A stretch of 57,625 nt of DNA from Thermoplasmata archaeon (GTDB taxonomy: Archaea; Thermoplasmatota; Thermoplasmata; Methanomassiliicoccales; Methanomethylophilaceae): positions 1 to 57,625 of the forward strand of contig SUSZ01000011.1 in the NCBI GenBank assembly GCA_015063165.1. The letters are read 5' to 3'. Below the pieces are notes generated by a model. It ran no database searches. It had not been told where the DNA came from and worked only from the letters and a program-made list of their open reading frames with translations. How positions within the stretch are numbered: position 1 is the stretch's first letter; the number at the start of each line of letters is the position of its first letter. This document shows positions 1 through 57,625 of this stretch, one piece after another. The position numbers and the translations under genes are program-made.

Positions 1-177
1 TGAGGTACGCCCTTTATGCCATTCACAGGAGACTGATTCTGAAGCACATGACCTCGGGGGTCTGATGGACGATTGTCTAACGGTTGCTTCCGTGTCGATG
101 CTTTAATGAGGGTTGTTACACACAGTCATCGGCCTCCACAACGCTATTAAACGTACGAACCCTACTGAAACTGAGGT

Positions 178-1488
178 GTGCCGGTCTTGTCCAAGTCTCT
201 GATATCGCTCTGCGTCTTCATCCTGTTAATGGGAGCGTTCGGCAGCTTTATCCTAGCGGAAGACCCCGACTACTGGATAGGGTTCGAACTCCAAGTGGAG
301 ACGGACGAGGGGATAGACCACGTCAACGGCATCGGCCACTATTGCACCGACGACTACGTGGAGCTCGTCGCATACGTCAACGACGGATACATCTTCAGCG
401 GATGGTACGACGAGAACGGCGTTCTGCTGGAAAGCTCGGAGCTATATTGGTTCTACGCGTACAACGCCCCCATATTCGCAAAGACCCAGAGAGGAGCCTA
501 TCTGGACCTCATGCGCATGGACGGCGTTCTGGCCTCCACGAGCAGAACCGTGCCCCTCGGCGAGACCGTGACGTTGTACACCTACGAATGCGGGAGCGAG
601 TTCCTGGGCTGGTACACGCCCAAAGGGGAGCTCTTCACCGAGAACGACGAATACACGTTCACGGCGAACGAGGACATCAGCCTCGTAGCGAGGACTGACA
701 GCACCTTCTTCGATGGCGACAATCTGATCGAAGGGAAACTGGACGACTCTATATGCGATGCCTCCATCATTCTCAAGGACCGCTACTCCGGTTATTTCAT
801 AGAACATGTCACGGGCATGACCGAGTGGAGCTTCAGCCTCATCCCGGGCTACTACGATCTGGTCATGGAAGAAAACCTGAAGGATGGAACGAAGACCACG
901 GTGACCAAACACGTGGATATCCCCGGCGACATCCACCGCAAGTACTGCTGGATGAACGGGTACAGCCCCGAGTACATAGAATGGACAGCGGACCGCCAGG
1001 ACTACGCCAGATGCATGGACTCCAAGGCAGACAGGTTCCCGGACGAGGAGGACAGGCTCGAGTTCGTGGATTACACATCGAACAGCATGATAGCCCTCGC
1101 CGCCACCATGCTGGAGAAGACCGCGAACATGACCGAGGTGGAGCGTGCGGACTACGTCCTGAAGTTCGTCCAGAAGATCACCGAATACCAGAGCGACGAC
1201 GCCCTCTCGGACGACGGCGAATACTGGAAGTACCCAATCGAGACGCTGGTCCAGAGAGGAGGGGACTGCGAGGACACGTCCATCCTGTACTGCTCGCTGA
1301 TGCAGGCGATGGGATACAAGACCGCCCTGCTTATCTACGAAGGATATCTGTACCCGGACGAAGGCGGGCACATGGCAGCCGGAATCGCGCTGGATTACGT
1401 CAAGGGAGGAAGCTACTACAACGAGGGCGGCCTGAAGTACTATTACTGCGAGACCACTAGCGACGAAATGTTCGTGGGCGAAGACTGA
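178..1488 (+). CDS. Secreted transglutaminase-like protein, C-terminus cut by in-frame TGA
   Basis: A 436-residue protein with an N-terminal hydrophobic signal segment (about residues 5-27), so it is probably exported. The middle holds two short stretches of the type F-x-GWY (near residues 80 and 145), as in Listeria-Bacteroides (InlB B) surface repeats. The C-terminal third carries a transglutaminase-like core: GGDCEDTS with the candidate nucleophile Cys364, and GGHMAAG with the candidate His398. The start is a GTG at 178; a TTG at 187 is also possible. Translation stops at a TGA (1486-1488), yet the same frame stays open and protein-like to 1548, so the normal C-terminus may be longer. Role at the cell surface is unknown; peptide cleavage or cross-linking is what this fold usually does. 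Confidence 0.7.
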   Translation: MPVLSKSLISLCVFILLMGAFGSFILAEDPDYWIGFELQVETDEGIDHVNGIGHYCTDDYVELVAYVNDGYIFSGWYDENGVLLESSELYWFYAYNAPIFAKTQRGAYLDLMRMDGVLASTSRTVPLGETVTLYTYECGSEFLGWYTPKGELFTENDEYTFTANEDISLVARTDSTFFDGDNLIEGKLDDSICDASIILKDRYSGYFIEHVTGMTEWSFSLIPGYYDLVMEENLKDGTKTTVTKHVDIPGDIHRKYCWMNGYSPEYIEWTADRQDYARCMDSKADRFPDEEDRLEFVDYTSNSMIALAATMLEKTANMTEVERADYVLKFVQKITEYQSDDALSDDGEYWKYPIETLVQRGGDCEDTSILYCSLMQAMGYKTALLIYEGYLYPDEGGHMAAGIALDYVKGGSYYNEGGLKYYYCETTSDEMFVGED

Positions 1489-1548
1489 GACGTATACGAC
1501 GATGCCACCGTGCTGCCCCTCGCGTCGTATGAAAACGATATTAACTAA
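1486..1548 (+). other. In-frame TGA followed by an open extension of the transglutaminase-like gene
   Basis: The TGA at 1486-1488 is followed in the same frame by 19 sense codons (DVYDDATVLPLASYENDIN) and a TAA at 1546-1548. The extension resembles the usual end of a transglutaminase-like domain, and a TGG (Trp) in place of TGA would give the smooth reading VGEDWDVYDD. This suggests a recent nonsense mutation, a sequencing error or readthrough. No selenocysteine insertion element was recognised. Confidence 0.45.
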
Positions 1549-1566
1549 GAAGGCGTAGGATTCCCC

Positions 1567-1701
1567 ATGAAGTACAGATGCGGTCTCTGCGGATACATCT
1601 ACGACGAGGAGAAAGAGGGCGTCAAATTCGCCGACCTTCCCGACGACTGGGTATGCCCCGTGTGCGGAGAGCCCAAGTCCGAGTTCAGTCCTCTGGACTG
1701 A
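1567..1701 (+). CDS. Rubredoxin
   Basis: A 44-residue rubredoxin, slightly shorter than the usual 52-54 residues. Both iron-binding knuckles are present: C5-x2-C8 (YRCGLCGY) and C30-x2-C33 (VCPVCGE), with the conserved DDWVCP stretch between them. It is a small cytosolic one-electron carrier with a single Fe(Cys)4 centre, used in anaerobes for oxidative-stress reductases and other redox partners. It ends exactly where the convergent ArsR-type gene ends (stop codons adjacent at 1701 and 1702). A TATA-like ATATTAA lies about 30 bases upstream. Confidence 0.95.
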
Positions 1702-2073
1702 TCAAAGCTTTTCCGAGACGTGCTCCATTGCCGTCTCGATTATCACTTTCACGTGGTCGTCGCAGAGCGAATAGAACACGTTGCGGCCCTCTTTTCTGGA
1801 AACCACCACATTGGCATCCTTCAGGACCCTGAGCTGATGGGATACCGCCGACTTGTTCATGTCCAATATCTCGCAGATGTCGCATACGCACAGCTCGGTG
1901 ACATCCAGGGCCATCATGATCTTCAGACGGGTGCTGTCGCCGAACAGCTTGAACAGCTCCGTGACGTTCTCGGTGTCGGCCTCCTCCGGCATCAGCTTCC
2001 TGACGAGGCTGACAGAATCGAGATGGACCTCATGACATTCGCATGAATACTCGGATTTTCGAGTCAATCTCAC
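1702..2073 (-). CDS. ArsR/SmtB-family metal-responsive repressor (CadC-like)
   Basis: A 123-residue winged-helix repressor. Residues 60-67 (ELCVCDIC) match the metal site on the alpha-3 helix of the ArsR/CadC family, and the N-terminus adds Cys11 and Cys13 plus His14. This N-terminal plus alpha-3 cysteine arrangement is the thiolate site of CadC-type sensors of soft metals such as Cd, Pb and Zn. The recognition helix follows (MNKSAVSHQLRVL). The chosen GTG start at 2073 overlaps the stop of the upstream micro-gene as GTGA, implying translational coupling. It probably represses its own two-gene operon; the metal is unknown. Confidence 0.85.
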   Translation of the reverse strand: MRLTRKSEYSCECHEVHLDSVSLVRKLMPEEADTENVTELFKLFGDSTRLKIMMALDVTELCVCDICEILDMNKSAVSHQLRVLKDANVVVSRKEGRNVFYSLCDDHVKVIIETAMEHVSEKL

Positions 2074-2249
2074 ACCTTCCTCATACGGACGAACATGACC
2101 AGCAGGACGACTATGACCGCTACCGCCACGACTGCGGATACCGTTCCGAGAGTCTCCACGCTGTCGGGGAACATAACGATCGCGAACGACAGCGCCATGA
2201 GGACGATAGCCAGCAACATCGCCAGCTTGACGAGGGGCCCTTTGACCAT
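2070..2249 (-). CDS. Small two-helix membrane protein, coupled to the ArsR-type repressor
   Basis: A 59-residue open frame starting MVKGPLVKLAMLLAI. It has two clear hydrophobic helices (about residues 6-26 and 36-54) separated by a short PDSVETLGT turn, and ends in basic residues (RMRKV), as expected for a small integral membrane protein. Its TGA overlaps the GTG of the repressor gene (GTGA), so the two form one unit. The coupling suggests a role in the metal or stress response sensed by the repressor. No family was recognised. Other frames here give low-complexity Arg/His-rich shadows, which supports this frame. Confidence 0.65.
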   Translation of the reverse strand: MVKGPLVKLAMLLAIVLMALSFAIVMFPDSVETLGTVSAVVAVAVIVVLLVMFVRMRKV

Positions 2250-2343
2250 ACACCATAATCCTTGGTCTCATTCAAGTAATCTTGGATACATCGCTCGGCG
2301 TTTCATTCTCAAAGTTTAAACCGTGCACCTCCCTTCTGAATCC

Positions 2344-3276
2344 ATGCAAGACCCGGCCATGCTCTGCCAGAAGGCGGTGGAATGTTTCTCCAAAGAACCG
2401 CAGAAAGCCCTGGAGCTATTCACAGAAGCCGCTCAGACCGGATACCCGAACGCCTACTTCGGAATCGCGGAGATGAAGATGGCAGGGATGCTCGGAGAGC
2501 CGGACGTCGACGCGTCGAAGGAGCTCTACGAGGCCGCGGCCGAAGCAGGCCACCCTCCGTCCATGTACAGGCTGGGGATGCTGTACTCCGGAGCCGCAGG
2601 ATATCCGGAAGACCCCGAGAAGTCCAGAGCCTGGTTCGAGAAAGCCGCAGAATGCGGCATGCCCGAGGCCTATCCCGAGGTCGCGGACATGTGCCTCTGC
2701 GGATACGGCGGACCGGTCGACCAGAAGAGGGCGTTCGAGATGTTCCGCATGAGCGCCGAATCGGGAGACTCCACATCCGCGTTCAAGCTCGGCTGCATGT
2801 ACTCCGACGGCATCGGCACAGAGAAGGACGAAGCCGAGGCCATCCGCCTCTTCCGCATCGCAGCCTTCAAGGGGGTCCCCGAAGCCCAGTTCAAGATGGG
2901 GCTCCTCACACAGGAAGGCACCATCAAGGACGAGGGGATGCCCGCCTACAGATGGTACGAATCCGCCGCCGAGGCCGGGATCCCGGCGGCCAAGTTCAAC
3001 CTCGGCACGCTCTACTACGAGGGCAACGGCGTCGAGAAGGATCCGGCCAAGGCGTTCGCTCTGTACAAAGAAGTGTCCGAGACCGGAGACGGCGACGCCC
3101 TGTTCATGGTCGGAAGGATGCTCTTCGAGGGGATCGGCGTGGATAAGAATCCCGAGGAAGGGCTCAGATATTTTGGGCTGTCTGCGAACGCCGGAAATCC
3201 GATGGCGATGGAGTTCGTGGAAAATCTTAGACGCCGGCAGAACACGCAGCTGATTAAAATCGACGGCGCAGAATGA
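2344..3276 (+). CDS. Sel1-like (TPR-type) repeat protein
   Basis: A 310-residue protein made of about seven Sel1-like repeats of roughly 36 residues. Each follows the pattern A-x-x-x-LG-x-x-Y-x-x-G-x-G-x-x-x-D-x-x-x-A-x-x-x-[FY]-x-x-A-A. No signal peptide or catalytic domain is seen, so it is probably a cytosolic scaffold for protein-protein contacts. The ATG at 2344 is preferred to a GTG at 2323 because the repeats begin soon after it. It lies just upstream of the Hsp70/GTPase operon in the same orientation, but with a separate promoter between them. A second, larger Sel1 protein lies at 30.2-32.0 kb. Confidence 0.85.
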   Translation: MQDPAMLCQKAVECFSKEPQKALELFTEAAQTGYPNAYFGIAEMKMAGMLGEPDVDASKELYEAAAEAGHPPSMYRLGMLYSGAAGYPEDPEKSRAWFEKAAECGMPEAYPEVADMCLCGYGGPVDQKRAFEMFRMSAESGDSTSAFKLGCMYSDGIGTEKDEAEAIRLFRIAAFKGVPEAQFKMGLLTQEGTIKDEGMPAYRWYESAAEAGIPAAKFNLGTLYYEGNGVEKDPAKAFALYKEVSETGDGDALFMVGRMLFEGIGVDKNPEEGLRYFGLSANAGNPMAMEFVENLRRRQNTQLIKIDGAE

Positions 3277-3375
3277 AAAACACGCCGAAAACAACCATTT
3301 CCGAGCAGTTTGGGACAAGCGCTCACATTATTATCAGGCGCATTTCAATAACGACAGGTGAACCAATAACCAACG

Positions 3376-3382
3376 TATAAAT
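3376..3382 (+). promoter_or_regulatory. TATA box of the Hsp70/GTPase operon
   Basis: TATAAAT stands about 24-30 bases before the ATG at 3406, in an otherwise AT-rich leader. The spacing implies a very short or leaderless transcript, although a GGTGAG ribosome-binding-like stretch also precedes the ATG. This is the only convincing promoter seen before 12.1 kb, so the six downstream genes are probably co-transcribed. Confidence 0.45.
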
Positions 3383-3405
3383 CATGCAATCATTATTAGG
3401 TGAGC

Positions 3406-5445
3406 ATGGCCCGCAGGGTGGGAATTGATCTCGGAACAACATACTCAGCCGTCGCCGTAATGGAGAACGGAAAGCCTGTAATCGTCAGGAACTCCTATGG
3501 GAAGGAACTCACCCCTTCTGTCATCTGTTGCTTCAACGATGAGGTGCTGGTAGGAGAAGAGGCATACGAAATGATGTCCTCGGGAGCAGGCGAAAGCGTA
3601 ACGGCGTTCAAACGCATGATGGGCGTGCCAGGGGCCGTGGTCACGCACGGCGACACGGATTATACGGCGGAGCAGCTCTCCACGATACTTCTGAAGCACC
3701 TGGTGGACGAAGCTAGCAACGCTCTCGGCGACAGGATCACGGAAGCCATCATAACCGTACCCCAATACTTCGACGACGTGAGGAGAGTGTCCACCATCAA
3801 CGCAGGGAAGGCCTGCGGCCTGAACGTCCTGAAGATCATAAACGAGCCCACATCGGCGGCCCTATACTACGGATACAACTACTCCAAGCAGAAGACTCTG
3901 ATGGTCTACGACCTCGGCGGAGGAACGTTCGATGTCAACATCATCTCGTTCGAGAACGGGAAGACCAACGTCATAGCGAGCAAAGGGGACCACTTCCTGG
4001 GAGGCAAGAACTGGGACGAGGCGATCATGAACATCGCCTGCGACGGATTCATGGACGAGTTCGGCATCGACCCCCGCAAGGACCTTAAGTGCAAGAGCAT
4101 CATGATGGCCACAGCGGAAAGGGTCAAGAGACAGCTCTCCACCGGCACCAGCGCCCCGTTCATCATCGAGTACCAGGACTGGACCGGAAGATACACCATC
4201 ACCAGGGACTCGTTCGTCCACGCCACCGAGCATCTCCTTCTCACCACCAAGAACATCTGCGAGGACACCCTGGCCGACAGCGGCATGAGCTGGGGGGACA
4301 TCGACGAGATCCTGCTCATAGGCGGCTCCTGCAGGATGCCCATGGTGCAGTCCTACCTGAAGGAGCAGACCGGCAGACCCGTGGTGCACCACCCGGACAT
4401 GGAGCTCGCCGTCGCCAAGGGAGCGGCTATCGCGGCCAGCAGATACAAGAACGGCATTTCCGAGACCATCCTCCGCGACGTCACCGCCCACAGCCTAGGA
4501 GCTCTGGCGGTCGAGGAGAACGAGGACCGCTACATCAACGAGATAATGATCCCGAAGAACTCCGGGATACCCTGCAAGTTCACCAAGAGGTTCCTCATCA
4601 AGGAGAAGTGCTGGACCGACATGATCGAGGTCTACGCGCTCCAGGGAGAGTCCGAGCTGCCCGACGACTGCGTCGTAGTGTCCAGGTCCGAGATCACTGG
4701 ATTCCTCAACGACGGCACCGGAGTGGTCATCGAAATCACCTACCACTACGACGAGAACGGAGTCGTCGTGATAACCGCAGAGCAGGACGGCCAGCCCCTG
4801 AAGGTCAAGAACACGCCCCTGCCCGAGGATATGCTCTGGATGTCCGGCAAGCCTTCCGAGAGAGTCGACACCAAGGATACCGTCAGGAAGAGCATCGCGC
4901 TCTGCGTGGACGTCTCCAGGAGCATGAAGTTCGAGGACGCCAACAACAAGATCCCCATCGAAGAGGCCAAGAAGTCCATCAAATCGTTCATCGACGGTTT
5001 CGAGGGGGACGACAACAAGTTCTCGCTGGTAATATTCAGCGACAAGCAGAAGGTCCTCTGCGAGCCCACCTCCGACAAGAAGGTGATAAAGGAAGCCGTC
5101 GACAGGATCAAGCTGAAGGACACCGGGAGCGGGACCACGGCGACGCCCATAGACCTGGCAAGAGCCACCGCTTCGATCGACGGGTATCTGGAGGTCATCG
5201 TCATCCTCACAGACGGCATATGGAAGCGCATGGACGTCTCGATAGCCCAGTCCAGGGAGTGCAGGAAGGACGGCGTCCCGATATTCGCCCTCGGCTTCGG
5301 AGATGCCAACAAGGGATTCCTGAAGCAGATCGCCACTGTCGACAACGGAGGCCTTTACACCACCATCGAGAAGCTGGGATCCACGTTCGACACGATCGCC
5401 ACCGCGATCAAGACGGACAACATGGGAATAAGAGACAAGGACTGA
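3406..5445 (+). CDS. Hsp70-family ATPase fused to a C-terminal von Willebrand A domain
   Basis: A 679-residue fusion. The first ~370 residues are an Hsp70 nucleotide-binding domain: phosphate-1 motif GIDLGTTYSAV near residue 6, EPTSAAL, phosphate-2 motif VYDLGGGTFDV near 167, and adenosine motif LLIGGSCRMP near 303. A shortened beta-rich substrate-binding-like segment follows. Instead of the helical lid, the C-terminus (from about 495) is a VWA domain with an intact metal-ion site: DVSRS (502-506), the GSGTTATP loop (574-581) and LTDG (Asp603). VWA domains bind ligands through a metal and often assemble complexes. It is the first gene of the operon; 7 bases separate it from the next. ATG 3406 is preferred over GTG 3400. 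Not housekeeping DnaK. Confidence 0.85.
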   Translation: MARRVGIDLGTTYSAVAVMENGKPVIVRNSYGKELTPSVICCFNDEVLVGEEAYEMMSSGAGESVTAFKRMMGVPGAVVTHGDTDYTAEQLSTILLKHLVDEASNALGDRITEAIITVPQYFDDVRRVSTINAGKACGLNVLKIINEPTSAALYYGYNYSKQKTLMVYDLGGGTFDVNIISFENGKTNVIASKGDHFLGGKNWDEAIMNIACDGFMDEFGIDPRKDLKCKSIMMATAERVKRQLSTGTSAPFIIEYQDWTGRYTITRDSFVHATEHLLLTTKNICEDTLADSGMSWGDIDEILLIGGSCRMPMVQSYLKEQTGRPVVHHPDMELAVAKGAAIAASRYKNGISETILRDVTAHSLGALAVEENEDRYINEIMIPKNSGIPCKFTKRFLIKEKCWTDMIEVYALQGESELPDDCVVVSRSEITGFLNDGTGVVIEITYHYDENGVVVITAEQDGQPLKVKNTPLPEDMLWMSGKPSERVDTKDTVRKSIALCVDVSRSMKFEDANNKIPIEEAKKSIKSFIDGFEGDDNKFSLVIFSDKQKVLCEPTSDKKVIKEAVDRIKLKDTGSGTTATPIDLARATASIDGYLEVIVILTDGIWKRMDVSIAQSRECRKDGVPIFALGFGDANKGFLKQIATVDNGGLYTTIEKLGSTFDTIATAIKTDNMGIRDKD

Positions 5446-5452
5446 TCCGATC

Positions 5453-7492
5453 ATGCCGTTAGAAGAGTGCTACTGCCAGATACTCGGCATAAACCCCTAC
5501 AAAGAGAACGAGTACGACGAGAGGAAGCTGGACGGGATAATAAAGAAGGCCAGCGACAGGTGGGCGAAGGAGTCCACCAACATCGACGACAACGTTCGCC
5601 TCACCGCCTCCAAGCGCATCGAGATGCAGAGCGACATCGCCGACGCCATGCTCGAGCCGGAATCCAGGAGGAAAGAGTTCGAGGAAGGCAGGAGGAGGCT
5701 CAAGTCCAAGCTGATGCCGCTTCTCAAGAAGTGCATCATCATGGAGGACGGCAGGATCTACGCTTTCCCCAAAGCTGTGAACGATCAGCTCGCTAAGATC
5801 GGATGGGACGGCATAACCTCCGAGGACGTGCCGGAGATCCTCGACCTTCAGGAAGGACGTCCCGAGCCCCCTATCAGCTCCAACGTCTCCAGCTCGTTCA
5901 ACTACATCCAGAACGTGAAGGCGAGCACTCCCGCAGAGGCCCTGAACTCGCTGATCGCCAATCCCAAGCTCAAGATCCAATGCCATCGCCTCACCGACAC
6001 CAGCGGAGTGTCCTCGGTCAAGGGAGCGATGGCGGAGTGCTACACGAGGCTCGGATTCGTCAAGCTGACGGATTTCCCGGAGCAGAACACCTACATAGAG
6101 TGCCTGAGGAAGCTCAAGGCCCTGTCCGACGACGAGCTCGAATCGTTGATCAAGTACAGCAGATGCTACCGCGACCTGATGCCCGCCATGGACGCCCTCA
6201 TGGGCGAGTGCGCCTACATCACCCGCGACCAGATAGACGGCCTCCTCCCGTCCACCATAGACCCGGACATGGCCATCCCCATCCTGGAGTCGTTCTGCTA
6301 CAAGAAGAGCATCGGCGCCAACTTCTCCAAGAAGGAGAGCAGCCTGGTCAGATGCCCGTTCTGCCTGAGCCTTCTGAAGGGCGGGGACGACGCCATGGTC
6401 TGCCCCAACTGCGGCATGGCGATAAGGGCGAAGTGCCCCAGATGCAAGAAGATCCAGGACTGCACCAACAAGGTCTGCATCAGCTGCGGATTCGACTTCG
6501 TGAAGGACACCGAGAGGGCCAGGAGGCTGGCGGTGAGCTTCCGCACGAACCTCAAGAAAGGGAACGTCCGTGCGGCGAGAGCCGATCTGGCCGCCATCAA
6601 GGACTCCTACTCCGAGAACATCAAGGTCGAGACCCTGGAATACGAGCTCCAGAGATGCTCGGAAGACCTGGACCAGTATTCGACCGCAGCTACCAAAGCG
6701 TACAAGAACGGAAGGTACTACGCCGCACTCAGGGCGTTCAACGATCTCAGCAAAAAGTATCCCGAGGTCCTGCCCAACAACCCCGAGCTCGACACCATGC
6801 GCCGCAGCGCGGAGGACTGCTTCGAGCTGGCTCAGGAGTCCTGCCTGGCAGCCAATAAGACCACCGACAAGAAGGAGAAGCTGGACCTTTACATCAAGGC
6901 CGCGGAGCACTGCATGGACCATCCGGCGGCCAGGCTCTTCCTGAGAGACTACCCGCCACAGGGCGTAACGGACTGCGAGGCCGTGGCCACCAAGACCGGG
7001 ACCATAATGATCAAGTTCACGCCCCCTGCGGACTCCAAGGGAGTCTCCTACTGCATCTACCGCGGAACGGAGATCCCTGCCCCCACCGAGGACACCGACC
7101 CGTTCGAGGTCATATCCAAGCACAAGGCGGAGACCGGATACGAGGACAAGACGGTCGAATCTGGGGTGAAATATCATTACATCCTGTGCTCCCGGCGCTG
7201 GGGAGTCCTATCCAGGCCGATGCAGCACATAGGCCCTGTCGTCGCCTTCGAGAATGTCAAGAAGGTGTCGCTTGACTCCACGGAAGAAGGATTCCACATC
7301 TCCTTCGAGCGCCCTCCCAGAGCCTACGCCGTGCGCATAAGCAGATGCCTGAAGGGGGACGAGGAGAACTGCACGGACATCGACGTCGGAGACAAGAACG
7401 AATGCGACGACTTCTGCCTCGTGGGCAACGTCTACATCTACTACTTCTGGACGGAGTACAAGGTCGGCAACGTCATAGAATCCTCCGCTTAG
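5453..7492 (+). CDS. J-like / double zinc-ribbon / TPR-like / FN3-like multidomain protein
   Basis: A 679-residue cytosolic protein with no single recognised family. The N-terminus (CYCQILGINPY, then a charged helix to about residue 85) looks like a degenerate J-type domain, though no HPD tripeptide is visible. Residues 301-350 contain four C-x2-C knuckles (CPFC, CPNC, CPRC, CISC), forming a double zinc ribbon. A helical TPR-like region (about 350-500) follows, then one or two fibronectin III-like beta segments (about 505-675, with the YCIYRG and YHYILCSRRWG strand patterns). The architecture suits an adaptor linking the Hsp70 partner to the GTPase. Start ATG 5453 follows the previous stop by 7 bases; the next gene begins 3 bases after its stop. 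Confidence 0.6.
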   Translation: MPLEECYCQILGINPYKENEYDERKLDGIIKKASDRWAKESTNIDDNVRLTASKRIEMQSDIADAMLEPESRRKEFEEGRRRLKSKLMPLLKKCIIMEDGRIYAFPKAVNDQLAKIGWDGITSEDVPEILDLQEGRPEPPISSNVSSSFNYIQNVKASTPAEALNSLIANPKLKIQCHRLTDTSGVSSVKGAMAECYTRLGFVKLTDFPEQNTYIECLRKLKALSDDELESLIKYSRCYRDLMPAMDALMGECAYITRDQIDGLLPSTIDPDMAIPILESFCYKKSIGANFSKKESSLVRCPFCLSLLKGGDDAMVCPNCGMAIRAKCPRCKKIQDCTNKVCISCGFDFVKDTERARRLAVSFRTNLKKGNVRAARADLAAIKDSYSENIKVETLEYELQRCSEDLDQYSTAATKAYKNGRYYAALRAFNDLSKKYPEVLPNNPELDTMRRSAEDCFELAQESCLAANKTTDKKEKLDLYIKAAEHCMDHPAARLFLRDYPPQGVTDCEAVATKTGTIMIKFTPPADSKGVSYCIYRGTEIPAPTEDTDPFEVISKHKAETGYEDKTVESGVKYHYILCSRRWGVLSRPMQHIGPVVAFENVKKVSLDSTEEGFHISFERPPRAYAVRISRCLKGDEENCTDIDVGDKNECDDFCLVGNVYIYYFWTEYKVGNVIESSA

Positions 7493-7495
7493 GAA

Positions 7496-8425
7496 ATGTA
7501 CAACGCTCCATCCATCAAGCTGCCGGAATCCGTGGAGGATCTGAAGGTGTACCGCAACAGGTCCGACGGGACCTACACGGCCAGATGGTCGTCGCCGTAC
7601 ACGGTGTACCTGTACCAGACTCCGAAGAAGCTTACGTTCACCGGGAAGACGATGAAGATAGAGGACCTGAAATCCCTCATGGACGAGATCATCCCTATCG
7701 AGGAATACACCGACGGGAAGCGCTTCGCCATAAAGGACGGGGCAGTGTGGTACGTGTACCCTGTCATACAGGTCGGAAAGACCGCCATCAGGGGGAGCCC
7801 CGCCTGCGTCATGAACCTCGAGCCCTTCAGGGACATAGAGAGGACGATGGTCAACAAGGACTGCATCATCACGATGACCTGGCCACAGGGAGCGATAGAG
7901 GCGGAGTTCAGGATCTCCAACAGCGAGATCAAGAACGCGGACGACCCCGGCCTCGAGAGGAGGACCATCCGCCGCAAGGACTATTACGAGGAGAGGCAGG
8001 TGGTCATACCCATGGGCGATTCCGTCAGGAAGTTCATCCACATCTATGCTAAGTACAAGATCGAGGACGATATCATGGCCTCTCGCCCGGTCATCATAAG
8101 CGCATACTCCGTCGAGTGCAGGAAGGTCAGATACACGGCATCCAGGGACAAGAAGACCATGACGTTCAAGCTCTCCGCCGACCCCAGCGTTGGGGAGATC
8201 CCCGCGATAATGGCCGTCCAGTCCAGCGAGAGGATACCTCTGAGGTCCGGGGACGGAGAGGTCGTCTGGAGATCCGAGGGTCCCGTCGTCTTCGAGAACG
8301 GCTCCGCTACGCAGTCGTTCGAATGCGGTCCGCAGACCGACATGGAGAGGATAAGGCTGTTCTTCGTCGAGGAGGCCGACTACAACCTGTTCAAGTTCAT
8401 ACACCCCATCTACAGGAGGCGCTGA
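7496..8425 (+). CDS. Beta-rich protein of the Hsp70/GTPase operon, function unknown
   Basis: A 309-residue protein with no signal peptide, membrane helix or catalytic motif that I recognise. Alternating hydrophobic strands (for example YTARWSSPYTVYLY near the start and DCIITMTWPQGAIEAEFRI near residue 120) suggest repeated beta-sandwich modules like the FN3-like C-terminus of the preceding protein. The two may share ancestry or stack together. It starts 3 bases after the upstream stop, and the GTPase gene starts 1 base after its own stop, so it is almost certainly part of the same complex or pathway. Codon use matches its neighbours. Confidence 0.6.
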   Translation: MYNAPSIKLPESVEDLKVYRNRSDGTYTARWSSPYTVYLYQTPKKLTFTGKTMKIEDLKSLMDEIIPIEEYTDGKRFAIKDGAVWYVYPVIQVGKTAIRGSPACVMNLEPFRDIERTMVNKDCIITMTWPQGAIEAEFRISNSEIKNADDPGLERRTIRRKDYYEERQVVIPMGDSVRKFIHIYAKYKIEDDIMASRPVIISAYSVECRKVRYTASRDKKTMTFKLSADPSVGEIPAIMAVQSSERIPLRSGDGEVVWRSEGPVVFENGSATQSFECGPQTDMERIRLFFVEEADYNLFKFIHPIYRRR

Positions 8426-8426
8426 A

Positions 8427-9677
8427 ATGTTCGGAAGGAGGTCCAAGAAGGAAACGTCCCCTGAATACCTGTGCCCGCACTGCTTCGGCAGGTTCAGGAT
8501 GAGCGAGGCGCACAGCATCTGCAGCAGGACATACTGCATGAACGAGTACGTCAACAGCAAGGACTACACCGACAGCAAGAAGTACCTCTCCCTGAACGGC
8601 GACTACGAGATCGACTACGAGTACACGAAGTTCCGCGGCCTGGATCCCCATAGCAAGGACGCCATTCCGGCGAAGCACCACATCGTCCGCAACGGCTCCA
8701 TGAAGTGCGACATGTGCGGCAGGCCCACCTACATCCGCCTGTGCCCGTTCTGCCACAACGAGATACCTCCAGGAGCGGAGGAGGGCGGCAACAGCATCTT
8801 CGTAGTCCTCGGGCCCAAGGGAGTCGGGAAGAGCCACTACATAGCCGTCCTCGTGGACCAGCTGAGCAACCACGTGGCCGGAGAGTTCAAGGCCGTCTTC
8901 AACCCGGCCGGAGACTCCACCATGGTCCATTACAACGACATGTACAGGGACCCCCTGTTCAAGGAGAAGAGGAAGCTGGACTCCACCAAGCCCTACAACA
9001 TGGGCGACGGCAGCAGAGAGCCTCTGGTCTACTACATGAACGTCAACAGGAGCGGAGTGTTCAAGGTGTTCACGTTCGCCTTCATAGACACGGCAGGGGA
9101 GGACACCATCAGCACCGACAGCATCCAGGACTCCAACCTGGACACGCTGATCGCCGGCGCCGCGGGCATCGTGTTCCTCGTGGACCCCCTGCAGATCAAG
9201 TACATCAGGGACAGGATACACATCGACAACCTCCCTCCGGTCACCAACAACGCTACGGAGACCCTGAACATCATAAGCAACGTCATCCGCAGGAAGCAGG
9301 ATCTCGGCTCCAGAGGCCGTATCGGCATACCTCTTGCGGTCAGCCTGACGAAATGCGACGTGCTGCTGAAAGCCCCCGAGGACGAGGAGGAGGACAAGAT
9401 CCTCTTCTCCCCCGGATCGGCGGTGCGTATACCCCGCGAGTCCGGAAGATACGACGCCGAGAACTTCGAACAGATCGACGTCGAGATCGAGGAATACCTC
9501 AGAAGGACCGCAGGGGAAGACTTCATACAGACGGTGAACGGGTTCGAAGACCACTGCTACTTCGCTGTATCCGCCCTAGGGAACAACCCCGAGGGCAAGG
9601 AACTCCAGCGCGGCGTCATGCCGATGCGTGTGGAAGACCCCTTCATATGGCTCCTCAACAGGAAAGGAATGGAATGA
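8427..9677 (+). CDS. Zinc-ribbon GTPase (TRAFAC-like, resembles double-GTPase family)
   Basis: A 416-residue predicted GTPase. An N-terminal cysteine cluster (CPHC near residue 16, then CDMC and CPFC around 93-112) suggests zinc ribbons. The P-loop GPKGVGKS spans residues 129-136, a switch-II-like DTAGED lies at 221-226, and TKCD at 308-311 is the base-specificity motif. The DTAGED signature and layout resemble the double-GTPase (DO-GTPase) families reported in predicted bacterial conflict and signalling systems; that placement is from memory and untested. It could act as a switch controlled by the Hsp70, GrpE-like and VWA partners. Its TGA overlaps the ATG of the GrpE-like gene (ATGA at 9674-9677). 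Confidence 0.75.
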   Translation: MFGRRSKKETSPEYLCPHCFGRFRMSEAHSICSRTYCMNEYVNSKDYTDSKKYLSLNGDYEIDYEYTKFRGLDPHSKDAIPAKHHIVRNGSMKCDMCGRPTYIRLCPFCHNEIPPGAEEGGNSIFVVLGPKGVGKSHYIAVLVDQLSNHVAGEFKAVFNPAGDSTMVHYNDMYRDPLFKEKRKLDSTKPYNMGDGSREPLVYYMNVNRSGVFKVFTFAFIDTAGEDTISTDSIQDSNLDTLIAGAAGIVFLVDPLQIKYIRDRIHIDNLPPVTNNATETLNIISNVIRRKQDLGSRGRIGIPLAVSLTKCDVLLKAPEDEEEDKILFSPGSAVRIPRESGRYDAENFEQIDVEIEEYLRRTAGEDFIQTVNGFEDHCYFAVSALGNNPEGKELQRGVMPMRVEDPFIWLLNRKGME

Positions 9678-10510
9678 GCGGTGAGAAAGAGAACAAACTG
9701 ATGAGCTTTATCATGAACGGCCGCAAAACAACCAACACCAACACGGAATCCTCGGAAGAGCTCCTGACGGAGCCCGAATGCGATTCATGCGAGCAAAATA
9801 TCGAACGCATAGAGGAAGAGCTGAGCGCCATAAGGGAACAGCTAGGGAACAGGGATGAAGGTTCGATGCCGGCCATCCTGGAAAAGCTTAACGAGATGGA
9901 ATCCTCTCTAGAAGAGATCCGTCAAGCTATCGAAGAACCTGAGAAAGACGAGGACGATGACGTCTTGCAAGAGGTGAAGGCTGGGATCCACGAGCTCCTG
10001 GGAAGGAAAGCGGACCCCACGACCTACATGACCTCGAGGGAACAGATGAAGACCATAATCGCCGCGGTGGAGAGAAGGGATGCGGAAGTCTCCAACAAGG
10101 CGTTCCTAAGGTCTATGGAGCAGATCGCCGTGATGAGGGAGGACTTCCAGAAGCTCAGCGATGGCATCCGCGAGAAGCTGGATGTCATGAGCGCGGAGGA
10201 GGTCCTGTCCTCGTTCGAAGCGTATAGGATCGATCTCGAGAACATACTCTTCGACGGCGGCGTCTTCATAGGTCCGTTCCCTTACGACAAACTGAACACG
10301 ATCCATCAGCGCATCATCGGAGTCGTTCCGACAGGCGACGAAGAGAAAGACGGAATGATAGCGGAAAGACTGTCAGACGGATACAAGCTGGGGAACAGGG
10401 TCCTCGTCAAGGAGAGGGTCATGGTCTACAAGCTGTCCGAATCCATGAAGAATGAAACCCCAAACGAAACCGTTTACGATGAAACAGGAAAGCTGGAGGA
10501 TGAAGAATGA
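9674..10510 (+). CDS. GrpE-like nucleotide exchange factor
   Basis: A 278-residue protein with a long acidic coiled coil (about residues 30-190), then a C-terminal domain that looks like the GrpE beta-wing (SDGYKLGNRVLVKERVMVYK, compared with the G-Y-x-L-x-x-RVLRPA-x-V-x-V pattern of GrpE). GrpE releases ADP from Hsp70 and holds its dimer by the coiled coil. It is longer and more acidic than typical GrpE (about 180-200 residues). ATGA overlaps couple it to the GTPase gene upstream (9674-9677) and to the Hsp70 gene downstream (10507-10510), so it is probably the dedicated exchange factor for one or both operon Hsp70s. Confidence 0.65.
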   Translation: MSGEKENKLMSFIMNGRKTTNTNTESSEELLTEPECDSCEQNIERIEEELSAIREQLGNRDEGSMPAILEKLNEMESSLEEIRQAIEEPEKDEDDDVLQEVKAGIHELLGRKADPTTYMTSREQMKTIIAAVERRDAEVSNKAFLRSMEQIAVMREDFQKLSDGIREKLDVMSAEEVLSSFEAYRIDLENILFDGGVFIGPFPYDKLNTIHQRIIGVVPTGDEEKDGMIAERLSDGYKLGNRVLVKERVMVYKLSESMKNETPNETVYDETGKLEDEE

Positions 10511-12078
10511 CGAAATACAGCATCGGCATCGACCTTGGAACTACCTATTCTTGCCTAGCCTATATAGACGAGGATGGCAACCCCGTGGTCGAAAAGAACT
10601 TCGAACAGGAGGAGACCACGCCCTCCGTCATACTGTTCAACGAGAACGGGGACATCATCGTGGGTTCCCCCGCCAAGGACATGGCCCTCATCTACCCCGA
10701 GGACAGGACCATAACCGCCGTCAAGAGGAACATGGGAACCGACTTCAAGGTCTACATAGACGGGACCGCGTACAACCCGATCCAGCTCTCGGCCACCATC
10801 CTCAAGAAGCTCATAGGAGACTTCAACGAGAACCACGGATGCGAGATAGACGAGGCGGTCATCACCGTCCCCGCCTACTTCGGACAGAACGAGAGGGACC
10901 AGACCAAGACCGCCGGAATCATCGCCGGTCTGAAGAAGGTCCACATCATCAACGAGCCCACCGCGGCGGCCATCGCCTTCGGATACGGGGAGAAGAGGGA
11001 CAAGAAGGAACGCGTCCTCGTGTACGACCTCGGAGGAGGAACCTTCGACGTCACCATCCTCGAGATCGACGACGGCCAGTTCACCACCGTGGCCACCGAC
11101 GGAGAGAGGTACCTCGGAGGAAAGGACTGGGACAAGGACATGACCGACATCATCATCGAGAAAGTCGCTGAGGAATCCGGAACCGACCAGGCCGACCTGA
11201 GGGCGGACACCGAGATAATGCAGACCCTGATCTACGACTCGGAGACGATCAAGAAGAGGCTGTCCACGTCCGAGAGCACCAAGGGAACGCTCACCGTCGA
11301 GGGGCACAAGTACGTGTTCACCGTGAACCGCGACGAGTTCCAGGAGAAGTCCGCCGCCAACCTCCAGATGACCATCGACCTCATCAACAGGGTCCTCAAG
11401 TCAAAGTCCTTCACCATCGGGGACATAGACGAGATCATCCTCGTAGGAGGCTCCAGCCGCATGCCTCAGGTGAAGAACGCCATTGCGACCAACTTCCCCG
11501 AGACCAGCATCAAGATCTACGACCCCGACCAGTCCATCGCGAAGGGAGCCGCCATCTTCGCCAGGTCCATCGGGGCAATCGCCGAGGAGGAGGCCGGATA
11601 CATCCCCGAGGACGACGAGGTCCCCGTGAAGAAGGTCACGATCAGGAACGTCCTGAGCAAGTCCTTCGGAATCAAGGCCATCTACGAGGACGGCTCCGAG
11701 AAGATCTCCAACCTCATCTTCAGGAACGAGACCCTTCCCATCGAGAAGACCAAGGTCTACTATCCTGCTGAGGAGGACCAGAGCACCATCAAGATCGAGA
11801 TCTTCGAGAACACCGCGGACAACAACGAGGAAGGCCTCAGGACCGAGACCGACGCAGGAAACCCCATCGGACAGTTCACCATGGACCTCCCCGTGGGAGC
11901 GACCAAGGAGACCCCCATCGAGGTCACCTTCATCGCCACCGAGGAGGGAATACTCACCGCGGACGTCTCCTGCATGGACCAGCAGAAGTCTTACTCCATC
12001 GAGAACGACCTGAAGATGTCTGCAGAGGAGATCGAAAAGTCCCAGAGCATCATGGAAAGGGTCGTCAACGGCAACTGA
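10507..12078 (+). CDS. Hsp70 (DnaK-like) protein lacking the helical lid
   Basis: A 523-residue Hsp70. The nucleotide-binding domain is canonical: GIDLGTTYSCL (residues 6-16), EPTAAAIAFGYG, VYDLGGGTFDV (from 172) and ILVGGSSRMP (about 310). A beta-type substrate-binding domain follows (about 385-500), but the protein ends soon after, roughly 90-110 residues short of typical DnaK, so the C-terminal helical lid is missing or reduced to one helix. Lidless Hsp70s usually bind only loosely held or dedicated clients. It overlaps the GrpE-like gene by ATGA and ends the operon. Housekeeping DnaK-DnaJ-GrpE is probably elsewhere in the genome; this copy looks specialised. Confidence 0.9.
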   Translation: MTKYSIGIDLGTTYSCLAYIDEDGNPVVEKNFEQEETTPSVILFNENGDIIVGSPAKDMALIYPEDRTITAVKRNMGTDFKVYIDGTAYNPIQLSATILKKLIGDFNENHGCEIDEAVITVPAYFGQNERDQTKTAGIIAGLKKVHIINEPTAAAIAFGYGEKRDKKERVLVYDLGGGTFDVTILEIDDGQFTTVATDGERYLGGKDWDKDMTDIIIEKVAEESGTDQADLRADTEIMQTLIYDSETIKKRLSTSESTKGTLTVEGHKYVFTVNRDEFQEKSAANLQMTIDLINRVLKSKSFTIGDIDEIILVGGSSRMPQVKNAIATNFPETSIKIYDPDQSIAKGAAIFARSIGAIAEEEAGYIPEDDEVPVKKVTIRNVLSKSFGIKAIYEDGSEKISNLIFRNETLPIEKTKVYYPAEEDQSTIKIEIFENTADNNEEGLRTETDAGNPIGQFTMDLPVGATKETPIEVTFIATEEGILTADVSCMDQQKSYSIENDLKMSAEEIEKSQSIMERVVNGN

Positions 12079-12088
12079 TCCTGTCCAA

Positions 12089-12105
12089 GCCGGCGGCCTG
12101 CCGGC
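12089..12105 (+). terminator. Hairpin after the Hsp70/GTPase operon
   Basis: GCCGGC-GGCCT-GCCGGC, a perfect 6-base-pair stem, starts 11 bases after the last Hsp70 stop. No long T-run follows on either strand, so it may act in mRNA end formation or stability rather than as a classical terminator. It lies in the gap between this operon and the convergent uspA-like gene. Confidence 0.4.
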
Positions 12106-12148
12106 ACAAACCTGTTATCCAGACCCTGGAGCCGAGAAGGTTCCGGGG

Positions 12149-12553
12149 TCAGTCCTCTTCTCTTTCGTCGCTCACCACGATAACGGTGCAGTCGGCGTTC
12201 TTCACGACGTAGTTGGAGACGCTTCCGAGGAAGAGCCTGTCCAAGGACGACCTTCCGGACCTTCCGACTATGATGGTGTCGCATTTGTAGAGGTCGGCGA
12301 CGTTGATGACCATCTCGTCCGCCTTCCCTACCTCGATGATCGTGTGGACTGTGGCGCCCTCCAGAGCCGCCTTGCGCTGAGCAGCCTCCATGTATTCCCT
12401 CACGGACTCGTCGGGGTCCTCAGGGTCCATCTGGTCCTTGGAAACGATCGTGGCGATGTAGAGAGGTTCAGAATAGTTGACGGCGTGCCTTATAGCGTAG
12501 TTCAACGCTTTCTCCGAGTTAGGCTTTCCATCATAAGCCAACAATATGGTCAT
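12149..12553 (-). CDS. Universal stress protein (UspA family)
   Basis: A 134-residue single-domain Usp. The N-terminal strand and turn MTILLAYDGKPNSEKAL carry the conserved Asp, and the C-terminal part has the ATP-binding pattern G-x2-G-x9-G-[ST] (VGRSGRSSLDRLFLGSVSN). The protein is soluble and probably binds ATP as a dimer under stress; no specific partner can be read. A TATAA stands about 25-35 bases upstream on the minus strand, implying a short leader. Its 3' end faces the Hsp70 operon. Confidence 0.92.
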   Translation of the reverse strand: MTILLAYDGKPNSEKALNYAIRHAVNYSEPLYIATIVSKDQMDPEDPDESVREYMEAAQRKAALEGATVHTIIEVGKADEMVINVADLYKCDTIIVGRSGRSSLDRLFLGSVSNYVVKNADCTVIVVSDEREED

Positions 12554-12771
12554 TTTGGAATGGATTGATTCGGTACGTTATAAACATGACGATGATTATT
12601 CTGCCCGAAAAACAACATCTGGGTCAGATGCCAGGCCAGTGGCTGGATCGGCTCCGAGGGTTTGCCTTCTACCAGGCCGCGTTTTATCGGAGGCGGTCTG
12701 CACGACCTCCCGCTGGACGTATGTATCCGAATCGAAGGCTGCCCCGATGTTCTGGCAGAATAGACGGACAA

Positions 12772-12796
12772 GCTCCCGAAGAAAGGGGAAGGGAGC
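12772..12796 (-). repeat. Hairpin element, copy 1, downstream of mtaB
   Basis: GCTCCC and GGGAGC arms flank the shared sequence GAAGAAAGGGGAA. It nearly matches the copy at 12855-12886 and lies about 120 bases past the mtaB stop on the minus strand. It is probably a second or back-up 3'-end element. Confidence 0.5.
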
Positions 12797-12854
12797 CTGC
12801 CGTAAACCGTTTGCAAAGACAGCTGCGACTGTTTGTGGTATAGGAAGCGGAAGC

Positions 12855-12886
12855 CGGGCTCCCCGAAGAAAGGGGAAGGGAGCCCG
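12855..12886 (-). terminator. Hairpin element, copy 2, probable mtaCB 3' end
   Basis: CGGGCTCC (12855-12862) pairs perfectly with GGAGCCCG (12879-12886), with an inner CCCC/GGGG alternative. On the minus strand it begins about 31 bases after the mtaB stop. There is no long T-run, so stabilisation or processing of the methanol methyltransferase mRNA is as likely as termination. Confidence 0.5.
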
Positions 12887-12917
12887 TAAGAGGTTTCTTC
12901 AAGAGAGGACCCAGGGA

Positions 12918-14318
12918 TCAGAGTCCGTAGTTCTTGAGGTTGAAGTTGGGAATTGCGTCCTTGTACTTCTTGATGGCATACTCGACGAACTTGTCAGTGT
13001 CATCAGGGAGGGCCTCGAGGTCCTTGATGATGTTCTCGACGACATCGAGCTGCTTGTTGGTCAGAGCGAGCTCCTTGGAGTCGTAGTCCGCCTTGATGAT
13101 CTTAGCTGCGGTGAGTCCGGCAGCCTTTCCTCTGAGGTAGTAGTCGTTTCCGTTCGCGACGATTGCCTGTCCGATCTTGTAGGCGTTGTCGTAGGCGAGG
13201 ATGTGTCCCTCAGGTCCACGGACACGGTCAGAGATCATGTACAGGTCTCTGAGGGTCTTCTCGTTGCCGGTAGCGATGGCGGTGTTCATCAGAGATACTT
13301 CGTATCCAAGGGATCCGAGCCAGCACTGGACGGAAGATCCTCCGAACTCGGGGTGGTACTCGACGGACTCGTTGGACCACAGGTCGCACACCTGGGCCAT
13401 CAGGTTACCCTGAAGGTCCGCGTGAGCGCACTGGCAGTTCTTTCCTTCCTGGGCGCAGGGCTTTCCAGCGATGGCCTTACAGATGGGTCCCTCGTATCCG
13501 CAGTCCTTGTCAGGTCCGGATGCTCCGCACTCCCATGCCACAAGGGTCCTCTGGGAAGCGATCGCACGGGTGACTGCAGAGTAGGTCCTCTGAACATCGT
13601 TGTCCAGGAATCCTCCAGCCATGAACATCGAGGTGTTCGCTCCGGAACAGTTGGTGTCTCCTCCAGCGATGCACTTGTTCTTCTTCGCGATGTTGACGAA
13701 CTCGGACCAGACATACTCCATGTCGATGGCTCCGAGGTATCCGACTCCGAACAGGAAGGCGACGATGTCTCCGTTGGTGGTAGCGTAGTCGGCGAGCTCC
13801 TTTCCTCCCATGGTCTCACAGGAGAGGACATCCGCACCGTTCTCGCATGCGACCTCGGCCGCCTTGAAGAGAGCCTCGGGGTAGCCGTGGTGGCCGCCCA
13901 TTCCGGTCCTGAGTCCTTCCTCTGCCTCACGCTGGTCGGGGATGGTGTGCCTCACAGCGCAGTTGATTCCGTACTCCTCGTGGAATTTCTCGCAGATCTC
14001 CTTCTGTCCCTCGACGACGGGGGTGGACATCTTGGGGTTACCCATCTGGGAGATCCACTCGGTCTCGAGCTGCAGGTCGGGGAATCCGAGGGTGACCGCT
14101 CTGTTGAGGGCGTCCTTGGAGATGTAGTCGACGTACTCCTTCTTGAGTCTTGCAGGGTCTTTCTCGGATCCAGGCCTGGGTCCGTAGTTGAGCTCGGGAA
14201 TGACCCTTCCAGCTCCGACCTTTATTCCGAATCCATACGCGACAGGCTGTTTCGCGGTTCCGAAAACCATCTCGTCTGCACTGCCATAAGCCATCTTGGT
14301 GTACTTTGTAGTTGCCAT
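12918..14318 (-). CDS. mtaB: Methanol:corrinoid methyltransferase MtaB
   Basis: A 466-residue protein of the MtaB family, beginning MATTKYTKMAYGS and running the full family length. MtaB is a zinc enzyme that activates methanol and transfers its methyl group to the Co(I) corrinoid on MtaC. It is the entry enzyme for methanol-dependent methane formation and acts in the cytosol as a complex with MtaC. The sequence is rich in Cys and His around AGGDTNCSGANTSMF and VAWECGASGPDKDCG, where the zinc ligands of the family lie. ATG 14318 is preferred over an upstream start at 14348 that would run into mtaC. It lies 5 bases downstream of mtaC in one operon. No in-frame TAG is needed, unlike methylamine methyltransferases. 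Confidence 0.97.
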   Translation of the reverse strand: MATTKYTKMAYGSADEMVFGTAKQPVAYGFGIKVGAGRVIPELNYGPRPGSEKDPARLKKEYVDYISKDALNRAVTLGFPDLQLETEWISQMGNPKMSTPVVEGQKEICEKFHEEYGINCAVRHTIPDQREAEEGLRTGMGGHHGYPEALFKAAEVACENGADVLSCETMGGKELADYATTNGDIVAFLFGVGYLGAIDMEYVWSEFVNIAKKNKCIAGGDTNCSGANTSMFMAGGFLDNDVQRTYSAVTRAIASQRTLVAWECGASGPDKDCGYEGPICKAIAGKPCAQEGKNCQCAHADLQGNLMAQVCDLWSNESVEYHPEFGGSSVQCWLGSLGYEVSLMNTAIATGNEKTLRDLYMISDRVRGPEGHILAYDNAYKIGQAIVANGNDYYLRGKAAGLTAAKIIKADYDSKELALTNKQLDVVENIIKDLEALPDDTDKFVEYAIKKYKDAIPNFNLKNYGL

Positions 14319-14323
14319 TTGAA

Positions 14324-15103
14324 TCACGCTCCGGTAATCTCGTCCCATTCCTCTCTTATTCTCTTCCAGTCGTAGCCTTCTACGATCTTGTCAGCGATGG
14401 GGGGAGTCTGAGGTGCCTTCTCGGAATAGATTCCGAGCTCGAAGGACTCTGCGAAGTCCCTGTTGACTGCTCCACCGGCTGCCATGAAGGGCATCTTGTA
14501 TCCGTCCTTGACGAGGATCTCGGCTGCCCTGGGGAAAGCGGTCATGGTGGTAGTCATGAGTGCGGTACCGGTGACGAGCATGGGCTTGACCTCTTCGACC
14601 TTGGCGACGACGTCGGTGACAGCGACGTCCTTACCCATGTCGATGACAGAGTATCCGGAAGACCTCAGCATGACAGCTGCGATGTTCTTTCCGATGTCGT
14701 GGGGGTCTCCCTCGGCTGCATGCATGACGACGAGTCCCTTCGTCTGCCTGCCGCCTTCGATCTGCTTCTCTGCGAGCGCGATTCCGATCTCCATGGTCTT
14801 TGCGGCCATCATGATCTCAGGAAGGTAGTAGATGTGCGCTGCGTACAGTTTTGCGACACACTCCATTCCGACGACAAGTCCGTTGTTGATGATGTCCAGG
14901 GGCTTGTGGGTCTTCAGTGCTTCCGCGGTGGTGGGTCCGACCTCTTTGAGCTTCATGTAGAGGACGGTCTCGGCGACCTTCTTAAGAACGGGGTCTGCCG
15001 GAAGCATCTTCTTTGCGATCGACTCGGGAGTGTCTTCGTTCTGCGCCTCGACGTCATAACGCCTGAGGATCTTAGCGAAATCTACGCCTTTGTATGCAAT
15101 CAT
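14324..15103 (-). CDS. mtaC: Methanol corrinoid protein MtaC
   Basis: A 259-residue corrinoid protein. It has an N-terminal helical cap (about residues 1-120), then a Rossmann-like B12-binding domain with EGDPHDIG, in which His135 is the lower cobalt ligand, and the later GTALMTTTM and AAGGAVN loops that cradle the corrinoid. It accepts the methyl group from MtaB and passes it to MtaA (coenzyme M methylation, not in this window). Oxidised Co(II) is rescued by RamA-type proteins such as the one at 40.0 kb. It is the first gene of the mtaCB operon, with a leader of roughly 95 bases after the presumed start site. Confidence 0.97.
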   Translation of the reverse strand: MIAYKGVDFAKILRRYDVEAQNEDTPESIAKKMLPADPVLKKVAETVLYMKLKEVGPTTAEALKTHKPLDIINNGLVVGMECVAKLYAAHIYYLPEIMMAAKTMEIGIALAEKQIEGGRQTKGLVVMHAAEGDPHDIGKNIAAVMLRSSGYSVIDMGKDVAVTDVVAKVEEVKPMLVTGTALMTTTMTAFPRAAEILVKDGYKMPFMAAGGAVNRDFAESFELGIYSEKAPQTPPIADKIVEGYDWKRIREEWDEITGA

Positions 15104-15221
15104 ATGTTTTCCTCCAAGGTCATCAGATTTCTCTGACTTCCAAGATTAAGGACGAAAAATAGGCTATTTAATCGATTGGATGGATGTAACTTAAATCCAC
15201 ATTTTAAGATGCAAACTGGTT

Positions 15222-15236
15222 ACGTTATATATTGAG
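15222..15236 (-). promoter_or_regulatory. mtaC: Probable TATA box of mtaCB
   Basis: On the minus strand this reads CTCAATATATAACGT, a strong archaeal TATA element. A start site about 25 bases downstream (near 15200) would leave a leader of roughly 95 bases before mtaC. Long leaders are also known for methanol methyltransferase operons of Methanosarcina. Confidence 0.6.
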
Positions 15237-15273
15237 AACTCATCCAAAATTAATCAAGGTCAACATATTTTAG

Positions 15274-15300
15274 ACAGTTTTACTGTATTGGAAACCAATA
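15274..15300. promoter_or_regulatory. Paired inverted repeats upstream of mtaCB (candidate operator)
   Basis: ACAGT-TTT-ACTGT (15274-15286) is followed at once, sharing one base, by TATTGG-AAA-CCAATA (15286-15300). Both are perfect dyads with 3-base centres. They lie about 40-75 bases upstream of the mtaC TATA box and about 110 bases before the divergent gene, fitting an activator or repressor site. No regulator gene lies next to it. Confidence 0.5.
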
Positions 15301-15411
15301 TAGCCCTAGCTTGCGTTTCTTTTATCAATTCCGCTAGAGTTAACAAAGAAATTTTGTTTTCTTGTGATTACGAATGATACCTTTAATTAGTGAAACTATG
15401 TAAGGCGAATC

Positions 15412-16212
15412 GTGTCTAAGCGTTTGATGGCATTTGTCGTCATGGTCATAGCAATCCTAGCTGTGGCTCTAACGGCTGCCGAATGCGACGCCATGGACGA
15501 CATGCAAGGTCTTCCTCCCCTCGAAGAGCGGACGGCTCCACCACCCTGCCCTCCAATGGATCCATCCAACCTAAAAGACAACGGAATGTCCTATCATGCC
15601 CCTCCCGAGCTCCCGCCTGCGAAGAACGGCGACATGAGGGAATGCCCTCCGGAAAACGGCCCTGTAATAGTCTTCGATGCTTCTGGGATACCTGCGCATG
15701 CCCCTGACAAGATCAAGGGTTTCGCAGATGCCATGGACAAGAAGGAGAAGATTGATGATAAGAAGCACTCTTTCATGATATACGATCCTTCTGTCAAGGA
15801 ATCCTCTGACAAAGCCTTGTTCAAGGCGCTAGAGGCGATGGGATTGCAGGTGATATCCGATATCCACGAGCTGGACGAGCCATATTGCCTGATGGAAGTA
15901 ACTAACGATATAGGAACGGACATCGGCATCCTTCAGAGATTCATCCAGTACGTAGGTGCCGAGGACGCCAGCCTCTGTAATCTGATCAATAAGATGATAC
16001 AGGAGATGGAGAAATGCACTTCGGACATCAGAAACACATCCCTGTCGCGCGAAGACGAAGAACCTGTACTCGAAACCTTGAATTCCGAACCGGAAGAAAA
16101 GGAAGATAGCGAGGGCTCTGAAACCGTTTATGTTGTCTTAACAGCGCCTTCTGCTGTGGAGACCTACCTTTGCTCCCACGTTTTCGATGGTGGAGCTTCC
16201 GAATCCCTGTGA
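15412..16212 (+). CDS. Secreted acidic protein of unknown function
   Basis: A 266-residue protein with a clear signal peptide (residues 2-22, ending near TAAECDA), then a proline-rich segment (about 35-85) that probably forms an extended stalk. The globular part (about 85-200) contains four or more cysteines that could pair outside the cell. The C-terminus (about 200-245) is strongly acidic (EPEEKEDSEGSE) and shows no membrane anchor. The start is a GTG at 15412. It is transcribed away from mtaCB and lies upstream of the cell-surface gene block. I recognise no family. Confidence 0.6.
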   Translation: MSKRLMAFVVMVIAILAVALTAAECDAMDDMQGLPPLEERTAPPPCPPMDPSNLKDNGMSYHAPPELPPAKNGDMRECPPENGPVIVFDASGIPAHAPDKIKGFADAMDKKEKIDDKKHSFMIYDPSVKESSDKALFKALEAMGLQVISDIHELDEPYCLMEVTNDIGTDIGILQRFIQYVGAEDASLCNLINKMIQEMEKCTSDIRNTSLSREDEEPVLETLNSEPEEKEDSEGSETVYVVLTAPSAVETYLCSHVFDGGASESL

Positions 16213-16348
16213 GATCGCTCATCGGGAGCCGATAGGCTACTGACTCTATAGCGATTTCACTATAGTTGACTTGACAACAATATGTCATTTACATCTCATA
16301 ACATAAATTGACACAAACTTTTTATAAAGAATCAAGAAAAGGTGAAAA

Positions 16349-17035
16349 ATGAGCAGCATATTTGACAGTATATTCTCATCCGTGGATACGATGGGGCCAC
16401 AGGAGTTCATACTCTGCATAGCTTGCGCGCTGGTAATGGGTTTCATCATATCGGGAATATACATGTTCCGCAATAAACACAGCGCGAGCTTCGCATTGAC
16501 GATAGCTCTGCTGCCGGCCATAGTGTGTGTAGTCATAATGGCGGTCAGCGGAGACATCGGAGCAGGAATAGCGGTGGCTGGAGCGTTCAGCCTCGTGAGA
16601 TTCCGTTCCGCACCCGGATCTGCGAAAGAGATCGTCGTCATATTCCTCTCGATGGCGGTCGGACTCCTCATAGGAATGGGATTCCTGGCGTACGCAGCCG
16701 TCTTCGGCATAATACTCTGCCTTGTCATACTGGCATGCACCTCCATAGGATTCGGCGGAACCAAGGACGAGTTCGAGAACAAGATAGTCAAGATCACCGT
16801 CCCCGAAGACCTCGACTACAATTCCGAGATAGACACCCTCATGAAGGAGTACACCAGCACCTGCGAGCTCGTAGAGGTTAAGTCCGTCAACATGGGAAGC
16901 ATGTTCAGGCTTACCTACAAGGCCGTCCTGAAGGACTCCTCCAAGCAGAAGGAGCTCATAGACAAGATACGCGTGAGAAACGGCAACCTGGAGGTCGCCA
17001 TACTCCGCGAGGACACCACCAAGTTCGGGCTGTGA
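16349..17035 (+). CDS. DUF4956-type membrane protein
   Basis: A 228-residue protein with four predicted membrane helices in the first ~130 residues and a soluble ferredoxin-like C-terminal domain (about 140-228). The GAFSLVRFRSAPGSAKE loop after the second or third helix is typical of the DUF4956 family, which is repeatedly found beside VTC-domain genes, as here (4 bases before the next start). It is probably an inner partner of the VTC protein. A TATA element (TTTTTATAAAG, near 16318) and a GGTGA ribosome site precede the ATG. It is the first gene of a four-gene surface operon. Confidence 0.85.
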   Translation: MSSIFDSIFSSVDTMGPQEFILCIACALVMGFIISGIYMFRNKHSASFALTIALLPAIVCVVIMAVSGDIGAGIAVAGAFSLVRFRSAPGSAKEIVVIFLSMAVGLLIGMGFLAYAAVFGIILCLVILACTSIGFGGTKDEFENKIVKITVPEDLDYNSEIDTLMKEYTSTCELVEVKSVNMGSMFRLTYKAVLKDSSKQKELIDKIRVRNGNLEVAILREDTTKFGL

Positions 17036-17039
17036 TCCC

Positions 17040-17801
17040 ATGGCAGTAAAGACCGTGTTCAAGAGGTACGAACTGAAGTACCTGATGAATGAGGCACAGA
17101 CCAAGGCGGTCTATGATGCTCTAGCGGAGCATATGGTGCTGGACAAGTACGGTCATAGCTCGATCAGGAACATATATTTCGACACCGACGACTTCCTTCT
17201 GGCCCGTCGTTCCATATCCAAGCCCCTCTACAAGGAGAAGCTTAGGTTCAGGAGCTACGGAAAGGCCGAGAACGATAGCATCGTCTTCGTCGAACTCAAG
17301 AAGAAGTTCAAGAAGGTCGTGTACAAGAGGCGTCTCACGATGCCTCTCTGCGAAGCAATGGACTGGTTCACCAAAGAGGATGGAAAGGCCCCGGAGACCC
17401 AGATAGGCGAGGAGATAGACTTCATGCGCTATCGCTACCCCGGATTGCGTCCGGCTATGCTGCTCACGTACGAGCGCGAAGCGTACTACGCCAAGGACGG
17501 AAGCGACCTGAGGATAACCATAGACAGCAACATCCTCGCTCGTCTGGATAACATAGACCTCACATCGGAGGTCGGGGGACATTCTGTCCTTCCCGAAGGA
17601 TATACGCTGATGGAGATCAAGACCCTTTACGGGTACCCTCCCTGGCTGACCGCAGTGCTTTCAGGGAACCAGCTGTACAAGTCCTCGTTCACCAAATACG
17701 GCAATGCCTACAAGCAGATGGTAGTCAAGAGGCTGCCAGAAGACTTCTACCGCATACCCACCGGAGCCGCTACAGTGGTAGGGGCAGGAGGCGACAAATG
17801 A
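17040..17801 (+). CDS. VTC-domain (polyphosphate polymerase-like) protein
   Basis: A 253-residue tunnel-fold protein. The charged tunnel motifs of VTC/TTM enzymes are present in order: KRYELKYLM (E-x-K), RNIYFDT, EKLRFRSYG (R-x-R), VFVELKKK and YKRRLT, RITIDSN, LMEIKT and SFTKYGNAY. In yeast Vtc4 this fold makes polyphosphate from ATP. In prokaryotic operons with DUF4956 and surface proteins the substrate is unproven. The intact charged residues suggest an active phosphotransferase acting at the inner face of the membrane. Its stop overlaps the ATG of the next adhesin gene by 4 bases. Confidence 0.85.
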   Translation: MAVKTVFKRYELKYLMNEAQTKAVYDALAEHMVLDKYGHSSIRNIYFDTDDFLLARRSISKPLYKEKLRFRSYGKAENDSIVFVELKKKFKKVVYKRRLTMPLCEAMDWFTKEDGKAPETQIGEEIDFMRYRYPGLRPAMLLTYEREAYYAKDGSDLRITIDSNILARLDNIDLTSEVGGHSVLPEGYTLMEIKTLYGYPPWLTAVLSGNQLYKSSFTKYGNAYKQMVVKRLPEDFYRIPTGAATVVGAGGDK

Positions 17802-19609
17802 TCTCCAAAAACGCGAAGATAGCCATCGTCGCCGCCGTTTGCGCAATTGCGCTGTTCAGCGCCTGGGCGACCTACTCGTTCAGCGTCAGCAGCGAAAGCG
17901 AAGTCACCTACGACGACGTGGAAATCATAGACGAGCTAACGGTGACGTACGTTTCCGGCACTGCGGGAGCATACACGCTGGCCAAGAACTCCAACGACGA
18001 GTACACCGTCACATTCGACGGACTCTCTAAGGATTCGGTCTACGAGCTCTCAGGCACTCTGAAAGGAAACATAGTCGTGGACTGCCAAGACAACGACCTG
18101 GAGCTCAGGCTGAACGGAATGAACATATCGAGCTCTAAGGCCTCTCCTCTGAAGACTAACTCCTGCGGAGATCTCACCATAACCGTCGTCGACGGCACCG
18201 AGAACAGGATATCCGACTTCAGGAAGGAGCACGAATCGACATACGCCATAGTCTCCAGCTCAGAGATGGAGATAGCGGGAGATGGAATCCTTTGGGTTGA
18301 ATCCACCCATAACGGAGGGATATACTCGTCCGAAAATATCTCCCTCGATGCCGGGAACGTTTCCGTAGAGAGCCAGCTGGATTCTGTCGTGTCCGCCAAA
18401 TACGTCACCATAACTGCAGATTCGTTCACCGCCATGTCCCACTCTGGAACAGGGGTGATCGGGGCTGACGTCACCATAGACGGCTCCTCGGAGCCCGTAT
18501 CCGCCACAGTGCTGTCCTGCGCCATCGGGATAGACGCCTCCAACAACCTCGATGTCAATGGAGACGTGGACCTCAAGGTGCAGACCTCGGACATGTCCAA
18601 GCGTCCCGAACGCACTGACGTATACATAGGATACTCCAACCTGAACTTCACCTTCTCCCTGAAGGTGCAATCCGCCAGCGGAACCACCTGGGTCAACCCT
18701 TCCGGAGACCCGACATTGGTGCACCGTGCGATGGCAAAGTCATACGTCTACGAGTTAGAAATCCCCGAGAATACCGAATCTTTCGAAATATACGCATACT
18801 CGTCGTCGCAGGTTCAGGGACAGGATTCGTCCTACTACTCCAAATCCGCATCCATCCCGAAGGATTTCGGACGCACCTCCCTGCTAATCACCCAATGCGC
18901 CCTGGGTACCGAGATAAAGTTCGTTCCTGCGGACTACGGCGGACCTGGGATGCCCGATATGGGTGAGTCGCACACCATAGGCCTGAACGCAGGCAACGAC
19001 CTGTCCATCTCCGGCGCCAAAGTCACGGTCAGAGCAGAAGGATCAGCTATGCTGGCCCGGAATGGCGACATTAAGATCTCTGGAACTTCTCTGACAGCTT
19101 TCAGCCGTTCTGAGACCATGAAGGCGGGAGAGGACATCTCCCTGACAGATGGAAAGATAGTGCTGTTCAGCAAGGGCAACGAGGGATTCGTCCTGTCCTA
19201 TGGAGGAGAACTGTCGTTAGAAGGCTCGTACCTCGTAGGAACATGCGCCCAATCCACACAAGCCGAAGAGAAGCTGAGCAAGATCTCCGAAACAGTGGAG
19301 ATCATCAGCACCACGTTGCAGGATTCCGACGCAAGAACGTACCTTACTGCGACAGTCGACGGAAAGACAGTCTGCGTCATCACCATTCCCGACGGAATCA
19401 CAGGAGCGCCACCCAAAGACATGAACGAACCCATGAAGGAAATAGACCAGTCTGACGGGAACAACTACCAGATGGGAGCCCCGACAGCACCTGACGGCAT
19501 GATGCCCGAATCGACTCTGGCATTCTTCCTGGGATCCGACGAGGCCAACCTAGCAGCATCGACCGAAACCTCGTACGCTCTGGACGAGAACGGAGTGTAC
19601 TGGAGCTGA
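17798..19609 (+). CDS. Cthe_2159-type carbohydrate-binding surface protein
   Basis: A 603-residue exported protein. The N-terminus carries a membrane anchor or signal segment (residues 8-30, IAIVAAVCAIALFSAWATY). It continues into a repetitive beta structure (GLSKDSVYELSGTLKGNIVV, NDLELRLNGMNISSS, SLDAGNVSVES, TIDGSSEP) typical of the Cthe_2159 right-handed beta-helix. That family, named from Clostridium thermocellum, binds cellulose- or pectin-like polysaccharides. No enzymatic residues are evident. It overlaps the VTC gene by 4 bases, so it is in the same operon as DUF4956 and VTC. It probably serves adhesion to plant fibre or to other cells. Confidence 0.8.
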   Translation: MISKNAKIAIVAAVCAIALFSAWATYSFSVSSESEVTYDDVEIIDELTVTYVSGTAGAYTLAKNSNDEYTVTFDGLSKDSVYELSGTLKGNIVVDCQDNDLELRLNGMNISSSKASPLKTNSCGDLTITVVDGTENRISDFRKEHESTYAIVSSSEMEIAGDGILWVESTHNGGIYSSENISLDAGNVSVESQLDSVVSAKYVTITADSFTAMSHSGTGVIGADVTIDGSSEPVSATVLSCAIGIDASNNLDVNGDVDLKVQTSDMSKRPERTDVYIGYSNLNFTFSLKVQSASGTTWVNPSGDPTLVHRAMAKSYVYELEIPENTESFEIYAYSSSQVQGQDSSYYSKSASIPKDFGRTSLLITQCALGTEIKFVPADYGGPGMPDMGESHTIGLNAGNDLSISGAKVTVRAEGSAMLARNGDIKISGTSLTAFSRSETMKAGEDISLTDGKIVLFSKGNEGFVLSYGGELSLEGSYLVGTCAQSTQAEEKLSKISETVEIISTTLQDSDARTYLTATVDGKTVCVITIPDGITGAPPKDMNEPMKEIDQSDGNNYQMGAPTAPDGMMPESTLAFFLGSDEANLAASTETSYALDENGVYWS

Positions 19610-19670
19610 ACCGAACACATCTGAATCAAAACGACGCAGGCCATCCTGCGCTTCTCTATGAGGTATTAGA

Positions 19671-22600
19671 ATGTCAAACAGAACGATAGCCCTGATAGCC
19701 ATAATCGCCGCAATAGCCCTGATAGGCGCAGTTGCCATCTATGGATTCACAGGGAACAACAACAGCGATGACACATCCGTCACCCTCGATACGTCCAGCA
19801 TATCGTTGGAAACAGGCGATACCAGATCGCTGACCGCCACGGTCACCCCCAGCAGCTGGAGCGGAACCGTGAGCTGGTCCTCATCCAACACATCAGTAGC
19901 CACCGTCGACTCCTCTGGAAAGGTCACCGCGGTGGCGGCTGGAACCGCGACCATAACGGCCATAGCCGATTCCAGCAAGGCTACATGCAAAGTAACGGTG
20001 ACCGGCTCGAGTGTGCCTACCACATACATATCCCTGAGCAGCACCTCGCTGTCTCTGGCAGTGGGAGACACCTCCACCCTTACAGCGACCGTGAAGCCCA
20101 GCGACACCGCCGACAGTCTGATCTGGAAATCGTCCGACACCTCGGTCGCCACCGTTAGTTCCGGCGTTGTCACCGCAGTGGCAGCCGGAACCGCTACGAT
20201 CACAGCAACCTCCGGAAGCTACTCCGCGACATGCAAGGTCACCGTGACCACCCCTACGGCCACCTCCGTGACAGTGGACACCTCCTCCGTCGCTCTTGCC
20301 GTCGGGGGCACCACTACGCTGACCGCTACCGTCCTGCCTTCCACCGCGGACCAGAGCGTCACCTGGAAGTCCTCCAACACTTTTGTCGCGACCGTCTCCA
20401 GCTCCGGCGTCGTCACCGCAGTGGCAGCTGGAACCGCGACGATAACCGCAACTTCGGGATTCGTCAGCGGAACATGCACCGTCATCGTCTCCACTTCCGA
20501 GGTCAAGACAACGTCAATAACCCTCAGCAGCTCCACGCTGTCCATAGAGACCGACGAGACCGCCACCATGACTGCTACTGTGAAGCCCACCAGCTCCACC
20601 CAGTCCGTCACCTGGGAGTCCTCCAACACCTCCATAGCGACCGTCTCCAGCTCCGGCGTTGTCACCGCAGTGGCAGCCGGAACCGCTACGATCACAGCAA
20701 CCTCCGGAAGCTACTCCGCGACATGCAAGGTCACCGTCAGCAGCAGCCCCTCTTCGAGCACCACCTCCATAGACGGACTGACCGTCACCTGCGAGTCCGG
20801 AACCGCAGACATCGTCACTTACACCAAGAACCCCTCCACCGGAGAATACACCGTCACCTTCGGAACCATAACCGAGAACACCGAGTACACTATAGTCGGA
20901 GACCTCATCGGAAACATCGTCATCGATGTCGATGAGTCCGAGACCTGTAACTTCACCCTGAACCTCGGCGGAGTTGACATCAAGAGCGCGTACGAATCGC
21001 CTATAGTGATTCTTTCCGGAAACAACGTCGACATATCCGCTACCAAGGGAACCACGAACACCGTTACTGATTCTCGTTCTGCCGTCGACTCCGACGAGGA
21101 CGGCGTCTATTCCGCTGCGATTCACTCCAAGGTGGACCTCCAGCTAAAAGGCAAGGGAACCCTTACCGTGACTTCCGAGAGCAACAACGGAATCCACTCC
21201 AAGAACGACCTCGATGTGAAAAACCTGACCCTGAAGGTCACCTGTATCGACAACGCCCTCAAGGGCAACGACAGCGTCACCATCTCCTCTGGAACCATCA
21301 CCCTGTACTCCAAACAGGGAGACGGAATCAAGACCACCGATTCCGACACCAAGACCGACAGCGACGGCGACTCCACCCAAAGGGGAATCGTCACCATCAA
21401 CTCCAACGACGGAGATTCCGTTGTGACCATATACGCCGCATGCGACGGCATAGACGCTGCCTACGATGTCGTGATCGAAGAGACCGAGAGCAACTCGGTG
21501 ACCCTCAAGATCTACACCGACGCCTACTACAGCGGAGCCGAAAGCGTCTACAGCACCTCCGAGGACCTCTATCTCAAGGTGCCTCACAGCCTCTACAGCA
21601 GCTCCTACACCTATTACGCCCAGTTCTCCGACGGTTCGTCCACCGACTGGATCAAGGCATCCTATCTGAAGGCCGCCTCCAGCGGCGGATTCGGGTTCAG
21701 CAGCACCTACTACTACCTCACCCTGGACAAGCCATCTGACGCGACCAGCGTGAAGCTGTATATCTATAGCGGAACCCCCTCCTCCGAAGCCGCTTCCGGA
21801 TACAAGTACTGCTCCGACAAGTGCACCCTGAGCTCCACCAAGGACATGCTGGTCCTGAGCAGCTCCGGCTCCTCCACCATCAGCATATCCCTCGGATCCT
21901 ACTCCACCTCGAGCTCCAGCAGCTTCGGTCCTGGAATGAGAGGGATGCATGAAGGCAATACCAACAAGACCTCATACTCCGCGAAGGGAATCAAGGCTGC
22001 CAACGCCATCATCATCAGCAGCGGAACCATCGCTGTCTCTGCCGGGGACGACGCGCTCCACGCCAATCACGACGAAGCGATAGAAGCCAGCACCACGGAC
22101 TCCTACGGATACGGAACCGGAAACATCACCATATCCGGAGGAGACCTGACTCTGATCAGCAACGACGACGGTATCCACGCTGACGGAACCCTCACCATAT
22201 CCGGCGGAAACGTCACCATCGAGAAGAGCTACGAAGGCCTCGAGGGAGGTGCCATCAACATCTACGGAGGAACCATGACGATAACCTCCAGCGATGATGG
22301 AATCAATGGAACCACCACCTCCAACGAGGACAAAGGCTATGTGACCCAGATGTACGGATACATAAAGATCTCCGGCGGATACATCTATATGATTGCAGGC
22401 GGAGACGGAATCGACTCCAACTGCACATCTTCCGGCGGGCTCACCATAACCGGCGGAAAGATAGTCGTCATATCCACCAGCTCTGGAAATTCCGCCATCG
22501 ACACCGATGCCACCTACAAGTTCACCGGCGGATACCTGTTCGCGACCTGTCCCCAGGGAATGACCCAGGAGATGACAAACGTCAGCGGCGGTTCCTACAA

Positions 22601-22796
22601 GGCCATGACCGGCAGCCTGTCCTCCTCGACCTACGTCACCGTGAAGTACGGCTCTGCGGAGACCCTTGTCGTGAAGATGCCCGTATCCATAAACAACGCG
22701 TATCTCTTCGCGCTGTACTCCAGCACACCCACCATAAGCACGTCGACTTCGAACAGCTACACTCTGGACGATAACGGAGTGTACTGGTCGTCCTGA
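19671..22796 (+). CDS. Large adhesin: four Ig-like (Big_2) repeats plus Cthe_2159-type beta-helix
   Basis: A 1041-residue exported protein. A signal anchor (residues 5-25) is followed by four bacterial Ig-like group 2 repeats (about 36-115, 116-193, 194-270, 275-352). Each ends with the hallmark V-T-A-V-A-A-G-T-A-T-I-T-A strand. The remainder is a Cthe_2159-like beta-helix with many GGxxTI turns and long Ser/Thr-rich strands. The Ig repeats would hold the binding domain away from the cell. Two 86-base stretches of repeats 2 and 4 are identical at DNA level, a sign of recent duplication or conversion. It ends DNGVYWSS, like its upstream paralogue (ENGVYWS). Confidence 0.85.
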   Translation: MSNRTIALIAIIAAIALIGAVAIYGFTGNNNSDDTSVTLDTSSISLETGDTRSLTATVTPSSWSGTVSWSSSNTSVATVDSSGKVTAVAAGTATITAIADSSKATCKVTVTGSSVPTTYISLSSTSLSLAVGDTSTLTATVKPSDTADSLIWKSSDTSVATVSSGVVTAVAAGTATITATSGSYSATCKVTVTTPTATSVTVDTSSVALAVGGTTTLTATVLPSTADQSVTWKSSNTFVATVSSSGVVTAVAAGTATITATSGFVSGTCTVIVSTSEVKTTSITLSSSTLSIETDETATMTATVKPTSSTQSVTWESSNTSIATVSSSGVVTAVAAGTATITATSGSYSATCKVTVSSSPSSSTTSIDGLTVTCESGTADIVTYTKNPSTGEYTVTFGTITENTEYTIVGDLIGNIVIDVDESETCNFTLNLGGVDIKSAYESPIVILSGNNVDISATKGTTNTVTDSRSAVDSDEDGVYSAAIHSKVDLQLKGKGTLTVTSESNNGIHSKNDLDVKNLTLKVTCIDNALKGNDSVTISSGTITLYSKQGDGIKTTDSDTKTDSDGDSTQRGIVTINSNDGDSVVTIYAACDGIDAAYDVVIEETESNSVTLKIYTDAYYSGAESVYSTSEDLYLKVPHSLYSSSYTYYAQFSDGSSTDWIKASYLKAASSGGFGFSSTYYYLTLDKPSDATSVKLYIYSGTPSSEAASGYKYCSDKCTLSSTKDMLVLSSSGSSTISISLGSYSTSSSSSFGPGMRGMHEGNTNKTSYSAKGIKAANAIIISSGTIAVSAGDDALHANHDEAIEASTTDSYGYGTGNITISGGDLTLISNDDGIHADGTLTISGGNVTIEKSYEGLEGGAINIYGGTMTITSSDDGINGTTTSNEDKGYVTQMYGYIKISGGYIYMIAGGDGIDSNCTSSGGLTITGGKIVVISTSSGNSAIDTDATYKFTGGYLFATCPQGMTQEMTNVSGGSYKAMTGSLSSSTYVTVKYGSAETLVVKMPVSINNAYLFALYSSTPTISTSTSNSYTLDDNGVYWSS
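20160..20245 (+). repeat. 86-base direct repeat, copy 1
   Basis: Identical over 86 bases to 20652-20737. It covers the end of the second Ig-like repeat (VTAVAAGTATITA strand through to the following strand). The copies are 492 bases apart, exactly 164 codons, so recombination between them would keep the frame. Confidence 0.85.
20652..20737 (+). repeat. 86-base direct repeat, copy 2
   Basis: Second identical copy, in the fourth Ig-like repeat. The equivalent part of the third repeat (near 20402-20490) is similar but not identical, so copies 1 and 2 were probably homogenised or duplicated recently. Confidence 0.85.
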
Positions 22797-22812
22797 CCTG
22801 CATAACCTTTTA

Positions 22813-22831
22813 GCTGGGGGACTCCCCCAGC
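22813..22831 (+). terminator. Terminator of the adhesin operon
   Basis: GCTGGGGGA-CTCCCCCAGC forms a strong stem starting 17 bases after the adhesin stop and is followed by ACCTTTTC. The rest of the gap to the tbp gene holds no convincing gene. Confidence 0.65.
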
Positions 22832-23017
22832 ACCTTTTCTACATCGATTCCTGACAGAAATCTCAGGGAAAGACGGTATAAAAAAAATCAGAAAGTGAAG
22901 GAACAGACGGATTCTGGATGCGATCCGCCTGTCCCGACGATGGTGTAAAACTGTAGGTATGGTCGCCTGCAGACCTGGAATAAGTTCCATGAGCCTGCGA
23001 GGCTTATGATCCGAGGG

Positions 23018-23566
23018 TCAGGACATCAGTCCGGCTTCTCTGAGCTCGTTGGCGATCTTGTCGACGGCGCGGTCGACGTCTTCGGGGACCTTCGCGCCGG
23101 TGCAGACCATCTTGCCGGATCCGAACAGGAGGACGACAACCTTGGGGTCGTCGAGCCTGTAGACGAGTCCAGGGAACTGCTCGGGCTCGTACTCGACCCT
23201 CTCGAGTCCCAGAGTGATGGCGACAGTGTTGAGGTTGATCTCCTGCTCCAGATCGGAGGAGGCAACGATGTTCTGAACCTCTATCTTGGGCTCGATGGTG
23301 ATCTTGATGTCGGCCAGCTCGAGATCCTTCGCCACCTTACTGATAGCTACCTTGACGTCCTCACGGCACTTGGCACCGGTGCAGACAACCTTGCCGCTTC
23401 TGAAGATCAGGGTCGCAGTCTTGGGCTCCTGAAGCCTGTAGACGAGTCCGGGGAACTGCTGAGGGTTGTATTCCGCTCCGACGAGAGCGCTCTGAATCTT
23501 GTTGAGATCGAGCTCCTGGCCCAGGTAGGTTGAGGCGACAACGTTCTCGATATTTTTCTTAGCCAA
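23018..23566 (-). CDS. tbp: TATA-box-binding protein
   Basis: A 182-residue archaeal TBP made of two direct ~90-residue repeats, the saddle halves. Matching strands appear twice: QFPGLVYRLQEPKTATLIF and QFPGLVYRLDDPKVVVLLF, each followed by SGK-V/M-VCTGAK. The N-terminal half begins IENVVAS and the second half IEVQNIVAS. It recognises the TATA box and recruits TFB and RNA polymerase. Length and both halves are complete. It is transcribed alone on the minus strand with an AT-rich upstream region. Confidence 0.97.
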   Translation of the reverse strand: MAKKNIENVVASTYLGQELDLNKIQSALVGAEYNPQQFPGLVYRLQEPKTATLIFRSGKVVCTGAKCREDVKVAISKVAKDLELADIKITIEPKIEVQNIVASSDLEQEINLNTVAITLGLERVEYEPEQFPGLVYRLDDPKVVVLLFGSGKMVCTGAKVPEDVDRAVDKIANELREAGLMS

Positions 23567-23671
23567 TATAACACCGAGTTGGGCTATTTATATAGCATTT
23601 ATAAAGGTTTCTATCTGTATATAAGTTGAAACAAAAAATGTTAAAATCATCGAAAAGTTGAATGGAAAGTA

Positions 23672-23746
23672 TGGAGGTCGGGAGAGGGAATCGAACCCCC
23701 GTATGCGGATCTGCAGTCCGCCACATAGCCTCTGTGTTATCCCGAC
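23672..23746 (-). tRNA. tRNA-Cys (anticodon GCA)
   Basis: Read on the minus strand, GTCGGGA (from 23746) pairs with TCCCGAC as the acceptor stem. The anticodon arm is GCGGA-CTGCAGA-TCCGC with anticodon GCA, and the T arm GGGGG-TTCGATT-CCCTC closes with one G-T pair. A TCCA follows at 23675-23672, suggesting an encoded CCA. The D arm is short (CACA-GAGGCTA-TGTG) and there is no spare base before the anticodon stem; the exact 5' and 3' ends could shift by one base. Confidence 0.85.
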
Positions 23747-23837
23747 AGCGTCTGCTCAAATACAGCGACGATATAAAAATATTCCCACATCTGGACATCG
23801 GGTGATTTTCTTATATCCATGCTGCGGATTCACCATT

Positions 23838-24692
23838 ATGCACTGCAAGGACGTGTCCCTACGCGATGTGGACATCCCACTCACCGAAGAATCCATCGAA
23901 TCCCTAATGGAAGGGTGGAAAGCCTATGTCCGCACGGAGTTCCTGGTTCTAAGGAACGGAAACGACCTTGCCGTGGTAAAGCTGCATAAACGCGCCGGAA
24001 CGGAGCTCTTCAGAGAGCTGGAGTCCTTCGAGATAGTCTCCCTTCCAGAGGACACCGTATTCTACGAGGACCCGAACCTCGACGTCCTCAATACCCCTTC
24101 TCTCGCCGAGCTGCAGTCCAAGTTTCCCGGGAAGACCGTCGTCATGCGCGGCATGTTCTCCCACATCAACTTCATCAAAGGCATGAAGCCGGAGAGGCTG
24201 ATGGTCGTGGACAACGTCCCGCCGTCCCCCGCCAAGCTCGGTGTCCTGGTCGATATGGCCCTTTCCTCGGGCTTCGTGGACCATCCAATCGTCAAGGAGG
24301 AGAGGATAATAGACATGGCCGACTGCGTCCCCCAGGTGGAGACGGAGGCCGTCATGTTTCCCTGCAGAGTGTCCGGTCTGAAGGCGGACAAGCCGTTCCT
24401 CTTCCTGGACGATGCCCCGAAAATAGACAAGGAGATTACGCTGATAGGCTGCCACCTTTCCAAAAGGATATTCGATTCCCTCTATCACCGTGACGTGCCG
24501 TTCATAAACGTCTGTCCTGCGGATTTCATCGATCCGAACGTGAAGTCAATCGTCAAATGCTGCAAGATCAAGAACGGCCACGTGATCGAGGGGAACACGG
24601 CCAAAGTGCCTTGGGGCGCCACCGTTCCCGAGGTGGTGGAGGCCATCAACGACCTCTTCTCGAGACGACGAACGCCCGAAGGCTTCATCTGA
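23838..24692 (+). CDS. Conserved archaeal protein of unknown function
   Basis: A 284-residue soluble protein starting MHCKDVSLRDVDIPL, with no signal peptide or membrane helix. It reads like a well-folded alpha/beta protein with conserved-looking stretches such as VVMRGMFSHINFIK, LMVVDNVPPSPAKL, VNVCPADFIDP-type and VKCCKIKNGHV. I recall similar proteins among methanogens without assigned function, but cannot name the family with confidence. It is convergent with pyrK, and the two genes overlap by 8 bases at their 3' ends. Confidence 0.6.
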   Translation: MHCKDVSLRDVDIPLTEESIESLMEGWKAYVRTEFLVLRNGNDLAVVKLHKRAGTELFRELESFEIVSLPEDTVFYEDPNLDVLNTPSLAELQSKFPGKTVVMRGMFSHINFIKGMKPERLMVVDNVPPSPAKLGVLVDMALSSGFVDHPIVKEERIIDMADCVPQVETEAVMFPCRVSGLKADKPFLFLDDAPKIDKEITLIGCHLSKRIFDSLYHRDVPFINVCPADFIDPNVKSIVKCCKIKNGHVIEGNTAKVPWGATVPEVVEAINDLFSRRRTPEGFI

Positions 24693-25452
24693 GCTTCACA
24701 AGACGTCCGCAGGGGTCCCTTTTTGACGTCCAGAACTCCGTAAGCTTGGGAATCTGGGTCTCGTCGAAGACAGGTCCGTCCTTGCACACGCGCATGTCAT
24801 CCATGACGCAGCATCCGCAGATCCCTGCTCCGCACTTCATATAGCGCTCCATGGACAGCTGGCACTTCAGGCCGAGCTCCTGGCACGCCTTGTAGGTGAA
24901 GTACAACATGACCTCCGGTCCGCAGGCCAGTACACAGTCGTACTTCTTCTCGGCGACCATCTCCTTCATCAGCTGGACGGCGTTCCCGTGGAATCCTCTG
25001 CTCCCATCATCGGTGGCGATGCGAAGATCCTTGGAGTACCTGGAAGCAAGGTCGTCCATGATCACGTCGTCCTTGGAACGGGCCGCGATGATCGCATCAG
25101 CTCCGCTCTGCACGATCGCAGGCATGACGGCCGCAGTACCGACTCCTCCGCCGATGATCAGCATCTCGCCGCGGGAGAGGTCGAATCCGTTGCCGTACGG
25201 GCCTCTTATCCTCATGCGGTCCCCTACCTTCAGCTCGTGGATCTTCTTCGTGGCCTCTCCAATGGCCTTTACAGTGATGCTCTTGGTCCTGGCGTTGATT
25301 CCGGAGACGGACATGGGGATCTCGTCCATACCGGGAACCCAGACCATGACGAACTGTCCAGGCTTGACATCCTCGTCCCATCCAAAGACGAAGGTCTTGG
25401 TGTCATACGCTTCTTCGATGATGTTCTCGACGAGAACGACTGCTTCACTCAT
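24685..25452 (-). CDS. pyrK: Dihydroorotate dehydrogenase electron-transfer subunit
   Basis: A 255-residue iron-sulfur flavoprotein. It has an N-terminal FAD-binding beta-barrel (IPMSVSG, the FAD contact equivalent of RPxS), an NAD-binding fold starting GEMLIIGGGVGTA, and a C-terminal cysteine cluster MKCGAGICGCC plus a later Cys (MRVCKDG) that holds a [2Fe-2S] centre. It passes electrons from dihydroorotate oxidation on PyrD to NAD in pyrimidine synthesis. Start ATG 25452 lies inside the end of pyrD (8-base overlap), the usual pyrD-pyrK arrangement. Confidence 0.92.
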   Translation of the reverse strand: MSEAVVLVENIIEEAYDTKTFVFGWDEDVKPGQFVMVWVPGMDEIPMSVSGINARTKSITVKAIGEATKKIHELKVGDRMRIRGPYGNGFDLSRGEMLIIGGGVGTAAVMPAIVQSGADAIIAARSKDDVIMDDLASRYSKDLRIATDDGSRGFHGNAVQLMKEMVAEKKYDCVLACGPEVMLYFTYKACQELGLKCQLSMERYMKCGAGICGCCVMDDMRVCKDGPVFDETQIPKLTEFWTSKRDPCGRLVKLR

Positions 25453-26350
25453 GTGCGGCACCCTCCATATCGCTGATGGAACCGTATCCATACTCTTCCA
25501 TGAACCTCTCGAGGCCGCAATTAATCGTGTCGAAGACTCCAGGGCCTTCTGTGAGGACGGCGCTTCCAATCTGGAACGCCGAGGCTCCGGCCATGATGTA
25601 TTCGGCGGCGTCCTTCCAGGTGGATATGCCTCCGACCCCCACTATCGGGATGTCGAGAACGGTCCTGAGGTCGTATACCGCTCTCACCCCGACCGGCTTG
25701 AGGGCCTTTCCGGACAGCCCTCCGAACTTGTTGCTCAGGATGGGCCTGGCGAACTCGGGGGAGATGACCATGGCCTTGAGCGTGTTTATGGCCACCACAG
25801 CGTCCCCTCCAGCGTCCTGGACCGCCCTTCCGATGTCCGGCAGTATGTGGGTGTTCGGAGTGAGCTTTGCCCATACAGGGATGCTCACGGCCGATTTGAC
25901 TGCGGATACGATGGCCTTCACCATAGCCGGGTCCGTGCCGACCTCCATCCCGTAGCCCTTCGCGTGGGGGCAGGACAGATTGAGCTCGACTGTGCATGCG
26001 CCGTAGTCCTCCATCTTCCCGGCCAGCGTCCTGAAGTCGTCAGGACCGGCTCCGTAGATGGAGCCGACGATCCTCCCGTGGGGAACGGCGACCTTCATCT
26101 CCTCCTCGAAGAGCTCTATCCCGGGATTAGGGAGGCCCATAGCGTTGACCATGCCGCCTTCGGTCTCCATGAAACAGGGATTGGCATGTCCCGCATTCGG
26201 CTCCAGGCCGACAGACTTGCTGACGACGGCTCCTGCGCCGCAATCCAGCATGCGGACCATGGACGGCCCGGTCTCGTCCATTATCCCCGAAGCCACCATT
26301 CCGGGCTTGTCAAAGGTCATAGCGCCGACCTTCGCTTTCAATGAAACCAT
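25445..26350 (-). CDS. pyrD: Dihydroorotate dehydrogenase, class 1B catalytic subunit
   Basis: A 301-residue FMN TIM-barrel enzyme. The signature ELNLSCPHAKG includes the catalytic-base region (Cys in class 1 enzymes), with AKLTPN, VAINTLKAM and GVGGIST FMN-binding stretches after it. It oxidises dihydroorotate to orotate in pyrimidine synthesis and pairs with the PyrK encoded just downstream. An AT-rich gap of 88 bases separates it from the divergent cysteine desulfurase gene and must contain both promoters. Confidence 0.95.
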   Translation of the reverse strand: MVSLKAKVGAMTFDKPGMVASGIMDETGPSMVRMLDCGAGAVVSKSVGLEPNAGHANPCFMETEGGMVNAMGLPNPGIELFEEEMKVAVPHGRIVGSIYGAGPDDFRTLAGKMEDYGACTVELNLSCPHAKGYGMEVGTDPAMVKAIVSAVKSAVSIPVWAKLTPNTHILPDIGRAVQDAGGDAVVAINTLKAMVISPEFARPILSNKFGGLSGKALKPVGVRAVYDLRTVLDIPIVGVGGISTWKDAAEYIMAGASAFQIGSAVLTEGPGVFDTINCGLERFMEEYGYGSISDMEGAAHE

Positions 26351-26438
26351 GCATTCCCCATGGAGTTGTGTTAGATATAACTGGCGTGCCAGCTTTTCCT
26401 ATGACAACCTTATTAAACCTCACAACATGGGGAGGAGT

Positions 26439-27644
26439 ATGGATTCGGAGAAGGTGAGGCAGGACTTCCCGACGATCAGAAAAGGGCTCGGCATCTATCT
26501 CGACAGCGCATGCCAGTCCCTCAGACCGGACTCGGTGATCTCGGCCATGAACGAGTACTACGAGAGCTATCCGGCCTGCGGCGGGCGCAGCGTCCACTCC
26601 ATGGCGTCCAAGGTCTCCATCGCGATGGACGAGACCCGCGATAGCCTTGCTGGATTCTTCGGCACCAAGGACCCTTCCTGCTACATCTTCACAAAGAACT
26701 GCACCGAAGGCCTCAATATGGCCGCATTCGGCCTCGGGCTCAAGAAGGGGGACGTCGTCGTCACCACGGATTCCGAGCACAACTCCAACCACCTGCCCTG
26801 GCTCTCTCTGGAGAAGAACGTCGGCATCAAGAGGAGGATCTCCCGCTCCAGGACCGACGGGGAGTTCGACCTGGAATCCTTCCAGAAATGCATGGGCCGC
26901 GACGTGAAGGTAGTCGCCGTCCAGCATTGCAGCAACGTCACCGGATGCTCCGTTCCTGTCAGAGCCGTCACCGAGATAGCCCACGACTACGGCGCAACCG
27001 TGGTCATCGACGGAGCGCAGGCAGCCCCTCACATGAAGGTCGACCTCAAGAAAATCGATGCGGACCTCTATTCGCTCTCCATACACAAGATGCTCGGGCC
27101 CACCGGCATGGGCGTCCTGTACGGAAAGAATGAGGTCCTTGAGCGCATGACGCCGCTCACCCTGGGCGGAGGAACCGTAGGGCTCGCATCCTACGACAGC
27201 TCCACGCTCGCGCCTGTCCCTGACAGGTTCGAGGCCGGGCTCCACAACTACGCTGGCATCATCGGCACCAAGGCCGCTCTGGACTATCTCAAGGCCGTAG
27301 GGATGGACGAGATCGAGAGATGGGACGCCGAGCTCATCGAGAGGATGATGAAGAACCTGGAGGACGTGAAGAACCTACATCCGGTAGGACCGACGGAACC
27401 GCGCAGGCGCGGAAGCGTGTTCTCGTTCAACATAGACGGCCTTGGCTCCCATGACATCGCCATGATGACCGACAGCATGGCCGGCGTCATGATCCGTTCC
27501 GGGATGCACTGCGCCCACCCGTACTACGTGTCGCACGGCATAGACGGGAGCGCCAGGGCATCCACCTACCTCTACAACAACGCCGAGGAGATAGACATAT
27601 TCACGGACACCCTGCGCCATATAGCAGAGGTATTCGGGGACTGA
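26439..27644 (+). CDS. SufS-type cysteine desulfurase (class V aminotransferase fold)
   Basis: A 401-residue PLP enzyme. IYLDSACQSLRP marks the N-terminus, VVIDGAQAAPHMK binds the cofactor ring (Asp, Gln), and SIHKMLGPTG carries the Schiff-base Lys. The RSGMHCAHP loop provides the active-site Cys and is of the SufS/CsdA group. It releases sulfur from cysteine for Fe-S clusters or other thio-cofactors. The ATG at 26439 is preferred over 26427 because GGAGG stands just before it. Which acceptor it serves cannot be read, since no sufBC neighbours are present. Confidence 0.88.
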   Translation: MDSEKVRQDFPTIRKGLGIYLDSACQSLRPDSVISAMNEYYESYPACGGRSVHSMASKVSIAMDETRDSLAGFFGTKDPSCYIFTKNCTEGLNMAAFGLGLKKGDVVVTTDSEHNSNHLPWLSLEKNVGIKRRISRSRTDGEFDLESFQKCMGRDVKVVAVQHCSNVTGCSVPVRAVTEIAHDYGATVVIDGAQAAPHMKVDLKKIDADLYSLSIHKMLGPTGMGVLYGKNEVLERMTPLTLGGGTVGLASYDSSTLAPVPDRFEAGLHNYAGIIGTKAALDYLKAVGMDEIERWDAELIERMMKNLEDVKNLHPVGPTEPRRRGSVFSFNIDGLGSHDIAMMTDSMAGVMIRSGMHCAHPYYVSHGIDGSARASTYLYNNAEEIDIFTDTLRHIAEVFGD

Positions 27645-28030
27645 CATCGCTTCGTGATGGTCACAGTCCCGCCGTACCAGAGCTCGAACTCCGCCCCGCA
27701 TCTTGTCATTGCGGTGCAGACTATCTCGTCCTTCTCGAGTAAGACTATATTGCTACTTACTTTTAGAACGTGCTTGGAGGACGGCAGTATCAGAGCGCCG
27801 TCCAGCGTCATGCTGTCCAGATCGGAGCCCTCGAAAACGTCCAGCATCTCGGCGATGTCTTCGACGAGGTCGTCCTCCATACCCGATTCGGCATGTTCCT
27901 GAAATTGGCCCATTATCCCGGCGACGGTGACCAGGAGGACCGCGCCGCAAACGCACAGCACCACCCTGGAGAGGGTAAATTCTATCAGTTCACCACCCCC
28001 ACCACGAGCTTGCGGTCCTCGATCACGCAT
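27572..28030 (-). CDS. Pilin-like membrane-anchored protein (third of three)
   Basis: A 152-residue protein with a short positive N-terminus, then GGGGELIEFTLS and a long hydrophobic helix (LSRVVLCVCGAVLLVTVAGI). This layout resembles the Gly-cleaved class III signal of archaeal type IV pilins. An acidic segment and a short beta-rich head follow. The start is uncertain: ATG 28030 overlaps the upstream gene by 46 bases. The last ~24 codons run antisense to the 3' end of the cysteine desulfurase gene. I cannot name the family; a minor pilin or pilus-like surface subunit is the best guess. Confidence 0.5.
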   Translation of the reverse strand: MRDRGPQARGGGGELIEFTLSRVVLCVCGAVLLVTVAGIMGQFQEHAESGMEDDLVEDIAEMLDVFEGSDLDSMTLDGALILPSSKHVLKVSSNIVLLEKDEIVCTAMTRCGAEFELWYGGTVTITKRCQSPNTSAIWRRVSVNMSISSALL

Positions 28031-28395
28031 CCGAATGTGACATCGACGCTGCCGACTATCTCGGAAACCTCTTCCGAAAGCATTACCGGAGCCTTGTTCA
28101 GATACACGGTCTTCTTCAGCTCCTCGTTCACGTACAGACGGATCGAGTGCGCATCAACTCCGGTGCCTCCTAAGACTATAGTCTCTTTTGGTCCGAGGTC
28201 GACATGCACCGTCTCCAGCGATCCTGAACCGGAGCGGAACACCCTGTATATGCAGTCCTCCACAGCCGAACAGTCGGAATAGGTGTCTGCGTTAGAGGAC
28301 TGCTCCTCCACCACAGACACCATACCGACTATAGTCGGCAGCATCAGGCCGATCAACAGGAATGACACCATCAGCTTCAGCGGCATTCCTATCAT
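27985..28395 (-). CDS. Pilin-like membrane-anchored protein (second of three)
   Basis: A 136-residue protein beginning MIGMPLKLMVSFLLIGL. It has one N-terminal hydrophobic helix (about residues 5-28) and an extracellular head with two nearby cysteines (YSDCSAVEDCIY) that could form a disulfide. The later part is beta-rich (GSLETVHVDLGPKETIVLGG and following). Small size, a single N-terminal helix and tandem position with two similar genes suggest a pilin-like subunit. It starts 12 bases after the upstream stop and overlaps the next gene by 46 bases, so all three are co-transcribed. Confidence 0.6.
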   Translation of the reverse strand: MIGMPLKLMVSFLLIGLMLPTIVGMVSVVEEQSSNADTYSDCSAVEDCIYRVFRSGSGSLETVHVDLGPKETIVLGGTGVDAHSIRLYVNEELKKTVYLNKAPVMLSEEVSEIVGSVDVTFGCVIEDRKLVVGVVN

Positions 28396-28407
28396 GGCCG
28401 GCCTTCT

Positions 28408-28863
28408 TCAGGTGTAGTTGATGACGGCGAACTCGGTGCTGCAGTGCTCGCCGTATCCGGTCTTCATAACGTTGACGGTGATGGTTCCGAAGGCTCCTCT
28501 GGGCGGAGTGACCACGAGATCGTCGATGGTTGCGGTTCCGTCCTCTCCGGTGTATCCGATGGCGATTCCGCCGTCAGAGGTCCTGACTCCGAGACCGCTG
28601 AGGTAGACCTTTGCGCCCTCGAGGGGGTTTCCGTCCTGGTCCCTGACGAGAACGGTGACGGGTTCGATTTTTCCGTCGGGGTCGGCGAGGCCTTCCGCTT
28701 CGATTACCTCGACATCAGAGATGGAATGGGGAGTTTCTATGCTGGCCATCCATCCGCTGAGTATTCCGATCGCCGCAACAGCCACGATCATCATGATCAT
28801 GAGCTGGAGCGGCAATCCCTCTACACTTCCTTTCCTATCCGTAGTGAGCTTGTTGAGTTTCAT
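28408..28863 (-). CDS. Archaeal type IV pilin-like protein with Ig-like head (first of three)
   Basis: A 151-residue protein. The basic N-terminus (TTDRKGSVEGLPLQL) and following helix (MIMMIVAVAAIGILSG) fit an archaeal prepilin signal, with cleavage probably after the Gly of RKG. The head domain contains a carboxypeptidase-regulatory or Ig-like repeat (VTVLVRDQDGNPLEGAKVYL, GTATIDDLVV), which is beta-sandwich. It is the leading gene of the three and has a TATA box (TTTATATCGT) at 28891-28900. It probably forms or decorates a thin surface filament; no ATPase or membrane platform gene is nearby. Confidence 0.65.
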   Translation of the reverse strand: MKLNKLTTDRKGSVEGLPLQLMIMMIVAVAAIGILSGWMASIETPHSISDVEVIEAEGLADPDGKIEPVTVLVRDQDGNPLEGAKVYLSGLGVRTSDGGIAIGYTGEDGTATIDDLVVTPPRGAFGTITVNVMKTGYGEHCSTEFAVINYT

Positions 28864-28890
28864 ATCGCTCGGAGGAGATTTCTCCTTGTA

Positions 28891-28901
28891 ACGATATAAA
28901 A
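28891..28901 (-). promoter_or_regulatory. TATA box of the pilin-like operon
   Basis: On the minus strand this reads GTTTTATATCG, about 30-38 bases before the ATG at 28863, and a GGAG(G)A-type ribosome site (AAGGAG) lies between them. It is a convincing archaeal promoter. Confidence 0.55.
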
Positions 28902-28920
28902 CGAGGACGGTGCGGGCACG

Positions 28921-29460
28921 TTACTGGAGCAGAACCCTTTCCAGAACGGTATGTGTAGCCCCTTTCGGACCCAGCTCGCTGCGCATGACCAGCACCTCCC
29001 TGCACTCGAAGCGGGTGAACTCCACGTCCTTGTACTTGGAGACGAGGATGGAGACGTCCTTCTTGTAGGAACACCTCCCCACGGTCATGTGACTCTTGAA
29101 GGGCTTGTCGTCGAACTTGATGCCAGCGAGGTTGTCGCCTATCCCGTCGGCGATCCTCTTGAGAGTGTCGGCAGGCTTCGCTCCCACCCACACGACGCGA
29201 GCGTCACGGGCGTTTGGGAAGGCTCCAGCGTCCTCCAGAGAGATTTCGAACGGGGAAATGCCCTCCACAGCCTTTCTGACGGCTTCAGCGATTCTAGGTA
29301 CCTTGCGGTCGTCCACGTCGCCGATGAACTTCATAGTCAGATGCATCTGGTTCTCAGGTGAGGGCCTGACCCCGTCCATGCCCTTGATGTCTCCGATGAT
29401 TCCCTTGAGAGGGGCGGTGTCGGGCACCGGGATCGATATGAACACGCGGATGAGCGTCAT
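28921..29460 (-). CDS. thpR: RNA 2',3'-cyclic phosphodiesterase / 2'-5' RNA ligase
   Basis: A 179-residue member of the 2H phosphoesterase family. The two H-x-T-x motifs are HLTMKFIG (about residue 40) and HMTVGR (about 125), which form the active site. It hydrolyses 2',3'-cyclic phosphates on RNA ends and can join tRNA halves through a 2'-5' bond in vitro. Length matches the family. It overlaps the upstream phosphatase gene by 4 bases (ATGA at 29457-29460), so the two are co-expressed. Confidence 0.92.
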   Translation of the reverse strand: MTLIRVFISIPVPDTAPLKGIIGDIKGMDGVRPSPENQMHLTMKFIGDVDDRKVPRIAEAVRKAVEGISPFEISLEDAGAFPNARDARVVWVGAKPADTLKRIADGIGDNLAGIKFDDKPFKSHMTVGRCSYKKDVSILVSKYKDVEFTRFECREVLVMRSELGPKGATHTVLERVLLQ

Positions 29461-29933
29461 AGGCCTTCCTTCTCCCTTATGCGTTTCAGGAGAGCCTCGC
29501 AGCCTCTGTAGACGTCCCTGTACGTGCGTTCGAAGTCCCCGGTGTACCAGGGGTCGGCCACGTCCCCTCCGCCCACGTAGGACATCAGGAGGGCAGTCTC
29601 GGAGAATCCGTCGCCCGGACTCAAGGTGCGGATGTACTCAAGGTTGTAGCGGTCCATCCCGATTATGTAGTTGTATTCGGAGAAGTCCCCGCGGGTGATC
29701 CTCCTGGCTCTCTTGTCTTTGCAGGAGATCCCGCGCTTCTCCAAGACAGCCGCAGTCCTGCTGTCGGCCGGATCCCCCAGATGCTCCGCGCTGGTGGCGC
29801 ACGAAGCGCATGCTATCCTGTCGGAGAGGCCTTCCTTCTCCACCATGTCCCTGAACACGTACTCCGCCATGGGGCTACGGCATATATTGCCATAGCATAC
29901 GAAAAGTACCTTTACTCTACACATCTTCATCAC
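29457..29933 (-). CDS. Low-molecular-weight protein-tyrosine phosphatase
   Basis: A 158-residue phosphatase. VLFVCYGNICRSPMAE carries the C-x5-R-S phosphate loop near residue 12, with Cys as nucleophile and Arg binding phosphate. DPWYTGD near residue 125 supplies the general acid Asp. It acts in the cytosol on phosphotyrosine or similar substrates, or on arginine phosphate in some relatives. ATG 29924 (MCRVKVLFVC) is a near equal alternative start. A TATA box (GTATATAAGG) at 29953-29962 precedes it. It is translationally coupled to thpR. Confidence 0.93.
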   Translation of the reverse strand: MMKMCRVKVLFVCYGNICRSPMAEYVFRDMVEKEGLSDRIACASCATSAEHLGDPADSRTAAVLEKRGISCKDKRARRITRGDFSEYNYIIGMDRYNLEYIRTLSPGDGFSETALLMSYVGGGDVADPWYTGDFERTYRDVYRGCEALLKRIREKEGL

Positions 29934-29952
29934 GACCAGTCGAAAAATCGTA

Positions 29953-29962
29953 CCTTATATAC
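29953..29962 (-). promoter_or_regulatory. TATA box of the phosphatase-thpR operon
   Basis: GTATATAAGG on the minus strand, 20-30 bases before the start, is a near-consensus archaeal TATA element, implying a short leader. Confidence 0.6.
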
Positions 29963-30054
29963 AAAACTGTCGACATAATCTGGACGCTATCGCTGTATCG
30001 GCAGCTTAAGCAGGACGCGTTTCTGAAGAATCGTCATCCCTGACAAAACACTTG

Positions 30055-30061
30055 ATATAAT
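30055..30061 (+). promoter_or_regulatory. TATA box of the 34-residue membrane peptide gene
   Basis: ATATAAT lies about 20-26 bases before the ATG at 30081, the right spacing for a leaderless or near-leaderless archaeal transcript, and supports the tiny gene. Confidence 0.5.
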
Positions 30062-30080
30062 GGTACTGTGTTAATCGCCC

Positions 30081-30185
30081 ATGGACAAAGGAATCTCCAC
30101 CCAGGACAGGCTCGTCAACAAGATGCCTCTTGTAGCGATCCTCGCCCTCGCCGTCGCCGCATTCGCGATGGTGTATATCTTCTGA
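30081..30185 (+). CDS. 34-residue single-pass membrane peptide
   Basis: An open frame of 34 codons. It has a short polar N-terminus (MDKGISTQDRLVNK), then one hydrophobic helix (MPLVAILALAVAAFAMVYIF) that reaches the C-terminus. It has its own TATA-like box with leaderless spacing and is followed directly by a strong hairpin terminator. Such a promoter-ORF-terminator package supports a real small gene. The N-terminus would face the cytoplasm. Function unknown; small peptides like this often belong to membrane complexes as accessory subunits. Confidence 0.6.
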   Translation: MDKGISTQDRLVNKMPLVAILALAVAAFAMVYIF

Positions 30186-30194
30186 AAAAAATGA

Positions 30195-30212
30195 GGGGGA
30201 GTCGCCTCCCCC
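30195..30212. terminator. Bidirectional terminator between the small peptide and the Sel1 gene
   Basis: GGGGGAG-TCGC-CTCCCCC is a perfect 7-base-pair stem, extended outward by AAAT/ATTT. An A-run precedes it on the plus strand and T-rich sequence follows, so it can serve both the rightward small gene and the leftward Sel1 gene that ends at 30221. Confidence 0.7.
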
Positions 30213-30220
30213 ATTTACTT

Positions 30221-32044
30221 TCACTTTCTCTGCTGCTCGGCTCTTCTGAGCTGGTTCAGAGCCCTCTTCGAAGCCTGGTTGCCCTCGGCGGCCGCCTTGT
30301 TGAACCATTTCCTGGCCTCGGTCGGGTCCTTCTCGGTTCCGACTCCGTCGAGATAGCAGCGCCCGACGATGAACATCGCGTCGGCGTCGCCGTTCTTGGC
30401 AGCACGGAGATAGGACTCGAAGGGAGAGTCGTCCTGCTTGGGCTTGATCTTCTCTCCGGTGACGTCCTCGACGATCTGCCTGGAGACGATGTGTCCCTGC
30501 TCGGCTGCACGGGTGTACCACTCGATGGCCTTCTTCTCGTCGGCCTTGGTCCCGATTGCGTTGGCGTAGCAGTATCCTGTGTAGTACTGGCAGAGGACGT
30601 TTCCGTTCTGGGCGCCCTTGCTGAACCACTCGAAGGCCTTCTTGTCGTCCTTCTCGGTGCCGATACCCTCGAAGTATGAGTACGCGACGTGGTACTGCGA
30701 CTTTCCGAATCCGTTCTCGGCGAGGTTCTTGTGGATCTCGAACGCCTTCTCGGGGTCCTTCTTGGCCCCTCTTCCCTTGGAGTAGGCCTCTGCGACGGAG
30801 AACTGGGCCTTCATGTAGTTGTCCTCGGCCGCTCTGCTGAGCCAGTCAAAGGAGGCCTCCTCGTTCTTCTTGACGCCGTTTCCGAGCGCATAGGCGGTTC
30901 CGACGTTGTAGCATGCGACGGTGTTGCCGTGCGCAGCGGACATAATGTAGTACTTCAGCGCGGCCTTGCTGTCCTTCTTGAATCCCACTCCGTTGGAGTA
31001 GTTGTCGCCGGTGGTGAGCTGCGCGTACGCGTCTCCGAGGTCGGCGGCCCTTTTGAAGTTCTCTGAAGACATGGGGAGGTTCTTGGGAACCAGCTTGCCC
31101 TTGGTGTAGAGCTGTCCGAGCATGATCATCGCATCGGTCTGTCCGAGCTTGGAGGCGGTCTCCAGGAGCTTCAGTCCGGTGTCCTTGTTCTTGTCCACGC
31201 CTATGCCGCCCATGTAGCATCTTGCTAGGCCGTAGATTCCGTCCACCGAATCCCTCATGGCGGCAGCCGTGAACCAGGAGAACGAATAGTTGCCGTCCTT
31301 GGAGACGCCGATTCCGTCCATGTAGCACCTTCCGAGGTTATACATTCCATCGACGGATCCTTTATCGACCATCTCGTCGTAGATCGAGTAGACTTTCTTG
31401 TGATCGCGTTCAACGCCCAGGCCGTACTCGTAGCACTTAGCAAGCGCGATGCCCGCAGGGAGATAGCCGTCCTCCCAGAGCTTCGTGATCATGGATGCGC
31501 CCTTCTCGCGGTCCCTGGCTACGCCGGTTCCATTGAGGATGCAGGTCGCGACAGCAAGTCTGGCCTCCTTATGCCCCTTCTTGCACGCCTTGACGTACGA
31601 AGCAAATGCGTTTTCCGGATCGAAAGAGGTGCCGACACCCAGCTCATACAGCCTGCCGAGCGTGTACGCGGCATCTGCATCGTCCTCGTTCTCGGACGCG
31701 CTGCGGAAATATTCGAGAATGGCACCGTCGGCCGGTGTTTCGTGCGTTTCGTAGTAGTGGGACAGAGTGCGGAGAGCCTGAGGGTCTCCCTTCATGAGCG
31801 CGCGGAAGTACCACATGCCGGCTTCCTTGCAGTCAGCGTCCACCGTTATGCCGTTGGCATAGCAGACTCCGACAGCGTCCTGAGCCTTGAGGTTACCCCC
31901 CTTGGCTGCGCGAAGGTACCAACCGAATGCTGCTTTCTCATCAGCCTCGGTGCCCTCACCGAGCGCATACCTCTGTCCTAGCTCGAAGCAGGACTGCACG
32001 TCCCCTGCCTCGGCCTTGGAAATCAACTGCTCTAAGGTTTCCAT
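30221..32044 (-). CDS. Large Sel1-like repeat protein
   Basis: A 607-residue protein composed of about 14-15 Sel1-like repeats from end to end (for example LGRCYMDGIGVSKD, VAYSYFEGIGTEKDDKKAFE, IVGRCYLDGVGTEKD). No signal peptide or other domain is visible, so it is a cytosolic solenoid scaffold. Sel1 proteins often organise signalling or stress complexes. An AT-rich promoter with TTATTTAAG (about 32098-32108) precedes it, and the shared hairpin at 30195-30212 ends it. A shorter relative lies at 2.3-3.3 kb beside the Hsp70/GTPase operon. Confidence 0.92.
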   Translation of the reverse strand: METLEQLISKAEAGDVQSCFELGQRYALGEGTEADEKAAFGWYLRAAKGGNLKAQDAVGVCYANGITVDADCKEAGMWYFRALMKGDPQALRTLSHYYETHETPADGAILEYFRSASENEDDADAAYTLGRLYELGVGTSFDPENAFASYVKACKKGHKEARLAVATCILNGTGVARDREKGASMITKLWEDGYLPAGIALAKCYEYGLGVERDHKKVYSIYDEMVDKGSVDGMYNLGRCYMDGIGVSKDGNYSFSWFTAAAMRDSVDGIYGLARCYMGGIGVDKNKDTGLKLLETASKLGQTDAMIMLGQLYTKGKLVPKNLPMSSENFKRAADLGDAYAQLTTGDNYSNGVGFKKDSKAALKYYIMSAAHGNTVACYNVGTAYALGNGVKKNEEASFDWLSRAAEDNYMKAQFSVAEAYSKGRGAKKDPEKAFEIHKNLAENGFGKSQYHVAYSYFEGIGTEKDDKKAFEWFSKGAQNGNVLCQYYTGYCYANAIGTKADEKKAIEWYTRAAEQGHIVSRQIVEDVTGEKIKPKQDDSPFESYLRAAKNGDADAMFIVGRCYLDGVGTEKDPTEARKWFNKAAAEGNQASKRALNQLRRAEQQRK

Positions 32045-32242
32045 CGGGCGGGCTACATTGCTGTGAATTAAAAAATGTTATGTTTGTAAAAGACCGAACT
32101 TAAATAAGCCCTAACAAAAGACGCTGGCACATTCCTGCGAACAAGAAATAGCATGGTTTTAGAGATTAGTATTAAATATGAAAATGAATCGGATGACGGA
32201 CGTTGGTTGTTTTATCCAATAACAGCGTTAATCCACCTGTTC

Positions 32243-33538
32243 TTAATGACTCGCAGACGTCCTTTCAACCGATGTGGAAACGAGAACCGTCGCCATGACC
32301 GCGAAAGCGAGCATGATCCCCCAGAGCAGAGAGAACGATGACAGAGCGTAGTCCGTCCCGATAATCGCAGCGGATATCGTCGTCGACACGCTGGCTCCCA
32401 GGAACAGGAATATGTTCATCGCCGAGACGGAGGTCCCCGCGATGGCGATCGGGTACCACTCCTTCACCTGAGCGAAGGACAAGGACATGAACCCGCCGAA
32501 GAATCCGAACGCAGCGCTGACGGCGAACCAGAGCCAGTATTCGTCTATCTGCCCGGCGAACAGGAAGACGACTGCCCATACCGCGCTGAAACAGGCAGTT
32601 CCGAAGGTCATCAGACGCTTCTTCGATGTGACGTACCCCCTGCTCACTACGGCGCCGACGATTACCGTGCTGACGATCTTCCCGATGCCTATCATCGTGA
32701 CCATCCAGGCGGAGGACAGGGCGAACCCGTAGACGCTGTCGAAATACCTGACCGCCCAGGTCCCCTGGAACACACTGATGGTCCCGTACACCAGGAAATA
32801 GGCCAGCGCGCAGTTCCAGAACTTCCTTCCGCCCGAGAGGACGGTCTTAAGGCCCTCAATGACGGGCATCCTCGCATCGGAGGCATCGTCGGACCTTGCT
32901 TGGCCTATCGCGGCGTCGGCCTGTTCCCTGGATGGCAATCCGGCCTGCTTGGGATGGTCCCTGACCACGACGAAGCACAGCAGAGCGAACAGCGCGGTGA
33001 CGACGCCAAGCACCAGGAACACGTTCCTCCATCCGACAGCTTCGGAGAGCATCGACAATGGACCGGCAGCGGCCACCGCCCCAATGTTCCCCACAGCTAT
33101 GGTGATCCCGTTCAGGACGGCGAAATCCTGCCGGGGAAACCACACCGACACCAGCTTCACTAGCGGGATGTAGACGACGGCCATTCCAGCGGCAATCAGG
33201 ACCTTTCCGACGACGGCCATCCAGAACGCCGTTCCCACGAAGGTCATGAACGATCCGACGGAAGCCAGCAGGAGGAATATCGTACCGGAGATCCTCGGCC
33301 CGAACCTGTCCGCCATCATCCCGCTAGGGATCTGCATCGCGGCGTATGTCCAGTAATAGGCTGTGCTGAGGATCCCGATGGAGCCGCCGAGGTCCTCGAC
33401 CATGTCGTAGCCGACGACTCCGACGGACATCCGCTGGAAATAGACGAAGAAATACGCTCCGACCATGACGGCGAACACCGCCATGGCGCGGTTCCTGAGT
33501 TTGCGGAAATGGTCGGGACTCGTCGGGTTGCCGATCAT
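32243..33538 (-). CDS. Major facilitator superfamily transporter
   Basis: A 431-residue integral membrane protein with about 12 hydrophobic helices. The loop between helices 2 and 3 carries the MFS signature in the form G-x-MADRFGPR (SGMMADRFGPRISG), and the YFQRMSVGVV stretch in helix 1 resembles the glycerol-3-phosphate/hexuronate-type anion:cation symporter group. The large central loop (about 195-225) separates the two halves. It probably imports a small organic anion; the substrate cannot be read. ATG 33538 is preferred over a TTG at 33550. Confidence 0.88.
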   Translation of the reverse strand: MIGNPTSPDHFRKLRNRAMAVFAVMVGAYFFVYFQRMSVGVVGYDMVEDLGGSIGILSTAYYWTYAAMQIPSGMMADRFGPRISGTIFLLLASVGSFMTFVGTAFWMAVVGKVLIAAGMAVVYIPLVKLVSVWFPRQDFAVLNGITIAVGNIGAVAAAGPLSMLSEAVGWRNVFLVLGVVTALFALLCFVVVRDHPKQAGLPSREQADAAIGQARSDDASDARMPVIEGLKTVLSGGRKFWNCALAYFLVYGTISVFQGTWAVRYFDSVYGFALSSAWMVTMIGIGKIVSTVIVGAVVSRGYVTSKKRLMTFGTACFSAVWAVVFLFAGQIDEYWLWFAVSAAFGFFGGFMSLSFAQVKEWYPIAIAGTSVSAMNIFLFLGASVSTTISAAIIGTDYALSSFSLLWGIMLAFAVMATVLVSTSVERTSASH

Positions 33539-33613
33539 CCGACCATTCAATTATTCCTAATATTTAAAGAAACATCCGTTTTCGGATGCTTTTTATTCAT
33601 TTTCGAATATCGA

Positions 33614-33895
33614 TTATTCTTTTTCTGCTAATGTATCGTATTTCAAGTTCCTGAAGTAGATGATGATGTTGGCCATAACGATGACGAAGTTTAGGGAATA
33701 GAACGCAAGGACGTACGTCACATTGTCCGCAGCGAGCTTGCTGGCCATTCCGCACACATATCCGATCTCGATCACGATCATGAATGCCAAGCTGGTGCCT
33801 TTTGTGGTCTTCGATTTCCACAGCTTGACAGTCGACATAGGCCAAGCGGCCATGAAACAGAGCAACATCACTGTCTCGAGCAAATCTGCCATCAA
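33614..33895 (-). CDS. Small PQ-loop / SemiSWEET-like membrane protein
   Basis: A 93-residue protein with three hydrophobic helices. It has the arrangement MSTVKLWKSKTTKGTSLAFM after the first helix, as in PQ-loop and SemiSWEET half-transporters, though the literal Pro-Gln pair is replaced. Such proteins work as dimers and move sugars or other small solutes. It starts 1 base before the end of the DUF362 gene region upstream (35009-33897), so it is likely co-transcribed with the two DUF362 genes. The substrate is unknown. Confidence 0.65.
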   Translation of the reverse strand: MMADLLETVMLLCFMAAWPMSTVKLWKSKTTKGTSLAFMIVIEIGYVCGMASKLAADNVTYVLAFYSLNFVIVMANIIIYFRNLKYDTLAEKE

Positions 33896-33896
33896 A

Positions 33897-35009
33897 TCAT
33901 TTCACTTCCACAAGCTCGTAGCTCCCGTCCCCCATTCCCATCTTCGCGGCATGCTCGAAATGATTCTGCCACCGGGTACCAGGCTGGTTGCATCCGAATA
34001 CGTCGTCCGGCTTCATTCCGCCGCTGCTTATATACACTCTGCTTCCTGGAATTATAGGCTGCTTCTGTACAAGATCGATGCATGCCTTGTCGAGAGCGAC
34101 TGGATCGAACGAAGCCAGCATCCCCACGTTGGGAACTATGGGGATGTCGTTCCACGCGGCGCAGTCGCAGAACGGAGAAACATCGCAGATGATGGAGACA
34201 TGGAAACAGGGCCTGTCCCTGGTTATGGCCGCGGCGTACTCCACCATCTTGCCGTCGACCAGCCTTCCATCCCTGTCCTTGACCGAGCAAAGGGCCTTCT
34301 TCGGACACCCGCCGATGCATCTCCTGCATCCTACGCAGATCGTCGTGTCGATGACGGCTTTCCCGTCTATGACCGTGACGGCGTCCTCCCCGCATGCTCC
34401 GACGCACCTGCCGCATCCGATGCACTTCTCCGCATCCACCTCTGGGACGCCATCTATGTGCAGCTCCTTCTTCCCGCGGCGGGAGGCACATCCCATGGCC
34501 AGGTTCTTGATCGTGCCTCCGATGCTGGCGGTGGCGTGGCCTTTGAAGTGAGTTAGCGTTATCAGAACGTCGCAATCGGCTATCGCGCGACCTATCTTGG
34601 CCGTCTTCACGAGATCTCCGTCGATGGGGATCTCCACGTCGTCCATTCCCTTGAGGCCGTCCCCTATGATGATCTGGCATCCCGTGGTGGTGGGGTCGAA
34701 TCCGTTCCTCGAGGCGCATTCCAGATGGTCCAGGGCGTTCCTCCTGCTTCCCACGTAAAGGGTGTTGCAGTCGGTCAGGTAGGGCATGCCCCCTTTCTCC
34801 TTCACGATGTCCGCCACCACTCTGGCATAGTTGGGTCTCAGAAACGCGAGATTCCCGTATTCTCCAAAGTGCATCTTGATCGCGACGAACTTCTTCTCCA
34901 TGTCTATGGAGTCGATACCGGCGGCGCGGATCAGCCTGCCGAGCTTGGAGGGAGGGCTGTCCCCCGGCTCGCAGCGCATGTCGGTAAAGTAGACTCTAGG
35001 GGGCGACAT
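33897..35009 (-). CDS. DUF362-type protein with two 4Fe-4S clusters, copy A
   Basis: A 370-residue cytosolic protein. DUF362-like alpha/beta segments (VAIKMHFGEYGNLAF, LTDCNTLYVGSRRNA, ITLTHFKGHATASIGG) surround a ferredoxin insert (about 190-245) with two C-x2-C-x2-C-x3-C motifs (CIGCGRCVGAC, CVGCRRCIGGC). It is probably an electron-transfer or redox-sensing protein; the partner is unknown. It is a clear paralogue of the gene just upstream (35048-36160), with the same length and most motifs identical. It may be in one operon with it and with the PQ-loop gene. Confidence 0.85.
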   Translation of the reverse strand: MSPPRVYFTDMRCEPGDSPPSKLGRLIRAAGIDSIDMEKKFVAIKMHFGEYGNLAFLRPNYARVVADIVKEKGGMPYLTDCNTLYVGSRRNALDHLECASRNGFDPTTTGCQIIIGDGLKGMDDVEIPIDGDLVKTAKIGRAIADCDVLITLTHFKGHATASIGGTIKNLAMGCASRRGKKELHIDGVPEVDAEKCIGCGRCVGACGEDAVTVIDGKAVIDTTICVGCRRCIGGCPKKALCSVKDRDGRLVDGKMVEYAAAITRDRPCFHVSIICDVSPFCDCAAWNDIPIVPNVGMLASFDPVALDKACIDLVQKQPIIPGSRVYISSGGMKPDDVFGCNQPGTRWQNHFEHAAKMGMGDGSYELVEVK

Positions 35010-35047
35010 GCCTGATGTTATGCTGGGGGATTATATCGTTTTTAAGA

Positions 35048-36160
35048 TTAATTCACATTGATAAGCTCGTAGCTCCCGTCCCCGAACCCCATCTCTACGG
35101 TGTGCTCGAAGTGGGCCTGCCACCTCGTTCCGGGCTGGTTGCATCCGAACACGTCCCCGGGCTTCACGCCGTGGGAGTTCTCGAACAGCCTGCTTCCAGG
35201 AATCATAGGCTGCTTCTGGACCAGGTCTATGCAGGCCCTGTCAAGAGCGTAGGGGTCGAACGACGCCAGCATCCCCACGTTAGGAACGATCGGGAGGTCG
35301 TTTCCGCCATAGCAGTCGCAGTACGGCGAGACATCGCATATTATGGAGATGTGGAAGCAGGGCCTGTCCTTGACGACGGCTGCCGCATACTCGACCATCT
35401 TGCAATTGACAATGCTCCCGTCCTCGTCGTATGCGGCGAACAGGGCATCGCTGGTGCACATGCCTATGCATCTTCCGCATCCGACGCACTTGCTCTCGTC
35501 CACGGAGGCCTTCCTGTCTACAACGGAGATGGCTTCCTGTGCACATGCCTTCACGCACTTGCCGCATCCGATGCACTTATCGTCGTCCAGATGCACCTTC
35601 CCATTGCTGTGCATTTCCATCTTCCCGCGACGGGAGGCGCATCCCATGGCGAGATTCTTGATAGCCCCTCCTACCCCGGTGACCTCGTGGCCCTTGAAAT
35701 GGCTGAGCGTGATCAGAACGTCGCAGTCAGCGATGGCGCGGCCGATCTTGGCGGTCTTGACATACTTGCCGTCGATGGGGATCTCCACGTCATCGGTTCC
35801 TCTGAGCCCGTCGCCTATGATGATCTGGCACCCGGTGGTAGTAGGATTGAAGCCGTTGAGGTTGGCGCAGTTCAGATGCTCCAAGGCGTTCTTCCTTGAC
35901 CCGGGATACATGGTGTTGCAATCGGTCAGATATGGCATCCCGCCTTTCTCCTTCACGATATCTGCGATCACCTTCGCATAGTTGGGCCTGAGGAACGCGA
36001 GGTTGCCGAGCTCTCCGAAGTGCATCTTGATCGCGACGAACTTCTTCTCCATGTCGATGGAATCTATGCCTGCTGCGCGTACGAGGCGGTCGAGCTTAAC
36101 AAGGAGGCTCTCCCCGAGCTTGCAGCGCATATCGGTGAAGTAAACCTTGGATTCGGACAT
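35048..36160 (-). CDS. DUF362-type protein with two 4Fe-4S clusters, copy B
   Basis: A 370-residue paralogue of copy A, with the same order of features: FTDMRCKLGES start, VAIKMHFGELGNLAF, LTDCNTMYPGSRKNA, the ferredoxin insert (CIGCGKCVKAC, CVGCGRCIGMC) and the C-terminal GMLASFDPYALDRAC and GDVFGCNQPGTRWQ stretches. The two copies are colinear over their whole length, so this is a tandem gene duplication. Divergence concentrates in the ferredoxin insert and the segment after it (residues ~170-260), which may mean different redox partners. It is the first gene of the leftward unit. Confidence 0.85.
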   Translation of the reverse strand: MSESKVYFTDMRCKLGESLLVKLDRLVRAAGIDSIDMEKKFVAIKMHFGELGNLAFLRPNYAKVIADIVKEKGGMPYLTDCNTMYPGSRKNALEHLNCANLNGFNPTTTGCQIIIGDGLRGTDDVEIPIDGKYVKTAKIGRAIADCDVLITLSHFKGHEVTGVGGAIKNLAMGCASRRGKMEMHSNGKVHLDDDKCIGCGKCVKACAQEAISVVDRKASVDESKCVGCGRCIGMCTSDALFAAYDEDGSIVNCKMVEYAAAVVKDRPCFHISIICDVSPYCDCYGGNDLPIVPNVGMLASFDPYALDRACIDLVQKQPMIPGSRLFENSHGVKPGDVFGCNQPGTRWQAHFEHTVEMGFGDGSYELINVN

Positions 36161-36253
36161 GGGACAAAATGGGCCTGTGCGTATTTTGTTCTTTCCGGCT
36201 GTAAAAATCCTCGACAGGAAAAATGACCCGTGAGAGATAAACCGGGCCCCCTG

Positions 36254-36271
36254 TTGTCTCTACAGAGACAA
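36254..36271. promoter_or_regulatory. Perfect inverted repeat between DUF362 and AdoMet decarboxylase genes
   Basis: TTGTCTC-TACA-GAGACAA is a perfect 7-base dyad, in the 190-base divergent gap and about 95 bases from each start. It could be a shared operator. No regulator is encoded nearby. Confidence 0.35.
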
Positions 36272-36353
36272 ACCTCCCTTTCACCGAGGCATCGTTTCAA
36301 ATACAGAAAGCGAATAATCAATTTTGAGGCAACCATAGCCTCACGTGGTTACG

Positions 36354-36779
36354 ATGTACAGCATGAGTCAATACGCAGGGAAACTCCTCTCCGACGAGGA
36401 GTCCATCTCAAAATACAACGACGAGAAGCAGTGGGGACTCCACATCGCAATCGATCTCGGAGAATGCGATCACCAGAAGATCTGCGACGGCGAGTACATC
36501 AAACAGTTCGCCATCGACCTCGCGGATCACATCAAAATGAAAAGGTACGGGGAGCCCATCGCGGTACGCTTCGGAGCGGAGCCCAAGGTCCAGGGATACT
36601 CCCTCATCCAGCTGATCGAGACGTCCTGCATTTCCGGCCACTTCGCCGAAGACACCGACAGGGCATTCGTGGACGTCTTCTCCTGCAAGGAATTCCCTCC
36701 CGAGGTGACCGCGCAGTACTGCAAGGAGTACTTCGGCGCCAAGAAGATGCAATACGCCACCCTGTTCAGAGACATCTGA
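36354..36779 (+). CDS. Divergent S-adenosylmethionine decarboxylase-like protein
   Basis: A 141-residue protein that reads as a class 1 prokaryotic AdoMet decarboxylase: LHIAIDLGECD matches the first strand, and LIETSCISGH corresponds to the self-cleaving region of SpeH (ESHLSIH). Ser91 would become the pyruvoyl group, His96 matches the processing His, and VDVFSC supplies the catalytic Cys. Two changes stand out: Thr replaces Glu before the Ser, and Cys92 replaces the His after it. It would make the aminopropyl donor for polyamines if active; activity is unproven. A CGAAAG hairpin follows the stop. Upstream ATG/GTG alternatives exist. Confidence 0.65.
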   Translation: MYSMSQYAGKLLSDEESISKYNDEKQWGLHIAIDLGECDHQKICDGEYIKQFAIDLADHIKMKRYGEPIAVRFGAEPKVQGYSLIQLIETSCISGHFAEDTDRAFVDVFSCKEFPPEVTAQYCKEYFGAKKMQYATLFRDI

Positions 36780-36790
36780 TTTTCAAACCC

Positions 36791-36804
36791 GGGGCGAAAG
36801 CCCC
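36791..36804 (+). terminator. Hairpin after the AdoMet decarboxylase-like gene
   Basis: GGGGC-GAAA-GCCCC is a tetraloop hairpin starting 11 bases after the stop. The T-content downstream is modest, so this may protect the mRNA end as much as terminate it. Confidence 0.5.
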
Positions 36805-36917
36805 TCCTCTATCCCCGTGAGCTGTCTGGCTATACGTCTGGACTGTTGTGTTCTATTTAAAGTATGTTTGTACTCACGAGATTGGATATTATCCTATTTG
36901 TATAAAGATTAGACATC

Positions 36918-36929
36918 GATATAATATAC
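36918..36929 (+). promoter_or_regulatory. TATA box of the ABC transporter operon
   Basis: CGATATAATATA lies about 35-45 bases before the ATG at 36964 in a very AT-rich stretch. A GGTGG-type ribosome site (AGGTGGAC) stands about 10 bases before the start. Confidence 0.55.
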
Positions 36930-36963
36930 CGCTGGAAAAATAGTCCTCTCAGGTGGACTCACC

Positions 36964-38181
36964 ATGGACAAAAAAATCATCGCTGTCCTGTTGGTCGCCA
37001 TCGTAGCCGTCGCAGCTGTAGCGGCATACGTGGTGCTCAACAACGACAACGGCAACAAGGATGACGGGAAGTCGGACTACATCAGCCTGGGTCTGACCAA
37101 CAACTTCTTCCCCGATCATACATGCTGCGTAATCGCGGCCAACTACGGCTATCTCCAGAACAACACCGCCGATGCCGAGAAATTCCTCGCAGGCTACCAC
37201 GACGCTGTGCAGTTCGTCCAGAGCGCGCTGAACGACACATCTTCAGAGGACTACAAATGGCTCGTCAATTTCAGCAAGACAAAGGTCCCCGGACTCACGG
37301 AGCAGGAAGTCAAGGATGCCCTTTCCAACATCGCATACCTCTACGCGGATGGAAACGATGGGAACCTGTCCGACCTTAACAAGGATATCCAGTCTCTTGT
37401 CGGCGGACTCTCCGATGTGAAAGCGCTCCAGAAGGAAGTGACCGATGCGGAGGCATTCGCCAACAACTTCGTCGATGCCACCTACATGAAAAACGCGATA
37501 ACCAACAAGGACAGCCTCAAGGACGGAACAGCCACCGTGAAGGTCGCCGTGATCAGCGGTGACATCCACCAGATTGCCGTCCATGTCGGAATCGAGAAGG
37601 GAACCTTCAACGATTACGGAGTGACTGTTCAGATATCCAACGCCACCAACGGAGGCGGAATCGCGACCTCTCTAATCAACGGAGACGCTCAGCTCGGATT
37701 CCTTGGAGCCCCTCCAGCGACCATCAACATGATCAACTTCGGATACATAGACTCCGAGGCCATCCAAGACACTTCCAAGGCATTCCAGCTCGTCGCTCGC
37801 GTCAACAGCGAAGGATCCGGAATCTACATCAACAGCAACGTTCTAGACGACCCCAACGCGTCTGTCCTCAAGAGGAACGGAACCGCGTTCTTCAGCGTCG
37901 ACGGAGACGAATACACCGTATCCTCGGCGAACGCGAAGGCTTGGGGAGGACTCGTCTACGGAACCCCCGGAACTACCTCCATCCAGCACATCCAGCTCCT
38001 GACCCTTGCAACTGAAATGGGACTGAAAATCAAGCAGTACATGGTCGGTACCAGCATCGAGTCCGACACCCTGTACTGGGTCACCAACCTGGCCAACTAC
38101 CAGACCATCACCGGAGACCCCACCATCAACGCTGGAATCATCTGGGAGCCTCAGTTCCAGAGAGTTATTCAGGAATCCTGA
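36964..38181 (+). CDS. ABC substrate-binding protein (nitrate/sulfonate/taurine type), apparently circularly permuted
   Basis: A 405-residue exported protein with an N-terminal membrane anchor (residues 4-26, no lipobox Cys). Unexpectedly, residues ~38-185 look like the C-terminal part of this binding-protein family (FFPDHTCCVI, then AEKFLAGYHDAVQFVQ and the LTEQEVKDAL helix). Residues ~190-405 look like its N-terminal part (VKVAVISGDIHQIA, GIEKGTFNDYGV, SLINGDAQLGFLGAPPA) and end in IIWEPQFQRVIQES. In ordinary members the WEP strand leads straight into the PDHTCC segment, so the domain order is swapped. Both halves appear complete. It probably delivers a small organic sulfonate, nitrate or similar solute to the next two genes. 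Confidence 0.8.
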   Translation: MDKKIIAVLLVAIVAVAAVAAYVVLNNDNGNKDDGKSDYISLGLTNNFFPDHTCCVIAANYGYLQNNTADAEKFLAGYHDAVQFVQSALNDTSSEDYKWLVNFSKTKVPGLTEQEVKDALSNIAYLYADGNDGNLSDLNKDIQSLVGGLSDVKALQKEVTDAEAFANNFVDATYMKNAITNKDSLKDGTATVKVAVISGDIHQIAVHVGIEKGTFNDYGVTVQISNATNGGGIATSLINGDAQLGFLGAPPATINMINFGYIDSEAIQDTSKAFQLVARVNSEGSGIYINSNVLDDPNASVLKRNGTAFFSVDGDEYTVSSANAKAWGGLVYGTPGTTSIQHIQLLTLATEMGLKIKQYMVGTSIESDTLYWVTNLANYQTITGDPTINAGIIWEPQFQRVIQES

Positions 38182-38187
38182 TAAAAC

Positions 38188-38205
38188 TGCCCGGTCTCCC
38201 GGGCA
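38188..38205 (+). terminator. Hairpin between binding protein and permease genes
   Basis: TGCCCGG-TCTC-CCGGGCA is a perfect 7-base stem 7 bases after the binding-protein stop, followed by TTTTTATTAT further on. Partial termination here would make more binding protein than permease, a common pattern in ABC operons. Confidence 0.55.
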
Positions 38206-38258
38206 TTCCTTATAAAACCTTTTTATTATCGTATTATGTCGGTAGAGATGTGGGCCGA

Positions 38259-39065
38259 ATGAGTTTTAAATTTGACGAGCACAACAAATACCATCGTTTA
38301 GCTAGAACAGTAGTGATAACGGTGGTCTCGCTCATCGTATTCGTATGCTTATGGTGGGCGGTTTCCAAATTAGCTAACAACGCGGCGATTCCAGAACCGA
38401 TGGAAACGTTCGAAGCGCTATACGACCTAATAGTCAACGGCGACTCCGTCACAGGCCTGTCGCTCTATACGTACGTCTCATCCAGTTTGAGCAAATACAT
38501 CAAAGGATTCCTGCTCGCCCTGGTGATCGCGCTGCCTCTCGGTCTCCTCCTGGGCAACTTCAAGTACCTGAGGGAGTTCGTCAGCCCTTGGATCGAAGTC
38601 CTCAGGCCTATCGCTCCTATCGCTTGGGCACCGATTTTCATCCTCTTGTTCGGCTATGTTCAGGGTGCGACCTTCGTGGTCTTCATAGGAATATTCTTCC
38701 CCCTGCTCACTAACATCATATTCGGTGTATCGAAAATCGACAGGGTCCTCATAGACGCCTCCAAGACCCTGGGGGCATCCAACCTGCAGATCTTCCTCAA
38801 GGTCCTGATACCTTCGACAATCCCCTACCTCATGAACGGAATAAAGGTCGGTCTCGGAATCGGATGGATGTGTATCGTCGCTGCGGAGTTGTACGCCACC
38901 CCTTTGGGAGGAATAGGTTTCTACGTCGCGAACATGATCACGTACGGAGCGTTCCCGCAGGCCTACGCCGGAATCATCATAATCGCTGTTCTTGGACTGC
39001 TGACCACAGGTCTGGCAGAATACATTTCCAAGAGAGTCTCTAAGAGAATGGGGATGGATGCCTGA
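38259..39065 (+). CDS. ABC transporter permease (SsuC/TauC type)
   Basis: A 268-residue permease with about six membrane helices. The cytoplasmic coupling loop DASKTLGASNLQIFLKVLIPSTIPYL is the EAA motif (about residues 170-195) that docks on the ATPase. The family serves nitrate, sulfonate, taurine or pyrimidine import. Homodimerisation with two copies of the ATPase is expected. ATG 38259 is preferred over GTG 38250. Its TGA overlaps the ATG of the ATPase gene. Confidence 0.9.
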   Translation: MSFKFDEHNKYHRLARTVVITVVSLIVFVCLWWAVSKLANNAAIPEPMETFEALYDLIVNGDSVTGLSLYTYVSSSLSKYIKGFLLALVIALPLGLLLGNFKYLREFVSPWIEVLRPIAPIAWAPIFILLFGYVQGATFVVFIGIFFPLLTNIIFGVSKIDRVLIDASKTLGASNLQIFLKVLIPSTIPYLMNGIKVGLGIGWMCIVAAELYATPLGGIGFYVANMITYGAFPQAYAGIIIIAVLGLLTTGLAEYISKRVSKRMGMDA

Positions 39066-39925
39066 TGTCAAAGAGCAAGATCAAAGTCGAAGGCGAAAAG
39101 CAGACCGAAGAACGCATCCGTGCGGACCGTACGGACGAGCTCTATAAAGATATCAAGGAAGGCGAGACCCTGATGACCATCGACAAACTCCGCGTCGTCT
39201 ATGTCACAGACGACAGCGAGACCGTCGCGGTCGACGATTTCACGCTCGACGTGAAAAAAGGGGAACTCGTCTCCATAGTCGGCCCATCGGGATGCGGAAA
39301 GACCACGGTCCTCCGCTGCATCGCAGGACTCCTGCAGCCCACCAGCGGAAAGGTCATGATCGGTGACAAGGAATGCAACGCACCCGGTTCGGACCGCGGA
39401 ATGGTGTTCCAGGACTTCGCGCTGTTCCCTTGGAGGACCGTCAAGCAGAACGTCAAATTCGGGATGGAAATCGCCAAGGTTCCCAAAGAGGAGTGCGAGG
39501 AGAGGGCCATGAGATACATCAAGGCCGTCGGTCTCGAGAAGTTCGCGGACTCCCGCATACACGAGCTCTCCGGAGGGATGAAGCAGCGTGTAGGCATCGC
39601 CCGCGCCATGGTGATGCATCCTGCGGTCATCCTGATGGACGAACCGTTCGGAGCTCTGGATGCTCAGACCAGGAACATCATGCAGGAGCAGCTCAACAAG
39701 ATCATCACCCATAGCGAGAGGACGATCATATTCGTCACCCACTCGGTGGACGAAGCCCTCTACCTCTCCGACAGGGTAGTGGTCCTCACCAAGAGACCTT
39801 CCACGATCTACAAAGTGATAGACGTCCCCTGGGAGAGGCCCAGGGACAGAGCCAGCCCTGAGTTCACCGCATTGAGGAAGAGGATACTGGAATACCTCGA
39901 GATGCAGAACGTGATGGAAGACTGA
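39065..39925 (+). CDS. ABC transporter ATP-binding protein (SsuB/TauB type)
   Basis: A 286-residue ATPase. Walker A is GPSGCGKTT (residues 73-81), the Q-loop reads MVFQDFALFPWRTV, the signature is LSGGMKQRV (about 167), Walker B with the catalytic Glu is ILMDEPFGALDAQT (about 189), and the switch His sits in IIFVTHSVDEA. An extra charged N-terminal arm of about 30 residues precedes the core. It energises import by the permease encoded just upstream. A terminator with a clear T-run follows, which ends the three-gene operon. Confidence 0.93.
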   Translation: MSKSKIKVEGEKQTEERIRADRTDELYKDIKEGETLMTIDKLRVVYVTDDSETVAVDDFTLDVKKGELVSIVGPSGCGKTTVLRCIAGLLQPTSGKVMIGDKECNAPGSDRGMVFQDFALFPWRTVKQNVKFGMEIAKVPKEECEERAMRYIKAVGLEKFADSRIHELSGGMKQRVGIARAMVMHPAVILMDEPFGALDAQTRNIMQEQLNKIITHSERTIIFVTHSVDEALYLSDRVVVLTKRPSTIYKVIDVPWERPRDRASPEFTALRKRILEYLEMQNVMED

Positions 39926-39933
39926 TCTTCAAA

Positions 39934-39951
39934 GCCTGGGGAAACCCAGGC
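39934..39951 (+). terminator. Terminator of the ABC transporter operon
   Basis: GCCTGGG-GAAA-CCCAGGC is a perfect 7-base stem with a GAAA tetraloop, followed at once by CCTTTTCTTTTTC. It starts 9 bases after the stop and is the clearest terminator in the window. Confidence 0.85.
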
Positions 39952-39979
39952 CCTTTTCTTTTTCTAAAAATTGATAATG

Positions 39980-39999
39980 CCGCCGGCCAAAGCCGACGG
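39980..39999 (-). terminator. Terminator of ramA
   Basis: On the minus strand CCGTCGGC-TTTG-GCCGGCGG pairs with one G-T wobble, about 10 bases after the ramA stop, and is followed by CATTATCAATTTTTAG. Confidence 0.65.
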
Positions 40000-40008
40000 T
40001 TCATGGTT

Positions 40009-41625
40009 TCAGATAGTCAGCTTGAGGTTGTCGTACTTGTAGACCTTCTTGGGACAGACGAACTGGCACCTGTAACAGGCGGTTCCCAGGCAGTCCTTGG
40101 TCTTGACGACGATCTCGTTGTCGTCCATGAGGGTGAGAGCCTTCTCAGGACACTCTTTCTGGCACTTTCCGCATCCGATGCATCCGTTCATGTATCCGCG
40201 GAGCTCGGTTCCGATGTCATGAAGGATGGTGAGCCCTCTGTCTCCAAGGTCGGGGATGTCACGGGTGACGACACGGTTGACCTTGGGCACCCCTCTTGGC
40301 TTAGGAAGCTCCTGGATTCCCGCGGCTGCGTTGTTACTGTTGTACATCTCCATGCTCATCCCTTCGTCGCAGACGGCCAGCTCCTGCATGTAGATCTGCT
40401 CAAAGATCTTATCAGAAGCGAACATGACGTGGTTGGCCCTGATTCCGTTGGCGATCTCCTGGAGCTTGTCGAGGAGCTCGGGATCCTTCAGGATGTCGGT
40501 GGACATCGCGAGCGAGGTGTTACCGTACTGGTAGATCGTGTCGCATGAAGGCGGAACGAGTCCTACCTCCCTGGCCTTGATGGCGTCGACATAGGTTCCT
40601 GAGGCTCCTGCCATGTACATGATCCTCATATCCTCGAACTTCACGCCGGCGTGCTCCAGCAGGGTGAAATGACCGGCCCTGATGGCTCCGATGGCCTTCA
40701 TAGCCTCGGAGATGTCATGGGAGTCGATGTAGATGCCATCCTGCATGTTCAGCCTGCCGTCGGAAGTCTTCAGCTTTCCCTTCCTGTAAAGATGGGAGTC
40801 CAGAGCCGCGGAGACTGCTGCGACGACACCGGTTCCGGTGATTCCTATGGCCTTTCCGCTCATGGGTCCGTTCTTCTCGATGGTCTCGAGGTTGAAATCG
40901 ATCCTGTCTCCGTCCTGCGGGGTGATGGTGTCGTCCAGGACCTTGCAGATCCACTGGAAGTCGTATTCGAGATCGGAAATAGCACCAGGTCCGGCGAGCA
41001 TTCCGCACTTGATGGACTGTCCTTCCATGGCAGGACCTGCCGCGGCGGATCCGGTGTAGATGTCGTCCCCTACCTTCAGAGCCATCTCGGCGTTGGTACC
41101 GTAATCGGTGACCATGCAGTTGTCCTTCTGCTCGAGGAAGCCGCTCTTGTACATCATGGCTAACGCGTCAGCACCGATCTCGTGCCTGATCGCAGGGGGC
41201 ACCAACAGCTCGCATGAGTCCTTCACGTCGAGGCCCACGTCCACAGCCGAGAAGACTCCTGCGTCCCTCTTCTGCTCCTTGATGCCTCTGGCCTTGTGCG
41301 CGTTCTCTCCTGCGAAGGCGAGGTCGTCCACAGGTATGCCCTGGAAAAGCGAGAGCTGGATGGGGTTACCGCAGATGCTCACCCTCTCGATGCTGTTCTT
41401 CTCCACTCCAAGGGCTGTGATGACCTTGTTCACAGTGTCCATCAGAATCTTGTGCGCCACATCTGTTCCGACATTGATGCAGAACGTCAGATGGTCCATT
41501 ATGTTCGCTCCGGGCAACGGATGGCATTCCGTCACCGCAGTGGACAGAATCTTGCCGGTGTCCAGATCGACAGCATGCCCTCTGGTACCGCTTGTCCCTA
41601 TGTCTAGGGATATTCCGTATCTCAT
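40009..41625 (-). CDS. ramA: RamA-type corrinoid protein reductive activase
   Basis: A 538-residue protein. The ASKHA-type ATPase core (IDIGTSGTRG near the start, DYGTNAEMALK, TGTGVVAAVSAAL, MAGASGTYVDA) uses ATP to drive a low-potential reduction. The C-terminus has two 4Fe-4S clusters (CIGCGKCQKEC and CLGTACYRCQFVC). RamA returns inactive Co(II) corrinoid to Co(I) on methyltransferase corrinoid proteins; MtaC, encoded at 14.3 kb, is a likely client. It lies in the same orientation 87 bases downstream of a His-rich protein and a G3E GTPase gene, so the three are probably co-regulated. Confidence 0.93.
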   Translation of the reverse strand: MRYGISLDIGTSGTRGHAVDLDTGKILSTAVTECHPLPGANIMDHLTFCINVGTDVAHKILMDTVNKVITALGVEKNSIERVSICGNPIQLSLFQGIPVDDLAFAGENAHKARGIKEQKRDAGVFSAVDVGLDVKDSCELLVPPAIRHEIGADALAMMYKSGFLEQKDNCMVTDYGTNAEMALKVGDDIYTGSAAAGPAMEGQSIKCGMLAGPGAISDLEYDFQWICKVLDDTITPQDGDRIDFNLETIEKNGPMSGKAIGITGTGVVAAVSAALDSHLYRKGKLKTSDGRLNMQDGIYIDSHDISEAMKAIGAIRAGHFTLLEHAGVKFEDMRIMYMAGASGTYVDAIKAREVGLVPPSCDTIYQYGNTSLAMSTDILKDPELLDKLQEIANGIRANHVMFASDKIFEQIYMQELAVCDEGMSMEMYNSNNAAAGIQELPKPRGVPKVNRVVTRDIPDLGDRGLTILHDIGTELRGYMNGCIGCGKCQKECPEKALTLMDDNEIVVKTKDCLGTACYRCQFVCPKKVYKYDNLKLTI

Positions 41626-41712
41626 TTGTTTCCCTCCTAAAAAAGTTTGAAAAGGCGTTTGAAAAGAGTTTGAGCTGGTCCGAAGGCCTCGCTATCCTGT
41701 GTCTTAGGATCG

Positions 41713-42789
41713 TCAGTGATCGTGGCCGCAGCAGCACCCGTTGTGGTCATGGTGCTCGTGGTCGTGATCGTGGTGCTCGTGGTCGTGTCCGCATCCGCAG
41801 CCGCAATCGTCCTTCTCAGTCTCGCAGGAGTCCCCGTCCTCGCATCCGCAGGAGCATTTGGGGTTGTGGCAGTCGCAATGGGTCTCTCCGTTCACAGAGC
41901 AATCGATGTCGGTATCCTCGATGGCGTGGAAGGTCCTGTGGATGAGCTGCTCCTTCTTGACGTCCTGAGCGACGGCCTCGAGGCGGAAGAACGCCTTAGG
42001 ACAGCCAGGGAGCTTGCCCTGGATGCAGGCGAAGTCCTTCTCGGGGACGCTGATGATGACCCAGTCGTGTCCTTCGGGAGCGACGGTCATCTCGATGTAC
42101 TCGAGCATTCCATGAGTCTCGTGGACCCAGTCGAAGACCTCGTTCATGGAGTCGATGATGCTCAGGGCATCTGCGGCCTTCACGTCGGTGAAGGTTCCGG
42201 TCATAGAGATCTCGCACTCCTCGTCGTCGTGGTGATGGTGGTGCTCGTGTCCGTGATCGTGTCCGCAGCAGCACTCGTCCTCGTCGTGGTGGTGATGGTG
42301 GTGCTCGTGTCCGTGCTCATGTTCATGGTCGTGGCCGCAGCAACACTCCTCCTCGTCGTGGTGGTGATGATGGTCGTGGTCATGGCAGTGGCAGACAGGT
42401 TTGTCGAGGACATAGTCGAGTCCGGTATCCTCGATGGCGTGCCACATGGCGTGCTTGAGCTCGTGCTCGTCGACATCGACGACAGCGGTCATGAAGGAGA
42501 ACTTGACCTTCTCCTGGGGTCCGAGGGTTCCGTGGTGCTCGACGCCGTTCTCGAGATCGGTGAGATTCAGGGTTATTCCAGAGCCGTCCTCCTTGACGAT
42601 GGCGGCCTTGATGTGGCCCAGAAGGCATCCGCTCTCCGCAACGACCCACTTTCCCACAGAAAGAAGGGCGTTGGCGAACCTCGCCTCCGCGTCAGCATTG
42701 TATCCGTTGATGGTACCTGTGAATCCGACTGCACATCCGCCTGCCATCTCCAGGGAACTGTGCTCATGCTCGTGCTCATGCTCGCTCAT
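41713..42789 (-). CDS. His/Cys-rich metal-binding protein with duplicated domain
   Basis: A 358-residue protein of unknown family. Two related domains of about 110 residues each end in the shared motif HAIEDT (residues ~118 and ~300). They are joined and flanked by extreme His/Asp/Cys tracts (for example CGHDHEHEHGHEHHHHHH and the C-terminal CCCGHDH), which should bind several zinc, nickel or cobalt ions. No signal peptide. The ATG at 42789 overlaps the TGA of the G3E GTPase gene (ATGA). It appears to be the separated metal-binding partner of that short GTPase, and sits upstream of ramA. Confidence 0.7.
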   Translation of the reverse strand: MSEHEHEHEHSSLEMAGGCAVGFTGTINGYNADAEARFANALLSVGKWVVAESGCLLGHIKAAIVKEDGSGITLNLTDLENGVEHHGTLGPQEKVKFSFMTAVVDVDEHELKHAMWHAIEDTGLDYVLDKPVCHCHDHDHHHHHDEEECCCGHDHEHEHGHEHHHHHHDEDECCCGHDHGHEHHHHHDDEECEISMTGTFTDVKAADALSIIDSMNEVFDWVHETHGMLEYIEMTVAPEGHDWVIISVPEKDFACIQGKLPGCPKAFFRLEAVAQDVKKEQLIHRTFHAIEDTDIDCSVNGETHCDCHNPKCSCGCEDGDSCETEKDDCGCGCGHDHEHHDHDHEHHDHNGCCCGHDH

Positions 42790-43373
42790 TTCAACATCTC
42801 GTATACTTTGTCCATGTTCTTTCCGGTCATCGCAGAGATGGGCACGACGGGCTTGTCGGGATACTTGGCGTTGAGCCAGGCCGTGACTTCCTCCACCTGC
42901 CCTATCTTGGCGATATCGCACTTGTTAATCAGGATGAAGTCGGCGCTGTTCATCTGCATGGAGAAGAACTGCTCCTTCTTCTTGATGAGGTCCTCGAATC
43001 TCTGGACATCGGCGACTCCGACGATGTAGGTGGCCTCCTCGCCGATCATGGCGATGCGGACCAGATCCTTGACCTTGTGAGGGAGAGCCAATCCGGTAGG
43101 CTCGATGATGATGATGTCGGGGTCGATATCATTGACTATGTTCCTCAGAGCGGACTGAAGGGTTCCTGAAAGGGAGCAGCAGATGCATCCGTTGGGAAGC
43201 TCCACGGCGTCGTATCCTTCCGCTTTCAGAGTAGCTCCGTCGACACCGATCTCGCCGGACTCATTGACGAGAAGGGCTGTTTTGAGTCCACGTTTGGTAT
43301 ACATGGACGCGAACTTCATCAGGAGGGTGGTCTTCCCGCTTCCAAGGAATCCGCCCAATATGTAGACATACAT
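42786..43373 (-). CDS. CobW-like G3E GTPase, short form
   Basis: A 195-residue G3E-family GTPase. GFLGSGKTT (from residue 8) is the P-loop, GCICC (62-66) is the metal-binding CxCC motif of the COG0523/CobW group, EPTGLA is the switch region, and NKCD (about 151) gives guanine specificity. It lacks the C-terminal domain of full-length CobW, and the following gene may supply that role. G3E members load metals or insert them into enzymes. The context with ramA suggests cobalt, iron or zinc delivery to the methyltransferase system; that is inference. Confidence 0.88.
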   Translation of the reverse strand: MYVYILGGFLGSGKTTLLMKFASMYTKRGLKTALLVNESGEIGVDGATLKAEGYDAVELPNGCICCSLSGTLQSALRNIVNDIDPDIIIIEPTGLALPHKVKDLVRIAMIGEEATYIVGVADVQRFEDLIKKKEQFFSMQMNSADFILINKCDIAKIGQVEEVTAWLNAKYPDKPVVPISAMTGKNMDKVYEMLK

Positions 43374-43683
43374 GCGTTACCGAATGATTTACACCTATAT
43401 ACAACAAATGCCGCATGTGCAAAGCCATTGATAATACATCCAACCAGGGGATGTTTTACATAATAAAAATCTAAAAGGGATAGGTTTTCTTTTTGTTTAT
43501 CGTATTAACGCTGATTTTATACAACAAAAGCATTAGAACGGCTTGTTCATGAAAACAATGGCAACAGTCCACCAAGTGTTGTGAAGACTGGTAGCCTCCC
43601 CCGATCGAAAACGAGAGCGATAGTGTTATAAGGACCTGTTAAGACGCTCTGATGTCGATGCCTCAGCATTCCGTCGATGACGA
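43374..43683. other. Intergenic region with duplicated TATACAACAAA element, no gene seen
   Basis: The 310 bases between the G3E GTPase and serpin genes hold no convincing gene; a 78-codon plus-strand frame reaching into the serpin gene is a shadow. The stretch is AT-rich and holds the promoter of the leftward GTPase operon. The 11-base string TATACAACAAA occurs twice, at 43398-43408 and 43518-43528. Confidence 0.6.
43395..43408 (-). promoter_or_regulatory. TATA box of the G3E GTPase-ramA operon, with repeated upstream element
   Basis: On the minus strand this reads TTTGTTGTATATAG, 23-35 bases before the GTPase start, so a near-leaderless promoter is likely. TTTGTTGTATA recurs exactly at 43518-43528, where TTGTATAAAAT could be a second, upstream promoter with a long leader. 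Confidence 0.5.
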
Positions 43684-45003
43684 TTATGCGAATTTCCTGC
43701 CGTCTCCTGCGTATCCCATGAACAGATATTTGTCGTCCTCACCGTCCAACAGGACGTACAGGAACGGTATGTCGCAACGGAAAACGACCTTCTCCGGCTC
43801 CTTCCTCGGCCCAGCGCAGCCCACCATCGCGACCTCGGTCACCGCGGCGGCTTCCGTGCCGTTCTCGTCGACCTTGATCTTCGCCTGATGCGTCCCGCTG
43901 CCGAAGAACAGGTTGGATCCGTCGATGACGCCGGTGAATCTGGAGTTCCCTCCGAGGGCGTTCTTCAGGCCCAGCGCGCGAAACACGTCATCCAAGCTGA
44001 ACGCGGCGGACATCGTGAACTTGGGAAGCGACAGCTCCGCCCTGACGATCCTGGAGCTTCTGAGCCTGCCGATGAACTTCTCCCTGTATTCGAGGGTCTC
44101 CGACTTCCAGGACGACAGGACGTCCAGTGATTCGCCGTCGTCCGGCAGGATGAGGCACATCCTCTGGTCTGCGTCCCGGTAGGGCAGGCTGATCGCCTTG
44201 TACTTTCCGTCGGAATAGAAATGGATGTCTGGAACGGTCTTGTGCATCATCTTGACCTTGGAGACGCTCCCGTCCGCGTTCTTGAATTCCTCGTCTTCCG
44301 TGTAGCGCTTGGAGAACTTGGACTCCCAGGCTCCTTTGAAATAAACCACATTCAGAAGGTCGCAGAGCGTGTCCTTCCCTATCTGGGACTCGTACTCGGG
44401 TATCATCCCGAAGCTCTTCAGGTTCACCCAGTCCGTAATCTTCTTCCTGACGCCGGAAAGGTTCCCGGAGATGTCCTCCTCCACTACGGCTCCCCTGCAG
44501 TAACGGGCCACCCTTTTCCTGTAGTCCTCGTTGACATCGCCGCCGAAGACCATGGATGAGTTCACCAGAACGAGGCTGTCGGAACAGAACCTGGACCTCC
44601 AATGCTCCCCGACAGCTTTCAGAAGAACGGTCAGATAGGCGTTGAGGGAATCCCTGCTGCTGGATCCCATCGCATTCAGAAGCTCGGCCTCGGTATCCGA
44701 ACCGGGCTCGGCACCGTTGGCCAGCATCCCTACGGCCATGTATATCCCGTAAGGGGAGAACACGACGTTTCCATCGCCTACGGTGTCGAAGATGGTCCAT
44801 CCGAACGCCGACAGCGAACCGGAGGGCTTGATCCCCTCGGACAGGCTTGCTCCCGAGACGTCGGGCAGGACCGCTCCGAAGGGGTCTTCCGGAAGGTCGG
44901 GGGCCTTCTCCTCTTCCATATCCTCGATGAATCTGGGCGGAAGACGGTCGATGTCCTCGTCCACGGCTTTTTTCTTGAACCATCTCAGAGGCATCAGTAT
45001 CAC
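43684..45003 (-). CDS. Serpin
   Basis: A 439-residue serpin with no signal peptide, so probably intracellular. Serpin landmarks are present: VVFSPYGIYMAVGMLANGA (helix C region), LLNVVYFKGAWESKF, LSLPKF, and the hinge and reactive loop ENGTEAAAVTEV, then FLYVLLDGEDDKYLFMGYAGD at the end. The hinge of small residues (GTEAAA) fits an inhibitory serpin. Counting from the hinge puts P1 at Cys (GC-AG). A 55-residue charged N-terminal arm precedes the core. GTG 45003 overlaps the cysE stop (GTGA); ATG 44994 is the alternative. It is the last gene of a four-gene operon. Confidence 0.9.
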   Translation of the reverse strand: MILMPLRWFKKKAVDEDIDRLPPRFIEDMEEEKAPDLPEDPFGAVLPDVSGASLSEGIKPSGSLSAFGWTIFDTVGDGNVVFSPYGIYMAVGMLANGAEPGSDTEAELLNAMGSSSRDSLNAYLTVLLKAVGEHWRSRFCSDSLVLVNSSMVFGGDVNEDYRKRVARYCRGAVVEEDISGNLSGVRKKITDWVNLKSFGMIPEYESQIGKDTLCDLLNVVYFKGAWESKFSKRYTEDEEFKNADGSVSKVKMMHKTVPDIHFYSDGKYKAISLPYRDADQRMCLILPDDGESLDVLSSWKSETLEYREKFIGRLRSSRIVRAELSLPKFTMSAAFSLDDVFRALGLKNALGGNSRFTGVIDGSNLFFGSGTHQAKIKVDENGTEAAAVTEVAMVGCAGPRKEPEKVVFRCDIPFLYVLLDGEDDKYLFMGYAGDGRKFA

Positions 45004-45671
45004 TCGGGCTTCTTGGAGAGCTCTTCGACCTTGGCGGTGAGCTCCCTCACCGTCTCCTCGAGCTTATGGATCCTGTCCTTCATCGGATCTGGCAGATGGT
45101 TGTGCATGTTGTCCTCGCACGCCTGATCGATACCCGCATGCCTGACGATCCTTCCAGGGACGCCGACCACGGTACAGTCGTCCGGGACGTCCTTGATGAC
45201 GACGGCCCCGGCTCCTATCCTGACATTGTCGCCGATGGTGATGTCTCCCAAAACGGAGGCGTTGCACCCGACGACGATATGGTTCCCGAGGGTGGGATGC
45301 CTCTTGCCCTTGCTGGTGGAGACCCCTCCCAGAGTGACTCCCTGGTACAGGGACACGTTGTCGCCGATGATGGCGGTCTCCCCGATCACCACTCCGGTGG
45401 CATGGTCTATGAAGAACCTCTTGCCGATGGTGGCTCCGGGATGGATGTCGCAGCCGGTGAGGTGATGGGCGTAGTAGTTGATCTCGCGGGCCTCGTCCTT
45501 GCGGCCTTCCAGCCAGAGCTTATGGCTCATCCTGTAGTAGCAGACCGCATGGAACCCGGTATGGTACTTCCTGGCGTCCTCCTCGTCCACGACGGCTGGG
45601 TCCTTCTCTATGACCACGGCCAGGTCGTCGGGGTCGATCTCCATCTCCACGATGTGCATGCTGCTGATCAT
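45000..45671 (-). CDS. cysE: Serine O-acetyltransferase
   Basis: A 223-residue left-handed beta-helix acetyltransferase. FHAVCYYRMSHKLW, DIHPGATIGKRFFIDHATGVVIGETA and the hexapeptide coils that follow (VSLYQGVTLGG, GCNASVLGDITIG) hold the catalytic His/Asp and the acetyl-CoA site. It makes O-acetylserine for cysteine synthesis. The N-terminal arm is shorter than in E. coli CysE, and a C-terminal coiled coil (about 195-222) is added. It overlaps the PAPS-reductase-like gene by 4 bases (ATGA) and runs into the serpin gene, all in one operon. Confidence 0.93.
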   Translation of the reverse strand: MISSMHIVEMEIDPDDLAVVIEKDPAVVDEEDARKYHTGFHAVCYYRMSHKLWLEGRKDEAREINYYAHHLTGCDIHPGATIGKRFFIDHATGVVIGETAIIGDNVSLYQGVTLGGVSTSKGKRHPTLGNHIVVGCNASVLGDITIGDNVRIGAGAVVIKDVPDDCTVVGVPGRIVRHAGIDQACEDNMHNHLPDPMKDRIHKLEETVRELTAKVEELSKKPE

Positions 45672-47611
45672 TGCTCGAACTCCTCCGATCCTTTTGCGAA
45701 GTTTACCGACGGGCAGGGTCCGAAGCAGTCCTTGCAGAATATGCATTCGTCCTCCTTGATGCGGACCTTTCCGTCTTCCATGTAAAGGGCGCCCTGCTCG
45801 CATCTGGCGGCGCACAGGCCGCATCCGACGCACTGCTCGGCGCGCATTATGACCTGGATGGTCTCGTTCATATGGGCGGACGCATCGTTCTTGATGTTGG
45901 CCTTGCATATGATCGAGCCTTCCCTGTAGATTGTTATGTAGTCGGCGGTGACGAACTCGCCTTCGGGGTCCATCTCCACCACCCATCCGAGAGCGTGGCA
46001 GAACGGCTTGATCTCCTCCAGGTTCAGAGGCCTGTTGACCGCCGCCTCGACGCTGTATCCGATGACGCACGGAGAATATCCTTCCTGGACCTTGACCACG
46101 AGAGGGCCGACTTCCGGGGCCTTGGTCTGCTTGGTGAGCTCGGAGACCTCCCTTCCGGAGATCCTGTGGACCTCCTCCCTGATGGACTTGGGGGCGTTCT
46201 TCCATCTCCAGAGGGCGTACTCCTTCCATTCCGGAGGCAGCCCGCGGTCCTTCATGTAGTTGTCGAGGTACTCATTCCACTGGCCCCATCTGGAGCTTCC
46301 CTCTGCCACAATGTCGAACTCCGAGAGGTCGGAAGCGGGGCACAGGAAGCACCCGATCCTGTCCAGACCGCGGGTGTACCACACGTTGAACGGCTCCTTC
46401 CTCAGGAATATGTACATCCACACGTGCATGGCGCACCAGTTCTGGATGGGCGAGGCACCGGTCTGTCCGGGGGTCCACGGGTTCTGCCATATGCGGGGCT
46501 TGGAGTTCCTGGCCTCGGACTCATACTTCCTCTGTCCGATGAACGACAGGACGCCTTTGGGATAGTTCTTGGTGATGGCTCCGACGGTGGGGCCGAGCTT
46601 GTTGGTCTTGCAGCACCACCTGTAGTCCTTCGCAGGGGGCCCGAAGTAGACCAGGTTCCCGAAGAACGCGTCCGTCGGGGCTTTCTCCTCTATTAGCTGG
46701 AGGCCATGCCTGGCGCAGGTGTCGCGTACGTGCTGGACGGTCTCGTCGAACTCCAACCCTGTGTCCACGAAGAGCACAGGGAGCTTGAATCCCGCATCGA
46801 TGGTGAGCAGCAGGGTGGCCAGACTGTCCTTTCCGCCGGAGAACGACACTATCGCTGGCAAGTCATGCTTCTCGATGGTGTTCCTGATGAACCCTGTGGC
46901 TTCGATTATCCTCTTCTCCAGGACGGCCCTGTTGGCCTCCACTGCCTCGTCCCAGGTGCGGGCCTTTGCACCTACCGCCTCGCGCTCCTCCTGCTTGTAC
47001 CATCTGGTCTTGACGGCCATCCCCTTATCTGCGGCGACCATCTCGGGACCGGTCATACGGGCCATTCCGGTGGCGATGACCTCCCTCTCGGCGGTGACGA
47101 TGATGATCTCGTCCCCTGGCTTGATGTCCGGATCGGCGTCGACCACGCCGGGAGCCATCAGGTTCTTGCTCTCCCTGACGAACGGGACGGCGCTGGGGTC
47201 GCACACCACGTATCCTTTGGTGTACCCGTCGCCTATCCTGTACGCTCCCTGCATACGGGACACGAACTTCCATCCGGAGCCCATGTCGTACCTCATGGTG
47301 GCGATGACGCTTCCGTCGATTATCACCTCGTCCATGCGGTCCAGGCCGGGAGCCTTGCTGAGGATGACGATGTGGCCGTCCGGGAGGACCGACCTTCCGG
47401 TGCCCTTCCCGTAGTCCCTGTCCAAGACGTCGCGTATCAGACCGATGTCGTGCTCGAATGCCGGCCTGGCGTCGCCGGGAGGGGTCAGAGGAACCTCCAG
47501 CGTATTGCCTCCGCACACGGGGCATTCCTTAGACTCGAGGATAGGCAGGTTGCATTCGCGGCACCATCTGAGGTGGTTCTTTCCCAATCTGATCGCGGCC
47601 ATCTTACTCAC
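45668..47611 (-). CDS. PAPS-reductase-like protein fused to ferredoxin, with zinc ribbon and PUA-like domains
   Basis: A 647-residue fusion. An N-terminal zinc ribbon (CRECNLPIL...CPVCGG, about residues 17-37) and a PUA-like domain (about 105-200) precede the PAPS-reductase/ATP-pyrophosphatase core with the PP-loop FSGGKDS (about 258). Inner cysteines sit in WCCKTN and CFLCPAS, and the C-terminus holds two 4Fe-4S clusters (CVGCGLCAARC, CIFCKDCFGPC). Such fusions occur in methanogens and may reduce a sulfated or thiolated substrate. A role in sulfur assimilation is suggested by cysE just downstream. PUA-like and zinc modules also allow RNA thiolation. The start could be ATG 47602. Confidence 0.8.
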   Translation of the reverse strand: MSKMAAIRLGKNHLRWCRECNLPILESKECPVCGGNTLEVPLTPPGDARPAFEHDIGLIRDVLDRDYGKGTGRSVLPDGHIVILSKAPGLDRMDEVIIDGSVIATMRYDMGSGWKFVSRMQGAYRIGDGYTKGYVVCDPSAVPFVRESKNLMAPGVVDADPDIKPGDEIIIVTAEREVIATGMARMTGPEMVAADKGMAVKTRWYKQEEREAVGAKARTWDEAVEANRAVLEKRIIEATGFIRNTIEKHDLPAIVSFSGGKDSLATLLLTIDAGFKLPVLFVDTGLEFDETVQHVRDTCARHGLQLIEEKAPTDAFFGNLVYFGPPAKDYRWCCKTNKLGPTVGAITKNYPKGVLSFIGQRKYESEARNSKPRIWQNPWTPGQTGASPIQNWCAMHVWMYIFLRKEPFNVWYTRGLDRIGCFLCPASDLSEFDIVAEGSSRWGQWNEYLDNYMKDRGLPPEWKEYALWRWKNAPKSIREEVHRISGREVSELTKQTKAPEVGPLVVKVQEGYSPCVIGYSVEAAVNRPLNLEEIKPFCHALGWVVEMDPEGEFVTADYITIYREGSIICKANIKNDASAHMNETIQVIMRAEQCVGCGLCAARCEQGALYMEDGKVRIKEDECIFCKDCFGPCPSVNFAKGSEEFEQ

Positions 47612-47635
47612 CCTCTACTGAAACCATCCTGTTAA

Positions 47636-48928
47636 TTAATGTTGCTTCAAGAATAGCTGTCCTCGCTCCAAAGAGGCCTTCTTGTAAAGGGACAGGTCGG
47701 AGCCCAGCGGTATGGTGGCGTCATATCCGACCTTCCAGGTGGTCTTTCCATGGGAGCTGGGGTCCAGGGAGGAGCCTGCCGCTCCCGGGATCATCAGGAT
47801 CCTGTCGGCCTGCATCCTCGTGGCGACCGCCCATTCGACCTGCCTGTCGTCGAATATGTCGATGTCGTCGTCGACGATGATGACTTGCTTCATGGAGGGA
47901 TGCCCGGTGAAGGCGGCCATTATGGCGTTGACGCCGTCCCCTTCCTTGTTCTTGGAGATGGAGACGACCCCGTTGAGCCAGCAGCATCCTCCCTCGGTGA
48001 GGCGGACATTCTTCACCTTGGGAACGGCCTGCCTAACGGTCTTGAACATCATGGGCTCCCTGGGGAGTCCCATCAGCATGAAGTGCTCGTATCCTCCGGG
48101 AAGGACCAGGTGGAATATGGGGTCCTTGCGGGTCCAGACCTTGTCGACCTCGATTACAGGCTGCTGCCTCTCGAAGTCGTAGGTCCCGGTGATGTCCACG
48201 AAGGGCCCTTCCTTGGTCTCCGAGAGGGTTATGCGGGCCTCCATGACGTAGTCGCAGTCCGCGGGCACCAGGATGCCGTTGTCGCATCTTCCGACCTTCA
48301 GAGGCGATCCGTGGCCTTTCAAGCACATGGCGGACGCGACCTCGAGCTCGTCGGCTCCGAAGTCCATGGACGTCGCCGCGGCCAGCAGGACCTCCGCGGA
48401 GGCTCCGACGCATATGGACACGTTGAGCTCCTTCCCTGCGGCCTTGGCCTCCTTGTACAGGGTGAACAGGTGCCTAGGGACGAGCCTGACGGCGATCCTC
48501 CTGTCGTCCATGAGCATCATCCTGTGGAACGACACGTTCTTCCTGCCGTCCAGCTCCACGACGATGACTCCGGCGGTGATGTAGCGTCCTCCGTCCTCCG
48601 GGAAATACTTGGGAACGGGAAGGGACATCAGCTTGACCTCGCTGGCACAGGCGCGGAAATCCGGGTCCCCGACTATCTCGCAGGGCTTGGGGGAGGATAT
48701 CGCGTCCATGAGGTGCCCGACGATGCCTTCCTTGGATACGCCCAGAGCGGAAGCGATCTTGTCCCTGGTGGAGAACACGTTCCCGGCGGCCTTCCCGCCG
48801 TTCAGGTTCTCGAAGAGGACCGTGGCTTCCTGGTCTTCCATCAAGGCTTTCGTAGCGTCCCTCGAATCGCTCTCTACGCGCTCGGAGATGCGGCGGACAT
48901 CCGCACCGAGCGTTCTTTCGACTGCCAT
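47636..48928 (-). CDS. UbiD-family decarboxylase
   Basis: A 430-residue member of the UbiD family, which uses prenylated FMN. Family stretches seen include VPKYFPEDGGRYITAGV, the SFHRMMLMDDRRIAVRLVPRH loop and the E-x-D/R region GPFVDITGTYDF. In archaea one group of UbiD enzymes works in the modified mevalonate route as anhydromevalonate phosphate decarboxylase, making isoprenoids for lipids, and this length and context fit that group. The substrate is not proven here. It is the first gene of the leftward operon with the PAPS-reductase-like gene (24 bases apart), cysE and serpin. Confidence 0.85.
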   Translation of the reverse strand: MAVERTLGADVRRISERVESDSRDATKALMEDQEATVLFENLNGGKAAGNVFSTRDKIASALGVSKEGIVGHLMDAISSPKPCEIVGDPDFRACASEVKLMSLPVPKYFPEDGGRYITAGVIVVELDGRKNVSFHRMMLMDDRRIAVRLVPRHLFTLYKEAKAAGKELNVSICVGASAEVLLAAATSMDFGADELEVASAMCLKGHGSPLKVGRCDNGILVPADCDYVMEARITLSETKEGPFVDITGTYDFERQQPVIEVDKVWTRKDPIFHLVLPGGYEHFMLMGLPREPMMFKTVRQAVPKVKNVRLTEGGCCWLNGVVSISKNKEGDGVNAIMAAFTGHPSMKQVIIVDDDIDIFDDRQVEWAVATRMQADRILMIPGAAGSSLDPSSHGKTTWKVGYDATIPLGSDLSLYKKASLERGQLFLKQH

Positions 48929-49038
48929 GCAGACCGCATCCCCTCATGCGTAATTATTGATTGCGAACGATTCGGAAGCCTGGAATACCGATATCGCCGG
49001 AATACGGCGTTGGTCGCGGATATGACAGACGAGGGCTG

Positions 49039-49707
49039 TCAGTCCAGCATCCAGGATATGCCTCTGGCCATCCTTTCCGCGGGATTCCTGAAATGGTTGC
49101 CGGGATTCATCTCGAACACGGCATCCGTTCCCTTCTCGATGAACGTCCCGAATACCGCCCTGGTCCCGACCTCCACTGTGGAAAGGATCTGGTTGCGCGT
49201 TCTGGCCTCCTTGTCGCCGAGAGAGAAGTAGATCCTGTCAGGCATGTGCGCCGGCTCGCGCTCCCTCACGAGATCGACGAAACCGGAGAACCAGAACGAG
49301 CCCGAGGCGCTGGCCACCCTGGAGAACATGTCGGTGCGATAGAGGGAATACACAGCGAACAGCCCTGCCAGGGAATATCCAGCCAGCGATATGTACGCAG
49401 GGTCGATCCCGGCTTTCTCGATGGCGTCCGGGATTATCCGTCCTATGAGGGAATCGAGGTACTCGTCGGCTCCTCCGGAGAAGGGGGGCTCGTCATCGGA
49501 CACCGAAGGGGCCTGCCAAGGGGACAACTCGCGGTTCCAGTCCAGACCGCTGACGCACAGCAGGGAGAAGTCCTGATCGCAAGTGGCCTTGACAGCCTTG
49601 TAGACCTTATCCCCCTCTTCCTGAAAGGTGTTGAGCACCACAAGCGGCGCATCTTTGAGCTCTCCGCTGTGCATCGACAGGCTCTTCCCGGCAGATTCCA
49701 TCCTCAT
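49039..49707 (-). CDS. Alpha/beta-hydrolase, esterase-like
   Basis: A 222-residue soluble alpha/beta-hydrolase. The nucleophile elbow GYSLAG (about residue 112-117) supplies Ser, DKEAR (about 170) has the probable Asp, and GNHF (about 200) the His. The fold and size resemble the putative esterase D / IroE-like group that hydrolyses acyl or siderophore esters. No signal peptide, so it acts in the cytosol. It has its own short upstream region and is transcribed divergently from the iron-sulfur flavoprotein. The substrate is unknown. Confidence 0.75.
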   Translation of the reverse strand: MRMESAGKSLSMHSGELKDAPLVVLNTFQEEGDKVYKAVKATCDQDFSLLCVSGLDWNRELSPWQAPSVSDDEPPFSGGADEYLDSLIGRIIPDAIEKAGIDPAYISLAGYSLAGLFAVYSLYRTDMFSRVASASGSFWFSGFVDLVREREPAHMPDRIYFSLGDKEARTRNQILSTVEVGTRAVFGTFIEKGTDAVFEMNPGNHFRNPAERMARGISWMLD

Positions 49708-49778
49708 GATTCCCTCATCCCTTCTTCAGCGGATGTCTGGATACATCCTTTTTTATCAACATGATGCGATTATAGGCC

Positions 49779-50399
49779 ATGAAAGTACTGCTCGTCAACG
49801 GAAGCCCTCACCAGAACGGATGCACCTACACCGCTCTCTGCGAGGTCGCGAAAGGCTTGGAATCCGAAGGGATCGATTATGAGATCCTGCACATCGGGAA
49901 AGGGGACATACCCGGATGCAGAGGCTGCGGATACTGCAAGAAGAAGGGCGAATGCGTCATCAAGGACATCGTGAACCAGACCGTGGCCAGAGCCGACGAG
50001 TTCGACGGGTTCGTCTTCGGATCCCCCGTCTACTACGCCGGACCCGCCGGACAGCTGCTGTCGTTCATGGACAGGCTGTTCTACTCCAGCCGCGGAAGGC
50101 TGGCTTACAAGCCCGCTGCCGCCGTCGTATCCTGCCGCAGGGGAGGCTCCACCGCTTCCCTGGACCGCCTGAACAAATATTTCACCATCTCCAACATGCC
50201 CGTCGTCTCGTCCCAGTACTGGAACCAGGTCCACGGGAACACCCCCGAGGAGGTCGTCCAAGACCTGGAAGGGATGCAGATCATGCGCGCCCTCGGCAGG
50301 AACATAGGTTGGATGCTGAGATCCATCGATGCCGGGAAGAAGGCGGGCGTGAAGATCCCCGAGCCCGAGGAGCGTGCCTGGACCAACTTCATCCGCTGA
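49779..50399 (+). CDS. NADPH-dependent FMN reductase / iron-sulfur flavoprotein
   Basis: A 206-residue flavodoxin-fold protein. The FMN phosphate loop is VNGSPHQNGCTYTAL, and SPVYYAGPAG contacts the isoalloxazine. Inside the fold lies a compact cysteine motif C-x2-C-x2-C-x5-C (CRGCGYCKKKGEC), typical of the 4Fe-4S cluster of archaeal iron-sulfur flavoproteins (Isf). It moves electrons between ferredoxin-type donors and small acceptors or oxygen species. It is followed by a strong dyad. No partner is encoded beside it. Confidence 0.88.
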   Translation: MKVLLVNGSPHQNGCTYTALCEVAKGLESEGIDYEILHIGKGDIPGCRGCGYCKKKGECVIKDIVNQTVARADEFDGFVFGSPVYYAGPAGQLLSFMDRLFYSSRGRLAYKPAAAVVSCRRGGSTASLDRLNKYFTISNMPVVSSQYWNQVHGNTPEEVVQDLEGMQIMRALGRNIGWMLRSIDAGKKAGVKIPEPEERAWTNFIR

Positions 50400-50414
50400 A
50401 ACACATTCCCCGCA

Positions 50415-50446
50415 TGCGGGCCCGACAGGACCGTTCCAGGCCCGCA
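50415..50446 (+). terminator. Dyad after the iron-sulfur flavoprotein gene
   Basis: TGCGGGCC (50415-50422) pairs perfectly with GGCCCGCA (50439-50446) around a 16-base loop, 16 bases after the stop, followed by GATCCCCTCTTTC. It lies before the gltX promoter. Confidence 0.55.
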
Positions 50447-50499
50447 GATCCCCTCTTTCGGAATTTTACATAAATATGAGCAAGGGATTAGGACGGTCC

Positions 50500-52179
50500 A
50501 TGACAGATCAGACAGAGGACACAATCAGGAAGTTCGCTCTGCAGAACGCCGTGTTCTTCAAAGGGAAGGCCAACCCCAAGGCCGTCGTAGGCAAAATCCT
50601 GGGAAGCTGCCCCGAGCTCAGGTCCAAGGCGGCCGAGATCACCCCTCTCATCAACCAGATAGTCGAAGAGGTCAACGGGATGGGCCTCGATGCTCAGACC
50701 AAGGCCCTCCAGGAGATGGACGCGTCCCTCCTCGTGAAGGAAAAGAAGGAGCGCAAGTACGAGCTGCCCGACCTCCAGAACGTTAACGGAAAGGTCGTCA
50801 TGCGCATCGCTCCCGGACCCTCCGGACCTCTCCACATCGGACATACCCGCGTATCCATCCTGAACGACGAGTACGTCAAGAGGTACGGCGGAGACCTGAT
50901 CCTGAGGTTCGAGGACACCAACCCAGAGAAGATCGACCCCGACGCGTACGATATGATTCCCGAGGACCTGGAGTGGCTCGGAGTCAGATGCACCAAGCAG
51001 TTCATCCAGTCCGAAAGGTTCGAGCTCTACTACGACTACACCAGGAAGCTCGTCCAGCAGGGCAACGCCTACGTCTGCACCTGCAACGGGGACCACTGGA
51101 GGGAGCTCAAGGAGAAGAAGACGGCCTGTCCCTGCCGCGACCTTCCCGTCGAGACGCAGATGGAGAGGCTGGACGGCTTCTTCGAGGGCAAATACGCGGA
51201 CGGAGAAGCCGTTGTGGTCGTCAAGACCGACATCTGCCACCCCAACCCCGCCGTTAGGGATTTCGTCGCTCTGAGGCTGGTCTCGCACCCCCACCCGAGG
51301 ACCGGGGACAAGTACATCGCCTATCCGATGATGAACCTCTCGGTGGCCATCGACGACCACGAGATGGGGATGACCCACGTCATCCGCGGAAAGGACCACC
51401 TGAACAACACCTTCAGGCAGGAGTATGTATTCGACTACTTCGGATGGAAGAAGCCAGAGTACTACCATTACGGCCTCGTCAACATCCCCGACACCGTCCT
51501 CAAGACCTCCATCATCAAGCAGAACATCGCGGACGGCCAGTACTCCGGATGGGACGACGTCAGGACCGGGACCGTCAGGGCAATGAAGCGCCGCGGGATC
51601 AAGCCCGAAGCCATCAGGAGGTACTGGGTCGAGTCCGGCATCAAGCCCGTGGACATCCAGTTCTCCTGGGACAACCTGTTCGGAATGAACCGCGACGTCA
51701 TCGACGACATCTCCAACAGGTACTTCTTCGTCAAGGACCCCGTAAGGTACGACATCGACGGCGTCGACAGGATAGTCGGAAGCGCCCCGCTCCACCCCGA
51801 CCACCCAGAGAGGGGCAGCAGGAAGTACGAGCTGGAGTTCCCCCGCACCATATACATCTCCGGAGAGGACTCCTCACTGTTCGCGGACGCCAAGAAGATC
51901 AGGCTCAAGGACCTCTGCAACATCGAGTACGCCCTTCCCGCCAAGTACCTCGGCGACGACGTCTCCATCCTGAAGACCGGGGTCCGCGCAGTCCAGTGGG
52001 TCGGAAAGGAATCGGTGGACGCGTGCATCCTGATGCCCGACGGGACCGTCTCCAAGGGACTGATCGAGAACGCCGTCCTCTCCGAGAAGAACGACATGGT
52101 ACAGCTCGAGAGGATCGGATTCGCCAGGATCGAGAAGAAGAGCGACAAGGGCGTTTCCCTGGTGTTCGCTCACCGCTGA
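50500..52179 (+). CDS. gltX: Glutamyl-tRNA synthetase, archaeal type
   Basis: A 559-residue class I synthetase of the archaeal/eukaryotic GlnRS-like type. APGPSGPLHIGHTR carries the HIGH motif at residues 112-115; LKTSIIKQNI stands at the KMSKS position. A helical N-terminal arm (about 1-95) and a beta-barrel anticodon-binding domain (about 390-559) flank the core. It charges tRNA-Glu and, in archaea, also tRNA-Gln for later amidation. The ATG at 50500 is preferred; 50476 is an in-frame alternative lying in a TATA-like stretch. A terminator follows. Confidence 0.95.
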   Translation: MTDQTEDTIRKFALQNAVFFKGKANPKAVVGKILGSCPELRSKAAEITPLINQIVEEVNGMGLDAQTKALQEMDASLLVKEKKERKYELPDLQNVNGKVVMRIAPGPSGPLHIGHTRVSILNDEYVKRYGGDLILRFEDTNPEKIDPDAYDMIPEDLEWLGVRCTKQFIQSERFELYYDYTRKLVQQGNAYVCTCNGDHWRELKEKKTACPCRDLPVETQMERLDGFFEGKYADGEAVVVVKTDICHPNPAVRDFVALRLVSHPHPRTGDKYIAYPMMNLSVAIDDHEMGMTHVIRGKDHLNNTFRQEYVFDYFGWKKPEYYHYGLVNIPDTVLKTSIIKQNIADGQYSGWDDVRTGTVRAMKRRGIKPEAIRRYWVESGIKPVDIQFSWDNLFGMNRDVIDDISNRYFFVKDPVRYDIDGVDRIVGSAPLHPDHPERGSRKYELEFPRTIYISGEDSSLFADAKKIRLKDLCNIEYALPAKYLGDDVSILKTGVRAVQWVGKESVDACILMPDGTVSKGLIENAVLSEKNDMVQLERIGFARIEKKSDKGVSLVFAHR

Positions 52180-52222
52180 TCAAACACGGATCGCCGAAAG
52201 ACGGTCCTCTGTTAATATTTCA

Positions 52223-52252
52223 GAAGGGCGACCCCGTCGCGGGGCACCCTTC
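52223..52252 (+). terminator. Terminator between gltX and the DtxR-type gene
   Basis: GAAGGG (52223-52228) pairs with CCCTTC (52247-52252), with an inner CCCC/GGGG stem, followed by TTTTTAAA. The structure can end gltX transcripts and also the convergent regulator gene. Confidence 0.75.
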
Positions 52253-52266
52253 TTTTTAAAGGATTG

Positions 52267-52923
52267 TCATTCGTAGACGTCTACGAATATGCAGGACGAG
52301 AACCTGGTGTCAACTGCCAAGGAAGAATCGCCCATCTTGACGATGTGCGGCCCGTTGGTGACAGCGGTCTCCACCAGGATCTCCTTTCCGGGGACGAATC
52401 CCATCATGACCAGCTTCTTCACGACAGCGGAGTCGTTGGAAAGAACGTGGGAGATGCGTCCGCGGGCGCCGCTGGGCATGCTTTCAAGAGGCGTTATCTT
52501 CACGAGGCCCTCGGTGGCGGTCTTGCAGGGGTTGGAGCAGCCCTTGCAGTCGTCGTCTATGCGAGGCCCCATCATCTGGCACATCTTTACGGCGGATTCG
52601 TCCGAGATCGCATGCTCCATCTTGCACGCTTCCTCATGGGCGGTCTGATGGTCTACATCCAGATAGTCGGTCAGGAAACGCTCCAGCACATGATGCTTCT
52701 TGCGTATCTGGCGAGCGTAGTTCAGGCCCTCCTCTGTAAGAGCCATGCCCCTGTACTTCTCGTACTTGACGTAACCCTCCGCAGAGAGGACCTTGACCAT
52801 CTCGCTCACGCTGGCTGGGGATACGTCCATGAACTCGGCAAGCTCGGTGGTCTTGGCGGTACCCTTGCCTTCAGTCAGCCTGAGGATGCTGATAAGGTAG
52901 TCTTCACGGTTAGCGGTTGCCAT
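52267..52923 (-). CDS. DtxR/MntR-family metal-dependent repressor
   Basis: A 218-residue repressor. An N-terminal winged helix (about 1-65, EDYLISILRLTEG...VSPASVSEMVKVL) binds DNA, a dimerisation and metal domain (about 66-140, HHVLERFL, E-E-x-C-x-x-EH) carries the Cys/Glu/His metal ligands, and a C-terminal FeoA/SH3-like domain (about 150-218) closes the protein. An extra cysteine cluster (DCKGCSNPC) sits between. It represses iron or manganese uptake genes when metal is bound. A dyad at 52928-52945, just upstream of its start, suggests it controls its own gene. Confidence 0.9.
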   Translation of the reverse strand: MATANREDYLISILRLTEGKGTAKTTELAEFMDVSPASVSEMVKVLSAEGYVKYEKYRGMALTEEGLNYARQIRKKHHVLERFLTDYLDVDHQTAHEEACKMEHAISDESAVKMCQMMGPRIDDDCKGCSNPCKTATEGLVKITPLESMPSGARGRISHVLSNDSAVVKKLVMMGFVPGKEILVETAVTNGPHIVKMGDSSLAVDTRFSSCIFVDVYE

Positions 52924-52927
52924 TGGA

Positions 52928-52945
52928 CCTTAATCCGATTCAAGG
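52928..52945 (-). promoter_or_regulatory. Candidate DtxR-type operator
   Basis: On the minus strand CCTTGAATCGGATTAAGG is an imperfect 18-base dyad (CCTT...AAGG). It lies between the TATA box (TTTTAAA, near 52946-52953) and the start codon, a place where a bound repressor would block initiation. Self-regulation is inferred from position only. Confidence 0.5.
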
Positions 52946-53029
52946 TTTAAAAGATTTTAGTGATTCCTAATAAATTTCAACGAAGAATCCAAAACTCAGA
53001 ATCTCTAAAAAAAGGGAGAAGAAGTTTGA

Positions 53030-53051
53030 CGGAGAGGCCATAGCCCCTCCG
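53030..53051 (-). terminator. Terminator of the glyA operon
   Basis: CGGAGAGGC-CATA-GCCCCTCCG pairs with one mismatch. On the minus strand it starts about 9 bases after the coiled-coil gene and is followed by TCTCCCTTTTTTTAG. Confidence 0.7.
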
Positions 53052-53059
53052 CATTGACA

Positions 53060-53365
53060 TCACTTCTTGATCTTCTCGATCTCTGCGTTGAGCTCTGCGA
53101 TCTTGGACTTGATGTCCTTGGCCTTGTCGAGGAGACACTTGATGTTGGAGACGTCGAAGGATCCGTCCTTGTCCATGCTCTCGATGACCTTCTCTCCGAT
53201 CTCGGACTTGAGGTTCTTGAGGTCCCTCTCCTGGTCCCTGATCTGAGACTCGAGCTTCGCGATGTCGACCTTGTCGCCGAGCTTGTCGTCGAGGTCGGAA
53301 ACTCCTTCCTTGAACTTGTTCCCGGCCTCTTTCATTCCTTCTCCGACTTTGTCGAGAAATCCCAT
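53060..53365 (-). CDS. Small coiled-coil protein downstream of glyA
   Basis: A 101-residue, highly charged protein starting MGFLDKVGEGMKEAG. It has a long Lys/Glu/Asp-rich helix with heptad spacing (about residues 35-65 and 80-101) and no cysteine-rich or membrane segment. ATG 53365 follows glyA by 14 bases, so the two share a transcript. I recognise no family; a structural or scaffold role for a folate enzyme is conceivable but not shown. Another frame in this interval (Arg/Pro-rich) is a shadow. Confidence 0.7.
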   Translation of the reverse strand: MGFLDKVGEGMKEAGNKFKEGVSDLDDKLGDKVDIAKLESQIRDQERDLKNLKSEIGEKVIESMDKDGSFDVSNIKCLLDKAKDIKSKIAELNAEIEKIKK

Positions 53366-53379
53366 TTGAGTCACTCCTT

Positions 53380-54663
53380 TCATTCGACGAGCTTGTGGTA
53401 TCCGTACGCGGGCTCGCCGGCGTTGAAGCAGTACTGGATCGTGGCGAACTGCTTCTTGAACTCTTTCACGTCCTCCTTCACCTTCTTCGGGTCCTCCTTC
53501 TTCTTGACGACCCTGGCGATGAACGAAGCGACCTCCTTCATGTCGGACTCCTTCATTCCGAGACGGGTCATCTCCTGGGACCCGAGCCTCAGACCGGAGG
53601 GCCTGACGGAGCTGGTGTCGGAGGGCAGCATGTTCTTGTTGCAGATGATGTTGGCGTCCTCGAGCAGCTGGGCGCAGTCCTTTCCGCCTCCGAACTGGGA
53701 GACGTCGACGGCGATGGCGTGGGACCTGGTGAAGCCGAGGTCGGGGCAGAGGACGGGGACTCCGAGCTCGTAGAGGGCCTCTCCGAGAGCGCGGGAATTC
53801 TTGCATGCCTGGGCGGCGTACTCCTTTCCGAAGACGTCCATCTCTGCGAGGGTGATTCCGAGAGCAGCCATCGCGTGGAGGTGGTGGCTGGAGGTGACTC
53901 CGGGGAAGACGGCCTTCTGGATCTTCTTCTCCTGCTCGTCGGTGAGGTTCTGTCCGAGGATCATACCGTGGTTGGGTCCGGGGAAGGTCTTGTGGGTGGA
54001 GGAGGAGACGATGTTTACTCCCTCCCTGAGGGGATCGTGGAACTGTCCTCCGGCGATGAGCCCGAGAACGTGGGCGCAGTCCTCCCAGACAAGGCATCCG
54101 ACCTCGTTGAAGGTGTCCTGGAGCTCCTTGAGGGGCGGAGGGAACAGGAAGACCGAGAGGCCGAACTGGGCGATCTTGGGCTTCTCCTTCTTCAGCAGCT
54201 TGATGGTTCCGTCGACGTCCAGGTTCATGTCCTCGACGTTGAAGGGGTAGTTGACGGAATTGACCGCCCTCTGTCCGAAGGCGCCGAACTCGCAGGTGGA
54301 GATGTGTGCTCCCTGAGCCAGAGCGCAGGTGGTGATGGTGTCTCCAGGGTTGGCGAAAGCGAAAAGGACCGCCATGTTGGCGACAGTACCGGAGATGGGC
54401 CTGACATCGGCGAAGTCCGCTTTGAAGACCTTCTTCGCGAGCTCGATGGCTTTGAGCTCGACCTGGTCGACGTAGATGTTTCCCTGGTAGTAGCGCTTTC
54501 CGGGGAGACCCTCAGCGTACCTGTCGGCGAAATCCGAAATAAGCATCTCTTTAGCAAGGGGGCTCATGAGGTTCTCGGAGGCGATCATGGGGATGCATTC
54601 CTCGAACCACTTGTTGTGAGCCATGACCTTCTCTCTGATGAACTTAGCATCCTCTACAGCCAT
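53380..54663 (-). CDS. glyA: Serine hydroxymethyltransferase
   Basis: A 427-residue PLP enzyme. The N-terminal IPMIASENLMSPL and RYYQGN stretches match the SHMT active-site loops, DVRPISGTVANMAV lines the substrate site, and STHKTFPGPNHG carries the Lys that binds PLP. It interconverts serine and glycine with a one-carbon group on tetrahydromethanopterin or tetrahydrofolate. Its full length matches the archaeal form. It is transcribed leftward with the small coiled-coil gene downstream, and faces the ribB operon across about 180 bases that hold both promoters. Confidence 0.96.
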   Translation of the reverse strand: MAVEDAKFIREKVMAHNKWFEECIPMIASENLMSPLAKEMLISDFADRYAEGLPGKRYYQGNIYVDQVELKAIELAKKVFKADFADVRPISGTVANMAVLFAFANPGDTITTCALAQGAHISTCEFGAFGQRAVNSVNYPFNVEDMNLDVDGTIKLLKKEKPKIAQFGLSVFLFPPPLKELQDTFNEVGCLVWEDCAHVLGLIAGGQFHDPLREGVNIVSSSTHKTFPGPNHGMILGQNLTDEQEKKIQKAVFPGVTSSHHLHAMAALGITLAEMDVFGKEYAAQACKNSRALGEALYELGVPVLCPDLGFTRSHAIAVDVSQFGGGKDCAQLLEDANIICNKNMLPSDTSSVRPSGLRLGSQEMTRLGMKESDMKEVASFIARVVKKKEDPKKVKEDVKEFKKQFATIQYCFNAGEPAYGYHKLVE

Positions 54664-54839
54664 GTGAATCGCTACCGCATCGGACGATTGTCTTATAAGT
54701 TTGCGTACCGACGACCCGATAATGAAACGGAGTTATCGAAAGAACTACCGTTACAACGAGCCAGATTATCAACTAAAAAAATTGTAATTACAATCCGATT
54801 ATTTCCATGAGCACTATTACCCTGCTGATAGTGATCCAA

Positions 54840-55550
54840 ATGGACATAGAAAAGGCATTAGAGGACATCCGCAAGGGGAAGCCGATCCTCGTCTACGACT
54901 TCGACGACAGGGAGAGGGAATCCGATATGACCGTCGCATCCGAATTCGTCACCGGAGAGGTCATCAGGAAAATGAGGAAGGAGGCCGGAGGGCTCATCTG
55001 CACCACCACCCCTTACAAGACCGCGGAAGCCCTGGGACTGCCGTTCATGAGCGACGTTTTCTGGGACGACTGCAAGAAGTATCCGCTTCTCGCGATGATG
55101 GCCCCCACCGACATCCCCTACGACAGGACGAAATCCTCCTTCGGAATTACGATCAACCACAGGAAGACCTACACCGGGATCACCGACAACGACCGTGCCA
55201 TGACCATCAAGGCCTACGCGGAGACGATATTCCAGGACAAGCCGGTCGAGGACATCAGGAAGGACCTCGCGTACAACTTCCGCGCTCCCGGGCACGTCCA
55301 CCTTCTGAACACCTCCGAAAGGATCCTCGAGAACCGCCACGGACACACCGAGCTGTGCACCGCTCTCATGTACATGGCCGGCGTGAAGCCATCGGCGACC
55401 ATCTGCGAGATGATGGGAGACGACGGCGGCTCCATGCACAAGGAGGACGTCAAGAAGTACGCTGACGCCCACGACATCACCATGATCACCGGAAACGATG
55501 TGCAGGAAGCCTGGGCCAAGTGGAAGGCGGCCCACGGCCCGGAACAGTGA
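54840..55550 (+). CDS. ribB: 3,4-dihydroxy-2-butanone 4-phosphate synthase
   Basis: A 236-residue enzyme. YDFDDRERESDMTVASEF carries the acidic Mg and substrate residues, GGLICTTT follows, and RAPGHVHLLNT and GHTELCTALMYMAG complete the active site. It converts ribulose 5-phosphate to the four-carbon unit of riboflavin. The ATG at 54840 is chosen because GTGAT lies just before it; 54807 is an alternative. It is the first of four co-oriented flavin genes, with 4 bases to the next. Confidence 0.95.
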   Translation: MDIEKALEDIRKGKPILVYDFDDRERESDMTVASEFVTGEVIRKMRKEAGGLICTTTPYKTAEALGLPFMSDVFWDDCKKYPLLAMMAPTDIPYDRTKSSFGITINHRKTYTGITDNDRAMTIKAYAETIFQDKPVEDIRKDLAYNFRAPGHVHLLNTSERILENRHGHTELCTALMYMAGVKPSATICEMMGDDGGSMHKEDVKKYADAHDITMITGNDVQEAWAKWKAAHGPEQ

Positions 55551-56450
<900 letters not shown>

Positions 56451-56462
56451 CAGGTGAAAACT

Positions 56463-56876
56463 ATGAAAGAGTACAGGATTGGAATGGCAGTCGCCGAATT
56501 CAACTACGAGGTCACCTCCCTCATGATGGAGAGGGCGAAAGCGGAAGCGGACTTCCTCGGCGTGAAGATAGTCAAGACCGTCAAGGTCCCCGGCGTGTTC
56601 GAGATCCCTATGGCGGTCAAGAAGCTCCTCGAGCAGGACGACATCGACGCAGTCATCACTCTCGGAGCGGTGATCACCGGAGAGACCAAGCACGACGAGG
56701 TCGTCGTCGCACAGGCCTCGAGGAAAATCATGGACCTCGGACTCGAGTACGACAAGCCGGTCGGATTCGGAATCAACGGACCGGGGATGACCGAGCTGCA
56801 GGCCATGGACCGCATCGAAAAGGGACGCGACGTCGTGGACACCGTCGTCAAGATGCTCCAGAGGCTGGAATTCTGA
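56463..56876 (+). CDS. ribH: 6,7-dimethyl-8-ribityllumazine synthase
   Basis: A 137-residue lumazine synthase. FNYEVTSLMMERA and VPGVFEIPMAVKKL flank the ribityl-binding site, and GAVITGETKHDEVVVAQ carries the catalytic His. FGINGPGMTELQAMDR completes the pocket. It condenses the RibB product with the pyrimidine intermediate and often forms icosahedral or pentameric shells. ATG 56463 is preferred over GTG 56454 because AGGTGA stands before it. A terminator ends the operon. Confidence 0.95.
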   Translation: MKEYRIGMAVAEFNYEVTSLMMERAKAEADFLGVKIVKTVKVPGVFEIPMAVKKLLEQDDIDAVITLGAVITGETKHDEVVVAQASRKIMDLGLEYDKPVGFGINGPGMTELQAMDRIEKGRDVVDTVVKMLQRLEF

Positions 56877-56884
56877 AAACAAGG

Positions 56885-56898
56885 CGGGCTCCAGCCCG
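56885..56898 (+). terminator. Terminator of the riboflavin operon
   Basis: CGGGCT-CC-AGCCCG is a tight stem 8 bases after the ribH stop, followed by TCCTTTTTAC. Because the zinc-ribbon gene ends on the opposite strand at 56929, the hairpin may also serve it. Confidence 0.7.
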
Positions 56899-56928
56899 TC
56901 CTTTTTACTTATGATCCGTCAGGAAGGC

Positions 56929-57372
56929 TCACATCCTGACCTGGGTCTTCCCCACGTTGGCCTTGACGATGTCAAACACCGTGGACAGGGGCATCCCGGT
57001 CTCCATGGAGATCTTAAGGCAGCCTTTCCCGGCGAGATACTTCTCCATGACGGCGCTGACGGCGACGGATTCCCTGGAGGTCCTGCCCACCTTGGAATAA
57101 ACGCTCGCATCGTTGACGTTCCAGGAGCGGGTCTTGCACGAAGGACACCTGAGAGGCATGCCGTCCGTTCTGGGGAACCATTTGTGCCCGCAGATCTGGC
57201 ACACGTTGGGCACCGACGGCTTGTCCCAGCAGTGGGAGCCGCAAGAAGGGCACCTGACAGGAGATTCCACGTTGCTGAACCATGCGTACTGACACCTGTT
57301 ACAGACCTTGAGGTCCGACATGCGTTTCCCTCCGTCTGCGCTAGCGTTGCTGTCCGTGTTATAGGTGCTCAT
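56929..57372 (-). CDS. Zinc-ribbon protein with a C-terminal helix-turn-helix-like segment
   Basis: A 147-residue protein. Two tandem zinc ribbons of the CxxC...CPSC type occupy residues 24-85 (CNRC/CPSC and CQIC/CPSC), each followed by a similar W-rich strand (WFSNVE, WFPRTD). The remainder (about 100-147) looks like a helix-turn-helix (ISMETGMPLSTVFDIVKAN). This suits a DNA-binding or transcription-associated protein. Start ATG 57372; an internal ATG at 57321 is possible. The upstream gap to the window end is AT-rich. Confidence 0.7.
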   Translation of the reverse strand: MSTYNTDSNASADGGKRMSDLKVCNRCQYAWFSNVESPVRCPSCGSHCWDKPSVPNVCQICGHKWFPRTDGMPLRCPSCKTRSWNVNDASVYSKVGRTSRESVAVSAVMEKYLAGKGCLKISMETGMPLSTVFDIVKANVGKTQVRM

Positions 57373-57516
57373 GGTATCACGTCAATTGGAAGTATCTTCC
57401 AATCATCATATTATTACACGTATATTTTAACCTTTAGGCTGTTGGACTATAGATAAAACATGAAAATATGTTGGAAATTATCCTTTCAAAATTAATCACC
57501 GGTGATGTTATATTTT

Positions 57517-57625
57517 TTAGTTGATATTTTGTCTATAAAGAAAAGACATGACCTCGCCGATACTCCAAACATGATCTGTCAGACCAATTTCCATGGCAGG
57601 AGTTACAGCCTTGCGCTTTCCGTTG
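57517..57625 (-). CDS. C-terminal end of a probable transposase (cut by the window edge)
   Basis: On the minus strand the last 36 codons end in VWSIGEVMSFLYRQNIN and a TAA at 57519-57517. The part TPAMEIGLTDHVWS resembles the C-terminal tail of DDE-type transposases of insertion sequences. The open frame runs out of the window at 57625, so the rest of the gene, and whether it is intact, cannot be seen. No inverted repeat could be matched. Confidence 0.45.
   Translation of the reverse strand, partial: NGKRKAVTPAMEIGLTDHVWSIGEVMSFLYRQNIN

Follow-up and report, generated by a model that had tools for sequence, protein, structure and literature searches.

For DO-GTPase systems as a whole, we know of no function that has been settled experimentally. 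Those of the GAP1-N2 type have been predicted to act in biological conflict, and a second theme among them combines an HSP70, a GrpE, a reduced second HSP70 and an FNIII-DnaJ/TPR component with the DO-GTPase (Kaur et al. 2020, eLife 9:e52696, PMC7159879). Here, we analyze a window of 57,625 nucleotides (the whole stretch of DNA considered) from a Thermoplasmata archaeon of the family Methanomethylophilaceae, in which five genes, termed A, BC, D, E and F, form a tight operon. Its proteins are homologous one by one to bacterial members of the GAP1-N2 theme. Judged by this homology, the operon is derived from the HSP70-GrpE theme and not, as the original prediction proposed, a candidate undescribed system. 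A wholly undescribed system is highly improbable: the absence of GAP1 and an Hsp70-VWA fusion that our wording-limited literature search found named nowhere speak for it, but each component matches the published theme and the parent operon is shared with bacteria.

The window operon and the GAP1-N2 theme have in common a zinc-ribbon DO-GTPase, an HSP70, a GrpE, an FNIII protein and a membrane GTPase, and probably also a reduced second HSP70 and a J-like or TPR portion of the FNIII protein. In contrast to the theme, the operon contains neither the hallmark GAP1, which the theme encodes beside the GTPase, nor an effector, E and F have shifted to its 3' end, the second GTPase lies outside it in the window's genus, and its location is conserved where the theme occupies mobile neighbourhoods. 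The Hsp70 is moreover fused to a VWA domain, a fusion not mentioned in the text of PMC7159879; relative to that text, the archaeal form without GAP1, the fusion itself and the pyrrolysine join described below are new. Coupling of a VWA domain to an NTPase chaperone recalls the MoxR-vWA ternary systems (PMC7159879), but the window operon has no AAA+ MoxR ATPase, and its chaperone is an Hsp70 to which the VWA is covalently fused. TerY-P triads, composed of VWA, PP2C phosphatase and kinase (PMC11090510), share with it a zinc ribbon and a VWA domain with an intact metal site, whereas Pfam identifies neither kinase nor phosphatase in the window operon; a relation to TerY-P or CoCoNuT was ruled out, as kinase, phosphatase and McrBC are all missing.

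The Hsp70 pair, the GTPase and the exchange factor

All genes of the operon lie on the forward strand. Counted as six open reading frames, they leave gaps of 7, 3 and 1 bases, the other two junctions being ATGA overlaps, which agrees with the spacing originally described. Gene A (3406..5445, or from an alternative GTG start at 3400) encodes an Hsp70 (Pfam HSP70, E 4.7e-106) composed of a nucleotide-binding domain and a beta substrate-binding domain. At its C-terminus, a VWA domain (4894..5385; E 2.1e-17) takes the place of the alpha lid. Comparison with homologues showed that the catalytic residues and the interdomain-linker Asp are kept, and every ATPase residue examined is present. The metal-site (MIDAS) residues, DxSxS...T...D, are intact in the VWA domain of A, and DxSxS and the second D are invariant in 47 of 47 homologues. 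The middle T occurs in all 29 GAP1-less copies and in 3 of the 18 GAP1-bearing ones, the other 15 having N. Archaea share the replacement of the Hsp70 lid by VWA with bacteria of seven or more phyla.

Gene F (10507..12078) encodes a second Hsp70 of 523 amino acids (HSP70, E 1.3e-99). The model match stops at position 514 of 599, so F is without a lid; a bacterial homologue is matched only to position 373, and in a subset of the published theme the second HSP70 has no peptide-binding domain. F carries Asn instead of the interdomain-linker Asp, and none of 52 homologues has Asp at this residue. The Pfam matches and MIDAS residues thus bear out the proposed pair of one VWA-fused and one lidless Hsp70. 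With housekeeping DnaK-DnaJ-GrpE, the window proteins share an Hsp70 ATPase, a GrpE-like factor and a J-like domain; unlike that set, they lack the lid and the HPD motif and score far below the DnaK equivalog cut-off (A 342.7 and F 328.2 versus 822.55 bits). A separate GrpE-DnaK-DnaJ operon at C54 in the same genome rules out that the window operon is the organism's only housekeeping chaperone set, an outcome that the original prediction had itself raised.

The GTPase D (8427..9677; 416 amino acids) matches DO-GTPase2 (PF19993, E 1.7e-9), which places the zinc-ribbon GTPase with the DTAGED switch in the double-GTPase kind. Its G1 (GPKGVGKS), G3 (DTAGED) and G4 (TKCD) motifs are conserved across 81 homologues, the zinc-ribbon cysteines are conserved as well, and it has the traits published for the DO-GTPase of the theme, namely one or two zinc ribbons at the N-terminus and a glutamate in Walker B. 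The exchange factor E (9674..10510; 278 amino acids) matches PF01025 below the cut-off (E 8.6e-5). We nevertheless retain its assignment as GrpE-like because it is homologous to a paralogue, E2 (2.4e-11), and to a bacterial GrpE (4.9e-18), both of which match the model more strongly.

Two genes associated with the operon had been understated: a membrane DO-GTPase elsewhere in the genome, discussed below, and a conserved neighbour upstream of A that encodes a Sel1-repeat protein (2323..3276, forward strand; 317 amino acids; PF08238, E 2.2e-51). A Sel1-repeat gene adjoins the Hsp70-VWA gene in 22 of the 34 type-1 (GAP1-less) loci with room for it; it is divergent in 17 of these 22 and co-directional in the window's subclade.

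The in-frame TAG between B and C

The original prediction counted six genes, with B (5453-7492) and C (7496-8425) as separate proteins. These two frames are the same frame, and a single TAG (7490..7492) is all that separates them. The genome encodes the pyrrolysyl-tRNA synthetase PylS, and among 244 ORF calls from a 413-kb sample of the genome only seven end in TAG, six of which continue into coding sequence; the seventh, L182 on the minus strand, has an extension that scores negative and is probably no genuine ORF. In the sister genome G092, the TAG occupies the identical place and is followed by 37 codons without a start codon, yet the residues directly after it are conserved between the two genomes (E-V/M-YNAPSIKLP). 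B and C are fused in nearly all other relatives. The shared frame, the fused relatives, PylS and the rarity of TAG as a terminator together give five genes, not six. BC (5453..8425) is accordingly predicted to be one protein of 990 residues in which UAG is read as pyrrolysine at position 680; pyrrolysine machinery, a TAG common to window and sister genome, and homology on both sides of the codon are all present. An ATG three bases past the TAG in the window would fit two genes with a true stop between them, but the start-less conserved stretch in G092, the fusions in relatives and the presence of PylS in a genome that hardly ever terminates genes with TAG make this very unlikely, and we reject the six-gene reading.

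In Candidatus Methanomethylophilus alvus, in-frame TAG codons have been reported in genes outside methylamine metabolism, and TAG is nearly unused as a stop (1.6%; Borrel et al. 2014, PMC4153887). The window's genome resembles it in family, in carrying in-frame TAG beyond the methylamine genes and in the near-disuse of TAG as a stop. It differs in that the TAG codons here fall in inter-domain linkers, and neither BC nor GAP1 is among the pyrrolysine entries of PMC4153887 compared here.

From its N-terminus, BC comprises a J-like helical domain, a helical region, a double zinc ribbon, TPR-like helices and FN3 beta-sandwich domains. The J-like domain (5453..5755) is divergent: its profile matches J domains weakly, that of DNAJB8 at E 4.9e-4 and that of DNAJA3 at E 8.1e-3, and the HPD motif is absent from 27 of 27 homologues. 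The double zinc ribbon (6353..6490; PF12773, E 6.2e-4) has seven invariant Cys and scores above the cut-off in bacterial homologues, while the TPR-like region matches the TPRs of O-GlcNAc transferase (E 2e-9). AlphaFold2 models of B and C (mean pLDDT 90.5 and 93.2) match FN3 structures in the PDB. Foldseek matches of the B model were mostly to FN3 domains, which swamped the J-like part, and fn3 is matched at E 1.1e-6 in a BC homologue (L146). Of the original description of B as a J-like zinc-ribbon/FN3-like protein, the zinc ribbon and FN3 parts hold and the J-like part is only weakly detected; the beta-rich nature of C is confirmed by its FN3-like model.

Inheritance of the operon and its GTPase partners

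The genes of the operon remain linked at some 30 independent archaeal loci, and in bacteria too, which answers in the affirmative whether its genes co-occur beyond this genome. In Azospirillum, Phaeospirillum, Alkalihalobacterium, Aminicenantes and Tannerellaceae, the order is GrpE-Hsp70-Hsp70/VWA-BC-D-GAP1-membrane GTPase. In the tree, all 50 type-1 D sequences fall into a single clade (support 100/99); they occur in five genera of a single family, Methanomethylophilaceae, and in no other family among 390 genomes of the phylum.

GAP1 is missing from the window operon and from each of its close relatives. Neither PF20013 and PF20014 nor locally built profiles detected one near the operon, and no GAP1 is found among the genes neighbouring the unlinked membrane GTPase. 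Each Pfam model has its sole match in the genome in a second module at C54, which encodes GAP1-N2 (E 7e-15) and GAP1-M. Across 147 genomes of the order, GAP1-N2 exceeds the cut-off in seven and GAP1-M in seven, always in this second module type. A GAP1-like protein might have diverged beyond the reach of both Pfam models, or the second module might supply GAP1 in trans within this cell, though only seven genomes carry that module.

The membrane DO-GTPase is encoded in trans at C45:25558-26784, its membrane helices being judged from the hydrophobicity of the family's N-terminal sequence. It is linked to the operon in genera g6 and g9 and part of g7, and lies outside it in the window's genus. 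It co-occurs with the operon in 49 of 52 cases (Fisher p 4e-20, uncorrected for phylogeny). Its absence from most of g7 and from all operon-keeping g14 genomes indicates that it is not essential everywhere.

All 31 genomes of the genus encode D, the neighbours of the operon are stable across relatives, and every gene of the operon is under purifying selection (dN/dS about 0.13-0.29). Together, these features suggest, on sequence grounds, that the operon has been domesticated as a physiological switch and is not a mobile defence island. They also weigh against a working anti-virus or suicide system, in which the FN3 part would sense an invader, the GTPase would fire, and effectors or multimeric Hsp70 would contain the invader. 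Such a system would be in keeping with the conflict role predicted for the ancestral family (Kaur et al. 2020, PMC7159879), with the patchy second module that keeps GAP1 (7 of 147 genomes) and with the fast-diverging FN3 protein (68% identity between window and sister for BC versus 89% for F). However, Pfam identified no effector domain in the operon, phage records yielded no match to it, and PADLOC assigned no family to A, B, C or F and gave only marginal, motif-like P-loop and coiled-coil matches for D and E. The window locus shows no mobile neighbourhood with variable effectors, and the only link to mobile elements was a pair of Rhodococcus plasmid matches for a bacterial relative. We thus consider a working conflict system unlikely, if still credible: of the defence or stress role originally suggested, defence is possible and not favoured for the window copy.

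A candidate stress switch

With GAP1 and effector domains absent, we favour, with moderate confidence, a vertically inherited switch that responds to client or membrane stress over a suicide or defence device. In such a switch, BC would act both as a scaffold and as a sensor: client or ligand would bind to its FN3 domains and zinc ribbons, and its weakly detected, HPD-less J-like end would dock the Hsp70s. A, with its ATPase residues and linker Asp kept, would be the working chaperone, and its VWA domain, located where the lid would be, could latch bound peptide in a metal-dependent manner. F, with its altered linker, may serve as an ATP-dependent partner or adaptor, and E would reset both Hsp70s. 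Client capture would set the nucleotide state of D, which would pair with the membrane GTPase and report to the membrane.

The same parts could instead constitute a dedicated, client-specific chaperone machine, for example for assembly or insertion of a membrane or methyl-transfer complex, in which the GTPase would time hand-over and not signal. Hsp70s that keep their ATPase residues but have no lid, together with a GrpE-like factor and a scaffold bearing a J-like part, would suit this role, as would conservation across methylotrophic methanogens of one family and the mtaB/mtaC genes that adjoin the operon in part of the genus. Yet the mtaB neighbour is not kept outside the genus, bacterial relatives without methanogenesis have the same core, and a membrane GTPase and a VWA domain are more in line with signalling, which leaves this account rather doubtful.

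The operon represents a natural minimal version of a DO-GTPase system, without GAP1 or effector, whose core of Hsp70-VWA, scaffold, GTPase and GrpE is maintained by purifying selection in almost all genomes of the genus. The GAP1-less form separates switch from weapon and makes the role of the core testable, and a chaperone in which a VWA domain stands in for the Hsp70 lid is unusual in its construction. The TAG join exemplifies how annotation splits genes in pyrrolysine-using archaea. A more specific and quite improbable scenario is that a bacterial conflict system, stripped of GAP1 and effectors, became a core physiological chaperone-GTPase switch of rumen-type methanogens, with a key enzyme in which a metal-dependent VWA latch takes over from the Hsp70 lid, and a scaffold that is full length only with pyrrolysine. 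If true, the pyrrolysine-dependent scaffold would tie the switch to the cell's pyrrolysine-methylamine economy.

Operon layout and the in-frame TAG

The operon occupies 3406-12078 of the plus strand. Its contig, C15, belongs to an archaeal genome of 2.28 Mb, the named relatives of which are rumen and gut Methanomethylophilaceae of the order Methanomassiliicoccales. Pfam searches of its proteins identified an Hsp70 fused to a VWA domain (A; E 4.7e-106 and 2.1e-17), a zinc ribbon (B), a DO-GTPase2 (D; 1.7e-9), a weak GrpE match (E; 8.6e-5) and a second Hsp70 (F; 1.3e-99), and returned no match for C. Intergenic spacings of 7, 3 and 1 bases followed by two ATGA overlaps bear out the tight operon of the original prediction, which had counted six genes. 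We count five, since B and C share one frame across a TAG at 7490-7492 and form a single protein of ~1000 residues in nearly all other relatives, archaeal and bacterial.

The sister genome G092 carries TAG at the same position, with the next candidate start codon 37 codons downstream, and the residues directly after it are kept (EMYNAPSIKLP in the window, EVYNAPSIKLP in G092). PylS scores above the curated cut-off in the window's genome and is likewise present in G092. Among 244 ORF calls in a 413 kb sample of the window's genome, the stops were TGA in 219, TAA in 18 and TAG in 7; six of the seven TAG-ended ORFs run on into long coding-like extensions, three or four of these being methylamine methyltransferase look-alikes by eye, and the six also include both genes of the DO-GTPase system. 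For Ca. Methanomethylophilus alvus, of the same family, TAG is given as 1.6% of stops, with 16 extra Pyl proteins (PMC4153887). From the shared TAG with its conserved flank, the fused relatives, PylS, the rarity of TAG stops and the alvus precedent, we take B and C to be translated together into a 990-residue protein, BC, in which residue 680 is pyrrolysine.

Confident AlphaFold2 models were obtained for both pieces (mean pLDDT 90.5 for B, 93.2 for C), and both matched FN3 domains in Foldseek; the N-terminal 100 residues of B weakly match J domains (DNAJB8, E 4.9e-4) and are devoid of HPD. As the TAG falls in a linker ahead of the third FN3-like stretch and other relatives do without it, it may be neutral for function. 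Membrane DO-GTPase genes of two relatives hold one in-frame TAG apiece (G094:C38:19589-21079 and G083:C29:77397-77909); in-frame TAG codons thus seem to arise with little constraint in genes of the window's genus.

GAP1-bearing relatives and the GAP1-less variant

One genome per species was scanned with a D profile. Among the bacterial loci, the order GrpE, Hsp70, Hsp70/VWA, BC, DO-GTPase, GAP1, membrane DO-GTPase was found in Azospirillum, Phaeospirillum, Alkalihalobacterium, Aminicenantes (component identities confirmed by Pfam) and Tannerellaceae, with rearranged or partial versions in Acidobacteria, Chloroflexi, Lachnospiraceae and others. Kaur et al. 2020 described this HSP70/GrpE/GAP1 set as the second theme among GAP1-N2 systems: beside HSP70 and GrpE, it includes another HSP70 that lacks the peptide-binding domain, and an FNIII protein to which DnaJ or TPRs are fused (PMC7159879). 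The parts thus match a published theme and the system cannot be called undescribed, although the main text of that paper, its figure aside, makes no mention of VWA fused to HSP70. The window form (type 1; order A-BC-D-E-F) lacks GAP1.

The same genome holds a complete second DO-GTPase/GAP1/Hsp70 module (locus L008:1239-13622; C54:53238-65621), comprising a membrane DO-GTPase-like protein (G2), Hsp70 (F2), DO-GTPase (D2), GAP1 (GAP1-N2 E 7e-15; GAP1-M 2.9e-10), Hsp70-VWA (A2), fused BC2 and GrpE (E2), about 10 kb from a housekeeping GrpE-DnaK-DnaJ operon. Protein identity between the window and C54 sets is 38% for A, 23-24% for B and C, 37% for D, 25% for E and 39% for F. The GAP1 gene of the second module is likewise interrupted by TAG in frame, here at codon 139, which lies between the GAP1-N2 and GAP1-M parts (L008:6044-6046; L069:8084-8086 in G084); this codon is Leu in relatives, and the TAG is probably pyrrolysine too. 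Loci L067, L068 and L087 (G091, G083) form a separate second-module subtype, in which D2 and GAP1 are preceded by two or three consecutive G2-type GTPase ORFs.

D was found in 67 of the 147 genomes of the order, including 31/31 of the window's genus, among them G084 with type-1 fragments only. Above cut-off, GAP1-N2 and GAP1-M occur in the same 7 of the 147, always in the second module type. A tree built from 92 D proteins groups the 50 type-1 sequences, without exception, in a single clade (100/99). Every GAP1-bearing locus falls outside it, as do just two GAP1-less rows, L161 (truncated contig) and L149 (isolated D). Most simply, GAP1 was lost once, at the base of type 1. This form occurs in five genera of a single family only, with no match outside Methanomethylophilaceae among 390 genomes of the phylum searched. 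The genes stay together as originally supposed, their order unchanged across about 30 loci, and each has a dN/dS of about 0.13-0.29 when compared with G092. Once corrected, the finding stands as real and conserved. The system is of a type already known, but this archaeal form is new in doing without GAP1; it has an Hsp70 fused to VWA and a scaffold gene whose two parts are joined by pyrrolysine.

Active sites, further components and proposed role

The examined ATP-site residues are invariant across 47 A and 52 F proteins. In DnaK, an interdomain-linker Asp is required for J-protein coupling; it is present in 46/47 A and absent from 52/52 F proteins (Asn in 44). The MIDAS D, S, S and second D of the VWA domain are invariant in 47/47 A proteins, while the middle T is kept in 29/29 GAP1-less copies and is N in 15/18 GAP1-bearing ones. 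The G1, G3 and G4 motifs of D are conserved among homologues.

A membrane DO-GTPase gene and a Sel1-repeat gene encode two probable additional components. In genera g6 and g9, and in part of g7, the former lies ~2 kb away from the operon; in the window's genus it is unlinked (C45:25558-26784 in the window's genome). Its presence agrees with that of the operon in 49/52 genomes (Fisher p 4e-20, without correction for phylogeny), a count in which a few matches (e.g. G084, G093) are second-module G2. Both C45:25558-26784 and another DO-GTPase-like gene, C3:40874-41863, are linked to neither module. The Sel1-repeat gene (2323-3276) adjoins A in 22 of the 34 loci with room, divergently in 17, and is kept there throughout the genus and further; its product may be a further component. 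On the 3' side, inspection by eye suggested a universal-stress-like protein (12149-12553), then MtaB- and MtaC-like methanol methyltransferase genes (12918-15103, minus strand), and a stretch of membrane or surface genes (15412-22796), candidates being DUF4956-like and VTC-like proteins and large Ig-like-repeat proteins, the latter containing tandem repeats.

From the parts present we infer that BC would hold client and chaperones, A would bind and release peptide with its VWA domain acting as a latch, E would exchange nucleotide, F would assist, and D with the membrane partner would turn occupancy into a GTP signal. A defence role is unlikely for an operon that has lost GAP1 and effectors and behaves as a core gene set, and on the same grounds we lean towards a physiological stress or client switch.
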